From: Elusimicrobiota bacterium
Lineage (GTDB): Bacteria > Elusimicrobiota > Elusimicrobia > 2-02-FULL-39-32
Assembly (NCBI GenBank): GCA_021730935.1
Contig: JAKFYJ010000004.1
Coordinates: 1 to 64,000 of the forward strand
Length of the DNA: 64,000 nucleotides
Reading direction: 5' to 3'
Shown here: positions 1-64,000 of the stretch, in pieces
How the letters are laid out: every line of letters begins with the position of its first letter
Numbering within the stretch: the stretch's first letter is position 1
Notes under the pieces: model-generated
The model's database searches: none
Told to the model about the DNA's origin: nothing
What the model saw: the letters and a program-made list of their open reading frames with translations, nothing else
Translations under genes and position numbers: made by a program

Positions 1-114
1 CCAGATCACGCTCCGGCCCCGGCCGCTGGAAGCATAAACCTCAAGCTCCGTCCCCTTTGGAATTTCGGATGAAGCCCAGGCGAAAGCGTCTTTGGCGGTT
101 TTTAAAATGGACAT
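1..114 (-). CDS. TldD/PmbA-family metalloprotease, N-terminal fragment
   Basis: Only the first 38 codons lie in the window; the gene runs off the left edge. The translation has the typical N-terminus of TldD/PmbA proteins: an Ala/Lys-rich helix, then an E-V-Y-A strand and a G-R-G-R-S turn (residues 24-35). Known members are zinc-dependent proteases that work as TldD-TldE pairs on peptides. The ATG overlaps the TAA of the TPR gene by one base (TAATG), which implies translational coupling and places it last in the minus-strand operon that starts near 4201. With so little sequence, TldD cannot be separated from PmbA/TldE, and a different family is not excluded. Confidence 0.55.
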   Translation of the reverse strand, partial: MSILKTAKDAFAWASSEIPKGTELEVYASSGRGRSVIW

Positions 115-641
115 TATTTAAACTCCGGGATATTTTCTGACGGAAGATTTTTTTCTTTCACGATCAGCTTGATCAGGCGGTCGGCTTTTTCAGAATTGGG
201 GTTGATGGCCATGGCTTTTTTCCAGGAGGCGGAAGCTCCGGCCTTGTCGTTCAGGAGATATTGTGAGGCGGCAAGCTGATAAAAGGCTTCCGAGTTGCCG
301 GGTTCCCTCTTGACCAAATTTTCGCACAGGGTTTTGCTTTCTTCATATTCTTTCAGGTGCAGGTGCTGGATGGATTGATAAAGGATCCGTTCAGGGGAAA
401 CGATTTTGGATGAGAGGACGGCCGGTTCTTTGGGGATGAACTGGAACCCGAGATAGAAAAGGATCACGAACATCACCATGAAGAAAAAACCTTTTTTGCG
501 GCGCTCGAGCAGGATGAGGGAGTCGTTGAAAATGCGTTCGCGGGCGAACTTGTTGGCCTTGATGATCCAGGCGGGCTGATAAATGAAAATCAGTCCGGCG
601 GCAAGGAACAAAAACGAAACAATCATCAGAAAAATGCTCAT
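114..641 (-). CDS. TPR-repeat membrane protein
   Basis: A 175-residue protein. The open frame extends upstream to 746, but that part lies inside mutY; the ATG at 641 gives a protein starting MSIFLMIVSFLFL, 20 bases after the mutY stop. Two hydrophobic segments (about residues 2-20 and 51-67) predict an N-terminal membrane hairpin. Residues 90-165 form about two tetratricopeptide repeats, including a clear A-F-Y-Q-L-A-x-S-Q-Y-L helix and an A-x-x-x-W-K-K-A helix. TPRs bind protein partners; the partner is unknown. No strong Shine-Dalgarno is visible, consistent with coupling to mutY. No enzymatic role is suggested. Confidence 0.75.
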   Translation of the reverse strand: MSIFLMIVSFLFLAAGLIFIYQPAWIIKANKFARERIFNDSLILLERRKKGFFFMVMFVILFYLGFQFIPKEPAVLSSKIVSPERILYQSIQHLHLKEYEESKTLCENLVKREPGNSEAFYQLAASQYLLNDKAGASASWKKAMAINPNSEKADRLIKLIVKEKNLPSENIPEFK

Positions 642-661
642 TTTCGGGATTTCAAACCATG

Positions 662-1720
662 CTACAAAATCCGCCCGAGAAGGGCAAGAGACTTTGAAAG
701 CATCGACGAGGCGGAGAGTTTGGGGAGATCGTTCCGGTTCACCCACTTCGCTCCTTTGGGAAGATTTTGGGCTGTGCCGGCATAGACTGAAATCCGGAGC
801 TGATGGTGCGTGATGCTGTGCTTGAGTTCTCCGATGCGCTTGTTTATTTGCGCGGCAATTTTATGCCGTTCCTTGAACCGTTGGGATATTTCTTTTGCCG
901 GCAAATCCCCGGGACTTTCAGAAACCTGGACCATCGGGAATTCCCAGAGCCCTTTCATCCATCCCTTTTCGTGGGAACGGGGCATGACCATAAACCGTGC
1001 GTTTTCGCGAGGCGGGGACAGGATTGCCAGGGCATAAAATTGCCTGACGGATTTGGCGCTTGCTAATTTTTTGGGATATTCCGACTGAACTCCTGAAATT
1101 CTCGCGCCGCAGTTCTTCTTTGCGGGGCAAACCTGACACTGAGGGTTTGCGGGACTGCAGATGAGCGCGCCCAGTTCCATGAGGGCCTGATTGAAGACGG
1201 AGGGTTTGATCCCGGAAGCATGGGCTTCTGTCACGATGTCGAGCGATTTCCGCATGAGCGCTTTGTCATCGCGCGACAAAAATATTCTGGAGAGGACGCG
1301 CCGCACGTTTCCGTCGAAAATCATGGCCGGCTGGTCATAGGCGATGGAGGCGATGGCCCCCGCGGTGTAAAGCCCGATTCCGGGCAATTCGAGGAGGCCG
1401 TCAAAGGTGTCCGGAAATTTTCCTTTCAGGGTTTGAGCGATCTGTTTCGCGGACTTGAGAAGGTTTCTTGCCCGGCTGTAATATCCGAGGCCCGTCCACA
1501 AGGCGAGCACGGTTTGTTCATCGGATGCGGCGAGAGCGCGGAGGGTCGGGAACCTTTTTATAAATCTTTCGTAATAGGGGATGACATTGTCAACCTGGGT
1601 CTGCTGGAGCATGATCTCGGAGATCCAGACGCGATAAGGATCCTGATTTTTGCGCCAGGGAAGATCGCGTTTGGTTTTGTCATACCAGCGGGCAAGATTT
1701 GCGTGAGGGAACCGCGTCAT
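662..1720 (-). CDS. mutY: A/G-specific adenine DNA glycosylase MutY
   Basis: Removes adenine mispaired with 8-oxoguanine in base-excision repair. The 352-residue protein has the normal family length. Visible hallmarks: the N-terminal W-Y-D-K motif; SEIMLQQTQV with catalytic Glu35; the helix-hairpin-helix LPGIGLYTAGAI (112-123); the catalytic Asp136 in FDGNVRRVL; and the 4Fe-4S ligands C188-X6-C195-X2-C198-X5-C204 exactly spaced. The C-terminal 130 residues are the NUDIX-like 8-oxoG recognition domain. The ATG overlaps the TGA of the upstream lipoprotein (ATGA at 1717-1720), so the genes are coupled. A family-4 uracil glycosylase in the same operon suggests a DNA-repair theme. Confidence 0.95.
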   Translation of the reverse strand: MTRFPHANLARWYDKTKRDLPWRKNQDPYRVWISEIMLQQTQVDNVIPYYERFIKRFPTLRALAASDEQTVLALWTGLGYYSRARNLLKSAKQIAQTLKGKFPDTFDGLLELPGIGLYTAGAIASIAYDQPAMIFDGNVRRVLSRIFLSRDDKALMRKSLDIVTEAHASGIKPSVFNQALMELGALICSPANPQCQVCPAKKNCGARISGVQSEYPKKLASAKSVRQFYALAILSPPRENARFMVMPRSHEKGWMKGLWEFPMVQVSESPGDLPAKEISQRFKERHKIAAQINKRIGELKHSITHHQLRISVYAGTAQNLPKGAKWVNRNDLPKLSASSMLSKSLALLGRIL

Positions 1721-2295
1721 TTGCCCAGGTCAAAGTCGCCGAATCCGTCTTCCGATTTCTGTTTCGGCGCGGGCGGAGGAGCCTTGATCTCGGGCAGTTT
1801 CGGAACGGTGGACTTCACGGGGATCCACATGGGTTTGGCGTAATAGGCCAGGATTCCGGCGGTCCCGACATACTTGATCACGAACTGCGGTTTGGGGGCT
1901 GACACTTTCCACGGCGACTCAACCGTGACGGCTCCCGTAAAGTTCACGCGGTTCCAGCGGATCGGGAGGGAAAAGTGAACCTTATATAATCCGTCCTGGT
2001 CCGTGACTCCAACGTCAAACGATTCCATCGCGTTTCCATTCTCATCGGTCACATGGACTGCAACCCCCTGCAGAGCGTGCCCCTCCGGATCCACAATTCC
2101 GCCGAGAAAATAACCTTCGAGATAATCTTCAAATTTTGGGAATATGCCGATGGTCCGTTCCAGGGAAGGTTTTCTGACGACGGCGGGATCGACAATTTGC
2201 CCGTCCGTGAGATTTTGTTTGATGCGGAACGCGGCGGAACAGCCCGACAGCGCGAGGGAGAAAAATAAAATTGAGAAGCGGGAATTAATTGCCAA
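1717..2295 (-). CDS. Lipoprotein with carboxypeptidase-regulatory-like domain (paralog 1)
   Basis: A 192-residue protein with a lipoprotein signal peptide: SILFFSLALSGC with lipobox LSGC, so Cys19 would be lipidated. Residues 62-125 resemble the CarboxypepD_reg beta-sandwich (G-x-V-D-P-E-G-x-A-L-Q-G-V-A-V, then D-Q-D-G-L-Y-K-V). The tail is Pro/Lys-rich and ends SEDGFGDFDLGK. It overlaps the next upstream gene by 11 bases and is clearly paralogous to it: same lipobox position, same sandwich, same FGDF-type tail. The function is unknown; a cell-envelope structural or binding role is inferred. Confidence 0.75.
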   Translation of the reverse strand: MAINSRFSILFFSLALSGCSAAFRIKQNLTDGQIVDPAVVRKPSLERTIGIFPKFEDYLEGYFLGGIVDPEGHALQGVAVHVTDENGNAMESFDVGVTDQDGLYKVHFSLPIRWNRVNFTGAVTVESPWKVSAPKPQFVIKYVGTAGILAYYAKPMWIPVKSTVPKLPEIKAPPPAPKQKSEDGFGDFDLGK

Positions 2296-2965
2296 AATCT
2301 CCGAATCCGCCGAAAGCGTCGTCGTTCTGCTTCGTCTGAGGCGGCGGCTGGGGCAAGCGCCGCTCGTTCTGCTTTTTGCCTTTCTCTTCAGCCCGGATCA
2401 GCTGTTTTTCAGATTCAGTCACTTTCTTGGAAATGGTTTTGGGCATGTCTTCACCGATGGCGATGATGCCGAGCTTCTGGTCGTAATAGAGGCGGAAGTT
2501 GGACGCCTTCGTCTGAGGCTCAAGGGTCGCGCCCAGAATGTCCAGCTGCTGCTGCCAGGGAGGATTATAGGCGATGGTTCCTTTGAGGTCCACCATCTTC
2601 TTTTTTATCGGAAGCGAAAAGCGGATCTTGTAGACGCCGTTGGCGTCGGAAACCGCGGGGTCAAATCCCGCCATGTCTTTGCCTCGGTCCATCACGCGCA
2701 CGACAATGCCTTCAAGCGGGACGTCACTATAATCCACCACCACGCCTCGGATATAGCCTTCAAGATAAAGCGCCGCCTCCGAGAAGAACATGTATTTGGT
2801 TTTGCCGGTGAGCTTTTTCGTGATAATCAGATCCACCACGCGTTCCGGGTCAAGGTTTTCCCGATAGACTCCGTTCGTGCGTATTTCTTTTTTCCCGAGG
2901 AAAGGAATGAACGCGCACCCGGAGAACGAGAGAGAAAGGATCAGCGGAATGAGGAGTTTCTTCAT
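2285..2965 (-). CDS. Lipoprotein with carboxypeptidase-regulatory-like domain (paralog 2)
   Basis: A 226-residue protein starting MKKLLIPLILSLSFSGC, a lipoprotein signal with the candidate lipid-accepting Cys17. Residues 68-135 form the same CarboxypepD_reg-like sandwich as its neighbour (Y-I-R-G-V-V-V-D, L-E-G-I-V-V-R-V, D-A-N-G-V-Y-K-I-R-F-S-L-P). The C-terminal 30 residues are Gln/Pro-rich and end DDAFGGFGDFGN. A good Shine-Dalgarno (AAGGAAAG) lies just upstream of the ATG. The tandem arrangement with an 11-base overlap points to local duplication and shared expression. No function can be assigned beyond envelope localisation. Confidence 0.75.
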   Translation of the reverse strand: MKKLLIPLILSLSFSGCAFIPFLGKKEIRTNGVYRENLDPERVVDLIITKKLTGKTKYMFFSEAALYLEGYIRGVVVDYSDVPLEGIVVRVMDRGKDMAGFDPAVSDANGVYKIRFSLPIKKKMVDLKGTIAYNPPWQQQLDILGATLEPQTKASNFRLYYDQKLGIIAIGEDMPKTISKKVTESEKQLIRAEEKGKKQNERRLPQPPPQTKQNDDAFGGFGDFGN

Positions 2966-2997
2966 CTTTCCTTATATAACAGATCAAGGCCCAACAT

Positions 2998-3603
2998 TCA
3001 AGAAGGGATCAGGTTTCTTTTTTTGACTTCTTTGAGGAAGGAATCATAACCCTTGAATATCACCGCGTCGATGCCGAGTTTTTTTGCCGCTTTGATGTTT
3101 TCCGGCCTGTCGTCCGTATAAAACGTCTCTTCGGGTTTTGCGTTCACGCGTTTCAAGGTCAGGTGATAAATTTCCGGATCGGGCTTGAGCAGTTTCACTT
3201 CGCAGGAGGCGACGAAATCATGAAATTCAAAGGCCCACTTGTGATGTTTCCTGAGGTGAGACACATGCCAGGAATTGGTGTTGGAGAGGATCATGACTTT
3301 GTGCCTCTGGTTCAGGTTTTTTGCGAGAGCGATCATGTCGTCCATCTCGGTGAAAATTTCGTTCCAGATTTTCACGAACTCGCCTTTCGTGATCGGCAAA
3401 TTCATGTTTTTCTGAATGGCCTGAAAAAAATCGTCTTCGGACAGGGTCCCGCGGTCAAAGTCCAGGGCCAGGGAATTGCTCGCGAAAAAATGGATGAGTT
3501 TGGGCAGGTTGACGGGATATTGACTGCGCAGGCTGTCGACGGCGCGCCTGAAATCAAAGTCGATCAGGACTTTGCCGAGATCAAAGAGGATGAGTTTGTG
3601 CAG
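2998..3603 (-). CDS. HAD-superfamily phosphatase (YihX-like), CTG start proposed
   Basis: The first ATG (3405) would remove the catalytic nucleophile, yet the frame stays open upstream and encodes a proper HAD N-terminus: L-I-L-F-D-L-G-K-V-L-I-D. No ATG, GTG or TTG precedes that motif before an in-frame stop. A CTG at 3603 has a GGAG Shine-Dalgarno seven bases upstream and gives a 201-residue protein with Asp8 as nucleophile. Motif II is I-L-S-N-T-N, motif III the Lys in L-L-K-P-D-P-E, and motif IV T-D-D-R-P-E-N. The D-L-G form of motif I matches YihX-type sugar-phosphate phosphatases; the substrate is unknown. The start lies inside the end of the uracil glycosylase gene (overlap 3581-3603). 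Confidence 0.8.
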   Translation of the reverse strand: MHKLILFDLGKVLIDFDFRRAVDSLRSQYPVNLPKLIHFFASNSLALDFDRGTLSEDDFFQAIQKNMNLPITKGEFVKIWNEIFTEMDDMIALAKNLNQRHKVMILSNTNSWHVSHLRKHHKWAFEFHDFVASCEVKLLKPDPEIYHLTLKRVNAKPEETFYTDDRPENIKAAKKLGIDAVIFKGYDSFLKEVKKRNLIPS

Positions 3604-4201
3604 TTGACGGCTCCGGTCTGAAATTTGCCGCGATGACGCGCTGGAGGCTCCGCGCGTGCTCCATCATTGCGGGTTTAAGCTTGGAATTATATAAAAGCGC
3701 CGCCGGATGATAAAGCGCCATGAAAAGAATTCCGGGATATTCGGGCATCTCAAAAAATTTTCCCGTTTCGTCGCCCATCGAAAAATTCTTCTTGGCGGGG
3801 GCCATCCTTTTGAGCGCCGTGGCTCCGAGCAGAAGGATTATTTTGGGCCGCACAAGCTCAATCTGCCGTTTCAGATATGGGAAACAGGCCTGGGCTTCTT
3901 CGTGCGTCGGGGGGCGGTTTTTCGGAGGGCGGCACTTTGCGACGTTGGCGATGAACATGTCCTGGTTGGTCTCGAGCCCAACGGATTTCATGATCTCGTC
4001 GAACATTTTTCCGGCGCGCCCGACAAAAGCCGTGCCGGACAAATCTTCCTTTTCGCCCGGCGCTTCCCCGATCACCATGATTTTGGCTTCAGGGTTCCCT
4101 CGGTCCACCACGATCTGGGTCCGCCCCTCATGGAGCGCGCATTTTGCGCATCCGGAGTTTTTAAGAGCGTTCTTGAACTCGGCGTATATTTCATTCGGCA
4201 T
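3581..4201 (-). CDS. Uracil-DNA glycosylase, family 4 (4Fe-4S)
   Basis: Excises uracil from DNA. The 206 residues contain the family-4 signatures: the N-terminal C18-X2-C21 pair and C90 and C106 as 4Fe-4S ligands, GEAPGEKED (45-53) as motif A, T-A-F-V-G-R-A-G-K for DNA binding, and YHPAALL (164-170) as motif B. It is the first gene of the minus-strand operon that also holds mutY. The region between it and the divergent 58-aa ORF is 141 bases. Family 4 versus 5 is decided by the GEAPG motif and cysteine spacing. Confidence 0.9.
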   Translation of the reverse strand: MPNEIYAEFKNALKNSGCAKCALHEGRTQIVVDRGNPEAKIMVIGEAPGEKEDLSGTAFVGRAGKMFDEIMKSVGLETNQDMFIANVAKCRPPKNRPPTHEEAQACFPYLKRQIELVRPKIILLLGATALKRMAPAKKNFSMGDETGKFFEMPEYPGILFMALYHPAALLYNSKLKPAMMEHARSLQRVIAANFRPEPSTAQTHPL

Positions 4202-4342
4202 CGCGCTAATAATTTACAAAATTTGGTCCAAAACTTTCCTACACGGGTAGACATAATTCCCCTCTCCCGCGTTTTCTCAGCCTTTAATACATTATCTCCA
4301 GGTTCATTTGAACCTACATCTGAAGTTTAAGGAGGCAGTATT
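4202..4342. promoter_or_regulatory. Divergent intergenic region with inverted repeat
   Basis: Space between the repair operon (minus) and the 58-aa ORF (plus), so promoters for both should be here. The clearest element is a perfect inverted repeat at 4300-4315 (AGGTTCA-TT-TGAACCT), just after the AT-rich TTTAATACATTAT at 4283-4295. This could be an operator overlapping a transcription start, or a 5' leader hairpin. No convincing -35/-10 pair could be fixed on either strand. Confidence 0.4.
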
Positions 4343-4519
4343 ATGGTTGCCATCAAGACATTCGAAAAAGACGGGAAAGCGTTTCCCACCATCGAGCTCA
4401 AGTCCGGAGAGAAATCCAAGTTCGGGTTCACCTTCGGCGTTTCCAAAGCGCGTTTGATCCTCGAGAACTACGAAGACATCCGCCAGTTCGTGGAAGACAA
4501 CTCCGCCGTCGCGGCTTAA
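4343..4519 (+). CDS. Small conserved-looking protein, 58 aa, unknown
   Basis: An ATG preceded by an excellent Shine-Dalgarno (TTAAGGAGG ending eight bases upstream) opens a 58-codon frame ending in TAA. The product is charged and soluble-looking, with a central K-F-G-F-T-F-G-V-S-K-A-R-L-I-L-E segment and an amphipathic helix (ENYEDIRQFVEDN) near the C-terminus. No signal peptide or membrane segment. The family is not recognised. The strong ribosome binding site and normal codon use argue that it is real. It is followed by a hairpin and a membrane-protein gene on the same strand. Confidence 0.65.
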   Translation: MVAIKTFEKDGKAFPTIELKSGEKSKFGFTFGVSKARLILENYEDIRQFVEDNSAVAA

Positions 4520-4540
4520 GTTGCGCAACAAGATGACAAA

Positions 4541-4580
4541 GGGTCCGGCTGAACGCCGGCGACGGCAATCTGCCGGGCCC
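4541..4580 (+). other. GC-rich hairpin in the intercistronic spacer
   Basis: GGGTCCGGC (4541-4549) pairs with GCCGGGCCC (4572-4580) in a nine-base stem with one G-U pair. An alternative inner hairpin is CCGGC-TGAAC-GCCGG (4545-4559). There is no U-run after it, so it is not a standard intrinsic terminator. It may attenuate read-through or stabilise the transcript between the 58-aa ORF and the holin-like gene. Confidence 0.4.
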
Positions 4581-4632
4581 GATGCCCTCTTGAATTTTCA
4601 GAGTTGAAAACCGGATAAAAAAGGAGTAGTTT

Positions 4633-4977
4633 ATGACTATGACGCTTCTGATCCGTTTGCTGATCAATACGCTCGCGGTGCTGACCGGGACTTATCTGTT
4701 GAGCGGGGTCCGGGTGGACAGCGTGACGACAGCCGTCGTGGTCGCGATCGTGCTGGCCCTCGTCAACACTTTCGTCAAACCGGTTCTGATTTTATTGACG
4801 CTTCCCATCACGATGATGACCCTCGGGCTTTTCCTTCTCGTGATCAACGCCTGCATGATCCTGCTGGTCCACAAACTTGTTCCCGGATTTGAGGTTCAGA
4901 ATTTCTGGTGGGCGCTTGCTTTCAGCATTGTCATTTCCATCGTCGGTTCATTTTTAAGCACGATCGCCCTGGCTTGA
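4633..4977 (+). CDS. YvlD/phage-holin-family-4 small membrane protein
   Basis: A 114-residue, very hydrophobic protein with four predicted membrane helices (about 5-24, 30-50, 53-78, 89-111). The central segment, V-N-T-F-V-K-P-V-L-I-L-L-T-L-P followed by T-L-G-L-F-L-L-V-I-N-A, is the hallmark of the PF04020 (mycobacterial 4TMS holin/YvlD) family. The function of chromosomal members is poorly defined; the holin name is historical. A GGAG Shine-Dalgarno precedes the ATG. It converges on the 266-aa secreted-protein gene with only six bases between the stops. Confidence 0.85.
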   Translation: MTMTLLIRLLINTLAVLTGTYLLSGVRVDSVTTAVVVAIVLALVNTFVKPVLILLTLPITMMTLGLFLLVINACMILLVHKLVPGFEVQNFWWALAFSIVISIVGSFLSTIALA

Positions 4978-4983
4978 ACCCCT

Positions 4984-5784
4984 CTAAAAAGAAATCACCC
5001 GCGCTTCAATCCTGAGCACTTCGCGGTTGTCCGGATCCGTCTCATTTTTATCGATGATCAAGGCCCTTCCGCCTTCTTCCCAGGCTTTTTTCTGAAGTTC
5101 CGGCAACGCGTCGTTCAGGGACGGATTCTTTTTCCCCTGTTTACCCGCCGCAGGCGAGGTTCTTCCTCCTGTGGAACAGAAATTCCAGAGAATCTTTCCA
5201 AGCACCGTCCGTTCGGGCCAGAACTCCGTGAACACAAATTTGATGTCGGCGGGGGAACTTTCGCGCGGTTTCCCCGATTTGGCGAGAGAAACATATTCCA
5301 TTTTGCCGCAGGCCGCGACAGGGTCTTTCCAGGTTTTCAAAATCAATTGGCCGCCCCCGCCCAGGGCTCTGTGTGTTGCAGATTCTCTCAGAACGGCGTG
5401 GACTTCAACTTTGCTTTTCCTGCTGACGTCTTTTAGACTTCCCTCGACAAACGCTCCAGCGGCGGTGGAAACGGCCACGCCTCTTTTGGCGAGGGAATCG
5501 GTCAGTTCCTTTTTGACGATGGCGGGGCCTTCGCTCGCATGAGCGTCCGGATACGAAAAATCTCTCACATCAACCGACGGCATTTTCGAATTTCTGAGGC
5601 CCGATTCAATTTGTTTCGCGAGCGGATCAAAGAGCCCCTTTTTGTCTTGCGTCTTTGGAGGCTGAACTTGTTTTGCGGGCCGCGGAGCCGGGGATTTTTT
5701 CACCTGGGCCCTGGGGCTTGCCGCGAAAACGGGCTGGAGGATCAATAAAACGGAGGCGATGGCAAATCCGGACCTTTTTGTCAT
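4984..5784 (-). CDS. Secreted protein, FlgO/LpoB-like fold possible
   Basis: A 266-residue protein with a Sec signal peptide (M-T-K-R then a hydrophobic core ending V-F-A-A, cleavage near residue 22), followed by a Pro/Lys-rich linker (24-48). Residues 57-110 contain V-D-V-R-D-F-S-Y then a helix leading to L-A-K-R-G-V-A-V, the alternating pattern seen in FlgO/LpoB/CsgG-type envelope proteins. This is a weak fold-level suggestion. The rest is not recognisable. The gene is divergent from the coiled-coil protein at 5844 and convergent with the holin-like gene. Confidence 0.65.
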   Translation of the reverse strand: MTKRSGFAIASVLLILQPVFAASPRAQVKKSPAPRPAKQVQPPKTQDKKGLFDPLAKQIESGLRNSKMPSVDVRDFSYPDAHASEGPAIVKKELTDSLAKRGVAVSTAAGAFVEGSLKDVSRKSKVEVHAVLRESATHRALGGGGQLILKTWKDPVAACGKMEYVSLAKSGKPRESSPADIKFVFTEFWPERTVLGKILWNFCSTGGRTSPAAGKQGKKNPSLNDALPELQKKAWEEGGRALIIDKNETDPDNREVLRIEARVISF

Positions 5785-5789
5785 ATAAT
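5784..5789 (+). promoter_or_regulatory. Possible -10 element (TATAAT)
   Basis: A perfect TATAAT lies in the short divergent spacer, 55 bases before the TTG start of the secreted coiled-coil gene. No good -35 box is visible at the right distance, so this is a candidate only. Confidence 0.3.
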
Positions 5790-5843
5790 ACGAATGATAG
5801 TCGAAGGATGAGTTGCTGTCAAGACGGAGAGCTGAGATATTCC

Positions 5844-6803
5844 TTGAAGAAAATAAATTGGGCAGTCCTGCTGCTGGCGTTTGTTCTCGTTCCCCGCGCC
5901 TTGGGAGCGGGAGAGCGTCTTTATGTCGGGACCCCGCAGTTTGAAAAGATGAAGTCCCTCGAAGGGGCCTGGGAAGCCGTTGATCCCAAAAACCCCGACG
6001 AAAAACTTTTCTCCGAGTTTCACATCTTGGAAAACGGGCGGAAACTGGAAGAAAAATCTTTCGTGGGGACCGGCAGGGAATCGGCCTCGGTTTATTTTGA
6101 AAACGACGGCAAACTGCTGGTCACCATCACCGCGAAAACATACAGCCCCGTTCCGTTTGAATATCGTTATGCCCGATACAACGAATATATTTTTATCCTC
6201 GCGATCGGGAGCGGGATCAAGCCGGACGAGCCCCATCTGCACGAGCGGGATTTCAGTTTCATCGATCGAGACCACATCGATCAAAAATGGATTTATTTTG
6301 ACGCGGGTAAACCCAAGGAGACGACGGTTCTGAAATTAACGCGGGTCCGGGGCCAGGAACCGGTGCGGGAAAGTAAAAAAGCCGCCAAAAAAAGACGGGA
6401 GAAAGAAGACGCTGAAGCTCAGGCGCGAGAATCCGCGAAAGCGGAGGAAATGAAGAAGGCTCGGGAATCTGAGGAGGCCAGGAAAGCGGCGGAAGCGGCG
6501 AAAGCCGAAGCCGCGTGGCGGGAAGCTGAGGCCAAGAAAGCCGAAAAGATGAAAGAGGCTGAAGAGGCCAGAAAAGCCGAAGAGGACCGGAAATCGAGGG
6601 TTTTGGAAGAGAAAGAGAGGGTTCAAAAAGCGGAAGAAGACAAGAAAGCCGCCGAGCTCAAAAAAGCCGAAAACGCGCGCAAGGCCAAAGAGGCCTCTCG
6701 TCCCCCCGCTCCTGCCGCGGAACCTTCCAAAGAGAAACCTCAACCCAAAGAGAAAAAACCCAACCTGGCGGTCAGGATATTCAAGGTTATTATCGGGGAT
6801 TAG
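5844..6803 (+). CDS. Secreted protein: lipocalin-like N-terminus plus long charged coiled coil
   Basis: The frame is open further upstream, but a TTG at 5844 gives a textbook signal peptide (KKINWAVLLLAFVLVPRALGA), so a 319-residue product is preferred; the ATG at 5808 is the alternative. After the signal, residues 25-150 look like a small beta-rich domain (L-E-G-A-W-E then alternating strands), similar in style to lipocalin or DUF1579-type barrels. Residues 170-290 are a highly charged Ala/Lys/Glu coiled coil of the TolA kind, with a Pro-rich tail and a short hydrophobic end (NLAVRIFKVIIGD). A periplasmic spacer or anchor role is inferred. The stop TAG is followed directly by the riboswitch promoter. 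Confidence 0.7.
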   Translation: MKKINWAVLLLAFVLVPRALGAGERLYVGTPQFEKMKSLEGAWEAVDPKNPDEKLFSEFHILENGRKLEEKSFVGTGRESASVYFENDGKLLVTITAKTYSPVPFEYRYARYNEYIFILAIGSGIKPDEPHLHERDFSFIDRDHIDQKWIYFDAGKPKETTVLKLTRVRGQEPVRESKKAAKKRREKEDAEAQARESAKAEEMKKARESEEARKAAEAAKAEAAWREAEAKKAEKMKEAEEARKAEEDRKSRVLEEKERVQKAEEDKKAAELKKAENARKAKEASRPPAPAAEPSKEKPQPKEKKPNLAVRIFKVIIGD

Positions 6804-6808
6804 GCCCC

Positions 6809-6837
6809 TTGACAAAAGGGGGTTTGGGGGGTATATT
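6809..6837 (+). promoter_or_regulatory. Sigma70-type promoter of riboswitch cassette 1
   Basis: TTGACA (6809-6814), a 17-base spacer and TATATT (6832-6837) form a near-consensus promoter; transcription would start near 6844. The -35 box sits in an inverted repeat (CCCCTT-GACAA-AAGGGG, 6805-6821), and the spacer is very G-rich. The same layout, including the G-rich spacer, occurs before the giant-gene operon at 61169-61197, so both promoters are probably recognised in the same way. Confidence 0.85.
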
Positions 6838-6875
6838 TAAACAAGGTTCCATCACCCTGTTCTTTCACTGATTTT

Positions 6876-6956
6876 GGACGACAATAGCACACCCGGAGCA
6901 ATCCGGGGCCGCAAAGCGATGGGTCCGCCCAGGCGGATCGCCAAGCTGCCGAATCC
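6876..6956 (+). ncRNA. c-di-GMP-I (GEMM) riboswitch aptamer, cassette 1
   Basis: The sequence has the landmarks of GEMM-I RNAs in order. AGCACACC matches the conserved GGCAAACC strand. A helix CGGA/TCCG is capped by a GCAA (GNRA) tetraloop. GGCCGCAAAGC matches the invariant GGACGCAAAGC. A second hairpin (TCCGCC/GGCGGA) is followed by the 3' strand GCCAAGCTGCCG. P1 is CGAC near the 5' end with GCCG at the 3' end, extended by GGA/TCC. The base at the ligand-reading position before CACACC is G, expected for c-di-GMP rather than the cAMP-GMP variant. It shares about 65 nearly identical bases with the copy at 61060-61137. No covariance search was run. Confidence 0.88.
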
Positions 6957-6972
6957 TTGATGGAGTCTTTGA

Positions 6973-7013
6973 CCCCACAAGCGCTTTGCGTGCTTATGGG
7001 GATTTTTATTTTT
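6973..7013 (+). terminator. Riboswitch-controlled intrinsic terminator, cassette 1
   Basis: A stem CCCCA-C-AAGCGC pairs with GTGCTT-A-TGGGG around the loop TTTGC, with one C-A mismatch and one G-U pair. It is followed by ATTTTTATTTTT (7002-7013), which abuts the ATG at 7014. The GGGGA of the 3' arm is the only Shine-Dalgarno-like sequence for the gene, so the hairpin would both stop transcription and hide the ribosome site. Confidence 0.8.
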
Positions 7014-7847
7014 ATGGATAAACGAAAACTTATTTCTTATGCGTTGGTGATCTTCTCGGTGATCTATGCCGGGGTGGTCTGCGCTTTCGCCTCGGAACTG
7101 ATGGGGCCGGCGACCCAGTCGAGCGAGAAGAAGGTGCGCGCCGAAGTCTATTACCGCCAGATTTTCAAGCAGAAGCTCAACCTCGATGTCAGTTCCACCG
7201 CGAGATATCGCGTTCAGCAGGCGACCCTCACCACCAATTCCACGGCGTCTCTGGATGCGGAAGGGAGCGGGAACGGCATCATGTCCAAGGTCAGTTTTCA
7301 GCCCTTTGAAACCCCGATCCAATATTATGTGATGGGCGGAGCCGGGCAATATGAATTGAAACTTCCGTCGGGGACCTATTCCAACGCTCACGCGACCGAC
7401 AACCCGGGATATACCGTGGGCGGCGGCATCAAATATACCGTGGTGCCTCACACCATCGTGACCCCAGCCGTTTCCGTGGACCTATCGGCCACCCATTCGC
7501 GGTATAAACTTTCAAATTTTAAGTCCGGCGACGGCCAGACGGCGGGCGAAATCAATCAGACCTTCACGATCTTTGAAATCCAGGGCGCGGCCACGGTGAG
7601 CAAAAAATTCCTCTTTGACCTGGGCGACGGCAAAGCGTCCGTGGATCCTTATCTCGGCGTCAAAGCCATCCGCACCCGCACCACCTTTGATGACAACAGC
7701 ACCGGCGGCACATTTTCAGGCACGCGCATGGACGTTTCCCCTTTCCTCGGTCTCAAATTCAAACCCTTCCCCTATGAAGGCCTGGTTTTTGAAGCTTCCT
7801 TCCTCACCGAGTTCGGTTTCGCCGCCGGACTCACCTTCGGGTTTTAA
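7014..7847 (+). CDS. Outer-membrane beta-barrel protein under c-di-GMP riboswitch
   Basis: A 277-residue protein. The frame opens at 6957, but that start lies in the aptamer/terminator region; ATG 7014 gives a clean Sec signal peptide (MDKRKLISYALVIF... cleaved near C-A-F-A). The mature part is alternating beta structure with Gly/aromatic-rich strands and ends A-A-G-L-T-F-G-F. A C-terminal Phe preceded by alternating hydrophobics is the usual signal for BAM-dependent insertion of 8- to 12-stranded barrels. No enzymatic motif is seen. Its riboswitch nearly matches that of the giant-protein operon, so a partner, anchoring or surface-remodelling role in the same c-di-GMP response is inferred. 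Confidence 0.8.
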   Translation: MDKRKLISYALVIFSVIYAGVVCAFASELMGPATQSSEKKVRAEVYYRQIFKQKLNLDVSSTARYRVQQATLTTNSTASLDAEGSGNGIMSKVSFQPFETPIQYYVMGGAGQYELKLPSGTYSNAHATDNPGYTVGGGIKYTVVPHTIVTPAVSVDLSATHSRYKLSNFKSGDGQTAGEINQTFTIFEIQGAATVSKKFLFDLGDGKASVDPYLGVKAIRTRTTFDDNSTGGTFSGTRMDVSPFLGLKFKPFPYEGLVFEASFLTEFGFAAGLTFGF

Positions 7848-7860
7848 ATCTCCTCCCCCA

Positions 7861-7890
7861 TTGCATTTGGGCGCTTGAATCTGCTATAAT
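7861..7890 (+). promoter_or_regulatory. rplJL promoter
   Basis: TTGCAT (7861-7866), an 18-base spacer and a perfect TATAAT (7885-7890), placed directly before the L10 leader RNA. This is a typical strong vegetative promoter arrangement. Confidence 0.8.
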
Positions 7891-7897
7891 CCTTTCC

Positions 7898-7970
7898 AGT
7901 CAAAGACAGCAGGGGTGGCTCGCACAGCGCTTAAATATCCTGCCGAGACGAAATGTCCGTATCAGTTTTG
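7898..7970 (+). ncRNA. Ribosomal protein L10 leader
   Basis: Contains the L10-leader hallmarks AAAGACAGCAGG (7902-7913) and CTTAAATATCCTGCCGAG (7930-7947). CAGCAGG can pair with CCTGC to build the kink-turn-like binding site for the L10(L12)4 complex. In known systems L10 binding represses rplJL. It is followed by an attenuator hairpin. Confidence 0.85.
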
Positions 7971-7971
7971 C

Positions 7972-8000
7972 GGCGTTCGCCTAGGCGAACGTCTTTTTTA
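7972..8000 (+). terminator. rplJL attenuator
   Basis: A perfect hairpin CGTTCGCC-TA-GGCGAACG (7974-7991) followed by TCTTTTTTA. It lies between the L10 leader and rplJ, as expected for a premature terminator under autogenous control by L10. Confidence 0.8.
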
Positions 8001-8048
8001 TTTTCCGGGGCAATCCCGTTTTTAAACTTAAAGCTGTGGAGGCAAGAT

Positions 8049-8585
8049 ATGCCAAATAAAAAGAACATCGAAGGCGTCAAAGCCCTCGAAGAAAAGATCA
8101 AGAATAATCCGAACGTGGTCGTCACGACCTATCAGGGATTGACCACGCCTGAGCTCAACACCTTGCGCTCAAAACTCAAACCCTTGAACTCGGAATACAA
8201 TATCGTGAAAAACACGCTCACATCCATCGCGCTCAAGAATATCGGGCTCGAGGAATTTGCGAAATATTTCACGGGGCCCACCGCGGTTGCCTTCCAGAAA
8301 GGCGATCCCGTGGCTTTGTCCAAGATCATCGTGGAGTTTTCCAAGTCCAGCGAGAAGTTCAAGATCGTCGCGGGATATCTCGACGGAAAAATTCTCTCCG
8401 ACAAGGAAATCAAAATTTTGGCCACGCTTCCTTCCAGGGAAGTGCTCATCACCAAGATCGCGATCATGCTGAACATGCCGATGCAGAGAGTGGCGACTGT
8501 CCTGAACGCCCCGCTCCAGAAGCTCGCGGGACTGATCAAGGCGGTTGAAGAGAAGAAAGCCAAAGAAGCGCCGGCGGCGGCGTAA
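8049..8585 (+). CDS. rplJ: 50S ribosomal protein L10
   Basis: The 178-residue protein has the L10 pattern: N-terminal rRNA-binding domain with V-V-V-T-T-Y-Q-G-L-T, the L-R-x-K-L-K-x-x-x-S/N-x-Y-N-I-V-K-N-T-L motif, F-T-G-P-T-A-V-A-F, and a C-terminal Ala/Lys helix that anchors L7/L12 dimers. The frame opens at 7953, but the ATG at 8049 with GGAGG nine bases upstream gives the family-standard N-terminus (MPNKKN). It is cotranscribed with rplL, 28 bases downstream. Neither rplK/rplA upstream nor rpoB downstream is present, which is an unusual context. Confidence 0.95.
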   Translation: MPNKKNIEGVKALEEKIKNNPNVVVTTYQGLTTPELNTLRSKLKPLNSEYNIVKNTLTSIALKNIGLEEFAKYFTGPTAVAFQKGDPVALSKIIVEFSKSSEKFKIVAGYLDGKILSDKEIKILATLPSREVLITKIAIMLNMPMQRVATVLNAPLQKLAGLIKAVEEKKAKEAPAAA

Positions 8586-8613
8586 ATTTAAAATCAGTTA
8601 AGGAGGAAGTAAA

Positions 8614-8997
8614 ATGGCAAATAATGAAATCATTGAAGCGATAGCCAAGATGTCCGTCCTCGAGCTCTCCGAGCTCGTGAAGGCCATTGAGGAGAAATTC
8701 GGAGTGAGCGCGGCAGTTGCAGTGGCAGCGGCCCCTGCGGCAGGCGGAGCGGCACATGCAGGCGGAGCGCCGGCTGAAGAGAAGACGGATTTCACCGTCG
8801 TCCTCGCCACAGCGCCCGCTGACAAGAAGATCCCCATCATCAAAACCGTCCGCGAACTCACCGGCCTCGGCTTGAAAGAAGCCAAGGACCTCGTTGAAGC
8901 CGCGCCCAAAGCGGTGAAAGAAGGGATTCCGAAAGCTCAGGCCGAAGAGATGAAGAAGAAGCTCGTCGAATCCGGAGCCACCGTCGAAATCAAGTAA
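8614..8997 (+). CDS. rplL: 50S ribosomal protein L7/L12
   Basis: Stalk protein that recruits translation GTPases. The 127 residues show the N-terminal dimerisation helix ([22 protein letters not shown]), an Ala/Gly hinge (38-55), and the C-terminal domain with [19 protein letters not shown] and [12 protein letters not shown]. The Shine-Dalgarno is AAGGAGG. An intrinsic terminator follows at 9013. Confidence 0.97.
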
Positions 8998-9012
8998 AAA
9001 TAATTCATTGCA

Positions 9013-9052
9013 AAAAGCCGCAAGGGCTATTAAAATAGTCTTTGCGGCTTTT
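9013..9052 (+). terminator. rplJL terminator
   Basis: AAAAGCCGCAA pairs with TTTGCGGCTTTT, with an inner CTATT/AATAG extension. It ends the rplJL transcript 16 bases after the stop, before the tRNA gene. Confidence 0.8.
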
Positions 9053-9067
9053 GTATTTTGTCATTCT

Positions 9068-9143
9068 CGGGATGTGGTGTAATGGCTAACATGCTCGCTT
9101 TGGGAGCGAGTGACTCCCGGTTCGAGTCCGGGCATCCCGACCA
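9068..9143 (+). tRNA. tRNA-Pro (UGG), CCA encoded
   Basis: Seven-base acceptor stem CGGGATG/CATCCCG, anticodon stem CTCGC/GCGAG (9094-9110) around TTTGGGA with anticodon TGG at 9101-9103, T-arm GGTTCGAGTCC, discriminator A and genomic CCA at 9141-9143. The cloverleaf is complete. It lies after the rplL terminator; its own promoter is not obvious. Confidence 0.97.
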
Positions 9144-9168
9144 TTTTTCCGCAGTTCATTTTCCCTGC

Positions 9169-10917
9169 CTAACGCCGTTTTCTTTTTGAACGCGCGATCG
9201 CGCTTTTGAAGGGAGCGAGTTTCTCCCTCCACGCGTCCGCGCCCGGATCTTCATAAGGATAAAAACTCCGGGAATAAATTCCCTCCGCCGTGTTCACGAA
9301 AACCGCGCCGCCTTTTTTGAAGCCTGAAAAAATATCCAGGAGGGCGGGAAAGTTCAGGTTTGAGGAAAGCGTGAATCCCGCAGAACTCGCGAAGACCGTT
9401 TGGAGCATATTCTTATAAAGGCTCACCGCGTCCACGGTCACTCTGAAATTGCTTTTTAATTCAAGTCCCGCAGGAAGGGGAGGGTGGGTGATTTCCGTCT
9501 GAGATTTTAGAATTTTTTCCAGGGTTTCGGAGCGGGAAGCGATGAAAAAATTAACATCTTTCAGCGCATAATAGATCATTTTTTCGGCCCCTTTGCCGGA
9601 CGGATATTTTAGAGACGCGATCTCGCCCCCCTCGAACTTCCTTTTTGAAAATTGGGTTCCGCTCTCCGGCTTTGAAAAGAATTTTTCAGCGAAGCGCGCT
9701 GAAATCCAGGCCCTGGCGCGGGATTTGAATTTGACCGCAAGGATGGCGTCGTGTTCAAGGGTATTGCCGGATTTAACGAACCCGTTATAGGTGAGGGCGG
9801 CTTCTTCCTGCAGGCTTGCGGCCAGCCAGGTTTCGTATTTTTGAATGAAATTTTTGGCAGGTTCAGGGAGGCCTGCGTATTTCAAGAGAGCGTTGTCCAG
9901 GAAATTCAGAAGGATGCCCGGGGTCAGCGAATTTGCCGCAACGGTGAGCAGGGAGTCCTGCGGCAAGGTTCTGAGAAGATCATAGTCCCCCGGGCCCAGG
10001 ATGGTCCATGGGCTGGATTGAGGCTGTTGAGACATGTGGTTGAACCCCGAAGTCCTCACGCCTCCGTTCCAGGCGAGGTTTGTGACGGACCAGTCGGTGA
10101 AGACCGGGATGTCTTTCAGGGGCATGTTGAGATTCTTAAGCGCGTCGTCCCGGGTGAGGGTGTAAAGAAGCGTGTCTTCAGGAATGCGCCTGAACGCTTC
10201 CTTCACCCACGGAGTTTGGGAGGCGGGTGCCGCAGTTTCAGTTTTTTGCGCGAGATCGATGGCGGTTTTTATTTTTTCAGAACTTCCGCTGAGCGCAAGG
10301 ATCAGCGATCCTTCGACGGTGAAGGCGGCCATGAAAAAAACGGAAGAGAGATGATACAACGGGATGCCTTTGTAAGTTTCCCGTCCGGAGTTGCCGCGGG
10401 ACCTGTTTCCGAGATAAGGGGCGGCGAGGGAAAAAATGGATCTGAGCGAAAAATCTCTTTTGACCCGCGCGAGGAAGAGGACCGGCGGGATTTGGGGGCC
10501 GAGGCCCTGAGGCATGGAATCCTGAGACGGAAAATCGGCGGGCGAAAAATGGACCGGACGAACGGCCCCTTCGGCGGGGTAAACGGCGATGAGGAAACTT
10601 TCTCCAAAAAGATTGGAGAGCGTCGGAAATTCTTCCGATGTTCCGGCGTATTCGGAATAAACTTTATAGAGATTGGACTCGCTGAATTTTTGGGCGGCGG
10701 CGTTTCCGTTCCGTCCTCCGATCAGAACAACCGGTCCTTCGGGAAGAAAAGGTTCCAGATCCATCGGGAGAGGGTTTTGGGGCAAAGGATCCTGACGGAT
10801 GGGGCCGCGGGAAATTCCGGGCGCGTCCCGTCCCCAATTTCTCCAGGCCCGGAACCCGCCGAAAGCGAGCGAGCAGGCCAGCAGGAGGCTCGGGAAAAGC
10901 AAGGCGCGTCTCGTCAT
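9169..10917 (-). CDS. DUF3352-like membrane-anchored protein
   Basis: A 582-residue protein from the ATG at 10917; the frame opens farther upstream, but that part lies in the divergent spacer and cyclase gene. A single N-terminal membrane anchor or signal (R-R-A-L-L-F-P-S-L-L-L-A-C-S-L-A-F) is followed by a large extracytoplasmic region. It starts with P-E-G-P-V-V-L-I-G-G, and repeated beta-alpha units follow (Y-K-G-I-P-L-Y, E-G-S-L-I-L-A-L-S). This layout resembles DUF3352-type proteins of unknown function. The C-terminus is basic (ARSKRKRR). It is divergent from the diguanylate cyclase with about 40 bases between starts, so they may share a control region. The gene ends next to tRNA-Pro. 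Confidence 0.6.
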   Translation of the reverse strand: MTRRALLFPSLLLACSLAFGGFRAWRNWGRDAPGISRGPIRQDPLPQNPLPMDLEPFLPEGPVVLIGGRNGNAAAQKFSESNLYKVYSEYAGTSEEFPTLSNLFGESFLIAVYPAEGAVRPVHFSPADFPSQDSMPQGLGPQIPPVLFLARVKRDFSLRSIFSLAAPYLGNRSRGNSGRETYKGIPLYHLSSVFFMAAFTVEGSLILALSGSSEKIKTAIDLAQKTETAAPASQTPWVKEAFRRIPEDTLLYTLTRDDALKNLNMPLKDIPVFTDWSVTNLAWNGGVRTSGFNHMSQQPQSSPWTILGPGDYDLLRTLPQDSLLTVAANSLTPGILLNFLDNALLKYAGLPEPAKNFIQKYETWLAASLQEEAALTYNGFVKSGNTLEHDAILAVKFKSRARAWISARFAEKFFSKPESGTQFSKRKFEGGEIASLKYPSGKGAEKMIYYALKDVNFFIASRSETLEKILKSQTEITHPPLPAGLELKSNFRVTVDAVSLYKNMLQTVFASSAGFTLSSNLNFPALLDIFSGFKKGGAVFVNTAEGIYSRSFYPYEDPGADAWREKLAPFKSAIARSKRKRR

Positions 10918-10957
10918 GGAGTTTCCGCCATATGGTATCATATATGCTATTCCGCCG
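10918..10957. promoter_or_regulatory. Short shared divergent promoter region
   Basis: Only 40 bases separate the two divergent ATGs. The centre (10929-10950) is an AT-rich island with CATATG and CATATATG that could hold a -10 for either strand. No Shine-Dalgarno is visible before the cyclase ATG. Promoters probably reach into the coding ends, or the cyclase transcript is nearly leaderless. Confidence 0.35.
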
Positions 10958-12763
10958 ATGGCCGCAGATAAAAAGAAAAGCCTCCGTTTCCGCGTCAGCC
11001 TGGCCGCCACCCTGAGCATTCTGTTTTTCGGGATCGTGGTGGGCGGCACCTTCATCTATAAAGAATACCGCTATCGCCTGAGCGCGGTCGAATCTGAAAT
11101 CAAAAAATCCGCCGATTTCCTTGTGCCGCAAGCCTCCATGCTCCTGCTTCAAAACGATGAGACGGCTTTCCTCACTTTCAGCCGCGCGGCGGAGCGCATC
11201 GTGGGGAAAAATAATTTTTCATATGTCGAGATTGTCGACACGAAAGGGCAGGTGAAAGTCCCTCTGGACACGCTGTCGCAGACGGCCGCGCACGCCAAGG
11301 GGATTTCCGGCGGGCCGTGGGGCGGGATGGCTTTGGGGCAGGATTATGTGATCGAGGAGCGGGAATATCCGGATCAGGGGAAGGTCATCGAGGGCGTTTT
11401 CGGAGTGCTTGAGCAGGACAAAATTTTGGGATACGTGGTTTTGGGGGCAAGCAAGAAACCCATTGAAGACGCGCTTAAGAAAAGCCTGCTGTCGACGATG
11501 GTTTTTTTGCTGGCGGCCATGGCGCTCTCCATCGCGCTTTCGCTGAAATTCGCGCAGATCGCGGCCAAACCGGTTGAGCGGCTCAAAGAAGCGGTCGAGA
11601 AATTTAAAACGTCGGAAGATCTGGAGCTTTTTTCCATTGAAGGCTCTCATGAGGTTTCGGTTCTGGCTTCCTCCATGCGGAACGCTCTGGCCAAAATTCA
11701 GTCGCATAAAGATGAAATGGAGCGGAAAGTTTCCGAGATCAAAGCTTCGGAAGGAAAAACCAAGCATGAGCTCAAAGTCATCTCGGACAGTTTCAGAAAA
11801 CTCTCCAAACATCTCAAGCTGGACGAAGCGGTTTCCACCATCATCGACGACATTGCGCGCGGCATTGTCCATTGCCATGAGGCGTATATCATGCTGACCG
11901 TCTCCGACGAGGGTGAGCCGCTCTCGGCGTTGGGCGGCGCGTCTGAGGAAACGATTGCTGTTTATCCCAGACAATTGGCGAACCGGAAAAATCTGATTTC
12001 ACCGGAGCTGATTGAAGAGGTCCTGAAGAAAGGCGCGGTGGAACATGTTTCGTCGCCGTTTCATTCCTGCGCGATTTATCCTCTCTATTCCGGACAGCAT
12101 GAGCCGATCGGCGTGCTCGTGCTCTCCATCTCGAGCGATTCCGCTTTTGATCCGAACGAGATCGCGGCGCTTTGGAGCGTGATGGAGCCGGTGGGGATGG
12201 CGTTCGACAGGATTTTCCTTCACGCGCAGGTGGAGCGGCTCGCGATTCACGATTCCATGACGGGACTTTTCAATCATCAGAACGTGAGAGACCGGCTTGC
12301 GGAAACCCTCAAGGCCGCGGAGAGGCAGGGGCGCACCGTTTATGTCGTGATGGCCGACATCGATAAATTCAAACGGGTCAATGACACCTATGGACATCCG
12401 GCGGGAGACAAGGTCATCAAGGCTTTTGCGGCTCTGATCAAAAAATCGCTGAGGGCCGGGACTTTCGCGGGACGATACGGCGGGGAAGAATTTTTGATCG
12501 TGCTCGGGGCGACTGATTTTGACGGGGCGCAGAATTTCGCGGAACGCATCCAAAGTCAGGTCCGCTCACTCCAGGTTGAAATCGAGAAAGGGACGCACAT
12601 TAAATTCACCGCGTCCATGGGGCTTGCGGCATTCCCGATGGACGGGAAAAACATGTCGGAACTGATCGAGAACGCGGATGAAGCGCTTTATCGCGCGAAG
12701 GAAACCGGACGCGACAAATATGTCATCTGGAACGAGGAGCCGAAGCGGCTGAAGATCCTGTGA
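10958..12763 (+). CDS. Membrane diguanylate cyclase (sensor-HAMP-GAF-GGDEF)
   Basis: Makes cyclic di-GMP from two GTP. In the 601-residue protein: membrane helix 1 (12-32), a periplasmic sensor region (about 35-175), helix 2 (178-197), HAMP-like linker (198-250), coiled coil (250-285), a GAF-like domain (287-420) and the GGDEF domain (430-590). The active-site loop is R-Y-G-G-E-E-F (506-512), with D-I-D-K-F-K (467-472) for Mg/GTP binding and Y-G-H-P-A-G-D-K. The inhibitory site expected as RxxD is R-A-G-T (499-502), so product inhibition is probably weak. The ATG at 10958 is preferred over an upstream start overlapping the neighbour. The stop overlaps the GTG of the next gene. Confidence 0.93.
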   Translation: MAADKKKSLRFRVSLAATLSILFFGIVVGGTFIYKEYRYRLSAVESEIKKSADFLVPQASMLLLQNDETAFLTFSRAAERIVGKNNFSYVEIVDTKGQVKVPLDTLSQTAAHAKGISGGPWGGMALGQDYVIEEREYPDQGKVIEGVFGVLEQDKILGYVVLGASKKPIEDALKKSLLSTMVFLLAAMALSIALSLKFAQIAAKPVERLKEAVEKFKTSEDLELFSIEGSHEVSVLASSMRNALAKIQSHKDEMERKVSEIKASEGKTKHELKVISDSFRKLSKHLKLDEAVSTIIDDIARGIVHCHEAYIMLTVSDEGEPLSALGGASEETIAVYPRQLANRKNLISPELIEEVLKKGAVEHVSSPFHSCAIYPLYSGQHEPIGVLVLSISSDSAFDPNEIAALWSVMEPVGMAFDRIFLHAQVERLAIHDSMTGLFNHQNVRDRLAETLKAAERQGRTVYVVMADIDKFKRVNDTYGHPAGDKVIKAFAALIKKSLRAGTFAGRYGGEEFLIVLGATDFDGAQNFAERIQSQVRSLQVEIEKGTHIKFTASMGLAAFPMDGKNMSELIENADEALYRAKETGRDKYVIWNEEPKRLKIL

Positions 12764-13317
12764 AAACGTTCGGGCGTCCCTCGGAATGGTCCAAAGAAGA
12801 AGTCCTCGGGCGGGTCTATAAGCTTTGCAAGGGAAAATATGTGCGGGCCAAGGATTTTCCGCCTTATCTCTATAAGCTCTGCAACCGGCATTTCGGCTCC
12901 GTGCGCGCGGCGAAATGGGAAGCGAAGATTATTTTGGGGAAAACCTGGAGCTATGACAAATTTATCAAGTGCGTTTATCAGTTTGCCAAGCCGAAATATC
13001 GCGACGACAAACACTGGCCGGAAAATCTTAAGACGCTGGCAAAACGGTTCTGCGGAAGCATCCGCTCAGCCAAGTGGCAGGCAGGCATCGTAAAAGATAA
13101 CCGGGAAAAGGTTCGGGACCGATATAAGCTGGACGGGCTCTGGACGAAGAAGGAATTCACTGAGCAGTTCAAGGCCTTCTGCACCTACGGATATAAAAAG
13201 TCTTCTCAGGTTCCGGGTTATATGAGGGTGCAGGCGGTCACGCATTATGGGTCCCTGCGCGCCGCGAAATACGCGGTGGGAATCCTCAAGGATCCCCGCC
13301 GAAAAAAACGAAAATAA
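12760..13317 (+). CDS. Three-repeat HNH_repeat-type protein without nuclease
   Basis: A 185-residue basic protein started by a GTG in a GTGA overlap with the cyclase stop, so the two are translationally coupled. It is three copies of a 51-residue unit (W10-G60, W63-D113, W128-D178). Each starts with W-(S/T)-(K/Y) and ends with a G-S-(V/I/L)-R-(A/S)-A-K-(W/Y) block. This resembles the homing-endonuclease-associated repeat (HNH_repeat), a small helical DNA-binding module, but no HNH catalytic motif is present. A DNA-binding regulator working with the cyclase is a reasonable inference. The gene stops six bases from the convergent giant gene. Confidence 0.65.
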   Translation: MKTFGRPSEWSKEEVLGRVYKLCKGKYVRAKDFPPYLYKLCNRHFGSVRAAKWEAKIILGKTWSYDKFIKCVYQFAKPKYRDDKHWPENLKTLAKRFCGSIRSAKWQAGIVKDNREKVRDRYKLDGLWTKKEFTEQFKAFCTYGYKKSSQVPGYMRVQAVTHYGSLRAAKYAVGILKDPRRKKRK

Positions 13318-13323
13318 TATTTT

Positions 13324-16300
13324 TTAGTGGATGACGCCGATCTTGCGGTTGAAGGTGACGACTTTGTCGCCCTTGGCGGTGATCACGGCGACATAGCCGC
13401 CTTTGGAAACTTTGTTGCCGGTCGTATCCGTCCCGTCCCACTCCACATTGTTCGCTCCGAAAGTTCCTCCGGGAGTTCCCGCCGCATAAGAGAATTCGTT
13501 CACTTTGTATCCGAAAAGATCATAGATCGCGATGGTCACTTCCGCGTCCCCGTTCAAGAGATAGGTGATCGTGGTTTTCTCTTTGCGCGAATCAAACGGG
13601 TTCGGATAATTTGAAACGGAGCTGAGCGTCTTGAGATCCGCAAGGCTCCCGACGAAGGTGGGCGCGGCTTCAGCGGACCAGGCGGACGGGCTTCCGGCTC
13701 CGTCATAGGCGCGGATGCGGTAAGAATAAAATTTGCCTTTGGTGCGCGGGACTTCGGTTGGATTCCTGGGGTCTCCTCCGACCGTGTAATTGGTGACCAA
13801 GGCTCCGTCCGCCGTTTTTGCGGAAATGATGCCCACCGTTTTCCACACAGGGCTGGTGTCAACGCGTTCCTGGATTTCATACTGGGCGACGCCGGAACCG
13901 TCATCTGAAGAAGCGGACCAGGTGATCGGGAAGATGCCCGTGCCTGAAACATTGGTGGCGGATGCGCCTCTTGCTCCTGGAGCGCCATAGGCCAGAACGG
14001 CGCTGCCGCTTCCTTTCAGACTCCCGGGGGAAGAGGGGGGCGAGGTGTCAATGCGATACAGCAACAGGGGTTTTTCTGAAGTGACTGGAGCCACAGAGCC
14101 GGAAGAGACTTTCAGGGAAACGGTATATCCTGTGTCTGAAACGGGGGTTCCCTTCGGGTGGAATTGGGGCTGAGAGCCGGAGGCGCCGCGGCTGATGATC
14201 TGGAACGAGCGGGTTCCGGACTTCTTGGCTTGAACCATTTCCATCCCGATGTATATTCTTCCCGTGTCGGGGAACGATTTGGGGATGTCGGCATCCACGG
14301 TCACAGAGGCGCCGGTTGAGGCGGATGCGGAGATTTCCGCGTCGAGATGAACCACCGCTGAGGGGATGAGGGACAGGTTGGAAATTTTCTTGTTGCTCTT
14401 GCCGCTGTCAGCGCTGACATAGCTCTTGGAAGTCTTGGTGAGCTCGTTGAAGGATTCCCCGACGGCCACGGAATAATTCATGTTGCCTGTTTGAGCGGAA
14501 ACGGTCGGCGCCTGGAACACGTCCCAGGAGGCGGAGAGATAGTTCATGAAGTCCGTCAGCGTGGCCTGAGAGGCGGCGTTGGAAAAATTGGTTTTCAGGG
14601 TTTGGAGCAGTCTTGTGGCATTCACGCTGATCCCGACGCTGGTCAGGGCATTGTCGATCGCGGAGTTATAGGTGAGGATTGCGTCTTTATACGGCTGAGT
14701 GACCTCGGCGTCCAGGTCGGCCTGAGGGAGAGCCTGGATTTGAGCGACCAGCGTATCGATGCCGCTGCCGATCGATGCTTTGAGAGACATCAGGACGGAA
14801 TCGCTGTCGATCTTGTTTACGGTGGTGGGTTTGGTCCAGGAGACATAGAGTTCAGAGGCGTTGTTGGACCAGGCGGTTTTGACGAATCCCCCTTCGGAGA
14901 CAGGGACTCTCTGGATCGATCCGTCTCCGGCTCTGTATCGGATGAAGATGTTGGTTTGGAATGTCGTCGTGTCCACCACGATGGCGTCAGGGAATCCGTC
15001 GCCGTTGAAGTCGGAATCCAAAATGCCGTCGCCGTCCAGATCCATTTCCGGAATGCCGTCGCCGTCCATATCAATTTGAGTTTTGGAGCCGGAATTCGTG
15101 ATGTCCACATTGTCGGCAGTGCCGTCCCCGTTGATGTCGATCAGCCGTTCCCCGCCGAGAGTGAGGTTCCCGGGCTGGCCGTTGGAGGCGGACGTTTCGA
15201 GATCGGCTTCCAGAATGACATTCCCGTCTTTGTCGATCGGCAGGCCGTCGGAGTTGAAAGCCACAAAGCCTTTAACGGTTTTTGATATTTTCATGAGCGC
15301 CGGATAACCGTCTTTGGCCATGATCACTTTGACGACGCGCGGATTCACAGTCGGCGTGATGATCTGGGTGATGCTGATGAGGTTTGAAGTGATCGGCGGA
15401 GCTTCCGAGACCAGGGAGGATTGAAGGGCGTTGACGGTTGCGCCCCCCTGGCCGAGGATATCGTTGAATGAAGCAAGCGTCATTCCCACCGAGTGCCCGA
15501 CGACGGAGGCGGCGCTGTTGTCGATCTGTCCGATTTCACCCACGACGAAGATGACGGTGTCCCCGCTGGTGATCCTCAAGTATCCCGCGCCGTCGTCTGA
15601 GAGGTCCACAACCGCCTGTCCGGCGCCTGTCAGGAAGTTCGTTGTTCCGTGGGTGACTTCTCCGATTTTGCGATCGAAAGCGGTTGAGAAGGCTTTGTCC
15701 CCGTTGGCGTCGACCCACACGGAAAGCTTATACAGGTCGCCTTGACCCAGCCCGCTTCCCACGGCTCCTGCAGTGACGGTTCCTTTTTGAGTGAACCGCA
15801 ATTGCCCGATGTCTGTGAAGCTTCCGTTTGTTTTCAGAGAGATCCGCATGAGCGGGACATCGGTTTGCTTCGGCGCGGCATAAGTGGGCGCAATGTTGAA
15901 TCCTGAGACGGACAGGATGACCCCGACGATGGTCACTTTCGTCGATTCATAAGGATAGGTTTGGGAGGCCGTTCCTCCGGGAAGCGACTGTGAAATGTTC
16001 ACGAATAAAGTTGAATCCACTTCGTTCGGCGAATTGACCGTGAATGCGGTATTCCCTGGGAACTTGACTCCGAGACTCCTTCCAGCGGTCGCGAAATCTC
16101 CGATGTCATAGGTCAGGAAATATTGCTGGGCAACGGAGGTCACCGTTTGGGGCTTGCACAGTTCGATGATCGTGCTGGTGAGCGCATCGTTGTTCTGGTC
16201 AAAGAAATCCACTTTCTCGACGGTCGCGCCGGTGGAATGGGCAATTTTGGAGGTGCTTCCGGTTCCGAGTTTGAGGCCGCGGCTGTCGATGCGGAGAGTG

Positions 16301-19300
16301 GTCGTGGAGGTCCCGTTTCGGCTGTAGGACATGAGTTCGGATCCGCTGACAAAGATATATCCGGTTTGCGGGAAAAGCGAAACGTCCGCCACATTCACGA
16401 GGAAGGGAGGCGAAGAGGTTGCCACTCCGAGCTGGAGCGGGTTGCTCAGAGTCGTGTCCGCTCCGCTCACGAGCTCGTCCAGCGAATCCAGGGTGTCGTT
16501 GGGGTTGGCGTCGCGATACACCTTAATGAATTTAATGTCCGTGTTCGAGGTGGTCCCGGTTTTTTCGGGCGTGATCTTTTGCCAAGTCGCAGGCGTTCCC
16601 GAAATCTTCATATTGAAGCGCATCATGATCACATCATCCTGAGCCCTTTGGACCTGCTTGTTTGTGACCTGAGATGCCGCGTCAAACACTCCCACGAGGA
16701 CGCGGTTGGTGACGACGGGGACTTTGAACGTGCTGAACGGATAACTCTGCGAGGCAGTTCCGTTGGGCACATTGATGCTGACATTCGTGTTGAGCGTTGA
16801 ACTGACGTCGTTGGGAGAAGTCACGCCGATCCATCCTCGGTCACCGATCTTCACTCCGACGGAATTCCCGCTTTCAGCGTCGTCGCCGATGTCGTATACG
16901 ACGAAGTAAGTCTGGGCTGTGGGCACGATGGTTTGAGTGTCCAGGGTGATGGTGATCTGGCTCTGGTTGTGGTTGGTTTGATCAAAGATATCGACTTTCT
17001 GAATCGTTGAGCCGGAGGAATGGGCGATGCTCGCGGTGAGCGACGCTCCGAGCCGCTGTCCGCGGGAATCAATGCGGATCGTGGTGCTGGAAAGTTTGGT
17101 ATAGGTCATGAGTTCGGAATCAGAGACATAGGCATATCCGCTTCGAGGCAATCTTGTGGCGTCCAGGACGCTGATCGTGAACGGGGCCGTGTCTGATGCA
17201 AGGATATTGGCCGTGATCGAGGTCTCGGGGTTGGATATCGAGGAATCTCCTGAATCCAGTTTGTCGTTCGCGTTGAAGTCCTGGTAGATCTTCACGAACT
17301 TGACGTCGGTATTCTTTCCGTTCGGAGTCGTGGGGTCCACAACCGAGGATCCCGTGCGTTCGACTTTCATGGAGGTCCAGCGCGCGCTCCCCACATCTGT
17401 TTTAAGGGACATGCGCATCATGGGAATTTCGTCTTGACCCTTGAACACCTGAGACCCTGAAATGTTCGGCACGACGTCGGTCGCTCCAAGTTTGACGATG
17501 CTGGCGACTTCTGTGATTCTTCCGTTGTTCGCGGTGGTATAGGTCGTGAAGGAAACGAAGGAGATGTCGTCCGGAATTTTCACGGTGAAGAAAGAGGTGG
17601 TGAGAATTTCCAGCCCCACATTTTTCCCGACGGTGGCAAGCTCAGAGATGTCATAGGTCACGAAGAAATATTGTGTGTTCGTTGAAATGGTGATGCCGGA
17701 CCCGGTGCCTTTCGTGAGATCAATATCGACGGATTTTGTCTGCGGATCAAAAGATTCTGTGCCGAAAGATGCCAGGTTCGTATAGACGCCCGTGTTCGGG
17801 TTCTGAGTTGTGACCAGCGCGTTGAAGGAGGGCGGGTTGCCGGTGTTTGAAGAAGGGTTCTTCCAGACCTTAACGAGCGCAATGTCGCTCGGCTGGGCCG
17901 TGCCGGCGAGGTTTAAGGTGAGGTTTTTCCATTCCACGGAATTGGCGCTGGCCTGCGTTTGGAACAGCATCATGGGAACGTTCTGCTGGTTCTGGACGAC
18001 CGTCGGGGCCAGGAGATCCGAGTTCGAAATCTGCATCACGTCAACGGTGGGCTCAATGACGGCGGCAGGGCTTTCTCCAGTGGCCGTCATGACATTATAG
18101 AACTGCCAGCTGTGGCCCGCGGCCGTGGGGCCCACCGTGATGCCGATCGTGGGAGGGATCCTCAATTTGAGAACTTCATTTAATGCGGCCAGGCTTGTGT
18201 TGGAGAAGAGGGACGCCGGGTCGATGTCTATGGTCAGGAAGTAGGTGATGGTGCTCCGCTGAACAAGCGTATAATAGGTGCTCCCGTTTGTGGAGTCGTT
18301 GATGTAGATTTCCGCTTTGCCGCCGGAGGGATTGCCGAAGACGCCGGTTCCGACGAGTTTGTCGACGGAAGTGGACAGCTGTCCGGACTGGTCGGCGTCT
18401 CTCCAGAGCTTGATCAGCTTGACGTCAGAGTCAGCGCCGTTCAGGATGCCGGGCTGTTGGCGGTCAAGGAAAAGTTTGGAAAATTGGACCGGGAACCCGC
18501 CGGAAACATCTTCCAGCTGTGTGACGATCTTTAAGAACGCGCGGTTGGTGTCCCCTTGAGTGACTGTGAACCCAACCGCTGATCCGGAAGAGTGTCCGAC
18601 CGCAACGGAACCCAGGACTCCGCGGGTGATGCCCGTGAACGCGTTTGCGGTCCGCGAAGAAATTTGGATGATTTCAGAATCGATCACGGCATAAATCGGG
18701 AACGTTGAAATGAAGAGGGTGGGGTCATTGGTTGAGATGACAGGATCGTCGCTCCAAATTGCGATGGAACTGTCGTTGACCGCGAAGTTCGCGTTCAGCT
18801 TGGGAGCGTGGTGGATCAGGTTGGTTCTGGAATTGGTGTAAATGGGGATGGGGGTGACGTTCACAATTTGGGGCGCGGGCACGATGGTCCCCAAACCTGA
18901 GAGGTATGACGTGAAGGCTGACACCGCGTTGGGCTCTGACACCATATCGTCCACGGGATTGTCGACGCCGTTTGCGTTCTGAGGGAAACTTCCGTTCACT
19001 CCCGGCTCGATCCGCGCGCCCAAGGTTTGCTCAGGCGTCGCTGTCGGATCAATGTCGTAGGCCACGAAATATCTTCTCCCCGCCGGAGGGTTGGCTGTGA
19101 TCGTTTCGATGGTTTCATTGCTGAAGAAGAGGACTTGCGAGCCCAGCGGTCCGGCGGTATTGAAGGTCCCTGTTCCGATGAGGATGTCGTCCGTGGGGTC
19201 AAAGGTTCCGGCTCCGACGCCGGTGTTGTCCTTCCACACGGACACGCGGGTGACTTCTTCCGTCAGGCTTCCGTTGGAGGTCGAGGTTCCGATGCCGTAA

Positions 19301-22300
19301 ACCGTCAACCCTCTCCAAACCGCATCCGCCTGGTCGGAATAGATCGTGAATCCCAGCACGGATTGGGTTGAAGTTTTTTGCTGATAATTCGATTGGTGGA
19401 GATCAAAGGGGACCACGGTGATATTGTCGGCGTATTCATTGACGCGGGCGACATAGGAGTAGCTCTTGCCGGCGGCGCCCACGCCGAAGTTCAGGCTGCC
19501 CACATAGTCCGGAGACTGAACGGAGATATAACTTGTCGCAGGCATTTCAAAGCCGAGCTGAGAGTTCGGGCCGACAGTGGCGAGATAATTGACATTATAC
19601 GTCACGAAATAATCTTTGGCGGCAGTGCCGAGGATTTCCTGGCCTTGCAGAGAGCCCGTGATGCCCACATGCGCTTGGCCCGAGATCACGGTGCCCGCCG
19701 CGAACCAGGTGGTGTTGCCGACAAATTCCCAGGTGCAGCCCGTGAACCGTTTGTTCACCAAGTCCACGCCCGTATAAAGAACGGAGGCTTTCTTGGTCTC
19801 GTCTGACTGCGCGTCGTTGAGCACCAACCGTCCGGGAGCCAGCGGGAAAGGATCGGAGGTGATGGTGAATTTCTGCGTCAAATCGTCCGTGACGGTGACC
19901 GTGGCGTCTCCGGAGGAGGCGGAGACTGCGAGTTGAGAATACGGGAAAACATAGGGGTTTCCGACGGAGTCCGCTGAAACGAGCTGGTCCGTGGTGGAGC
20001 TGAACAAGCCGTTCCCATCGGCGTCGTACCAAACTTTGATCCGGTCCACATCCGTCACTTTATTGCGTTTCAAAACGCCGCTCTGCCCTTGAGAGCTCCA
20101 GCGGTCGAGCTTGATGCCGTTCCAAATGGCCGTGCGGGTTCCGTTCACCTGCAGGGTCAAACGCCCGATCACAAGGTTGGATTCGCCCTGCGTGGTCACG
20201 ACGGGTTTCGAGAAGAAGGGCGTGGTCGCAGGAGGCAGGCTGTTTTTGTTCACGTCCATCAGATCCATTTCGTCCACGGTGGGAACGACGGTCGTGTCTG
20301 TCGACTGGAGCGTCCCGAAATTCTGCATGGTGCCTTCAATGAGCCGGATGTCTCCCTGGTCGATGTGCAGGCCCTGGGTGTTGGCTCCGTTCGTGATGCT
20401 CGCAGAATTTTTGAGACTGTAGGAAATGAAGAAAATCTTGGTGGCGCCGTCCAGAAGGCCGTCGGTGGCCTTGTTCTTGACGTCCAGGGTGACGGAACCG
20501 GCGCTGAAGGTGGAGGTGATCACGGAGTCCGTGACTTCGCTGTCGGCGCCCGGATCAAATCTCGGGTGAGTTCCTCCGCCGATGTTGCTGGTGTTCATAT
20601 ACATGCGGACGTCTTTGATGTCGGCATCGTTTCCGGTTCCGTTTCGGCTCACGCGGATGTTGTCAAGTTTGCCGGTGAATCCGTCCGTCCAGACGTCCAA
20701 ACGGATGATGCCCACATTATCCGTTCCCTGAGGAATGGTGGAGTGCTGCATGGAGAATTGTTCGCCGGCGGTTTGATACCAGGCATTGATGTCGGTGGCG
20801 CTCACAAACACTTTGGCCGCTTCCCGGTTCACGGTCGAAGTGGCGCTTCTCATCGCAAAGTTATTGGAGGCGACGCCCGCCGTGCTTCCGGCGGTCAGGA
20901 AGATATTGGAGTTAGCCGCGCCCAAACGCAGGCCCAAGGCCGTCGGAGTGGTTGCCGTCGTGGATATTCTCACGCAGACGAAGAAGGTTCGGCCTGTGGG
21001 GTTGATGATGGCGCGGCTGCCCGCAGGCGCAGGGCCTTTGGTGTCGAGACTTGTGAATTTCCATCCGGGGATGGCGCCGTCATAGGTGGCGGAATCGATA
21101 TAGGTATCGACTCCATTTTGGACGCCCAGGAGCGTCTGTCCGTTGAACTTGCCGTTGCCGTTTTCATCGCTGTAGAGTTCGACGGCGGCGACATCGGAAG
21201 CGGGAAGGTTTCCGAGTTTTTCGATGTTGATCTGTTCCAAAACTCCCGTCAGACCCGCCACATTGGGTTTCACCTGCATGTCCAGTTTCAGCATCGGGAT
21301 CGGAGCAGGTTTTTCCGCGATGAGGCCGTCCCCCTGATAAAGAGAAGATTTGAAGGCGCCGCCGATGAGTGAGATTTTGTCTTCGTTGACATGGGCGTTG
21401 GTCAGGTCGTCCGCTTCCGGAGCCATGTCCACGGGGGTGATCACAATGCCTGCAGTCACCACGTCATCGTCCGAACGTTTGGTGTCGTCGGTGATTTCTG
21501 TGATGTCGTCTCTCAGAGTGTCGTAGGTATACCCGAATATGCGGGACGGAGTTTTTGCGGACCAATGGCCCAGCGGCGCGCGGCTGGTGATATAGTCCGT
21601 GACGCTCAGGTGCAGATTTTCCTGAATATCGTCTCTCAGCTGAAGCGCGCTGTAAGAGCCGGCGTCGGTGGTTTTATAAATGTAATAGGTCGCGCCGATC
21701 GGAGTGAGCGGCGGAGCGGCCTGGTTGGTCATGCTCACCGTCGAGGATGTTCCGGAATGGGCGAACTCGATTTTGCCGCTGTAATATTGTCCGTTGATCG
21801 GGTCTCCCGTGGCGATATTGCCGAAACGGTCCCGGGCCTTGATGTTGATGAACCCGGGGATGCCCACTTTGAGAGGCGTGGTGTTGTCAAAGCTGTGGTG
21901 GATGCTGAAATAATCCACGTTCGCAGGGGTGATGGTGTGAGACTGCACGACGGTGGGGAGCGCCTGGCTGCCTGTGATCAGGGTGATGGTGACTTTGACA
22001 GTCGCAGTGCCGGCTGTTTCTGTCCAGAAATAGAAATCCTTATATGATCCGCCTCCTGGAATTGGAGAGAGAGTCAAATTCGCCGCTGAACCAAATGGAG
22101 CATATCCGGACGGAGCGTTGGGATCGTCGCCGCCTCTGGCTTTGGCTGAATCGGTGGAATTGATGACCACGGTGGCGCCGTTCGAGTCTGTCACGGTGTC
22201 GTTTCCGAACTGGTCGCGCAGTTGGACGCGGATGTTTGTCTGCGTTGAAGTTCCTGTGGCGTAATTGGAGGCGGCATAGTCCAGATTATATTGCCAGGTG

Positions 22301-25300
22301 GTTCCTGCGATCATGCGCCTTGAAGGCGTGGTGATCACGGCGACTGAGGGAGGGCCTGGAATGACCGTGTAGGCTTGGGTTGAAGCGCTCCACCCGCGCG
22401 AGGTGTTTTCGTCGATCGTCATGATCCAGTTTCCGACCGCAGTGTCGATCAGGTAGAAGGTTGTCGTGTGCTGGCTGGGCGGCGTTGTGGGATACAGTTT
22501 TGCGGCGCCGGGATAAACAAAGGAGGACGGCCCCGAGTTCGTGGGGCTCGCGAATTTTCGGTCTCCGGAGCTGTTCGCGGTGATGTTGAAGGTGACGCCC
22601 TGGCCGAAAGCGTCTTCCACATCGACAGGGGTGGGGTTTGAATATTTGTCCTGAAGCTGGAATGAGAGCATGGATGACGTCGTTCCCGCCTGAAGGCTCG
22701 TGACGGGATTGGAGATCATGACGATCTTGGTCCCGATTCCGGAGCCTTGTTTCGCAGGTTCGATGGAGACGCTCTGGAGCGCGGCGCCCCAGGTCGGAAC
22801 TTGCTGGGTGGCCGAAGCCTGCAGGAGAGGGAAGGTCGTGGAGCTGGCGCCGTAGAGTTCGCTGGAACGCGTGTCCAGATAATAGAAAGTGGCGTAATAT
22901 TGGCCGGTCGGGATCAAAAGGGAAATCGAATCTGTGGAATGAGTGACGAACAAGGCCTGGCTCGCGACCGTGTTGGAACTCAGGGAGAACCCATGAGAGT
23001 CGTTGGTCGCGGACGCAATTCTGGAAGAGATGACGATCACGGTGATGTCCTGAGTCGATGCGGTCACGTTGCCGAAAACGTCCTGCAGTTCCACTTCAAA
23101 GTTTTGCGCCTGGCCGCTGGAAACGGACTCGTGAGACGGTTTTCCGGCGCGCAGTCTGCGGGCGGTGTTGTCGAACCGGACAGACGAGGTGTCCTGCGGA
23201 TTCACGAGCATGGCGTGAACCGCGGGCGTTTTCAAGGATTCATAAGCCGTGAGGGTCCAGGTTCCGGTGCGGCTGTCTTCGCCGGAGGGGGCGGAAGCCA
23301 TGAGGTCTTTGTATCGGAACGAAACTTGGGTCTCGCCGTCTTCGATCGGAACGCTCGGGGACGCGCTCCCGAGACTGGTGTCTGCGGTGTATCCGTTTGG
23401 CGGGCTGTCGGTGGTCCAGAAGCCGTAATGGGTGCCATAAGTCATGCCGGAGGGGGCCGCTCCCGCGACAGTGAAAGCGTTATGGACGGCTTTTTCTGAC
23501 GCGTCTTCATTGAAGGATCCGTCAATGGTTCCGACATGGAGGGTGACGGTGGTTGCGCCTTTCGCGGTGGGGTTGCCGAAATAATCCCGGCGCTGAACGG
23601 TGAAATCTCCTCCTTGTCCGCCGGATGTGGTGGCCTGGAATGAGGTCGGCGAAGAGACATAGATCAGTTCTTTGACATCGCCGCCGATCGTTTTTACGGG
23701 AAGAGAAATGTTGAGCTGGCTGGTGATGAATCCGGAAACGTTATACGGCGTTGCCGTTCCAACCCAGACGCGGGAGGTGTCATCTTTGCGGGTCGAAACG
23801 TAATACCAAATTTCCGGCGAGATCCCGATTTTTCCGTTGACGTCGGTGATCATGCTGGTTGACAGTCCCATGTCGGTCCAGGAAACTTCATCAGCGGTCG
23901 ATTTAAATCCGTTGGAGGAGGCGCTTCCGACGGTGACGCTGGACTGGAGGACCAGGGTCACTCCGGCGCTGGTGACGATGTTTGAATATTGGTCGACGGT
24001 GTCGCCCAAAATTTTGACGCGCCCCAATGATCCCGGGGGAGAATCGTTGGACCCGGCTTCGCGCTCGATGACGCCTGTCGTGGCCGCGTCGTCGCCCGTG
24101 GCTCCGTTGATCGTGACTTTCACGCCGGAGACGGAAGCCGGGTTCACCTGAATGGTGGGCTGGGTGGAATACCCGCTTCTCTCCGTGTTGATCGTGCTGT
24201 TGCCGACCTGCTGGGCTTTGAGCCATCTCTGGCCGGCATATTTCAGAGTGAACCCGCCGTTTCCGAAGGTGTGGCGGCCGGGGGACGTTTCGGCAAATCC
24301 AAGATACGTATAATTCGAAGGGAGAGACGCGTTCTGAACCGAGAGCGCGCCCGCCTCGGCGCTGAACTGGATTCCGGAATTATAGACATAAGCTCCGGTC
24401 GTGAGCGCGTTGTGCCAACGGTCGTGGGCCACGACGTCTCCGGAAATGGATTGTCCGGCGATCATGGTGGTGGACGAGAAGTTTTCAAAGTGCAAGTGAT
24501 GAGCCTGGCCCGGCCAGACCATGAGGCCGCTGGACGTGTCTGTTGATCGCGTCAGGAACAGCGTGTTGGTGGAAGCTGTCGTTGCCACGACCGTATAAGA
24601 TGAAATCGCAAGCCGGGGGGTCACGGTGAAGTTCGCAACGCCGCTCCGGATGTCCTGGGCAGATGCCGCGGCCGCGTTCGGGTCATTGGGGAACGTAAGA
24701 GTGACATCCACGGCTCCCGTGATCGCGGTGCTTCGGCGGTTATAGAAGCGGTCGACCAGATAGACTTTCACGAAATCGGTCAAAGAATTTTCGCTCCCGC
24801 CGCTCACATCCACGGTCATCTGGTGAGTCGTCGGATATCCGGATTTCCCCAGAGGCGCTGTGAAGTATTTACCTTCCGCGATGCTTTCTCCGGGGAGCAC
24901 GACCAGGAACCCGTTCGGCGAAGAGGCGCTGACGGTGAATTGGGGCGAAATTGCGGCCGCGTTGCTTGCGGGGCTGTCTTTGTCCTGATACGTGTTGGCG
25001 ATATCGTCCGCCGTCAGGATGTGGCTGGTGGCACGAGTGATCAGCGTCGTGAGGAAGGTTTGCTGGCCGTTGGTGAGGGAATTTTGCGCGGGCTCGGAAT
25101 CGTAGAGATCGGATGTCCGGATGCGGACCACAGGCTGACCGTCGACAGGTTCCGTCGATAAATTCATGTAATAGTCCACGACCTGGGCGGTCACGGCGAA
25201 TGCGGTTCCTGCCGTTTGGGTGTTGGGCGTTCCGCTTTTGCCGCCGGAAGGATAGGTCCCGCTTCCGGGCGCGGCCGTTTCTCCGGGGAGGATCAGCTGA

Positions 25301-28300
25301 ATGCCTCCTTTGAGCGCAACATCGTTCGGGTTGCGCGGGTTCACGGTAAAGAGCGAGAAGGTTCCGGATTGATCGTCATCCGTCAGTCCCGTGTCCGGAT
25401 TGTCGATCGCCGTCACGTATTGAGAAGTGGACGCGGTCCGAAGCGTCACGGAGAACACGGCATATCCGACAGTGTCGTCCACGGTTTGGACCGCAGGCTC
25501 CACGTCATAGGCATCTGCGGGAGTTTGAAGCTGGATCACGGGAGCGACGCCGGTCTTGACGTTGTAATAGGTGTCCGTGACATAAACGCTCACATTGAAA
25601 GCGGTTCCAGCGGTCTGGAGCGACGGGGTTCCTCCGCGCGCTTCGACAATGGAGTTGGCCCCCTGGTTGAGAGATTGCCCGGGGAGGAGCGCGACGAGTT
25701 TTGAAGCGGGACCTGCGGTGACAGTGAAGGTCTGGCTGCGGGACGACCCGGAGCCGTTGCTCAAGTTCGGCGGGAGGACGTCTCCGTCCCATGCTTCGAT
25801 CTGGGCCGTTCCGGCGCGGCGGAGAATAATCGGGTCTCCGGTCGCGGCGGCGAAGACAGCCGCGCCGTTCGTGGTTGTTTTGGTTGAGGGTTCGACATCG
25901 TTGGGATCGTCCCAAGTTTTAACATAAACTTGCGAGCTGGTGGTGGTGACCACGTTCCAAAAGGCGTCCGTGACATTCACGGTCGCAGGGAATCCGACGC
26001 CGGCGGCCTGCGTGTTGGGAGTTGCGACGGTGCGTCCGGTGACAGATCCCGGGGCCGTGACTTCTCCCGGAGCCAGGACCTGAACGCGCGCCGGGGTCCC
26101 GGGGTTTACGGTCAACGTTGAAGAGAAGATGCTTCCGAGGCTGGGGCTCACGCCGTCCAAGTCTTCAGCCTTCACGCGCTGGATGCCGCCTTTCCTGAAC
26201 TTAAGATATTCGGTCGGGATTGTGGTGATGGTGAATGAGCCGGAAATCATGGAGAACGTCGGAGGCGAAGGGTCCGTGTCATAAGGGTCATCCGGCGTGG
26301 TCACCGTGATGGATTGTGTTGTGGAAACCTGATTGCTGTATTGGTCGGTTGCATAAACGGTGGCGGTGAACGCGGTTCCGGCGGTCTGAGCCGTTGCAGT
26401 TCCCGTTTTTCCGACGATGGGCGTTGTTTTGCCTTGCACGCGGGTTTCCCCCGGAAGAATGACGATCAGGCGGTCAGCGGCATCGGGATCGACGGTGATG
26501 ACAGGAGAGGTGTCCGAGGTGAACCTGAAACCCGTGTCTTCGGCGACCAGCGTCCGCGTGGAGGCCGTATTCATTCTTACGCTCGTGAACGTCAGAGTGG
26601 TTTGACCCGCGGAAAGCGAGTTGGGGTTGGCGGGAAGCCATGAGGATTCGGAATCATAGGGGTCGTCCGGGGTTTTCAATTGGACCGTTATTGAAACATC
26701 TGTCGAGGCCTGGTTATAGAAACTGTCGACGAGGTTCACGACCACGTCAAAGGCGGAGCCGGCGACCGCGTTCGGGCGGCCGCTCCAGGCTGAGAAGTTC
26801 GGGGCGTCTCCCGTTTTTCCAAATCCGGTGGTGGAGCCGGGGAGCGCGTTTTCCCCAGGCAAGAGAACTTGGAGCCTCACTGCGGACCCTGCCGTGACGG
26901 GAACGGCCCTGGAACCGCCCTGGTCGTTCAGAGAAGGATAATACGTCCCGGAGTTCGCAGTGCTCGCGCGGATCCCCCATCCGGGAGCAAGGTTCGCCGT
27001 CTGCATCGTCAGGGAGAAGATGGTGGATCCGTTCACAAGCTGTTGGTTCGCGGGTTCCGTGTCGTAAAGATCGGTGGTGCGCAGGTTGATGACGGGGTTG
27101 GTGTCGGTGATGTTGTAAAAATTGTCCACGGCGTTCACGGTGACTGAGAAGCCCGCTCCCGCGGTTTGCGTCGAGATCCCCGTCCAGCTTTTCCCGACGG
27201 TGGAACCGGGCACTGAGATTTCGTTCGGGATCAGGATCTGCAGGCGCGTGGGCGAGGACGCGAGAACGGTGAAGGTGGAAGAATTGTAATAGGCCCCGGC
27301 GCCCACCAGAGGAGCGCTGTTGTCCCGCATCTGCACTTTCGTGCTTGCGGATGCGGTCACCAGGACATAATTGAAGATCGTGGTTCCGTTTTGCAGGAAG
27401 AGCCCGGAAGGATAAGGATCATTGTCATAAGGATCGTCGGTGTTGTGGCGGATGTTGGAATTGTCATTGTCGATGATGTTGTAATAAGCGTCCACCATTT
27501 TCACGATCACGCTCGTGGAAACGCCTGCGGTCCAGTTTTGCGGAGTTCCGTTTTTGCCCGCGGTTCCGCTGAAACCAGGGCTGCCGATAATTTTTCCGGG
27601 CACGCCGGTTTCTCCGGGGACCAGGACCTGCAGGGCGTTCGCCGCGGCATAGTTCACAGGCACAGCGGGGGAAGTGGAAGTTCGGCTCGCCACTCCATCG
27701 TCCGCTCTAATTTTCCAGCCGGGAGTTTTGTTGGATTTGATGAAGGTCCAGGAGATGTTCGTCGCGCCGTTTTGCAAGACGACATTCGTGAGGTCCGAAT
27801 CATAAGGATCTTCGGAATAGACATTCACCGTCGGAGAAACGTTGGTCGTGTTGTTCCAATACAAGTCGACGGCGCGGATGGTGATGGTGAAGGCCGTGCC
27901 CGCGGTCTGGGTCGTGATCGACACCGAGGTTTTTCCTCCCGTGGAAGCGCCGGAATCATAGGGGTGTTTCGCGGGATCCGCGGTCTCGGGAGGAACGAGG
28001 ATCTGATATTTCACGAAGGAATCGGGGAGCAGGGCGATGGCCTGGGTCGAAGACGAGGTTGAGACGCCTCCGAGCAGTCCGGCGGCTTTCACTTTGGTGT
28101 ATTTGTTTTCCGCGCGCCGAAGAGCCACGAAGAAGTTTGTTGTTCCGTTGACCAGAGAAGCCGTCGCAGGGACCACGGAATAGGGATCGTCATAAGGCGA
28201 GGCTTCGTCATATGAAATCGTGACCACCGTGGAGGTGGTGGTGACCAGGTTGTATCCGGCGTCCGTGGCATAAACCGTCACGGTGAAAGTGGATCCCGCA

Positions 28301-31300
28301 GTTTGGGCGGTCGGAGTCATCGTGGAGAATTTGCCGTTCGAGGTGCCTTCGTTGAATTGTTCGCCGGGAGCCAAGACGAGGAGTTTGGAAGCGGCGCCCG
28401 GATAAACAATGATGGGCGTGGAGGCGTCCGCAGTGTAAAGGGCCTCAAGGCCGACGGCAGAAGGCCCGGTTGCCGCCGTCAGGGTCCAGCCTGTGTTCTG
28501 GTTTCTTGTGCGGAGCTTCACGGGGACGATGGCTTGTCCGTTGGAGAGAGCGACTTCTCCGGGATCGCTTGAGAGCGTGTTGTTGGGGTCGTTTGAAGCG
28601 AACACGAGTTTGGAAGTGGTTCCGGTGTTGCGGTTGAAATATTTGTCGGTGACGTTCACCGTGACGTTGAAATAAGTTTCAACGGGCTGTGAAGAGATGA
28701 CGACAGACGATTTCCCGAGAGGAGAACCGGGCACTTGCGTCTCCCCCGGCACGAGAATTTGCAGGCGGGCGGCCGTTCCGGTTGAGGCAGAAATGATTGT
28801 GGAGGCATGCGCGGTCAGAGAATTCCCCGCGGATGTGGAAACTCTGGTGAGCCAGCTGCCCGCGGTGTGGAACGCAATGGTTGCGGTTCCGCTTCCGTTG
28901 GAAACCGTGAAAGTGGCGGGATCGACATCATAGGGATCCGAAGTCTGAATGTTCACATTCGCGGTCGAGGAGGTCACGATGTTCCATTCCGAGTCTGTGA
29001 TCAGGACCGTGACGGTGAAAGTGGAGTCCACCGTGGCTCCGGTGAGGCTTCCGCCTTTTCCGGTCGAGGATCCGGGATTTCTGGTTTCGCCCGGAGCCAG
29101 CAGGAGGAGTTTGGAGGCGGCTCCGTTGGAAACGGGCACATTCGTGGAAATGCCCTCAAGGAAATAAGCTCCGGAAGCGGTGGAAGCGATGATCTGCCAT
29201 CCGGAAGAACTCACCGTCTTGAAGGTGACGGAGAAGGTCGACACGGCGCCGGTCGTGAACATGTTGGGAGCCGTCGCGGGAGCTGTGGTCGCGAACTGAT
29301 CGGTCACGCGGATGGTGGAAAGCGTTGAGGGCACGGTGTTGGTGGCGATCGGGTTATAGAACCGGTCCACGAGGTAAACGATGACCTGAGTTGAGATGCC
29401 CGCGGATTGAGTCAAAGCCGTTCCGATTTTTCCTCCCGTTCCGTCATAAGGAGGCATGCCGGGGACCAGCGTTTCTCCAGGGACCACCACCATGAGGCGC
29501 TGACCTGTGGAAGGTGTGACCGCATAGGCGCTTGAAATTCCGCTTTGGATGCCGGCGAGAGAAGCCGTAACCTGAGCGGCGGATGCGGACGTATAGAACA
29601 CAACCTGGAACTGTCTTTGGCTTGAGGAGAGGGGGGCGCTGTTGCCGCCGGGGAATGTTCCATAGGCGTCGGTTCCGGAAAGAGCGATGTTGGATGAAAT
29701 GTTCGGGACGAGGTTCCACTGGTTGTCGGTCGCGCGCACGGTGACCGTGAAGGTGGTCCCGGCCATGACGGAACCGGTATAAAGCGCGGTGCCCGATTTC
29801 CCTGAGACGCTGCCTTCAACCGCGGTTTCTCCGGGGAGGAGAACCTGAAGTTTGGTGAACGATGAAGGCGCGACCGTGATCGTTGAAGACGTGTCTCTGT
29901 GAACTTCCCATCCGGCCGCGGAAATCGAGATCCATTGGCTGCCCTGAGTCTTGAACCTCACGGGGAAGATGCTCCCTTCTCCGTTGGCGATGGCGACGGA
30001 GTTCATGGAAGTGAAGTTGGGATCGGATGACGAACTGATGGAAATCGTGATCGCGGGGTTGTCGGTCCTGCGGTTGAAGCGGGAATCGACCGCGCGCACT
30101 GTGACGGTGAAGTCTTCATTGACGACCTGATCGGAGACTGTTCCCTGGCGTCCGGTGAGGGATCCCTGCAAGGCCGTTTCTCCGGGGACCAGGACCAATA
30201 GATAATTTTCCGTGCTGTTGGCGTTGACCGTATAGGTGCTGAAAGCGGTGATAAGGTTCAGCGTGGCGGTTGCGGCCGTGACGATCGGGGTCGTGGCCGG
30301 CGTGCCGCCCAATCCGTTGTGCCGCGCGGTCTTGGGAACCATCATGAAGACGGAGGTTCCGTTGACGAGCGCCGCTGTCCTGGGATCCGGAGCGTCATAA
30401 GGATCATCGGTGGCGACGCTGACCGCGGTGTTGGAATCCACGATGTTGCCCCAGTTGTCCGTCGCGTCCAGAGTGACCTGCATCGTGACGTTCACGGTTG
30501 AGCGCGAGATCACTCCGCTTTTCCCTGCCGTGGTTCCGGGGTTTCTGGATTCCCCGGGGCCCAGGAGGCGCAATTTGGCGAGGCTGTTCGGCGTGAGAGT
30601 GAACGAGGGAGTGATATAGGTTTGATTTGCAAGCGTTGTGGTGGTGGCTGTGATTTGATAGTTCGTTCCGGAGTAATTGACGGCCGTATAAAGAGTGAAG
30701 TTTAAGGTCCCGGTTCCATTGGAAAGCATTGTGGATCCCAGGGAAGCCGCATTGGGATCGTTTGATGTGAACGACGCTCCGCCGCTATAGGTCGGGTCCG
30801 GGTTCCATCGGTCGTCTGTGGCATAAACCGTCAACTGATAGGATTTTCCGGCGAGGAACTGGTCGGCGGCCGCTTCCCCATCAGGAGAACCGTTCTTGCC
30901 CGCTTGGTTCGTGTCAGGGCCTCCGGCGGTGTAAGGCGATCTCCCGCGGTTCAAAGTTTCGCCCGGCATCAGGACCAGGAGGCGGTCTGCGGGTTTCGCG
31001 CTCACAATGACGACCGCGCTTGTGCTGGGAGACAGAACATTGCCGGTATCCCAGACATTGATGGACTGGGTTCCGGCGGTGACGAGGGTGAAATAGAAAG
31101 CCGTTGCGCCGGTGGTGAGCGGGAGAATTCTTGAAGTGCCTGACGGCTCGGTGTCGTTCGGATCTGTGGAATCGGCGTCAAGCGTGATGTTGGAAGAAAT
31201 GTTCAGGTTCCAGTAATCGTCCACGCTCCTGACTGTCGCGGTTGTGGTTTGTCCGGTGAACATCGCGGTGGGACTGCCGGTCCGGCCGCCGGTGACGCCG

Positions 31301-34300
31301 GTGTCATAGGGCGATCTTCCGGGGTCCGCTGTTTCTCCAGGGAGAAGGACCTGCAGTTTGGTGTTGAATCCCGGGTTCACTCTCACGCCGGCAGATTGGG
31401 TGGAGACAAGCGCGTCTCCGGCAACCGCCTGAGCGGTCAGCACATGCGAGGAATAGACCATCACGGCGGCGTTTGCAGAACGGTTGTGGGTCGCCCGGTA
31501 GAACGTCACCGAGAAGACCGTCGTGCCGTTCACGAGAGGCTGATTGTTCGGCAAGGTGGTGTAAGGATCAGACTGGGACGCGTGGGTGCTGATCCTGATG
31601 GTTGTGGCCGCAGACGGGTTCGTGCGGTTCCAGTTGATGTCGGTGGACCAAACGGAAATCTGGATGGGAACGCCGGCGGTTGAAACTTGCACGGATCCCG
31701 ATTTGCCTTGATAGGATCCGGGCAGAGCGGATTCTCCGGGCAGGAGCATCTGGATCAATGCCGCGGAACTGGGCGTGACCTGGATTCCTTGGGTCGCCGG
31801 AGAATAATTCGCGGAAGTATAATTCACGCTGAAAGAGCCCTGAACCGTGTGGCTCGCCATGATGACGGTGCGCTGAGCTCCGGGCGTGGCCGTGCGCAAT
31901 TTGATGCTGGAAAGGGTGGCCACGCCGTTGGTCGTGAAGATATCGGCCGGAAGACCTTCGGCGAATTGTTCGTTGCCGCTGGTGGTGAGCGTGATGCCGA
32001 CCGCATCGTCCTGAACGAGGTTCCATTTCGCGTCCACGGTGCGGACCGTCACAGTGAATGTCGTGGTGCTCTTGATGGGGTCCGGCGAGGCCGCGGTTTT
32101 TCCCGTGGGGCTTCCGGGATCCGCCACTTCTCCCGGGAGCAGGACTTGCAGGAACGCTCCGGTTCCGGCTGTGACGGCAAAAGGAGTCGGCGTGATGTAA
32201 TAAGTCGGCGGCTGGTTCAGCCAGGAAAGGTTCGCTTCCGCTTTGATGTTTTGGTTTCCAGCGGTCACGAAGCGGACCCAGAAGTTGCTGGTCCCGTTCA
32301 CGAGCGCGGCGGAATTGGGTTCTGTGTCCCACTTGTCGTTGGGCGTGATCACGGAAACGGATGTGTTCGCATTCGTGTCGGTGTTGTAATAACGGTCGAT
32401 GCCGTAAACCGTGACCATGGTCGACTGGTTGACGATGAGCCCGTTCGGCGTTCCGGATTTTCCGAACGGCGAAGTGGTTTTTCCGGCCACCCGAGTTTCT
32501 CCGGGGAGAACGACGAGGAGTTCGGTGACGGACCCCGCAGTCACGGTCATGGTGTCCTGGTTGAGGCCGGTGATTGACTGCGTCGCGGGGAGATCATAAT
32601 TATCCTGCGTGACGCCGGCGCCTGTGGCGGTGAGGGTCCGCCTGCCTGCCGTGGTCATGGCGATCGAAATGGTTTTTTGTCCGCCGCTCAAGGTGACCGT
32701 GCTGGCATTGGTCGTCGCGTCCGTGAAGGTGTAATAGGGGTCGTCGGTCTGGATCGTCACGACGGGCTGTGAAGAGGTGACGAGGTTCCAATATTTATCC
32801 ACGACCCGCACGGTGGCATTCACGGCGGTTCCTGCCGTGGGAGATTTCGCCGATCCGGAACGGCCTCCGGGACCGGTGGTTTTTCCGGGGCTATAGGTTT
32901 CCGTGTCCATCTGCACCATCAAATGGTGGGCGGCTCCGGGGAGGACGGTGAAGTTGGCCTGGGCCGCGGTGATCCCGCTGACCGGGTCCGTGTCTTCCAC
33001 GCGGATCGTGCGCACGCCGCTTTTCCTCATGAGGAGCGTGGAGGTGAAAGTTTTTGTTCCCTTGTCGACGGAGACGAACTGATATTTCTGCGGGAGGCCA
33101 TAATATTCGTCGGGCGTGCTGTCCGAGTCTTCGCTCTCAACATCGTTCGCGGTCACGGTTGAGAATTGAATCTTGCCGGTATAGGCCGTGGCTCTCTGGC
33201 CCGTGGCATCGAGCGCTTCAACAGAAACGCTGAGCAGAGTGCCTGCCGTCTGGGTGTCCTGGAACACCCGCATGGCCAGCTGAGTGGCGGGAGCGGAGAT
33301 GGTGAACTTGGGTCCGGTTTTCAGCGCGGTCGACTCCGTGTTCCCGACGTTGTCTTTTGCGCGGGTCCAGATCACATATTGTTTGCCCTTGACCCAGCCG
33401 TTCCCGGAGGTGATGCCGCTATAAGACCACGCTCCCGAGTTGTCCATGGAGTCCATGTCCACCCAGGTCACGCCGCCGACGACATCGGTCCAGGTGGATC
33501 CATTCCAATAATAATCCGCTCCGTTATCGGCGCATCCGGCGCACCCGAAGGTGACGGGTCCGTTTCCGGTGTTGTCATTTTCATCGCGCAGGATCAGGAC
33601 TTGAGCGTTGCCCTGCATCCAGCCCGCGGAGGCCTTCACACCGGAGGCGTTGTTGCTGATGTTCCAGGTGATGACGCCTCCGGAATCCTGAGCGGTTCCG
33701 TTGATGACTTTGGTGGTGTCATAAGCGTTGCCGTTGAGGATGCCTCCGGCTCCGCTCAAAAGTTCCGAAACGGGGAGGCTGGTGTCATATAAAAATTCGT
33801 TGCCTGATCCGACGGACTGGGTGTTTCCGACGGAATCGGAGGCGGTGGATTTCACGATGTAATGTTTTCCGTCTTCAAGAGGGAACGCCGCAGGGTTATA
33901 AGTCCAGGAGGACGTGTAAACGCTTGTGGGCACGATCCAATTCTGCGAGGACAGATTGAAGCTTGAACCTGCGTGGCTGAAGAATTTGCCGGACTCCACT
34001 TCCTGCAGTGAGAGCCGGATCGCCACCACCGCGCTCGTGACGTCTGAAGCGGTTCCGGTGAGAGGCGTTCCCACGGAATTGTAAGCGCGGTTGTCCGCAG
34101 GATGCGAGAAGAAGCTTTGCGGCGCCGTGTTGTCGAAAGTGAAGGTGCGCGTCGACCAGGCGAGTTCCTTCAGAGTCATGGACGAATAGTCCGTGTATCT
34201 GGAATTGTCTTCAGCCTGGATGTTGATGTAATAAGACGATCCGCTTGTCCAGGCCGTGCCGTTCACAAACTGCAGAGGCGCATATCCCCAGGCCGCGCTG

Positions 34301-37300
34301 GAAGTGTATATCGCCGGGGCGGTGCTGATGTTGAAGCCGGGGTCTGCGACGATGTCGAATGCGTTCGTGAGCGGGTTCCAATATTGACCGTCGTTCCGCT
34401 GGATCCGCAGGCGGGTGGACTTGATGCCGCTGGCCATCAGCGTGTCAGGGTCCTGGGACGTTCCGAAGATGAGAGTCATCGACGAGAACGTCTGTCCGCT
34501 GACCGGGGGATAGCTCACCGCTGAGGTCGGGCGGAAAACGTCATATTTGAAGTTGACGGCGGAGAGTGTGGTCGTGTTTCCGGCATAGTCGAATCCGCGC
34601 GCGTCCACGTTGAAGGAATATCCGCCCGTGGTCCAGTCGGCGGGTCCGGGATAAGTCCAGGTGATCTGAACGGACGTGTTGGTTGAGCCCGCGGTCTGAA
34701 GCCATGCGGCCGCGGTCCCGGACCAATCGGATCCGCTCCAATAAGAGCCCAGGGCGTCGGAGAGGATGCGGACCTGAACGGTGGAAATGTTGAGCTGATC
34801 CTGCGCAGTTCCGGAAAGCGTGGGAATGCCGTTGTAATAGAAAGCGCCGGGAAGGGTCATCGCAACATTGGGCGCCTGGTTGTCATATTGGAACGAAACG
34901 TCCGCCGTCGGGGGAATGTCTTCAAGGTTGGTGGCGCTGTCGCGGCCTCTGGCATAGATGCGGTAACGGCGCGTGCTGCCGCCGCCCCAGTTGGTCAAGT
35001 CCGGGGACTTGGGCAGATTGGTTGAGAGGGTCCAGGTTTGAGGGTTTCCGGCTGAAGGGACCGCGGCCACTCCGACGTCCGTTTCCGACGTGCTCCAGGC
35101 GCTCCCGTCCCACCAACGGTCGTCCGAGGATTGGCCGCCGGTGTCTTTAATATTGTTGTCGTTGCGGTCTTCCCAGATATAGACGCGGACCGTCGCCACG
35201 CCGTTGGGCTGGTCATCGAGAGCGGTTCCGTCGATGCGGGCCGGGGCCGTGCTCAGGAACGCGCCGTTGGACGGGCTGGTGACGACCGCGTCGGGCTTGG
35301 AATTATCATAAGTGAAAGTTTTCGTGGAGACCGCGCCGATGTTTCCGGCATCGTCGGTGGCAAAGGTGAAGATCTGATACGATCTGGCGTTCACCAGGTT
35401 GGTGCTGTCCAAAACCCAGGTCCAGGGAGAGGATGAAATGGCGCCTGACCACACCGGCACCGCGCTCGTGAAGGTCGATGTGCCGTTCCAATATAATCCT
35501 GAAGTTTCCTTGATCGTCACGCTGACTCCGCGGACATTGAAAGAGTCCTGTGAAGTTCCGGAAATTTGCGAGAAGGCGGTGACGGGATCGCCCGCGGGAG
35601 AAGTGATGGCGGCTGTTGGGCGTTCAATATCATAAACGAACGACGCCTGAGAAAGACCTGAGGCCTGGAGGTTGCCGCCCGGGATCGCAGTGTCGCGCGC
35701 CCTCAGCCGGATCGTATAGGTGTATCCGTTCTGGAAGTTCGGAAGCGCGGTGCGGGTCCAGGCGCCGTTCAAGCCGGAAAGCGTGTTCGCCGGGAAGAAG
35801 TTTTCCGAAGCCGTCGTGAAGGTGGAGGCTCCGTTCCAGAAAGCGCCTGCGGGCAAAGTTTCCTGAATGGAAAGTTCAATGTTGAGGGCCGCCGTCACGC
35901 CGCTCAGAAGATCGGAGGCGGTTCCGGAAATTGAGGCGATGGCGGACGCGTTCAGTTTCGACGTCACGGAGGTGAGCGGATATTGGATCACGGACGAGGG
36001 CGGGACCGTGTCCACAATGATCGTCATGGAATCTGTGGCGCTCGTGAAGATCCCGCTTGACCCGTCGAAGGGTCCGACGTTGGCAGGGACAGCCACGTCC
36101 CGTCCGCGGGTCTGGATCAAATAGCTCCTGCCGCTGGCGAGAGTTGTCGACATCGTGAAATCAAGTTCTCCGCTTTCTGTATACGACCACGAAGCGGGCG
36201 TGCCGCCGGTGGCTTTGAACCATGCGGCGCTGGGATCCGGCTCATTGAAGAGGTTGGAAGCCTGCGACCAATATTGGCTGGTTTGTTTATCCTGCACCCG
36301 GATTTCAATGCCTCCTGCGGAAAACTGCGCCAAGCCTGCGGCGGAAGACACGGGGTTGTCGAACGCGCTTCCCTGAAGGGGCTCAATGCGTCTGCGGTAT
36401 TCCGCGTTCGCGATTGAAGTGATCGTGACTTGCGGCGTGCTCGCATCGAAGAGGAACGAGCTTGAAAGAACCGTGGTGAAATCTTCCGTGTTTCCGGCGG
36501 AGTCCGTTGCGAATGAACGCAGGATATATCGTTTTCCGCTGGTAAACACGAGGTTCGCGTGCGTATAGCTCCAAGGAGAAGGGAGCGTTGCAGGATTGAA
36601 ATATTCCGTCGCGCCGTGGATGTTCGTGTTGCGGTATCCCGGGCCGGGCGCGCCCTGATAGAAATAACTGGTCGTGCCGTCCGATTCCAATTGGCCGATG
36701 GAAACGCCGGCATAAGAAATCGAAGAAGTCGCGTCCGAAGCAGTTCCGGTGATCGTGCCCACCGAGGAGCGGATGGAGTTGTGGGAGGGGAACGAAGCGC
36801 GGCTGGTCGGAGCAACATTATCGTATGAGAAAGCCGCGGAGTTGACGCCCACGGAATAAGTGTTCTGGATGTTTCCGGCAAAATCTTGAGATCGAACGGT
36901 GAGGGTATAGTTATGGCCGGTTTGGAAAGGCAAGTTGGTCGCGGCCCAGACGCTCCAATTGGAGACGGAGGCGATGGCGACGTTAAAATATTGCGTTGCG
37001 GCCTGGAAATCTCTGTTGCCCGCTCTATAATACCCTCCCGTGTCGACATAGATCGCATATTCCACTTTCGAGATGCTGTTGGCGGTGAGCAGATTGTCAG
37101 AAGCGGTTCCGGAAAGGGTGCCGAGGGAATTATAAGACTGACCATTCACGGGCGACTGGATCTGAACGGTCGGCGTGGAGACGTCATAATAGAACTGCAT
37201 ATAGTTGGGGCTGGTGCCCTTGGGATCTTCGGTGTTGCCTGCGCGGTCGGCGGAACGGAAACGGAGGGCATAAGTTCTGCCGTCCACAAGATTGGAACTC

Positions 37301-40300
37301 ATCATGGGAGAGGACCAGCCGCTGATTCCGTTGAACGTCATGGGATAATAAAGCTCGGAGGCGGAAGTGAATGAGGAAGCGTTCCACCAGAGGCTGGAGT
37401 TCACGTCGAGCATGGAATAGCTGGAGACATAAACGCGTCCGCCTTCCGTTTCATCGAGGGCCGTGCCGGCGATGCCGGGGACATTGGCGCTGTTGTAGAA
37501 AGCGTTGTTCGAGATGCTGGTGATCGCGCTGGTGGGCTGGCCGGTGTCATAGTTGAAGGAGACCGAGCTTTGGCCCACGCTGGGGTTGATCCCGAAATAC
37601 GTCTGCACATTGCCTGCCAGGTCCCGCGCTTTGACATAGAGATAATAAGTCGCGTTGTGGTTCAGAAGCGATTCGTTCAGCGTATAACTCCAGGTGGCGC
37701 CGAAGGCCAGGCCGGCAGTGGAAACGGCGATGGCCGCGGAACCGCTCACCCAGGCGGAGCCGTTGAAATAAAGCGAAGAGGTGGACTGCTGGAGGAAGAG
37801 GTCCACTTTCTGGACGTTGTTGACGTTGCTGGCGACGCGTGTCCAGTCTTGCGCGGTTCCGGAAAGGGTTGCGGCGCTGCCGAGCGGTTTGAAAGTCAGG
37901 TTGAGCGGATTGGTCAATGTGGCTGTCGGCACATCCGTGTCAAAGGTGAAGATCGCCGAAGCGATGCCCCCGTTTCCAAGCCCGCTGTTTTCCTGGTTGC
38001 CGACATCATCGACGGCGAGAGAAGTGACATAGTATGAAACACCGCTCCTTAAAGCCGCATTGGTGAGGGTGGTGAAGGTCCAGGTGATGGGGTTCCCGGC
38101 GGAGAACGCCTGCACGGGGAGCCAGTTGGGGTTCACTTGAGCGACGCTGAACGCTCCTGCTCCGGAGAGCCATTGGCTGCTGGAAAGATCTTTGATCGCG
38201 ACCGAGGAAAACCGGACCTGGCCTGTGCCGGCGTCCTGAGCGGTTCCGGAAATGCCGGGCAAGCCTGAGATCACGGATGATGAAGGCAGGGAAACGAAAG
38301 ACGTCGGGAGGCTGGAATCGAACGTGAACGAGACGGAGGAATAGACCGTGGAATAATTGTTGGCCACATCTTTGGATCGGGCGATGAGGGTGTAGGACGA
38401 TAAATCGGTGAAGAAGCTTCCAAAATTAACGGGAGCGGACGACCAGCTGGCCAGTCCTGCCGCCGTGAACCAGGACGATTCCGCGTTCACGGGAGTGACG
38501 TTGAAATCTCCGGGGCGCGTGTTGTCGGTCGGGTTCCAGAAGTTGCCGGCTTGAGCGCCGTTGTTGATGCGGATCCTCAGTTCCACTTTTGAGAGGCCCA
38601 CCGCGTCGCTCGCTGTTCCCGAAAGCGTGGGCAGAGAAGCCAGTCGGTTGAAGTTTGCGGTCAGAGGCGGAGACTGGAGCGCGATCAGAGGCGGCGTGGG
38701 GTCCCACACGAACGTGAACGACGTCAGGTTCACCAGCGGCGAAGACGAGAAGTTCAAAGCATTGTCGCGGGCGCGCACGCGGATGTAATAAGTGTCCCCG
38801 GAAGTGAGGATGCTGCTCAAAGCGGTGGTTGTGCTCCAGTTGATTTCACTGCCTTCCGCAATTTCTGTCTGAGTGTCCACGGGGATCCAGAATGAAGCGG
38901 AGTCCAGAGCGTCTCCGCCCGCGCTGTCGAAGGCGGCGTTCGAAACGCTGAAGGCGGAACCGTCCCACCAGTTGCCGTTCGAAGTTCTCTGCACAGCGAT
39001 CTTCACGTCGCGGATCCTGGATTCCGGGATGGCCGGATTGGGTCCGTTGGGGTCTTCCGCTGTTCCGTAGATCGAGTTCAGGGTGCGCACATAATAGGTG
39101 GACGGATTTTGCAGAACAGTGATGGGCACGCTGGAATCATAGGTGAAATAGCTGTTTCCTCCGGTCTGGAAGGTGGTGGGCGCGCTCAAATTTCCGGCCG
39201 TGTCTCTCACGCGGACTTCGATGGAATATTGCGCGTCCGTGTCCCAGTCGGGAGAGGGTTTCACGAGCGACCAGGACGCGGCCGGGACCGTGGAATTCCA
39301 GGTCTCGCTCGCGCTGATCCAGGAATGAGAGTTCTGGTCCCAGCGGCGGATCGTGAACCCGTTGTCTCGCGTGATTCGGACTTCGGCGGTGGCGGGAGAG
39401 GCCAGTGCGTCGACCGGAGCGTCTGTCGAAGTTCCGACAATGAAGTTCAGCGGGTTGACCGGGCTGTGATAAGCGCTGTCGGGCTTGTTGACATAAGGCG
39501 TGGGAGGCTGGGTGTCATAAAGGATGGTCCAGGTCATGCCCACTCCGTCAATGTTTTGCGAGACATCGCGGCCGCGGACATTCAGGGTGTATCGGTGCCC
39601 GCTGGTCAGGCCGCCGATGAGCGCGGCGGTGTTATAGCTGAACGTCGAGAAGCTGGGCGCGATCGAAGACGCGGTGGATCCGATGATCGGAACGTCGATC
39701 GATTGGACAGAGTTCACAAAGCTGGATCCGTTCCAATAAGTGGTTCCGCGGGTGATGTCGCGGATCTGAAGCTGGACCATCTGAACGCCGGAGAAATCGT
39801 CAGTGGCGGTTCCTGTGATGTTGGGGAGCGTGCTCGCGTTATAGGGGCCGGTCGCAGGCTGAGCGAGATAGGCGGTCGCGGACGAGCTGTCATAAGAGAA
39901 GGTGTTGGAGTTCACTCCGACGACGAAATCGGTTCCGCTCATCGCATTGCCGGCGTTGTCATAGGCCTTCGCGACGACTAAATAATATCTGCCGGACTGA
40001 TAAGGCACCGCGGTGGTGTAATACCAGAACGTTGCGTTCGCGCTCAGGGTCGCCTGGACGGATCCGATCTCCTGAGGCAACGGAGAAACGAAAGACGTTC
40101 CGTTGAACCACGATGCGCCGGGCGTCAGATCTTTGATCTGGACATAAACGCGGTTGGTTCCGGCGAGATCATCGGAGACGGTTCCCGAGATGATGTTGAG
40201 CGGGTTGATCGGCGCGAACCCTGAACCGTTCACGGGTTTTTGCACGACGGTCACGGGAGCGACGTTGTCGACCGTGAACGAGATGGTGCTGAAAGCGTTT

Positions 40301-43300
40301 TCAATGTTGTCCGCGGTGTCTTCGCCGCGCACATTCACATAATAGGTCGTGCCGGAATCCCAGGTGCCCGGGACCTGCGTGTATTTCCACGTGACGGAAG
40401 TGACATAGACATTGTCAAATGAGGACGCGATCCAGGAGGACGCTTCCGTCTGCCATTGAGTGATCGGACCGTTCCAATATTGGTCGTCGCCGTCGTTGGG
40501 GAGAGACCCGATTTGTTTCTTGATGCGGATCTCGGACTTGCGGATGGCGCTGGTGGCGTCGGCGGATGTTCCGAAGATTCCGGACGGGTTGATGTAGGAC
40601 TGGCCGTTGACGGGGAAAGTGGTGATGGAAACGGGCGGAGCAGAGTCTTTGGAGAAGCGGATGAAGTTGGTCCCGACGACCGTGGGCGTGGATTCCTCGT
40701 TGCGCAGTCCGTCAATCACATGCGAGCGCATGCGATAGGATTCGCCTGAAGCGAACGCCGCCTCGTCCACAGGATAGGCCCAGGAGATGGAGGCGGGGCT
40801 TGAAACATAAACTCCGATGTTGATCCATTTGAGCGCGTTGCCGACGGCGAATGAAGAAACGGAAACCGGGTCGAAGGCTTCGTCGTTGACGCCGCCGTCA
40901 TAAGCGTCATCGGCAGGGGTGGATTTTTCTTTCCAGATCTGGATCTGGGCCCGGACGATGCCGCTCCGGAAAGGCGCGCTCGAAGTGTTGGGGAGATCAT
41001 AGGCGGTCCCCGCGATCGTCTTCAGAATGTTGGTGGTGCTGTTGAACCCTTCGCCGCTGGCAGGCTTCGTGCTGATGCTGGACGGCGCGGTGAAGTCAAA
41101 CTGGACGTCCGCGGTCTGGTTGGAGGAACGGTTGTCGAGCATGTCGCCTGCGCGGAAATGCAGGCGGTATGTTCTGCCGCTCACCCAGGAAACGCCGGAA
41201 CTGTCATAGTTCCAGGGGAGGTTCGTTCCCTGTCCGGGCACGGAGAGTGTGACGGTGACGGTGGAATTGTTCACAAAATTGTTCCCGTCCCAATACGTTG
41301 AACCCTGAGTGAGGTCCTGGATCTGCAAAGTGACGGAGCTCATGCCGACGCGCGAAAGCGGAGAAATGGGGTTGTCCTGCGTGGTCCCATTGATGGAGTT
41401 CAAAGCCGTGAGGATGTTGCCTGTCGCGGGCGTGTTCATGACGACGGTGGGAGAGCTGACATCATAAACAAACGAGCTCACGATCACGCCGCTCTGCACA
41501 TTGCCGACATTGTCGGTGGCGGACGATTTCACGACATAGGTGTGGCCGGAAATCAATTGAGCTCCGAGGCCCGTGGGCGTCATCAAATAAGTCCCTGAAG
41601 ATCCGCCGCTGAAGACCGCGTCCATGAACGATGTTTCTTCGGTGATGTCGTTCCTGAAGATGCTGTCGGGGTTGGACCAGAAGGTGACGCCCGCGGTCAG
41701 GTCGCGGATGGAAATTTTCATCGCGGAAGAGCCGCCGTTCAAGCCGGCAGACAAGGGGCGGTCAGCGGGCAGGAAAGTGAAGTCGTCCGCGGTTCCTGAA
41801 ATGGCAGTGAAGGCCTTGTAATAGGGCAGGTTGCTCACGCTGATGCCGGCAGAGGGAGGCGCGGTGATTCCGCTCCTGGGCGAAGTGTTGTCGAAAATAA
41901 ACGTTGAACCATAGGTCTGGAAATCGGTCTGCAGGAGTCCCGAAATGTCGCGGGCTTCCGAAGTGATGAAATAAGACACGCCGCTCAGGAGTTTGGAATT
42001 GTTGATGAAGGTGGTCGTGCTGTAATACCAGCTGAACACGGGGCCTCCGGAAAGCGTGGTCCCGGAGTTGAACGCCGGATTTGCGGTCTGACTGCTGAGC
42101 GAGAACGTGAGCGCGCCTCCGTCCCACCAGTTCATGATGTCGCCGGTCGCGTCTGAGTTTCCGCCCAATCTCCGCACGGCCACTCTCACGCGGTCGATCG
42201 TGGACGTGTCAAAGGGATCCTGCGCGGTTCCCGTGATTCCGATCAGCGTGTTGATGGATCGGATCGTGCTGACATGCGAGGGGAGCCCGACATAAGACAC
42301 GGGTTTCTGCGTGTCGAACGTGAAGGTGGAAGCGGCGAATCCCGTCTGCACGATGCCGCGGTCGAAGGCTTGGGCCTGGACCGCATATTGGAAATCGTTC
42401 AGGAACTGGCTGGCCCCTGTCGCCTGGGTGGTGCTCCAGACTGCGTATCCATTGGAAGTGTTCGCGTCGAACCAGGCTTGAGCATCGGTCAGGGAACTGT
42501 CGAAACTTTGAGCTCCTGCGCCGCTGTTGGACGCGTTCCACCACGCGGGGGTTCCGGAGAGCCGTTTGATCCTGATTTTGACGGACGAAATTTGTCCCGC
42601 GATCGCGGTGGTCGTGGAAGTTCCGAGGATAAACGGCAGAGACGATTCGCGCGAGACGTCCGGGTCCGTGATGATTGCGGTCGAAGTGCGGTTATCGAAG
42701 AGGAACGAAGACACCGCCGGCGTATTTTTATAGCTGACGGCGCCCGGAGGCAGCTGCGAGTTTGCGGTCGGGGCCACCAGGTCGGTCGCGTAAATTTTTA
42801 CGGTGTAGGTCGTTTCTGAAGTTAAGAAGGCCGAAGTCAAAGAATTGGTGGACCAGGCGATATTCCCCGAAGTGCCTGTGAAATTCATGGGGATGGTCGC
42901 TCCCGAGACGGACCAGGACGATCCGGACCAATAGGCGCCGTCGGAATTTCTCGTGATCACGGCGTGCACGGACGCGAGGCCCGCCAGATCAGCGTTCGCT
43001 GTTCCGGTCAGCTGAGTGAGGCTGTTGATGGCGGCGGAGCTTGGGAACGTGACCGCCGAAGTGGGCGTGGTGGTGTCGATGGTGATTTGGATCTGCGCCA
43101 TGCCGCCGACATTGGTTGTGGGGATGGCTTTGTCGCGGGCTCTCACCCGGATCGTGTAAAGTTTGTCGGAGAGCCAATTGACGCCGGAAATCTGCCAGAC
43201 GGCGCTTGTGAGCTGAACGTCCGTGAACCCCGGGTTGGGAGGCGTGGGCGTGGAACCTGCGTTCGTCCAGGTTTCGGAATCGGTGACGGCGGCCTGCCAC

Positions 43301-46300
43301 ACGGAACCGGTCCAATAGAAGGATGTGCCGCCCGAAAGATAAGTGATCGACATGCTTGCCTGAGCGATGCCCGCCACGGAAACTCCTGCGGAGGGGACAG
43401 GGTCGACGGCGGTTCCGGACAGCACGCTGGCCGCGGAAAGCTTGGTGCCGTCCACCGGGGTTGTGATGCCGATGGCGGGGCCCGTCAAGTCCGCCGTGAA
43501 GGTGATTGAAGCCACGCTCACCTGGTTGGCGTTATAAACGTTGCCCGCTGAATCCGTGGCCCGCGTATAGACGGTGTATTGTCTTCCGTCCACGAGGCCG
43601 CCATTGGCGACAGAGGGGAGAGCGTGTCCGGTGGTCGGATAGGTCCAGGAGCTTTCGTCAACGGCCAGGGGCGCCGCTCCGCTATAAAGATTGGTGGTCA
43701 GCCAGTTTTCGGAGGTGCCTCCGAGAGGGAACGAGTTGGTGGTTTCGTCCCAATATCGGCATTCCGGGAACCCGCAGGATTTGATCGCCAGCTCCACTTT
43801 CTGAATTTGTCCTCGTCCGGCGGAAGTGCCGCTGTATCCGGCGTTGATCGTGTCTTTGACGGTTCCTGTGGCGATAAAGAACGAGCTCAAAGTGTCCAGG
43901 TGCCGGACGGAAGTGATTGTGGGGGTGGGATTGCTGACGTCATAAATTGATTCAATGGTCGTGAGGGAGCTTTCGACATTGCCGTTTGATCCGTTCGTGG
44001 AATCATAAGCATTGTCTTCGCCGCGGCTCACAATGCGGTATTTATATCCCGTGAAAACATTGGTCGGGAAATTGACGGTATAGGTCCAATTTTTGGTGTT
44101 CCCTGCTCCGACGAGATTCGCCGAGAGCCAGGTCTGAGTGACAACCCAGGTGGACCCGTTCCAATAATATCCGTCGGCGGCGGCGGGGTCGGGGGCTCCG
44201 GGCTGCTGATATCTCTGGAAAGTGATGTCCACGCGTTTGGGCAACGCCATGTTCACCTGGTCGCTCACGGTTCCTGCGATCATCCCGAGCTGGGTGGTGA
44301 ACCCGGCGGCGGGGTTGGTTGAAATGGAGGTGGGCGCCGTGTTGTCAAAGATAAAGAGGGAAGACGATTGAGCGGAGTTCCCGATGGAGTTGCTGCCCTT
44401 GATGGTCACGGTGTAGGAAGCGCCCTGAATGAGCCAGGTCGTGGCTCCGGTGGGGAAGGCCGTGAAAGACCAGTTGCCGCACCCTCCGCCGTTGGCGCAG
44501 ATCGTGTTGAAGGTGGAGACAGCGGCGCCATACCAGCCCCAGGACGATCCGGAGACGGACCACCGCGCATTGTCTGAAGCGCGGGTCAGCATGACTTCGG
44601 TGCGCACCGTCGTGGCGGAGTTGGCCGTGCCGTCAATGGTGCTGATGGAGGAATAAATGCGCTGGTCCACGGGGATGGTGATCCCCACCTCGGAAGCGGG
44701 AGCGGTGAACACGAAAGTGAACTGCGTGGTTCCACCCGCCTGCAGGTTTCCGGCTTTGTCGAGAGCGCGCGTGTAAAGCGTGTGAGACTGGTTCGTTTCC
44801 CAGATGGCTCCGTGAGTGGATTTATAAACCCAGATCCCGGAGTTTTCGTTATACGACGACGCGTAATTCCAGATCGGCGCGCTCACGGCATATTGTCCCG
44901 AAGCGCCGTCGTCCTGCCACCACTGCCCGGCCTGGGCTCCGGAATTTTTCTGGACTGCGATCTGCACGGTGCGGACGCCCACATTGCCGTAGCCCGAGTC
45001 GGTGGCGGTTCCGGAAATCGAAGTGAGGACTTGTTCCCAGGGCGTGACGTTGGGAACCGCGATGGTGGACGTGGGCGTTGAAGTGTCATAGGTCGAAACA
45101 GAGACCTGCCAGGTGTCCGTGTTTTTGGCGAGATCGTAAGCCGCGACGTGGATGCGGTAAAGCCGGTTATCCGTTCCGAAGCGGGTCCAGTTCGTGGTCG
45201 CTGTCGGAAGAGCCTGATAAGGGAGCATCCAGGTGGTGGTTCCGGAAAGTCCCACGGTCACGATGGCGGGTGTGGCCACAGCCGTGTTCGTCCAGGTTCC
45301 GGCGTTCACCACGAAGTTATACCACTTCTCCGCGGGAGCGCCCGGCGTCACGTCTTCGATGCGGACCTCCACTTTCTGGATGCCGGAAGCGCGGCCTCCG
45401 CCGAACGCGGCATTCACGGTGTTGTCTTCATAAACCGTTCCGGAAATGACCGCAAGAGAATCATTGAAGAAACGGTTGTCTCCGGATCCTGCGGGCCAGG
45501 TGACCACAGCGGTGGGGGTCTGCTTGTCCACGGTGAACGACGTTTGCGCGAGAGCCGTTTCGGCGTTTTGAGGCGTGGAATAATCGATGGCGAACGTTTC
45601 AAGCGTATAACGATATCCGTCGATGAAGCTCACGTCGGGGATGCCGAAAGAATAATTCCAGGCCGTGGGAGCTCCGGAGGGGGTGAAGCTGGTGATGGAG
45701 GTCAGATATTGGTCTTCGCCCGCGGTCAGATATCCCAGAGTGGTTCCTCCAGCTCCGGTGGACGTGCGGATTCTGAATTTGGTGGACTTGACGCCTGAAG
45801 AGCCTGAACCTGCCGTGTCGCTCGCGGTTCCGGAGAGAGCGTAGAGATAATTTTTTAAATAGACGGTCGTGCCTGAAGCGAGCGAAGTGACGCGCGAAGT
45901 CGGAGAGCTTCGGTCGATGACGAACTGCACGCCTTCCGTTGCGAAATTGGGAGCGACGGGCTGGTTGCCCGCGACATCGAATGCGCGGACGAAAACCTTG
46001 CGGACGGAATCGTTGTCCGCCTCCCAGTCCGGGACGTTCGTATACACCCAGCTTGAAGAATAAATGGTCGCGTCCAGCCAGTTCGGGCTGGAATCGTCTC
46101 CCGTCCAGTTTCCGGCGCCGTCCCAGAAGAGGATCGGCAAAGTTCTGCGGACCGCGACCTGAACTTTATAGATGCCGCCCGTGCCCGTGAAATCGTTCAT
46201 GGTTCCGGAGAAGCTGGCCAGGCGGCGGAACGCCTGGAGTTCCTGGGGATAAGTGGTGGAGGAAACGGCGGCCACCGTGTCAAAAGTGAAAGTGGTTTTG

Positions 46301-49300
46301 GGAACGGAATTGAAGGCGAGAATATTGTTGCTGTTGTCGCGCGCTTCCACATGGAGTTTATAAACCGTGCTCGTGATGAAGACCGGCAGAGGCGAGGTCA
46401 ACTGCCAGTTTTCAGAAGCGCTGTTGAAGGCGCCGTCGACGGCCTGGGCTGTGAGCATATAAGCGGTGGTGGCTGAGAAATCCGTTCCGTTGAAAAAGTT
46501 GTCTTCGAAGGGAGCGGAAGCGCCGGTGGAAATCGCGATCGAGACAGCCGCAAGGGTGCCGTCTGTGTCCGAGGAAGTTCCCGCGATCACGGGAACGCTG
46601 TTGACGAACTGGTTGCTCGATTTGGGAGCGTCAAATCCCGCGAGCGGAGTTCCGGAATCATAAGTGAAAGTGGTGTGGAGCGTTGTGTAAACGTTTCCGG
46701 CATAATCGGTGATCCGGGCCGCGACGCGGTATTGCGTGCCGGTCACGAGGGAGGAGGCCCACCCGTCGCTGGTTCCGTCCCAGGCCCAGGTGGTTCCGTT
46801 CCAGCTCGTGGTGCTCCGCCACACGGGAGTTGATGAAGAGAAGCCCACTCCGCTCCACCAGATTTTGCCTCCGGTGTTCACGGAGGAAGACGCGAGAGAG
46901 AGTTCGATCAGCTGCACGCGGCTCACCGGGTCAACGGCGGTTCCGCTCACGAGCTGGTTGAAAAGACCCATGCGCCCGCTGGCGATCGGCGACAGGATGG
47001 TGGCGGTGGGCGCGTTGGAATCAAAGATGAAAGTCGTGGGGCCGGCCATCAGTGAGGCGTTTCCGGCGGAGTCATAGGACCGGGCGAAAGCATAAAAAGT
47101 GGTGCCGCTGAAAATCATCCCTGTGGAGGTGAGCCCCGTGTAATGCCACGTCAGGGTTCCGGGGCCTGCGGTTGAGATGGAAATGAAGTTGGTGGTCCCG
47201 CTTGTCGTCCAGCCCTGACCGTTCCACCAGACGTTCTGCTGAGTTGAACTCGTGATGGCCACCTCAACTCTGCCGATCTGAGGCGATATTCCCGGACGGT
47301 CAATGGCGGTTCCCGTGAGGTCGACGGCGCTTGAGCCGTTATTATAGGAATTGGGGGTTGGAGAAACGATGTTGACCAGCGGCGTGGACCGGTCGACATA
47401 GAACGTGGTTCCGGTGGTCAGGAATTTTCTGGTGTTCAGAGCGATGCCGTTGTTTTGGTCGGAAATTTCAAGGGTGATGAAATAGCTGGTGTTGTCGGTC
47501 AGGGATCCGGTCGCCAGCTGGATGAAGGTCCACGTGGGAGCGTTCCAGTTTCCGCCGGTGATGTTGATGGGGTTGATCGTGCCCTGGTTGAAAGCCGAGA
47601 TGCCGTCCCACCACAGCATGTCCGAGTTGCGCCGGACCGCGATCTTGAGAGGGGTGAAGATGTCCGACGGATAAAGCGGGTTGCCGGAAATATCGCTCGC
47701 GGTTCCGGAAATGGTTTCAATGCCCCGGATCAAAGCGCCGTCGGCCGGGAGCAGGACGGCATAGGTCGGCGACGAGGTGTCATAAACGAAGTTCGAACTT
47801 GAAATGCTGGTGTTGAGGGATTGGAGGTCCGTGTTGTCGGTGGCGATGGCGGAAATTTCGAAGCGGCGGTCATTGATGAGGGTCACGCTGCTGATGGCGA
47901 ACGCGGAAGACGACGCGAAATGAGTGAGCGAGGTCACGTTCATATAGTCCGTGACGGCAAGGAATCCGCTCCCGTTCCAATAGGGCGAGCCTTCGCCGCC
48001 TTCAAAGAGTTTCTGAATGGCGACATCCACGCGTTTGATGCCGGTCAAATCCGTTGCGGTTCCGGAAATGGTGCCGATGTCGTTCAAGCGGGGATAGGTT
48101 GAGAAAGCGATCTGCTGGACGGAAGGTTCTGCGGGGTTCTGGAGAGCCAGCGTCGGGAACGCGCTGTCATAGGTGAAGGTGACGGAGTTGACGCCGACGG
48201 TGAAATCGGAGTTTGCGGCGTGCACGTTTCCGGCCACGTCATAGGCCCGCGCTTGCATGAAATATCTTCTGCCGCTCACCCAGGCGATGTTGGAGGAGAG
48301 CCAGGTGTTCCAGTCGCCGTTCACGTTCACCGCCGCTGTCCAGGACGCGGCCGCGAGACTGAAATTGTTGTTCACGCGGGAATACCATCCGGCAGTGTCG
48401 ATCTGAATGGCATATTCCACGGTGGACTGGCTGGCGGCGAAATTGTCGGCGGCGGTCCCGGAGATATTGACGATCGAGGTGAGGGTGCCCCCGTTGCTTG
48501 GAGAGAGAATGCGCACGGTCGGCGTGGACACGTCGAAATAAAATGTCGTCGGGGTGTTCAGGGGCTCCGCGTTGCCCGCTCGGTCCACGGCGCGGGAACG
48601 GGTTTCATAGGTTCTGCCGCTCACAAGATAAGGCGCGATGGATCCGATGGCGGTCCAGACGTTGCCGCCGGTGTATCCCAAAGCGAAGAATTGTTCAGTC
48701 GCGGCCGAGAAGGTGGATCCGTTCCAATATCCGTTGGCGATGGAGGTGTCGCGGATGGAAGTGGAGGTCGCATACACTCTGCCGGCCTCTCCTTCGTCCA
48801 TGGCGGTCCCGGTGATCAGAGGGAGGTTTCCGGCCCGGTAATAATTGAAATTGCCGACGGAAGTGATGGCGCTGGTCGGGAACCCCGTGTCATAGGTGAA
48901 GGTGATGGAGGAAACGCCGTAGACGAAATTGTTCTGGACATTGCCGGCCAGGTCGCGCGCGCGTCCCCAGACCGTATAGGTGCTGTTGTTGGCAAGATAA
49001 GTTTCAGGGATCGAGGCCGACCAGGTGGATCCGTATAAAACCCCGGCGGTGGAAACGGAAATCGGAGTTGCGGAAGCTGTCCACCCGCCCGCGGTCAGGA
49101 AGATGTCGGAAGTGGATTGCTTGACGAAGAGGTCAATTTGGTTGACGAAATTCGCGTTCGTGCTGGTCCTGACCCAATCGGCCGCTGTTCCGGAAACGGT
49201 CGCGGCCTGGCCGGAGCGGAGATAAAAGAGATGATTGGGGAGAGTGACCGAGGCGGTCGGGAAATCAAGGTCGAAGGTGAACGTGGAAGAGCGCACGGTG

Positions 49301-52300
49301 CCCTGGTTGCCCGCGCCGGAACCTTCTTCGTTAAGGACGTCATCGATCGCTTTGGTCGCGATGTAATAGGACGTGCCGCTCTGGAGTTTGGACGCGCTCA
49401 GGAGGGCATAAGTCCAGGACGCCGGATTGCCCGCGGTGAAGGGCTGCTGAACGGGAAGCCAGGTGACGGCGGCTTGAGAGAAGTTGGCGTTGTCATACCA
49501 AAGCCCCGTGCTTAAATTCTTGACGGCGATGGAACTGAACTGAACGGTGCCGAGTCCCGTGTCGCTGGCGGTTCCGGAAATGGATCCGCCGGGGATCCCC
49601 GTGATGACATAAGAGGACGGCACCACCACATAGGAAACCGGAAGAGACCGGTCCGAGATGAAGGTGCTGGTCGCATAAACTGAGGAATAATTTCCTGCGC
49701 TGTCTCTGGCGCGCACGATCACGCTGTAAGACGCGTTGTCCACGAAAAAGTTTTGGGCAAAGGTTCCGCTGGACCAATTGAGATAGCTGTTGCCGGTTGC
49801 GGCGCTGAACCACTCGCTCCCGTCGGGATCCTGGGTGAACAAAGGCGTGGCGAGAGTTCCCGGGATCCAATATTTCAGGAATTTATTGTTGGCGTCGATG
49901 TCGGGCGATTCCTGGCGGATCCTGATCTGCACCTGGTTCAAGGTCCCGTTGCCTCCGGCCGGCTGATCCTGCGCCGTTCCCGTGATCAGGGGAACATTGG
50001 TTTCTCTCGGGCCGTTCGGTTCGATGAACCCGGCGATCGGAGGAGTCACATCATAAACAAAACTCACGGAGTTGACTGAGACGGAATAGGCGGTTTGCTC
50101 ATTTCCGGCTTTATCCGTCGCTTTGCTGGTGATGGTGTATCGTCTCCCGGACACCCAGGGGATGCTGGCGGACGAGTTGAAGGCCAGGTTCGAGGTCGTC
50201 GAAACGGTGGGATTGAAATATTGTGTTGTTCCTTCGAAATCGTTGTTGCTCATGCGGTAATATCCGCCGGTGTCCACATAAACGGCGTATTCCACTTTCT
50301 GCAAACTGTTCAGGCTGAAGAGGTTGTCCGCCGCGCTGATGGTGATGCTGGTGAGCTGGGTGAGATAAGTTCCGTCGACGGGAGCATTGATCTGCGTCGT
50401 GGGCGAGGAGATGTCGAAATAAAACGTGCTCGGGATGTTCAGGGGTTCAGCAATTCCGGCTTTATCCACGGCCCGCATGCGGGCTTCATAGGCCCGGCCT
50501 GTCACGAGAGAAACGACCGGCAGGGGGATGGCCCAGTTGCTTCCCGACTGATAAACCATCGGGAAGAATTGCTCCGTTGCCGCCGTGAAAGAAGATCCGT
50601 CCCAATATCCGTTTGCGGCGGAAGTGTCGCGGAAAGAATATGAAGAAACAGACACGCGTCCGGCTTCGGTTTCGTCCACCGCCGTTCCGCTCAGCGTCGG
50701 GACGCTGGCCGCGCGGTAGAAACTGAAATTCGTGAGGCTCGTGATCGCGCTCGTGGGGGAGCCGGCGTCATAGTTGAAGGTGATGGATGAGGCTCCATAG
50801 GTGAATTGCGTCTGCAGGTTTCCGGCCAGATCGCGGGCGCGGGACCAGATGATGTAGGTGCTGTTGTGGATCAAAAAGGATTCGGAAACTGCCGCGGACC
50901 AAGTGGATCCGAAGGGCATGCTGTTGGTGGAGGCGGACACGGGAGTGGCGCTGTTCACCCAACCGCTCCCTGTGAGGAAGATGCCGGAAGTGGACTGTTT
51001 CACAAAGACATCCATTTCGTTCACGAAGTTTGTGGCGCTGCTGGTCCTCACCCAGTCCGTTGCGGTTCCGACGATGGTTCCGGTCTGTCCGGGTCTGCGA
51101 TAGGACAAGTGAGCGGGGTTGGTGAGAGTGGATGTGGGGAAATCCGTGTCGTAGGTGAAGGTGGAAGAGCGGACGGTTCCGTTGTTCCCGCTCCCGTTGC
51201 CTTCAATGTTGGCCACTTCGTCGATGGCGCGGCTCATCACATAATAGGACGCGCCGCTCCTCAGGGAGGAAGGAGGAATCGTCAACTGCCAGGACGCGGG
51301 CGCGCCTCCCACGAAACTGACGCCGCTGGCCTGAGTGAGCCAGTTCGGGGCCGCCTGATCCACGGAGAAGACCCCGGCCGCGTTCAGCCAGGTGGTGGCG
51401 TTTCCGGTCAGCTGTTTGACCGCGACGTTCACGTCGTTGACGAGGCCGGCGGAATCGGAGGCCGTCCCTGAAATCAAACTCCCGGGGAGACCCGAAATCA
51501 CGCCCGAGGACGGCTGAGACACATAAGAAGACGGCAGGCCGTTGTCCATGGTGAAACTGACCGTCGTAAAGTTTGTGGAATAATTTCCGGCGTTGTCGCG
51601 CGAGCGGACGATGATGCTGTAAGACGAATTGTCCACCCAGAACCCGGCGAAAGACCCGGTGGACCAAAGCGAGGTCCCGTTTACGGAGAACCATTCCGAT
51701 CCGTCATTGCCGTCCTTCGAAAAATCATTGTTGTTCTGGGGGGCGGAGCGGTCTGTTGCGGGGTTCCAATATTTTCCCGCAAGTCCTCCGCTGGACGGGG
51801 TGTTCAAACGGATCCTCATCTGCACCGACTGAAGCCCGCTTCCGCCCGTGTCTGCCGCGGAGCCCGTGGAGAAAGCCACGGACGATTGTCTCAGGAGATA
51901 GGACTGCGGATATCCGATCGCGACCGTGGGAGGCGTCGGATCGAAGAGGAAAGTATAGGTTGAAGTGTTGAGTTCGTTGCTGATGTTGTGCGCGCGGTCC
52001 ATGACGCGGCTCCGGACCCAATAGGAGTTTCCGGAGGCGAATGAGGGAATCGATGAAGCGGGCAGGGACCAGGCGTTCTCGGAAGACTGCCCGACCACAT
52101 ATCCCAGCTGGACAGGATAGAACGATTCCGGCTGGTCGAAGGACCCTCCGCCCAGCCCGTCCCAATAAAGCCCTCCCACTTCTTGGATCGCGATTTCGAC
52201 TCGTTCAAATCCGGAGTTTCTGGCCGCCACGCCCGCGACCTGTTCGTCCTGAACCGTTCCGCTGATGAACGTGACCGTCGAGATATAGGCCGCGTTGGGA

Positions 52301-55300
52301 TAAAGCAGGGTCGAGGTCGGGCGCGCAGTGTCATAAAGGAAATCGATGCTCCCGGAAGTCGGATCGGAAGAAACGTTCAGCGCGCCGTCGAAGAGGCGGG
52401 CGCGGTAGAGATAGCGCTGGCCGCTCTGGAGAGGGATGGCCGTTGAGTTGACGAAGGTCGCGGACGTCGTGAAGCGCAGGAAATTGTTGACGCCGTTCCA
52501 GGAGGAAGCGACGACGGCGAAATTCGTTCCGTCAAAGAACAGCACCGCGGTGCTTTCGCGGAGCTCATATTCCGTTCTCGAAACGCCGCTGATGGAATCC
52601 TGCGCGGTTCCGGCGAGCGATGAGACGGATTTCGGGGCATAGTTGCCCGTGAAGGGAGAGACGCCCGCGCCGCCGTAATATCCGCCGTCCACGGGGTTTG
52701 TGCTCACGATCGTTTCGGCGACCAGATCGACGGTGAATGAAGAGACGGTGAGCACGGTCTGGGTGTTGCCGGAGACGTCGAACGCTTTGGGCGTGACCGC
52801 ATAGGTCTGGTTGCCGGCCAGCATGGCGGGCGGGACCGTATAAGACCATGCGGTCTGAGTGTTCACGGTTGCCGTCGTATAGTAAGCCGTGTTGGTCCAC
52901 GAAGAACCGGTCCAATAAAATGCCGGAACGGCCGCCGGAGTGGCAATCTGAATTTCCATTCTGAGGAGGCCCGAGAGGGTGGCGTCCGCCGTTCCCTGGA
53001 TCTGGGTCAGGCCGTTGACGAACCCGCCTTTCGCCGGGACGGTGACGCTGGAGATCGGCGGGGTGTCGTCCACGATGAAGGTCCGCATCGTGTTGAAATT
53101 GCTCCGGTTGGACTGGCTGAAAAGCGTGTCCGAAGACATGGTGACGGCGTCCAAACCGCGCGCCTGAATGCGGAAGGTCTGATCGCCCTGGCTCTGCCAG
53201 GATGTGCCGCTTCCATCGGACAGCGGGAGCGGGACAAGCGACCAATTGCCTCCAGCGGCGGAACGTGAAATCGTTGAAACCGTCGTGGTCCAGGCCGTGC
53301 CGCTCCAATAAGTCGTCACGCCGCCTGAAAGATAAGACAGCTGAGCTTCAATGGCGCCCACAGCTCCGAACATTCCGGCGCCCATTGCGGGATTGTCCGC
53401 CGCGGTCCCGCCGATCCCGTTCGCGTTGATGCTGGCCGCGGTGAATTTCAATCCGTCGGAAGCGGGGTTTGAGTTGATCACGGTCGGAGAAGACACGTCA
53501 TAAGTGAAAGTCCTTGAGGAAGCGGGGACCGCAAAGAAATTCTGGATGTTGCCGGCCGTGTCCACGGCCCAGGCGCGCACGGAATATCTCGTGCCGGAAG
53601 TGAAAGAGTTTCTCAAAACGGCGCTGTCATAATACCACACGGATCCCGCGATGGAGGTTGCGGTCTGCGTGCTGGCCGCCTGCGTTTCGTCGGCTAAAAA
53701 TCCGCTTGAGCCGTCGAAGAAAAGTCCGCTGGTCAGGTTTTGGATCCTCAAATAAACCTGAGAAACGCCGGACGGCTGTTTGGACCCTGACCCGTCGGGA
53801 TCTGCGTCCCCGACTGTCCCTGAAAGGACGCCGATGTCTTTGAAATAGACTCCGCTCGCAGGGTTGACGATCGTCGCGGTGGGTTTGGTGATGTCGAAAC
53901 GGAAAGTGTTGTCGGAGATGGTCTGGTTTCCCGCGCGATCGGTGGCGAGGGTGCGGATGCGGTATTGTTCTCCGTCTTCCCAGAGCGAGTTGGACTTGAT
54001 CACTCCAGTGTCCGTGTATATGGGGTCGGCCGCGCCGTTGCTGGTCAAAAGAGTTCCGGCGCCCAGCACTGCGGTGAAAGTGTTGGTCGTGATGTCGTAT
54101 CCTTTCTGGTCGTCGCCCAGCCGGTCAATGCGGAACTGCACCGTCGTGAGCTGTCCGGGAGACGCGTCGCTCACATTGGCGCGGATGAGGAGCAGGGTGT
54201 TCGTGGAGGCCTGGGGAGGATCCAGCGTCGTCGCCGCAGGAACGGAAGAGTCCAAAACAAAAAATTTGGTCTCGAGGCCTGAGGTGAAATCGGACTCCGC
54301 CGAGGATCCGTTTAAAGCGCGCGATTCAACTTTATAGTTCCTGTTGCCGACGCCGTCGAAGAGCGTGCTCGGGAAGGGAACGGCGGTCAGGTCCGCGGTC
54401 CAGTTGCTCCCTGAAAGAGGGTTGTTGACTCCCAAATATCCGTTCGTTGAGAACAGGACATTCAAGGTGTTCGTTGAAATCCAGCTGCTTCCCGTCCAGA
54501 CCTTGTCAGGGTTGGAATCGATTTCGGTGATGCGGATCTGGACCGTGGTCGCGTCCGAGGCGGTTCCGTAAATCTGAAGGAGGCGGTTCGTCGATGCCCC
54601 ATAGTTGGGAGGGGAATGGTGCGGGGTTCCTGCCGCAGGGTTCTGGATGATGGACTCGATGTCCAAAGACGGCGTGGTGAAGTTGAAGGTGCTTTGATAC
54701 ATCTGACTGCGGTTGGTGGCCGTGTCGGTGGCCATCACATAGATGATGTATTGGTGCGCCGGGCTCGCCGACCAGGTGGGCGTGTCGGACCCGGTGATAT
54801 ACCAGTTCCATCGCCGGTATCCGGACTGATCATCGGCCTGGCTGATATTGGCGGGCGGGATCTGATAAAAGTGAGTGGTGAAATCGATCGGTTCCGCTTT
54901 GTATTTGCTCCCTTGTTCCGAGAAGGTCTTGGTGGTGTTGTTCCAGAAGGCCTGGTCCGTTTCCGACCAGATGGCGATGGAGGCGCTGGCAAGGGAGACG
55001 CCTTGGTTGGAGAATCCTTTGTATTCGTCGATGGTCCCTGAAATGGTTCCCAAACTGGTCTGGTTGGAGATGGAGCCCTGCCCCGGGGTTTGGATGGCCG
55101 CCACCGGAGCGGAAGTGTCGATGACGAAGAAGGCCACATTGTTTCCGCTGTTGCCGATGGTTTCCTTGTTTCCGCTCAGCGTGCCGATCAAATCGCTGTG
55201 CGTGTTGTCGACGGCCTGGGAGCGCAGTCTGTAATATTTTCCCGCGCCGCCCTCAAAGTTGGCGGGATTGAAAGTGTTGGCCCACGAGCTTGCGCCGTCA

Positions 55301-58300
55301 GTCAGAACGGAAATCGTGGATTGGAAAAGGGAGGAGGCGGAGAATCCGGACCCGTTCCACCAATAATCGTCCGTGCCCGGGTTCGTGAAAACGTCGTCGG
55401 TCCGAGACAGCATCAAGTCCCACAGGATTCCGTTTTGAGTGGAGTCGCCCGGGACGATGCGCACGCCTGCCGAGGATCCGTCGTTGTCATAGGCCGTTCC
55501 GGAGATCAAGGTCAGAGTCCGGGTGGTTTTGTTGTAATAGTTTCCCACCGCAGGCGGCTGAGTGATCCCAGACCGGGGCGCGATTTTGTCATAAATCAGG
55601 AGCCGATTCACCGTGGTGGTGGACTCCAAGTTGGCATAATTTGCGGAAGGTTTTTCCGCGAAGTCTTTGGACCAGGCATAGATTTTTATGGTTTCCGTCG
55701 ATCTCCCGCCTGCGTCGATCAGGCTGAAGGCCAGGTTCGGGACCCCAAGGCTCCAGTTCTGCGGAATTGCCGGGCCCACGACGAACTGCTGGGAGTCCGG
55801 CGAGGGGCGGGAGGCCTGCCACTGAGACGCTCCGTCCCACCAAAAATTGTCGCTGGAACGCTGGATCTGATAAAAAGTTTGATACAACCCCACGGTGGTT
55901 CCGGTCGGCAGATCCTGAGCGGTCCCCGCGATCGTGATCCCGCTCACGACTCCTGCGGCGTTCACGGCGTAGCTGTTATTCGCGGGGCTGACGACGGCGG
56001 AAGAGGGAGAACTTTCATCGACTCGGAAGCGGATGTTGGCGGTCCCGGCTCCGCTCGTAGTCCCCGTGCTTCCGGCATAATCGATGGCATAAACTTTGAG
56101 GTTCAATTCTTGTTTGTTGATCGCGGCCGCGTTCCAGTCAACGCCCGTGTCCGACCATATCGTATAAATCCCGTTGGCCGTCATCTGGGTTTCGTTCCAG
56201 ATCACATTGTCATTGGACCCTGTGCACCAGGCTCCTGCGGGATCCCCGCCGTTACAGCTCCCGTCCGTGCGCCCTTCGCGTTTCCAATATCTGCCGCTGG
56301 GCGTGGTGATCGCATATCTCACAAGATTGATGCCGGAATCGTTCACGGATCCGGACCCGTCGTTTGCGGTTCCGGAGATGGTGACCAGGGCGTTATGTCC
56401 ATAAACATTCTGCCCGTTCGCGCTCAAGGCTGAAGTGGGCGAAGATATCTTGACCTGGGGCGCGGTGTTGTCCACGCGGAAAATAAATTTCGTGCTCACA
56501 TTGCTGGCGAGAGGGTTGGAGGTTTCCGTGTTCGGGCCCGGGGTGATGAAGGATCCGTCATTGGCTCGCGAGAAAACGCGGTATTCATATCCTTCAACAA
56601 AATCAACCGCCGAGGTGCTGAGGGTCCAGGAATAAGTGCTTCGTCCAACCGGGATCTGGGTTCCCACGATAGAATCCTGGGCGTTCATCCAGAGGTTGCT
56701 GGCCGTGGTTATAAAGGAAGAAATGTCAGCGCCATAAAATTGTTTACCGTCTTCGCGCTTGATGGCGATCTGAGTATGGATGGACCCTGAGTTGAAATCC
56801 GAGGCTGTTCCGGCGATGGTGATTTGAGCGCCGGCCTGAATGTATTGCGTCTGCGAGATCTGGGAGTACCCCGCGACGGAGGTGACAGAGGACACGGGGA
56901 CATCGGTGTCATAATACCAGGACACCCGGAAACTGGAATCGAGAGCGGCGGTCGAGACCTGGTTGTTGAGCGCGTCCATGGGCCGAATGACAGCTTCATA
57001 TTTGTTTCCGCTCGTGTGGGTGATGGAGTTTAAAAGATAGGTCGGGGAAAGGACCGGAGCGGAACTATACGCCACCGTGCTCGCGTATATTTCGTTGTCG
57101 CCCGCAGGGACCGTCTGCCAGGAAGATCCGTTCCACATCCGAGTGCTTCCGCTGGCCTGGTATTCAAAGTATTTATATCGGACCAACTTGATGCCGGAAC
57201 CGCTCCTCAAGGCGTTGGAATTTAAATCCAGGAGATCGCTTGCGGTGAAGCTCAAATTCGGGATCGCGTTCAATCTCACGTTATTCGGGCTGGGCTCGCT
57301 GATGCTGACCACTCTGGGAGAGGACACATCCACGGTGAAAGTGGTGACCACGACATTTTGGTCCAGGGTCGTGCCGCCGTCGGAACTGAGGGCGCGGTAA
57401 TGGATGGCATATTGTTGTCCGTCGATCTGCAATGAGGGAGTGAAGGAATTGAGCGTTCCCGTGGAGAGGTGGTTGTTGGTCCCGCTAGCCGGCAAGCTGA
57501 AGGAGTTCCCCTGGGCCGCGCTCAAATCGAACCACTGCCTGCTTCCGGAATTCAGGAAGAGCCCGCCGTCGTTCCACCAATATCCGTCGGAAACTCGTTG
57601 AATGGCGTATTGGATCATGCTCACAACCACGCCCGGAGTGGAATCCGCCACGCCGTCGCCTGTCGTGTCCACGCCGGCCGTGCTCGTGAAGACCTGGATC
57701 TTTCCGTAATATCCGGAGGTGAAACCTTGCAGGATCGGGCTCATTACGGTTTGGGTGACGGAAAAAGTTCCCACGACGACGCTGGTCGAAATCTGGCTGT
57801 CCGGATTTGTGATCCTGATGCCGCGCCAACCGAGAGAAGCCGGGGGGCTTGAGGCGATGAACACGGTGACGGTGATGGAGCTTCCCGGAGAAGCCCATGT
57901 CACGGATGTCACAGAGACCCCGGTTCCGGCAGTGAATGTCATTGAAGAAATGGATGCCGCATTGTCCGGTTCATCAAACCATTTCATGAAGTTGCCGCCC
58001 CGGATCGTGATGGCCCGATAAGAGCCAAAACCTCCGGTGGGGATGGTGCTCCCGTTAATATAGAGAGAATTGATGAACGGCGTGGGAACCGTGTATGTGG
58101 AGAGGCGATATCCCGTCTGCTGGCCGTCCACATTCTGGACACGGATGTCGAAAGGCCCGGAAGTCCCGTTGGTCAGGAGCCGGATGCTGGCGGAAATTGA
58201 ACTCACGCTTAAATAGGAAGTGGAGGTGATTTGAATGGTCGCTGTGGATGCGGCGTTGAAGAAAATTTGAGCGGTCGGTGCAAATTGCAGTTCGGGCCAA

Positions 58301-60216: not shown

Positions 60217-60405
60217 TCGTTTTTTATCGTCGAGCTCATCGTACGCGCGCGCGCAAAAAATCTGTTTCTCAAATGTCAAAAATCGGGTCAAACGCGCAAG
60301 GCCGCTCTAGCGGCATTCATCCATTCATATAAACGACATTGTCAGGTTTCGGTGCGATCAATGCAGGGAACGGTCGTGAAAGTTCTCTGCGGCGCTGCGG
60401 CGGGA
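60217..60405 (-). other. Leader between the 180-aa gene and the giant gene
   Basis: Contains a perfect hairpin GCCGCT-AG-AGCGGC (60301-60314) without a following U-run, and an alternating GCGCGCGCGCGTAC run (60241-60254). No convincing promoter is visible, and no strong Shine-Dalgarno precedes the ATG at 60216. The giant gene is therefore probably expressed from the upstream riboswitch promoter. Confidence 0.45.
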
Positions 60406-60948
60406 TTAACAGCGGATGGGCAGGGAGAGGGATTGGTGGGGCGTTGAGATTCTCAATGAAAAAAGTTTTACGCCGACGCAAATCTGGAGGATAAGGATCC
60501 CGAACAGGGCTGAAATAAATTGGAGTTTGTCGATGACGCGTTTGAGGTTGAGGAGGGCCGTCATCTCCATCGCCTGGCGGAAAAGCCGGCGGGACTTGGA
60601 GAGGAAATGTTTGAGGGGTTTGGGAATTTTGTTCAGCATGTCTCTGGCGGCTGAAACGATCGGAAGGCTGCGGACGGTGAGGAGCTGGACCACGGTTTCA
60701 GCGAACAAGCTCCGGAACTCCGCCTGCCGGAGCGGGACATGCACGGGCTGGTTCTTCTCGTCTCTCACGTCCCACCCGCTGTCTTCAACGGCCTGCGCGA
60801 AAAAGTTCCCCATCGGGAACCGGCGGCCGCTCTCAAAATGGGGTGCTGAAGAGCTGTGAGGGCAACAGAGGAGGAACGTCATGAACCCGCCTGCCGCAAG
60901 AGTCTTGCGGAGGAGGTTTCCCCGATTGTTTCTTTTTTTTCTCTTCAT
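60406..60948 (-). CDS. Unknown exported/membrane protein between riboswitch and giant gene
   Basis: A 180-residue protein with a very basic N-terminus (M-K-R-K-K-R-N-N-R), a hydrophobic stretch (17-30, including L-L-C-C-P) fitting a signal or anchor, a middle helical part with R-S-L-F-A-E-T-V-V-Q-L-L, and a second hydrophobic segment near residues 145-164. It is the first gene after the riboswitch terminator and is about 190 bases from the giant gene. The family is not recognised. A helper for export or anchoring of the giant protein is inferred from position only. The Shine-Dalgarno is weak. Confidence 0.6.
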   Translation of the reverse strand: MKRKKRNNRGNLLRKTLAAGGFMTFLLCCPHSSSAPHFESGRRFPMGNFFAQAVEDSGWDVRDEKNQPVHVPLRQAEFRSLFAETVVQLLTVRSLPIVSAARDMLNKIPKPLKHFLSKSRRLFRQAMEMTALLNLKRVIDKLQFISALFGILILQICVGVKLFSLRISTPHQSLSLPIRC

Positions 60949-60965
60949 GTTATCTATTCAGCACC

Positions 60966-61029
60966 ACAAAATAAAAAAACTGGATTTTTGCAAAGGGTCG
61001 CTCGAAGCAACCCTGCAAAAAATCCAGTT
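60966..61029 (-). terminator. Riboswitch-controlled intrinsic terminator, cassette 2
   Basis: A very long stem: AACTGGATTTTTTGCAGGG pairs with CCCTTTGCAAAAATCCAGTT around a TTCG loop (60978-61029). It is followed in transcription direction by a T-run (60971-60977). It lies between the aptamer and the first ORF. An alternative stem AAAAAATCC/GGATTTTTT (61017-61047) would trap the terminator 5' arm and act as antiterminator. Confidence 0.85.
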
Positions 61030-61059
61030 GAAGAAATCGGATTTTTTTAGAAGTTTACT

Positions 61060-61137
61060 TTCGGCAACCTGGCGATCCGCCTGCGGCGGACCCATGGCTT
61101 TGCGGCCCCGGATTGCTCCGGGTGTGCTATTGTCGTG
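61060..61137 (-). ncRNA. c-di-GMP-I (GEMM) riboswitch aptamer, cassette 2
   Basis: Read on the minus strand: CGACAA (P1 5' strand), TAGCACACC, the helix CGGA-GCAA-TCCG, GGGGCCGCAAAGCC, a hairpin TCCGCC-GCA-GGCGGA, and GCCAGGTTGCCG, the last a close match to the GEMM-I 3' strand GCGGGGTTACCG. P1 pairs CGACAA with TTGCCG except at the C expected to contact the ligand. G occupies the other ligand-reading position, predicting c-di-GMP. It is nearly identical to 6876-6956 on the opposite strand. Confidence 0.9.
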
Positions 61138-61168
61138 TATGGGTCAAAGATCAATTTGCAACAATGGA

Positions 61169-61197
61169 AATATAACCCCCGAACCCTTTTTTGTCAA
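61169..61197 (-). promoter_or_regulatory. Sigma70-type promoter of riboswitch cassette 2 (giant operon)
   Basis: On the minus strand TTGACA (61197-61192), a 17-base spacer rich in G and TATATT (61174-61169). The transcript would start near 61162. The flanks CCCCTTGACAAAA and GGGGGTTATATTT match cassette 1, so the whole promoter-aptamer unit is duplicated, not only the aptamer. Confidence 0.88.
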
Positions 61198-61228
61198 GGG
61201 GGATTTTTGCGGGTATTTTGGCCCTATA

Positions 61229-62590
61229 TTAGAGGGCCGCTAAAAGGGCTTTGGCTTTCTGGAGAGATTCTTCGTATTCGTTTTTGGGCGCGGAATCAGC
61301 GACAATTCCGGAACCGACTTGAAAGGATATCTGATGGTTTTGGATGAGCGCGGAGCGGATGAGGATGTTGAATTCTGCGTCCCCGTTTCCGCTGATCCAT
61401 CCGGCGGAGCCATAAAACGGTCCGCGCGAAACGGGCTCAAGCCCGTCGAGTATTTCCATGCACCGGAGCTTGGGGCACCCCGTGATGGTCCCGCCCGGGA
61501 ACAGGGCTTCGAGCGCCGCGAAAACATTTTCATTTTTTCTCATTTTCCCGACGACGTTTGAGACGATGTGCATGACGTGGGAATAGCGTTCCACCGCGAG
61601 CCTCCGGGACACTTTGACGCTCCCCGCCTCGCAGACTTTTCCGAGGTCGTTCCTCTCCAAATCCAGAAGCATGATGTGCTCCGCCCTCTCTTTTTCGCTC
61701 AGCAAAAGTTCGCCTTTGAGACGGAGGTCTGCCGACGCATTTTTTCCCCGAGGACGCGTGCCAGCGATGGGACGGGTCTCAAGAATGCTGCCGGATTTTT
61801 TCAGCAGCAGTTCCGGAGAACAGCTCGCGAGTTCTGATTCTTTTAGGCGGAAATAGCAGGCGTATGGAGAAGGGTTGATGGAGCGAAGGCGCGAGAAAAA
61901 ATCAAGCGAATTGCCGTTGAAGGAACGCTCGATTCTCTGCGAATAATTCGCCTGATAAATGTCTCCGGAGGCGATCCATTCTTTGATCGCTTTCACCGCT
62001 TTGAGATAGCGGTTTTTGGTGTTTGATGTTTTTTCCAGACGGCGCAGCGGAGAGGGAGGCTGTCGCCGCGGCGACAGGGGGAGGGAGGGTTCCCCCATAA
62101 CGCAGAGAGTTCGGCGGCTGGAAAAAACGTCAAGCTCCAAAAACCGCCCTAACAAACGCTTTCGAGAGCTTTCACTCTTCGCGAAGAAATGAAATTGATT
62201 TGTCCTGTGATCCAGACAGACGATGTCGCGATAAATGCCGAAATGGAGTAGGGGAAATTTTAATGGGTCGGGCGGCGATTGGGTTTTCCATCCGGGCTCA
62301 AATTGTCTCCCCGCGTCATAAGACAGGATCCCCACAGCTCCGCCTCGAAAGGGCGGACGGCCCGGGTCGGAACGGAATTTCGGGAGAGATCTGACTTCGT
62401 TTTGGAGCAAACGCCAGGCCCTGGAAAAGTCTGCCGGACGCTCAGCCCGGATTATTTTTTCAGGGGGGCTGAGAGGGAAATAGGAATAGCGGGCGCCATG
62501 CGCCTTGAAACTGTCGAGGAAAAATTCGCCGTCAAACGCGCCGAACTTTTCCCGCCATGCGCGGAAATAGGGGAAGAGGTCAAGCGTCAA
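61229..62590 (-). CDS. pabB: Aminodeoxychorismate synthase component I (PabB), or anthranilate synthase-like
   Basis: A chorismate-utilising enzyme of 453 residues. The PabB-style N-terminus (H-G-A-R-Y-S-Y-F, F-R-G-G-A-V-G-I-L-S-Y-D) is followed by the catalytic domain: G-D-I-Y-Q-A-N-Y-S-Q-R (209-219), C-S-P-E-L-L-L, R-P-I-A-G-T-R-P-R-G (273-282), E-H-I-M-L-L-D-L-E-R-N-D-L-G and F-P-G-G-T-I-T-G-C-P-K. The PIAGT form has Ala where E. coli PabB has its Lys, a state seen in TrpE and in some PabB. PabB is favoured by length and N-terminus. No pabA/trpG is visible. It overlaps DUF1015 by 11 bases; its stop is 32 bases before the giant-operon -35 box. Confidence 0.85.
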   Translation of the reverse strand: MTLDLFPYFRAWREKFGAFDGEFFLDSFKAHGARYSYFPLSPPEKIIRAERPADFSRAWRLLQNEVRSLPKFRSDPGRPPFRGGAVGILSYDAGRQFEPGWKTQSPPDPLKFPLLHFGIYRDIVCLDHRTNQFHFFAKSESSRKRLLGRFLELDVFSSRRTLCVMGEPSLPLSPRRQPPSPLRRLEKTSNTKNRYLKAVKAIKEWIASGDIYQANYSQRIERSFNGNSLDFFSRLRSINPSPYACYFRLKESELASCSPELLLKKSGSILETRPIAGTRPRGKNASADLRLKGELLLSEKERAEHIMLLDLERNDLGKVCEAGSVKVSRRLAVERYSHVMHIVSNVVGKMRKNENVFAALEALFPGGTITGCPKLRCMEILDGLEPVSRGPFYGSAGWISGNGDAEFNILIRSALIQNHQISFQVGSGIVADSAPKNEYEESLQKAKALLAAL

Positions 62591-63794
62591 GAGACCGGAA
62601 CAAAATTCCCGTGATGATCTTGGGATAGAAATAGGTGGATTTCTGCGGCATGAGTTCGCCCGCAGTCACAATGCCTTCCAGCTCTTTGACGGTCGTGGGC
62701 GGGACCAGAATGGAAACGGTCTTGTGTTTTTTCGCGAGGGCAAGGGCCTCTTTCTCGTCGTGCGTATAGATGAAATCCTCTTTTTTCATCTCGGGGAGGA
62801 ACAGGCTGTGGAGGTGAACCAAAACCAGAGACAGAAAGGCTTTGGGTTTCTGCCCAAGAAGTTTCTTGGCAGAGCCGGGAGATTTCAGGCGGATCGAAAA
62901 ACTCTTTTTTCCGTCGGCGGCGATGAAATAAGGCGCCTTGGGAACCGCGGCATTCTTCACGGGTTTGATTTCAAAAATGTCCTTCTTTCCGAGGGCGCGG
63001 TCCCAAACTTCCATCAGGTTTCCGGACTTGAAAACGCGGTGCGTGGGGAACACCACGAGGCCTGGATCTTCCAGAGGGCAGATGAAAAAGAGCATCCGGG
63101 AGGAGGGGCCATTGTCGCCTTCCTTGCTTTTCATTTCGGAAAAATAATTCCAGGAGGTTTCATATCGGTGGTGCCCGTCCGCGATCAGGACCGGATTCTC
63201 CTGAGCGATTTTTTCGATGGCCTGGATATCGTCGGGGTTCGAGCAGTTCCAAAGGCGGTGCGCCACGCCTTCTCCGTCGGTGATGCGGCAGAGCGGCTTT
63301 TGCTTGGCGGTCTTCTCCATGATGCTTCGGATGCGCTTTTTCTTGTCGGAAAGGAGGCCGAAGATGGGGCTGGTGTTGATGCGCGCCGTGCGGATGAGGT
63401 TCAACCGGTCCGCTTTGGGCCCAGCGAGAGTGAGTTCGTGACGGAGGACTGTGCCCTTCCCCGGCTCTTCCACTTTGAGCTCGCAGAAAAATCCGCGCCT
63501 GGAATATTTTTTGCCCTTCACTTTGAAAATTTGTTCATAAACATAAAAAGAAGGGACGGCATCTTTGGCCACGGTCCCCGCCTCTCTCCAATCGGTCCAG
63601 ACGGATTTGGCGTTCTCATATTTTTCGGAATCCGAACCCTGCGGGAGTTCCACGGCGATGGCGTTTTCCGCGTTTTTGCGCAAAAGTTTTTCCTGCTTTT
63701 CCCCGATCACATCATAAGGCGGGCACACGGCTTTGGCCAAACGGCCGTCGGGGAGGGCATATCTATAGGCTCGGAACGGGAATATTTTAGGCAT
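62580..63794 (-). CDS. DUF1015 family protein
   Basis: A 404-residue protein beginning P-F-R-A-Y-R-Y, followed by C-P-P-Y-D-V-I, I-A-V-E-L-P-Q-G, R-R-G-F-F-C-E-L-K-V, R-H-E-L-T-L-A-G-P-K-A-D-R and L-I-A-D-G-H-H-R-Y-E-T, the signature motifs of DUF1015 (PF06245 style). The biochemical role is unknown; the H-H-R-Y-E motif suggests a ligand- or metal-binding site. Its ATG overlaps the end of hemL by eight bases and its stop overlaps pabB, so the three form a tight operon. Confidence 0.9.
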   Translation of the reverse strand: MPKIFPFRAYRYALPDGRLAKAVCPPYDVIGEKQEKLLRKNAENAIAVELPQGSDSEKYENAKSVWTDWREAGTVAKDAVPSFYVYEQIFKVKGKKYSRRGFFCELKVEEPGKGTVLRHELTLAGPKADRLNLIRTARINTSPIFGLLSDKKKRIRSIMEKTAKQKPLCRITDGEGVAHRLWNCSNPDDIQAIEKIAQENPVLIADGHHRYETSWNYFSEMKSKEGDNGPSSRMLFFICPLEDPGLVVFPTHRVFKSGNLMEVWDRALGKKDIFEIKPVKNAAVPKAPYFIAADGKKSFSIRLKSPGSAKKLLGQKPKAFLSLVLVHLHSLFLPEMKKEDFIYTHDEKEALALAKKHKTVSILVPPTTVKELEGIVTAGELMPQKSTYFYPKIITGILFRSLDA

Positions 63795-64000
63795 TGAGTT
63801 TCTCCAGGGATTGATTGATATTTTTGGCGGACGCCTTCAAAATCGCGGGCGTGTGCGCGGCGGAAATAAAACAAGTTTCGAATTGGGAGGGCGGGAAATA
63901 GATGCCCGCGTCCAGCAGACTGCGGAAGAACCTGGCGTATGTTTCCGTGTTGGAAGTTTTCGCGGAGGCATAATCTCTGACGGGTTTGTCGGTGAAGAAA
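63787..64000 (-). CDS. hemL: Glutamate-1-semialdehyde 2,1-aminomutase, C-terminal fragment
   Basis: The last 70 codons are in the window; the gene continues past the right edge. F-F-T-D-K-P-V-R-D-Y-A-S-A, Y-A-R-F-F-R-S-L-L-D-A-G-I-Y-F-P-P-S-Q-F-E and S-A-A-H-T match the conserved C-terminal end of HemL, the PLP enzyme that makes 5-aminolevulinate in the C5 haem pathway. The TAA at 63789-63787 lies inside the DUF1015 start. Confidence 0.93.
   Translation of the reverse strand, partial: FFTDKPVRDYASAKTSNTETYARFFRSLLDAGIYFPPSQFETCFISAAHTPAILKASAKNINQSLEKLNA

Follow-up and report, generated by a model that had tools for sequence, protein, structure and literature searches.

In the diguanylate cyclase of T. 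maritima the RxxD motif of the primary inhibitory site (I-site) spans residues 158-161 and GGDEF residues 167-171, so that D161 stands six residues before G167; R115 of the secondary site of tDGC stands 11 residues before D126 (PMC4215984). RxxD is present in 57% of cyclases by one count (PMC4215984) and in just over 60% by another (PMC4937426), and XCC4471, which is without RxxD, is still inhibited competitively (cited in PMC4937426). XCC4471 and YfiN are GGDEF cyclases with a degenerate or absent I-site and with membrane segments, and so is the cyclase described here, which differs from them in a sensor region assigned to no family and in being apparently coupled to a repeat protein. This protein and its gene are called REP below. 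The HNH_repeat family (PF18780, a homing-endonuclease-associated repeat) is likewise built of tandem repeats of ~53 residues, and the ends of the REP repeats resemble its FGS...A..AGI/L signature. Where HNH_repeat reads FGSW..AL, however, REP has (C/F)GS(V/I)R.AKWEA, and REP is without a nuclease. The c-di-GMP-dependent transcription factors BldD and VpsT may be taken as a working analogy only, for cyclase signalling combined with a transcription regulator; family scans gave no sequence relation between them and REP.

The window analysed here is a stretch of 64,000 nucleotides (G000:C1:1-64000), part of a 2.7-Mb Elusimicrobiota draft genome (G000). It was compared with relatives in a GTDB family of nine genomes, among them the congeners G001 and G002; the assemblies of many of these relatives are drafts in fragments, parts of which are masked (as N in G001 and G002). 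The features of the locus are collected in Table 1. Our favoured reading, to which we give about an even chance, is a genus-specific, translationally coupled operon whose two products, a sensor cyclase and a protein that probably binds nucleic acid, would control surface genes.

Table 1. Features of the cyclase-REP locus, in window positions
Feature	Position	Strand	Basis or remark
-10-like hexamer TATCAT, 16 nt before the cyclase ATG	10936..10941	+	sequence comparison; putative
Diguanylate cyclase, 601 aa: TM, ~140-aa extracytoplasmic sensor region, TM, coiled coil, GAF, GGDEF	10958..12763	+	domain searches; TM read from sequence
GAF domain, residues 288-417	11819..12208	+	PF13185 (GAF_2) E=1.2e-6, 29.2 bits, just over cut-off 28.6
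GGDEF domain, residues 429-586	12242..12715	+	PF00990 E=2.1e-47; TIGR00254 E=1.5e-50
Degenerate primary I-site R-A-G-T (RxxD expected), residues 499-502	12452..12463	+	R-A-G-A in both congeners
Intact active-site motif GGEEF, residues 508-512	12479..12493	+	sequence
GTGA overlap of cyclase stop and REP start (4 bases)	12760..12763	+	ATGA in G001, TTGA in G002
REP, 185 aa, GTG start, three repeats, pI 10.1, net charge +31, no nuclease domain	12760..13317	+	
REP repeat 1, 53 residues	12784..12942	+	repeat profile; modelled
REP repeat 2, 53 residues	12943..13101	+	three-helix model, mean pLDDT 88.7
REP repeat 3, 53 residues	13138..13296	+	repeat profile; modelled
Convergent 15,655-aa surface-protein ORF, Ig-like and other repeats, FlgD-Ig-like C-terminal tail	13324..60291	-	neighbour, outside the operon

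The cyclase and its inhibitory site

The GGDEF domain of the first gene scored 161.3 bits against PF00990, above the curated cut-off of 23.8. The metal-binding aspartate (D-x-D, MADIDKFK) and the N/GH/GD signature (NDTYGH...GD) are intact, as is the GGEEF active site that a preliminary description of this DNA had pointed out. By its domain and motifs the protein is classed as a diguanylate cyclase of the GGDEF type, which would be expected to synthesize c-di-GMP. The putative -10 hexamer before the gene has counterparts in G001 and G002, TATAAT and TATTAT, which lie 6 and 8 nt upstream of the start, and was not reported by a consensus promoter scan.

The same description had read the I-site as R-A-G-T with its aspartate missing, and had taken feedback by c-di-GMP to be probably reduced. 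The first of these readings was borne out. In a register based on the T. maritima residue numbers (PMC4215984), T502 stands six residues before the first G of GGEEF, where the Asp of RxxD would be, and neither the window cyclase nor its two congeners has Asp there. Among the cyclase orthologues of other genera, which are 37-44% identical, those of G004, G005, G007 and G008 have RxxE and that of G003 has RxxD. The loss of the I-site Asp is specific to the genus that joins cyclase and REP, yet this is one lineage only. Other cyclases of the same genome read R-P-V-D, R-D-S-D, R-R-S-D and R-E-T-D at the site; the one at G000:C10:61259, with Y-E-T-D, departs from RxxD, and L029 has H-P-G-V near the I-site position.

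The claim on feedback stood in part. The loss of the Asp, kept throughout the genus, is a real trait, but it is no proof of relaxed inhibition, and product feedback on the cyclase may be reduced. I-site loss is commonplace, since the published counts given above leave so many cyclases without RxxD. XCC4471 remains competitively inhibited without it. The window cyclase also has an Arg 11 residues before its metal Asp, which is the secondary-site spacing of tDGC. Its loops differ in length from those of what we take to be the PleD sequence, which was used as an alignment aid only. Taken alone, the loss of the I-site is of little importance.

The repeat protein and its distant kinship

REP has three repeats and no nuclease, as had been proposed; a Pfam/NCBIfam family search found neither an HNH nor a LAGLIDADG nuclease in it. 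Each repeat is predicted to form three helices (residues 12-23, 35-45 and 48-54 in the first repeat), with helices 2 and 3 parted by a short turn at a conserved (F/C)GS. The model of a single repeat, with the mean pLDDT given in Table 1, had a pTM of 0.67, and that of whole REP a pTM of 0.36, so the mutual arrangement of the three repeats is unreliable in the latter. No family model passed its cut-off with REP, and searches of PHROGs, NCBIfam and PDB sequences returned no relative at a significant level. Fold searches with whole REP and with one repeat gave nothing significant in PDB, and otherwise weak, mostly unnamed viral matches only.

The preliminary description had assigned the repeats to HNH_repeat, and of this assignment a distant kinship was retained. 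Against PF18780, REP reached 16.6 bits (E=0.01), under the gathering score of 26, and the best member of the REP family reached E=0.0038. Matched directly, profile to profile, with 20 genuine PF18780 repeats of the phylum, REP gave no support for kinship (probability 3.8%, score 14.3, shuffled maximum 15.8). Set against HNH and L041 repeats together, REP scored 26.6 over 50 columns (probability 82%), where shuffled columns reached at most 14.6. In L041 (L041:538-1803, + strand; G054) a CxxC...H...H segment, judged MucR/Ros-like by eye, precedes some five repeats of the HNH_repeat type; the encoded protein has no nuclease and itself matches PF18780 at E=4.2e-11. No Pfam zinc-finger model matched the segment, and its label as a zinc finger rests on the CxxC...H...H pattern. 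This protein is the best profile match to REP and shares with it the lack of a nuclease and several repeats opening 'WTKE'; unlike REP it has the N-terminal CxxC...H...H, is longer (422-aa frame) and comes from a different lineage. Because the kinship shows only via the bridge of L041 repeats, REP is best regarded as a distant cousin of PF18780 and not as a member, and DNA binding by REP is plausible, not established.

Every one of the nine genomes in the GTDB family has REP; another 332 Elusimicrobiota genomes yielded no copy. A search with the repeat profile gave the same set and one weak match, a 42-aa frame at E=0.0025. A REP match in G030 (L011) was discarded as chance, as the frame holds stops and there is no repeat-like sequence there. 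Outside the phylum, one contig scan sensitive to close relatives, one viral scan and phage records were covered, and neither viral contigs nor phage records held a relative. REP and its G001 copy differ mostly at third codon positions (32/16/94 differences by position), and REP is under purifying selection. Its tree is vertical-looking with G001, G002 and G006.

A second REP copy lies elsewhere in the genome (L017:6762-7478, - strand; G000:C62) and has an extra HTH/excisionase-like N-terminal segment of ~50 residues. This segment matched HTH_17 of Pfam at E=0.0042, below the cut-off, and a Cox-like excisionase of PHROGs at E=0.0058. Because of this weak HTH_17/excisionase-like segment in the copy, REP itself probably binds nucleic acid. 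In G006, a 97-aa ORF directly upstream of REP (L015:7311-7604, + strand) looks by eye like one further repeat, and it had no family match.

Gene overlap and surface-protein neighbourhoods

The GTGA overlap of the cyclase stop with the next start, noted before, is real and more than chance, since ATGA and TTGA occupy the same spot in G001 and G002. The exact overlap is thus kept in three species with three different start codons and at a REP identity of about 57-82%. It is the stop/start overlap that is conserved between the species, and from it we infer coupling of translation. The pair was found in three of the nine family genomes, all of one genus, and five other family genomes have the cyclase orthologue apart from REP. 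The pairing had been called unusual, and the comparison agrees: it arose once, in a single genus, with pair and overlap present in both congeners and the genes separate in more distant orthologues. Pairing as a general feature was rejected. Neither gene needs the other, since both persist apart outside the genus.

Such a distribution would also fit two co-transcribed neighbours with unrelated functions, whose overlap reflects gene packing only. Other 4-base overlaps do occur, for instance in G004 and G002, where REP overlaps the gene that follows it. The exact overlap kept across three start codons, at the REP divergence given above, argues against packing as the whole explanation, and we hold it to be possible, if rather unlikely.

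The surface-protein ORF next to the operon, exceptionally long for a bacterial gene, reaches to within 6 bp of the REP stop, and REP and the giant ORF have the same convergent arrangement in G001. The next gene after the pair in G002 resembles one for a DNA glycosylase, and a convergent UPF0164/PorV-like gene comes after it. In G004, G005, G007 and G008, REP is flanked on one side by a gene that is SLBB/polysaccharide-export-like, on weak Pfam matches, and on the other by a gene for a large exported protein, of 1,660-1,828 aa where complete. It precedes an exported-looking protein in G003, and the copy on C62 is followed by an ORF of 2,196 aa or more; no surface-gene neighbour was recognisable in G006. 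Altogether, by raw count, genes that are exported, large, PorV-like or SLBB-type lie next to REP or near it at nine of ten loci.

The cyclase orthologues in G003, G004 (by eye), G007 and G008 stand directly or nearly behind PorV/UPF0164-like outer-membrane genes, and in G003, G007 and G008 a giant gene lies beyond. Since the neighbourhoods of REP and of the cyclase orthologues each show such genes, the two occur independently in surface-protein loci. Outside the genus, cyclase and REP are usually found in exported surface-protein loci, and in this genus they are joined. The promoters of the cyclase and of the giant gene had no shared motif of 10 or more bases that could be an operator common to both.

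REP often adjoins or overlaps very long coding sequences, and this would suit an RNA-binding protein acting at the mRNA level, for example on very long surface-protein transcripts, and not on DNA. A small protein of very basic helical repeats with no confident match to a DNA-binding family would fit such a role. On the other hand, the nearest relatives that could be detected for REP are repeats in homing endonucleases and in a zinc-finger-like protein, and the N-terminal segment of its paralogue is weakly HTH-like, so we consider this reading unlikely. It is very improbable that REP is a decayed homing-endonuclease remnant placed after the cyclase by chance: the PF18780 match is marginal and several PF18780 proteins of the phylum do bear an HNH nuclease, but every genome of the family has REP and no other searched genome of the phylum does, REP is under purifying selection, has a vertical-looking tree and no relative in phage records or viral contigs, and its coupling is conserved.

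Proposed role of the pair

In the operon that we favour, the cyclase would be a membrane sensor, with its extracytoplasmic region, GAF and active GGDEF, that raises c-di-GMP on an outside or cytoplasmic signal. It would probably be less restrained by its own product, because the primary I-site is lost. Translational coupling would hold cyclase and REP at a fixed ratio. REP, with three helix-turn-helix-like repeats, would most likely bind DNA, less likely RNA, near surface-protein genes, and would set how strongly genes close by for exported or giant surface proteins are expressed; this control might have some interplay with c-di-GMP. Against this reading stand the failure of family models and fold searches to place REP, the lack of a motif shared by the two promoters, the single origin of the pairing, and the neighbours of REP in G006, where no surface gene was recognised, and in G002, where the glycosylase-like gene comes next.

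In a wider form of this proposal, REP would found a class of three-repeat, DNA-binding regulators, particular to the bacterial family, that act on giant surface-protein and exopolysaccharide-type loci. In this genus the activity of REP would be tied to c-di-GMP from a feedback-deregulated cyclase made from the same mRNA at a fixed ratio, which would amount to a new type of dedicated cyclase-effector pair. We regard this wider form as quite doubtful.

As far as searched, REP is confined to one bacterial family, where it stands repeatedly beside long surface-protein genes and once in an operon with a cyclase. REP offers a testable entry point to the control of exceptionally long surface-protein genes in this little-studied lineage.

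Some further observations concern the surroundings of the two genes. At the end of REP in G005 there is an interspersed, palindromic-looking repeat (L021:1370-1440, + strand; SFRRKPESS...GLRRNDG), which leaves REP in frame with the next gene, and a similar sequence (VIPAKAGIQ...) lies upstream. We did not read the continuous frame as a fusion, since the join resembles a copy of the interspersed repeat also found upstream. No EAL phosphodiesterase was found in genome G000, which has three PilZ-domain matches as candidate c-di-GMP receptors. The gene divergent from the cyclase (9169-11055, - strand) had no match in Pfam or NCBIfam. Homology with its relatives starts only from about residue 37, so its true start is probably an ATG near 10917.
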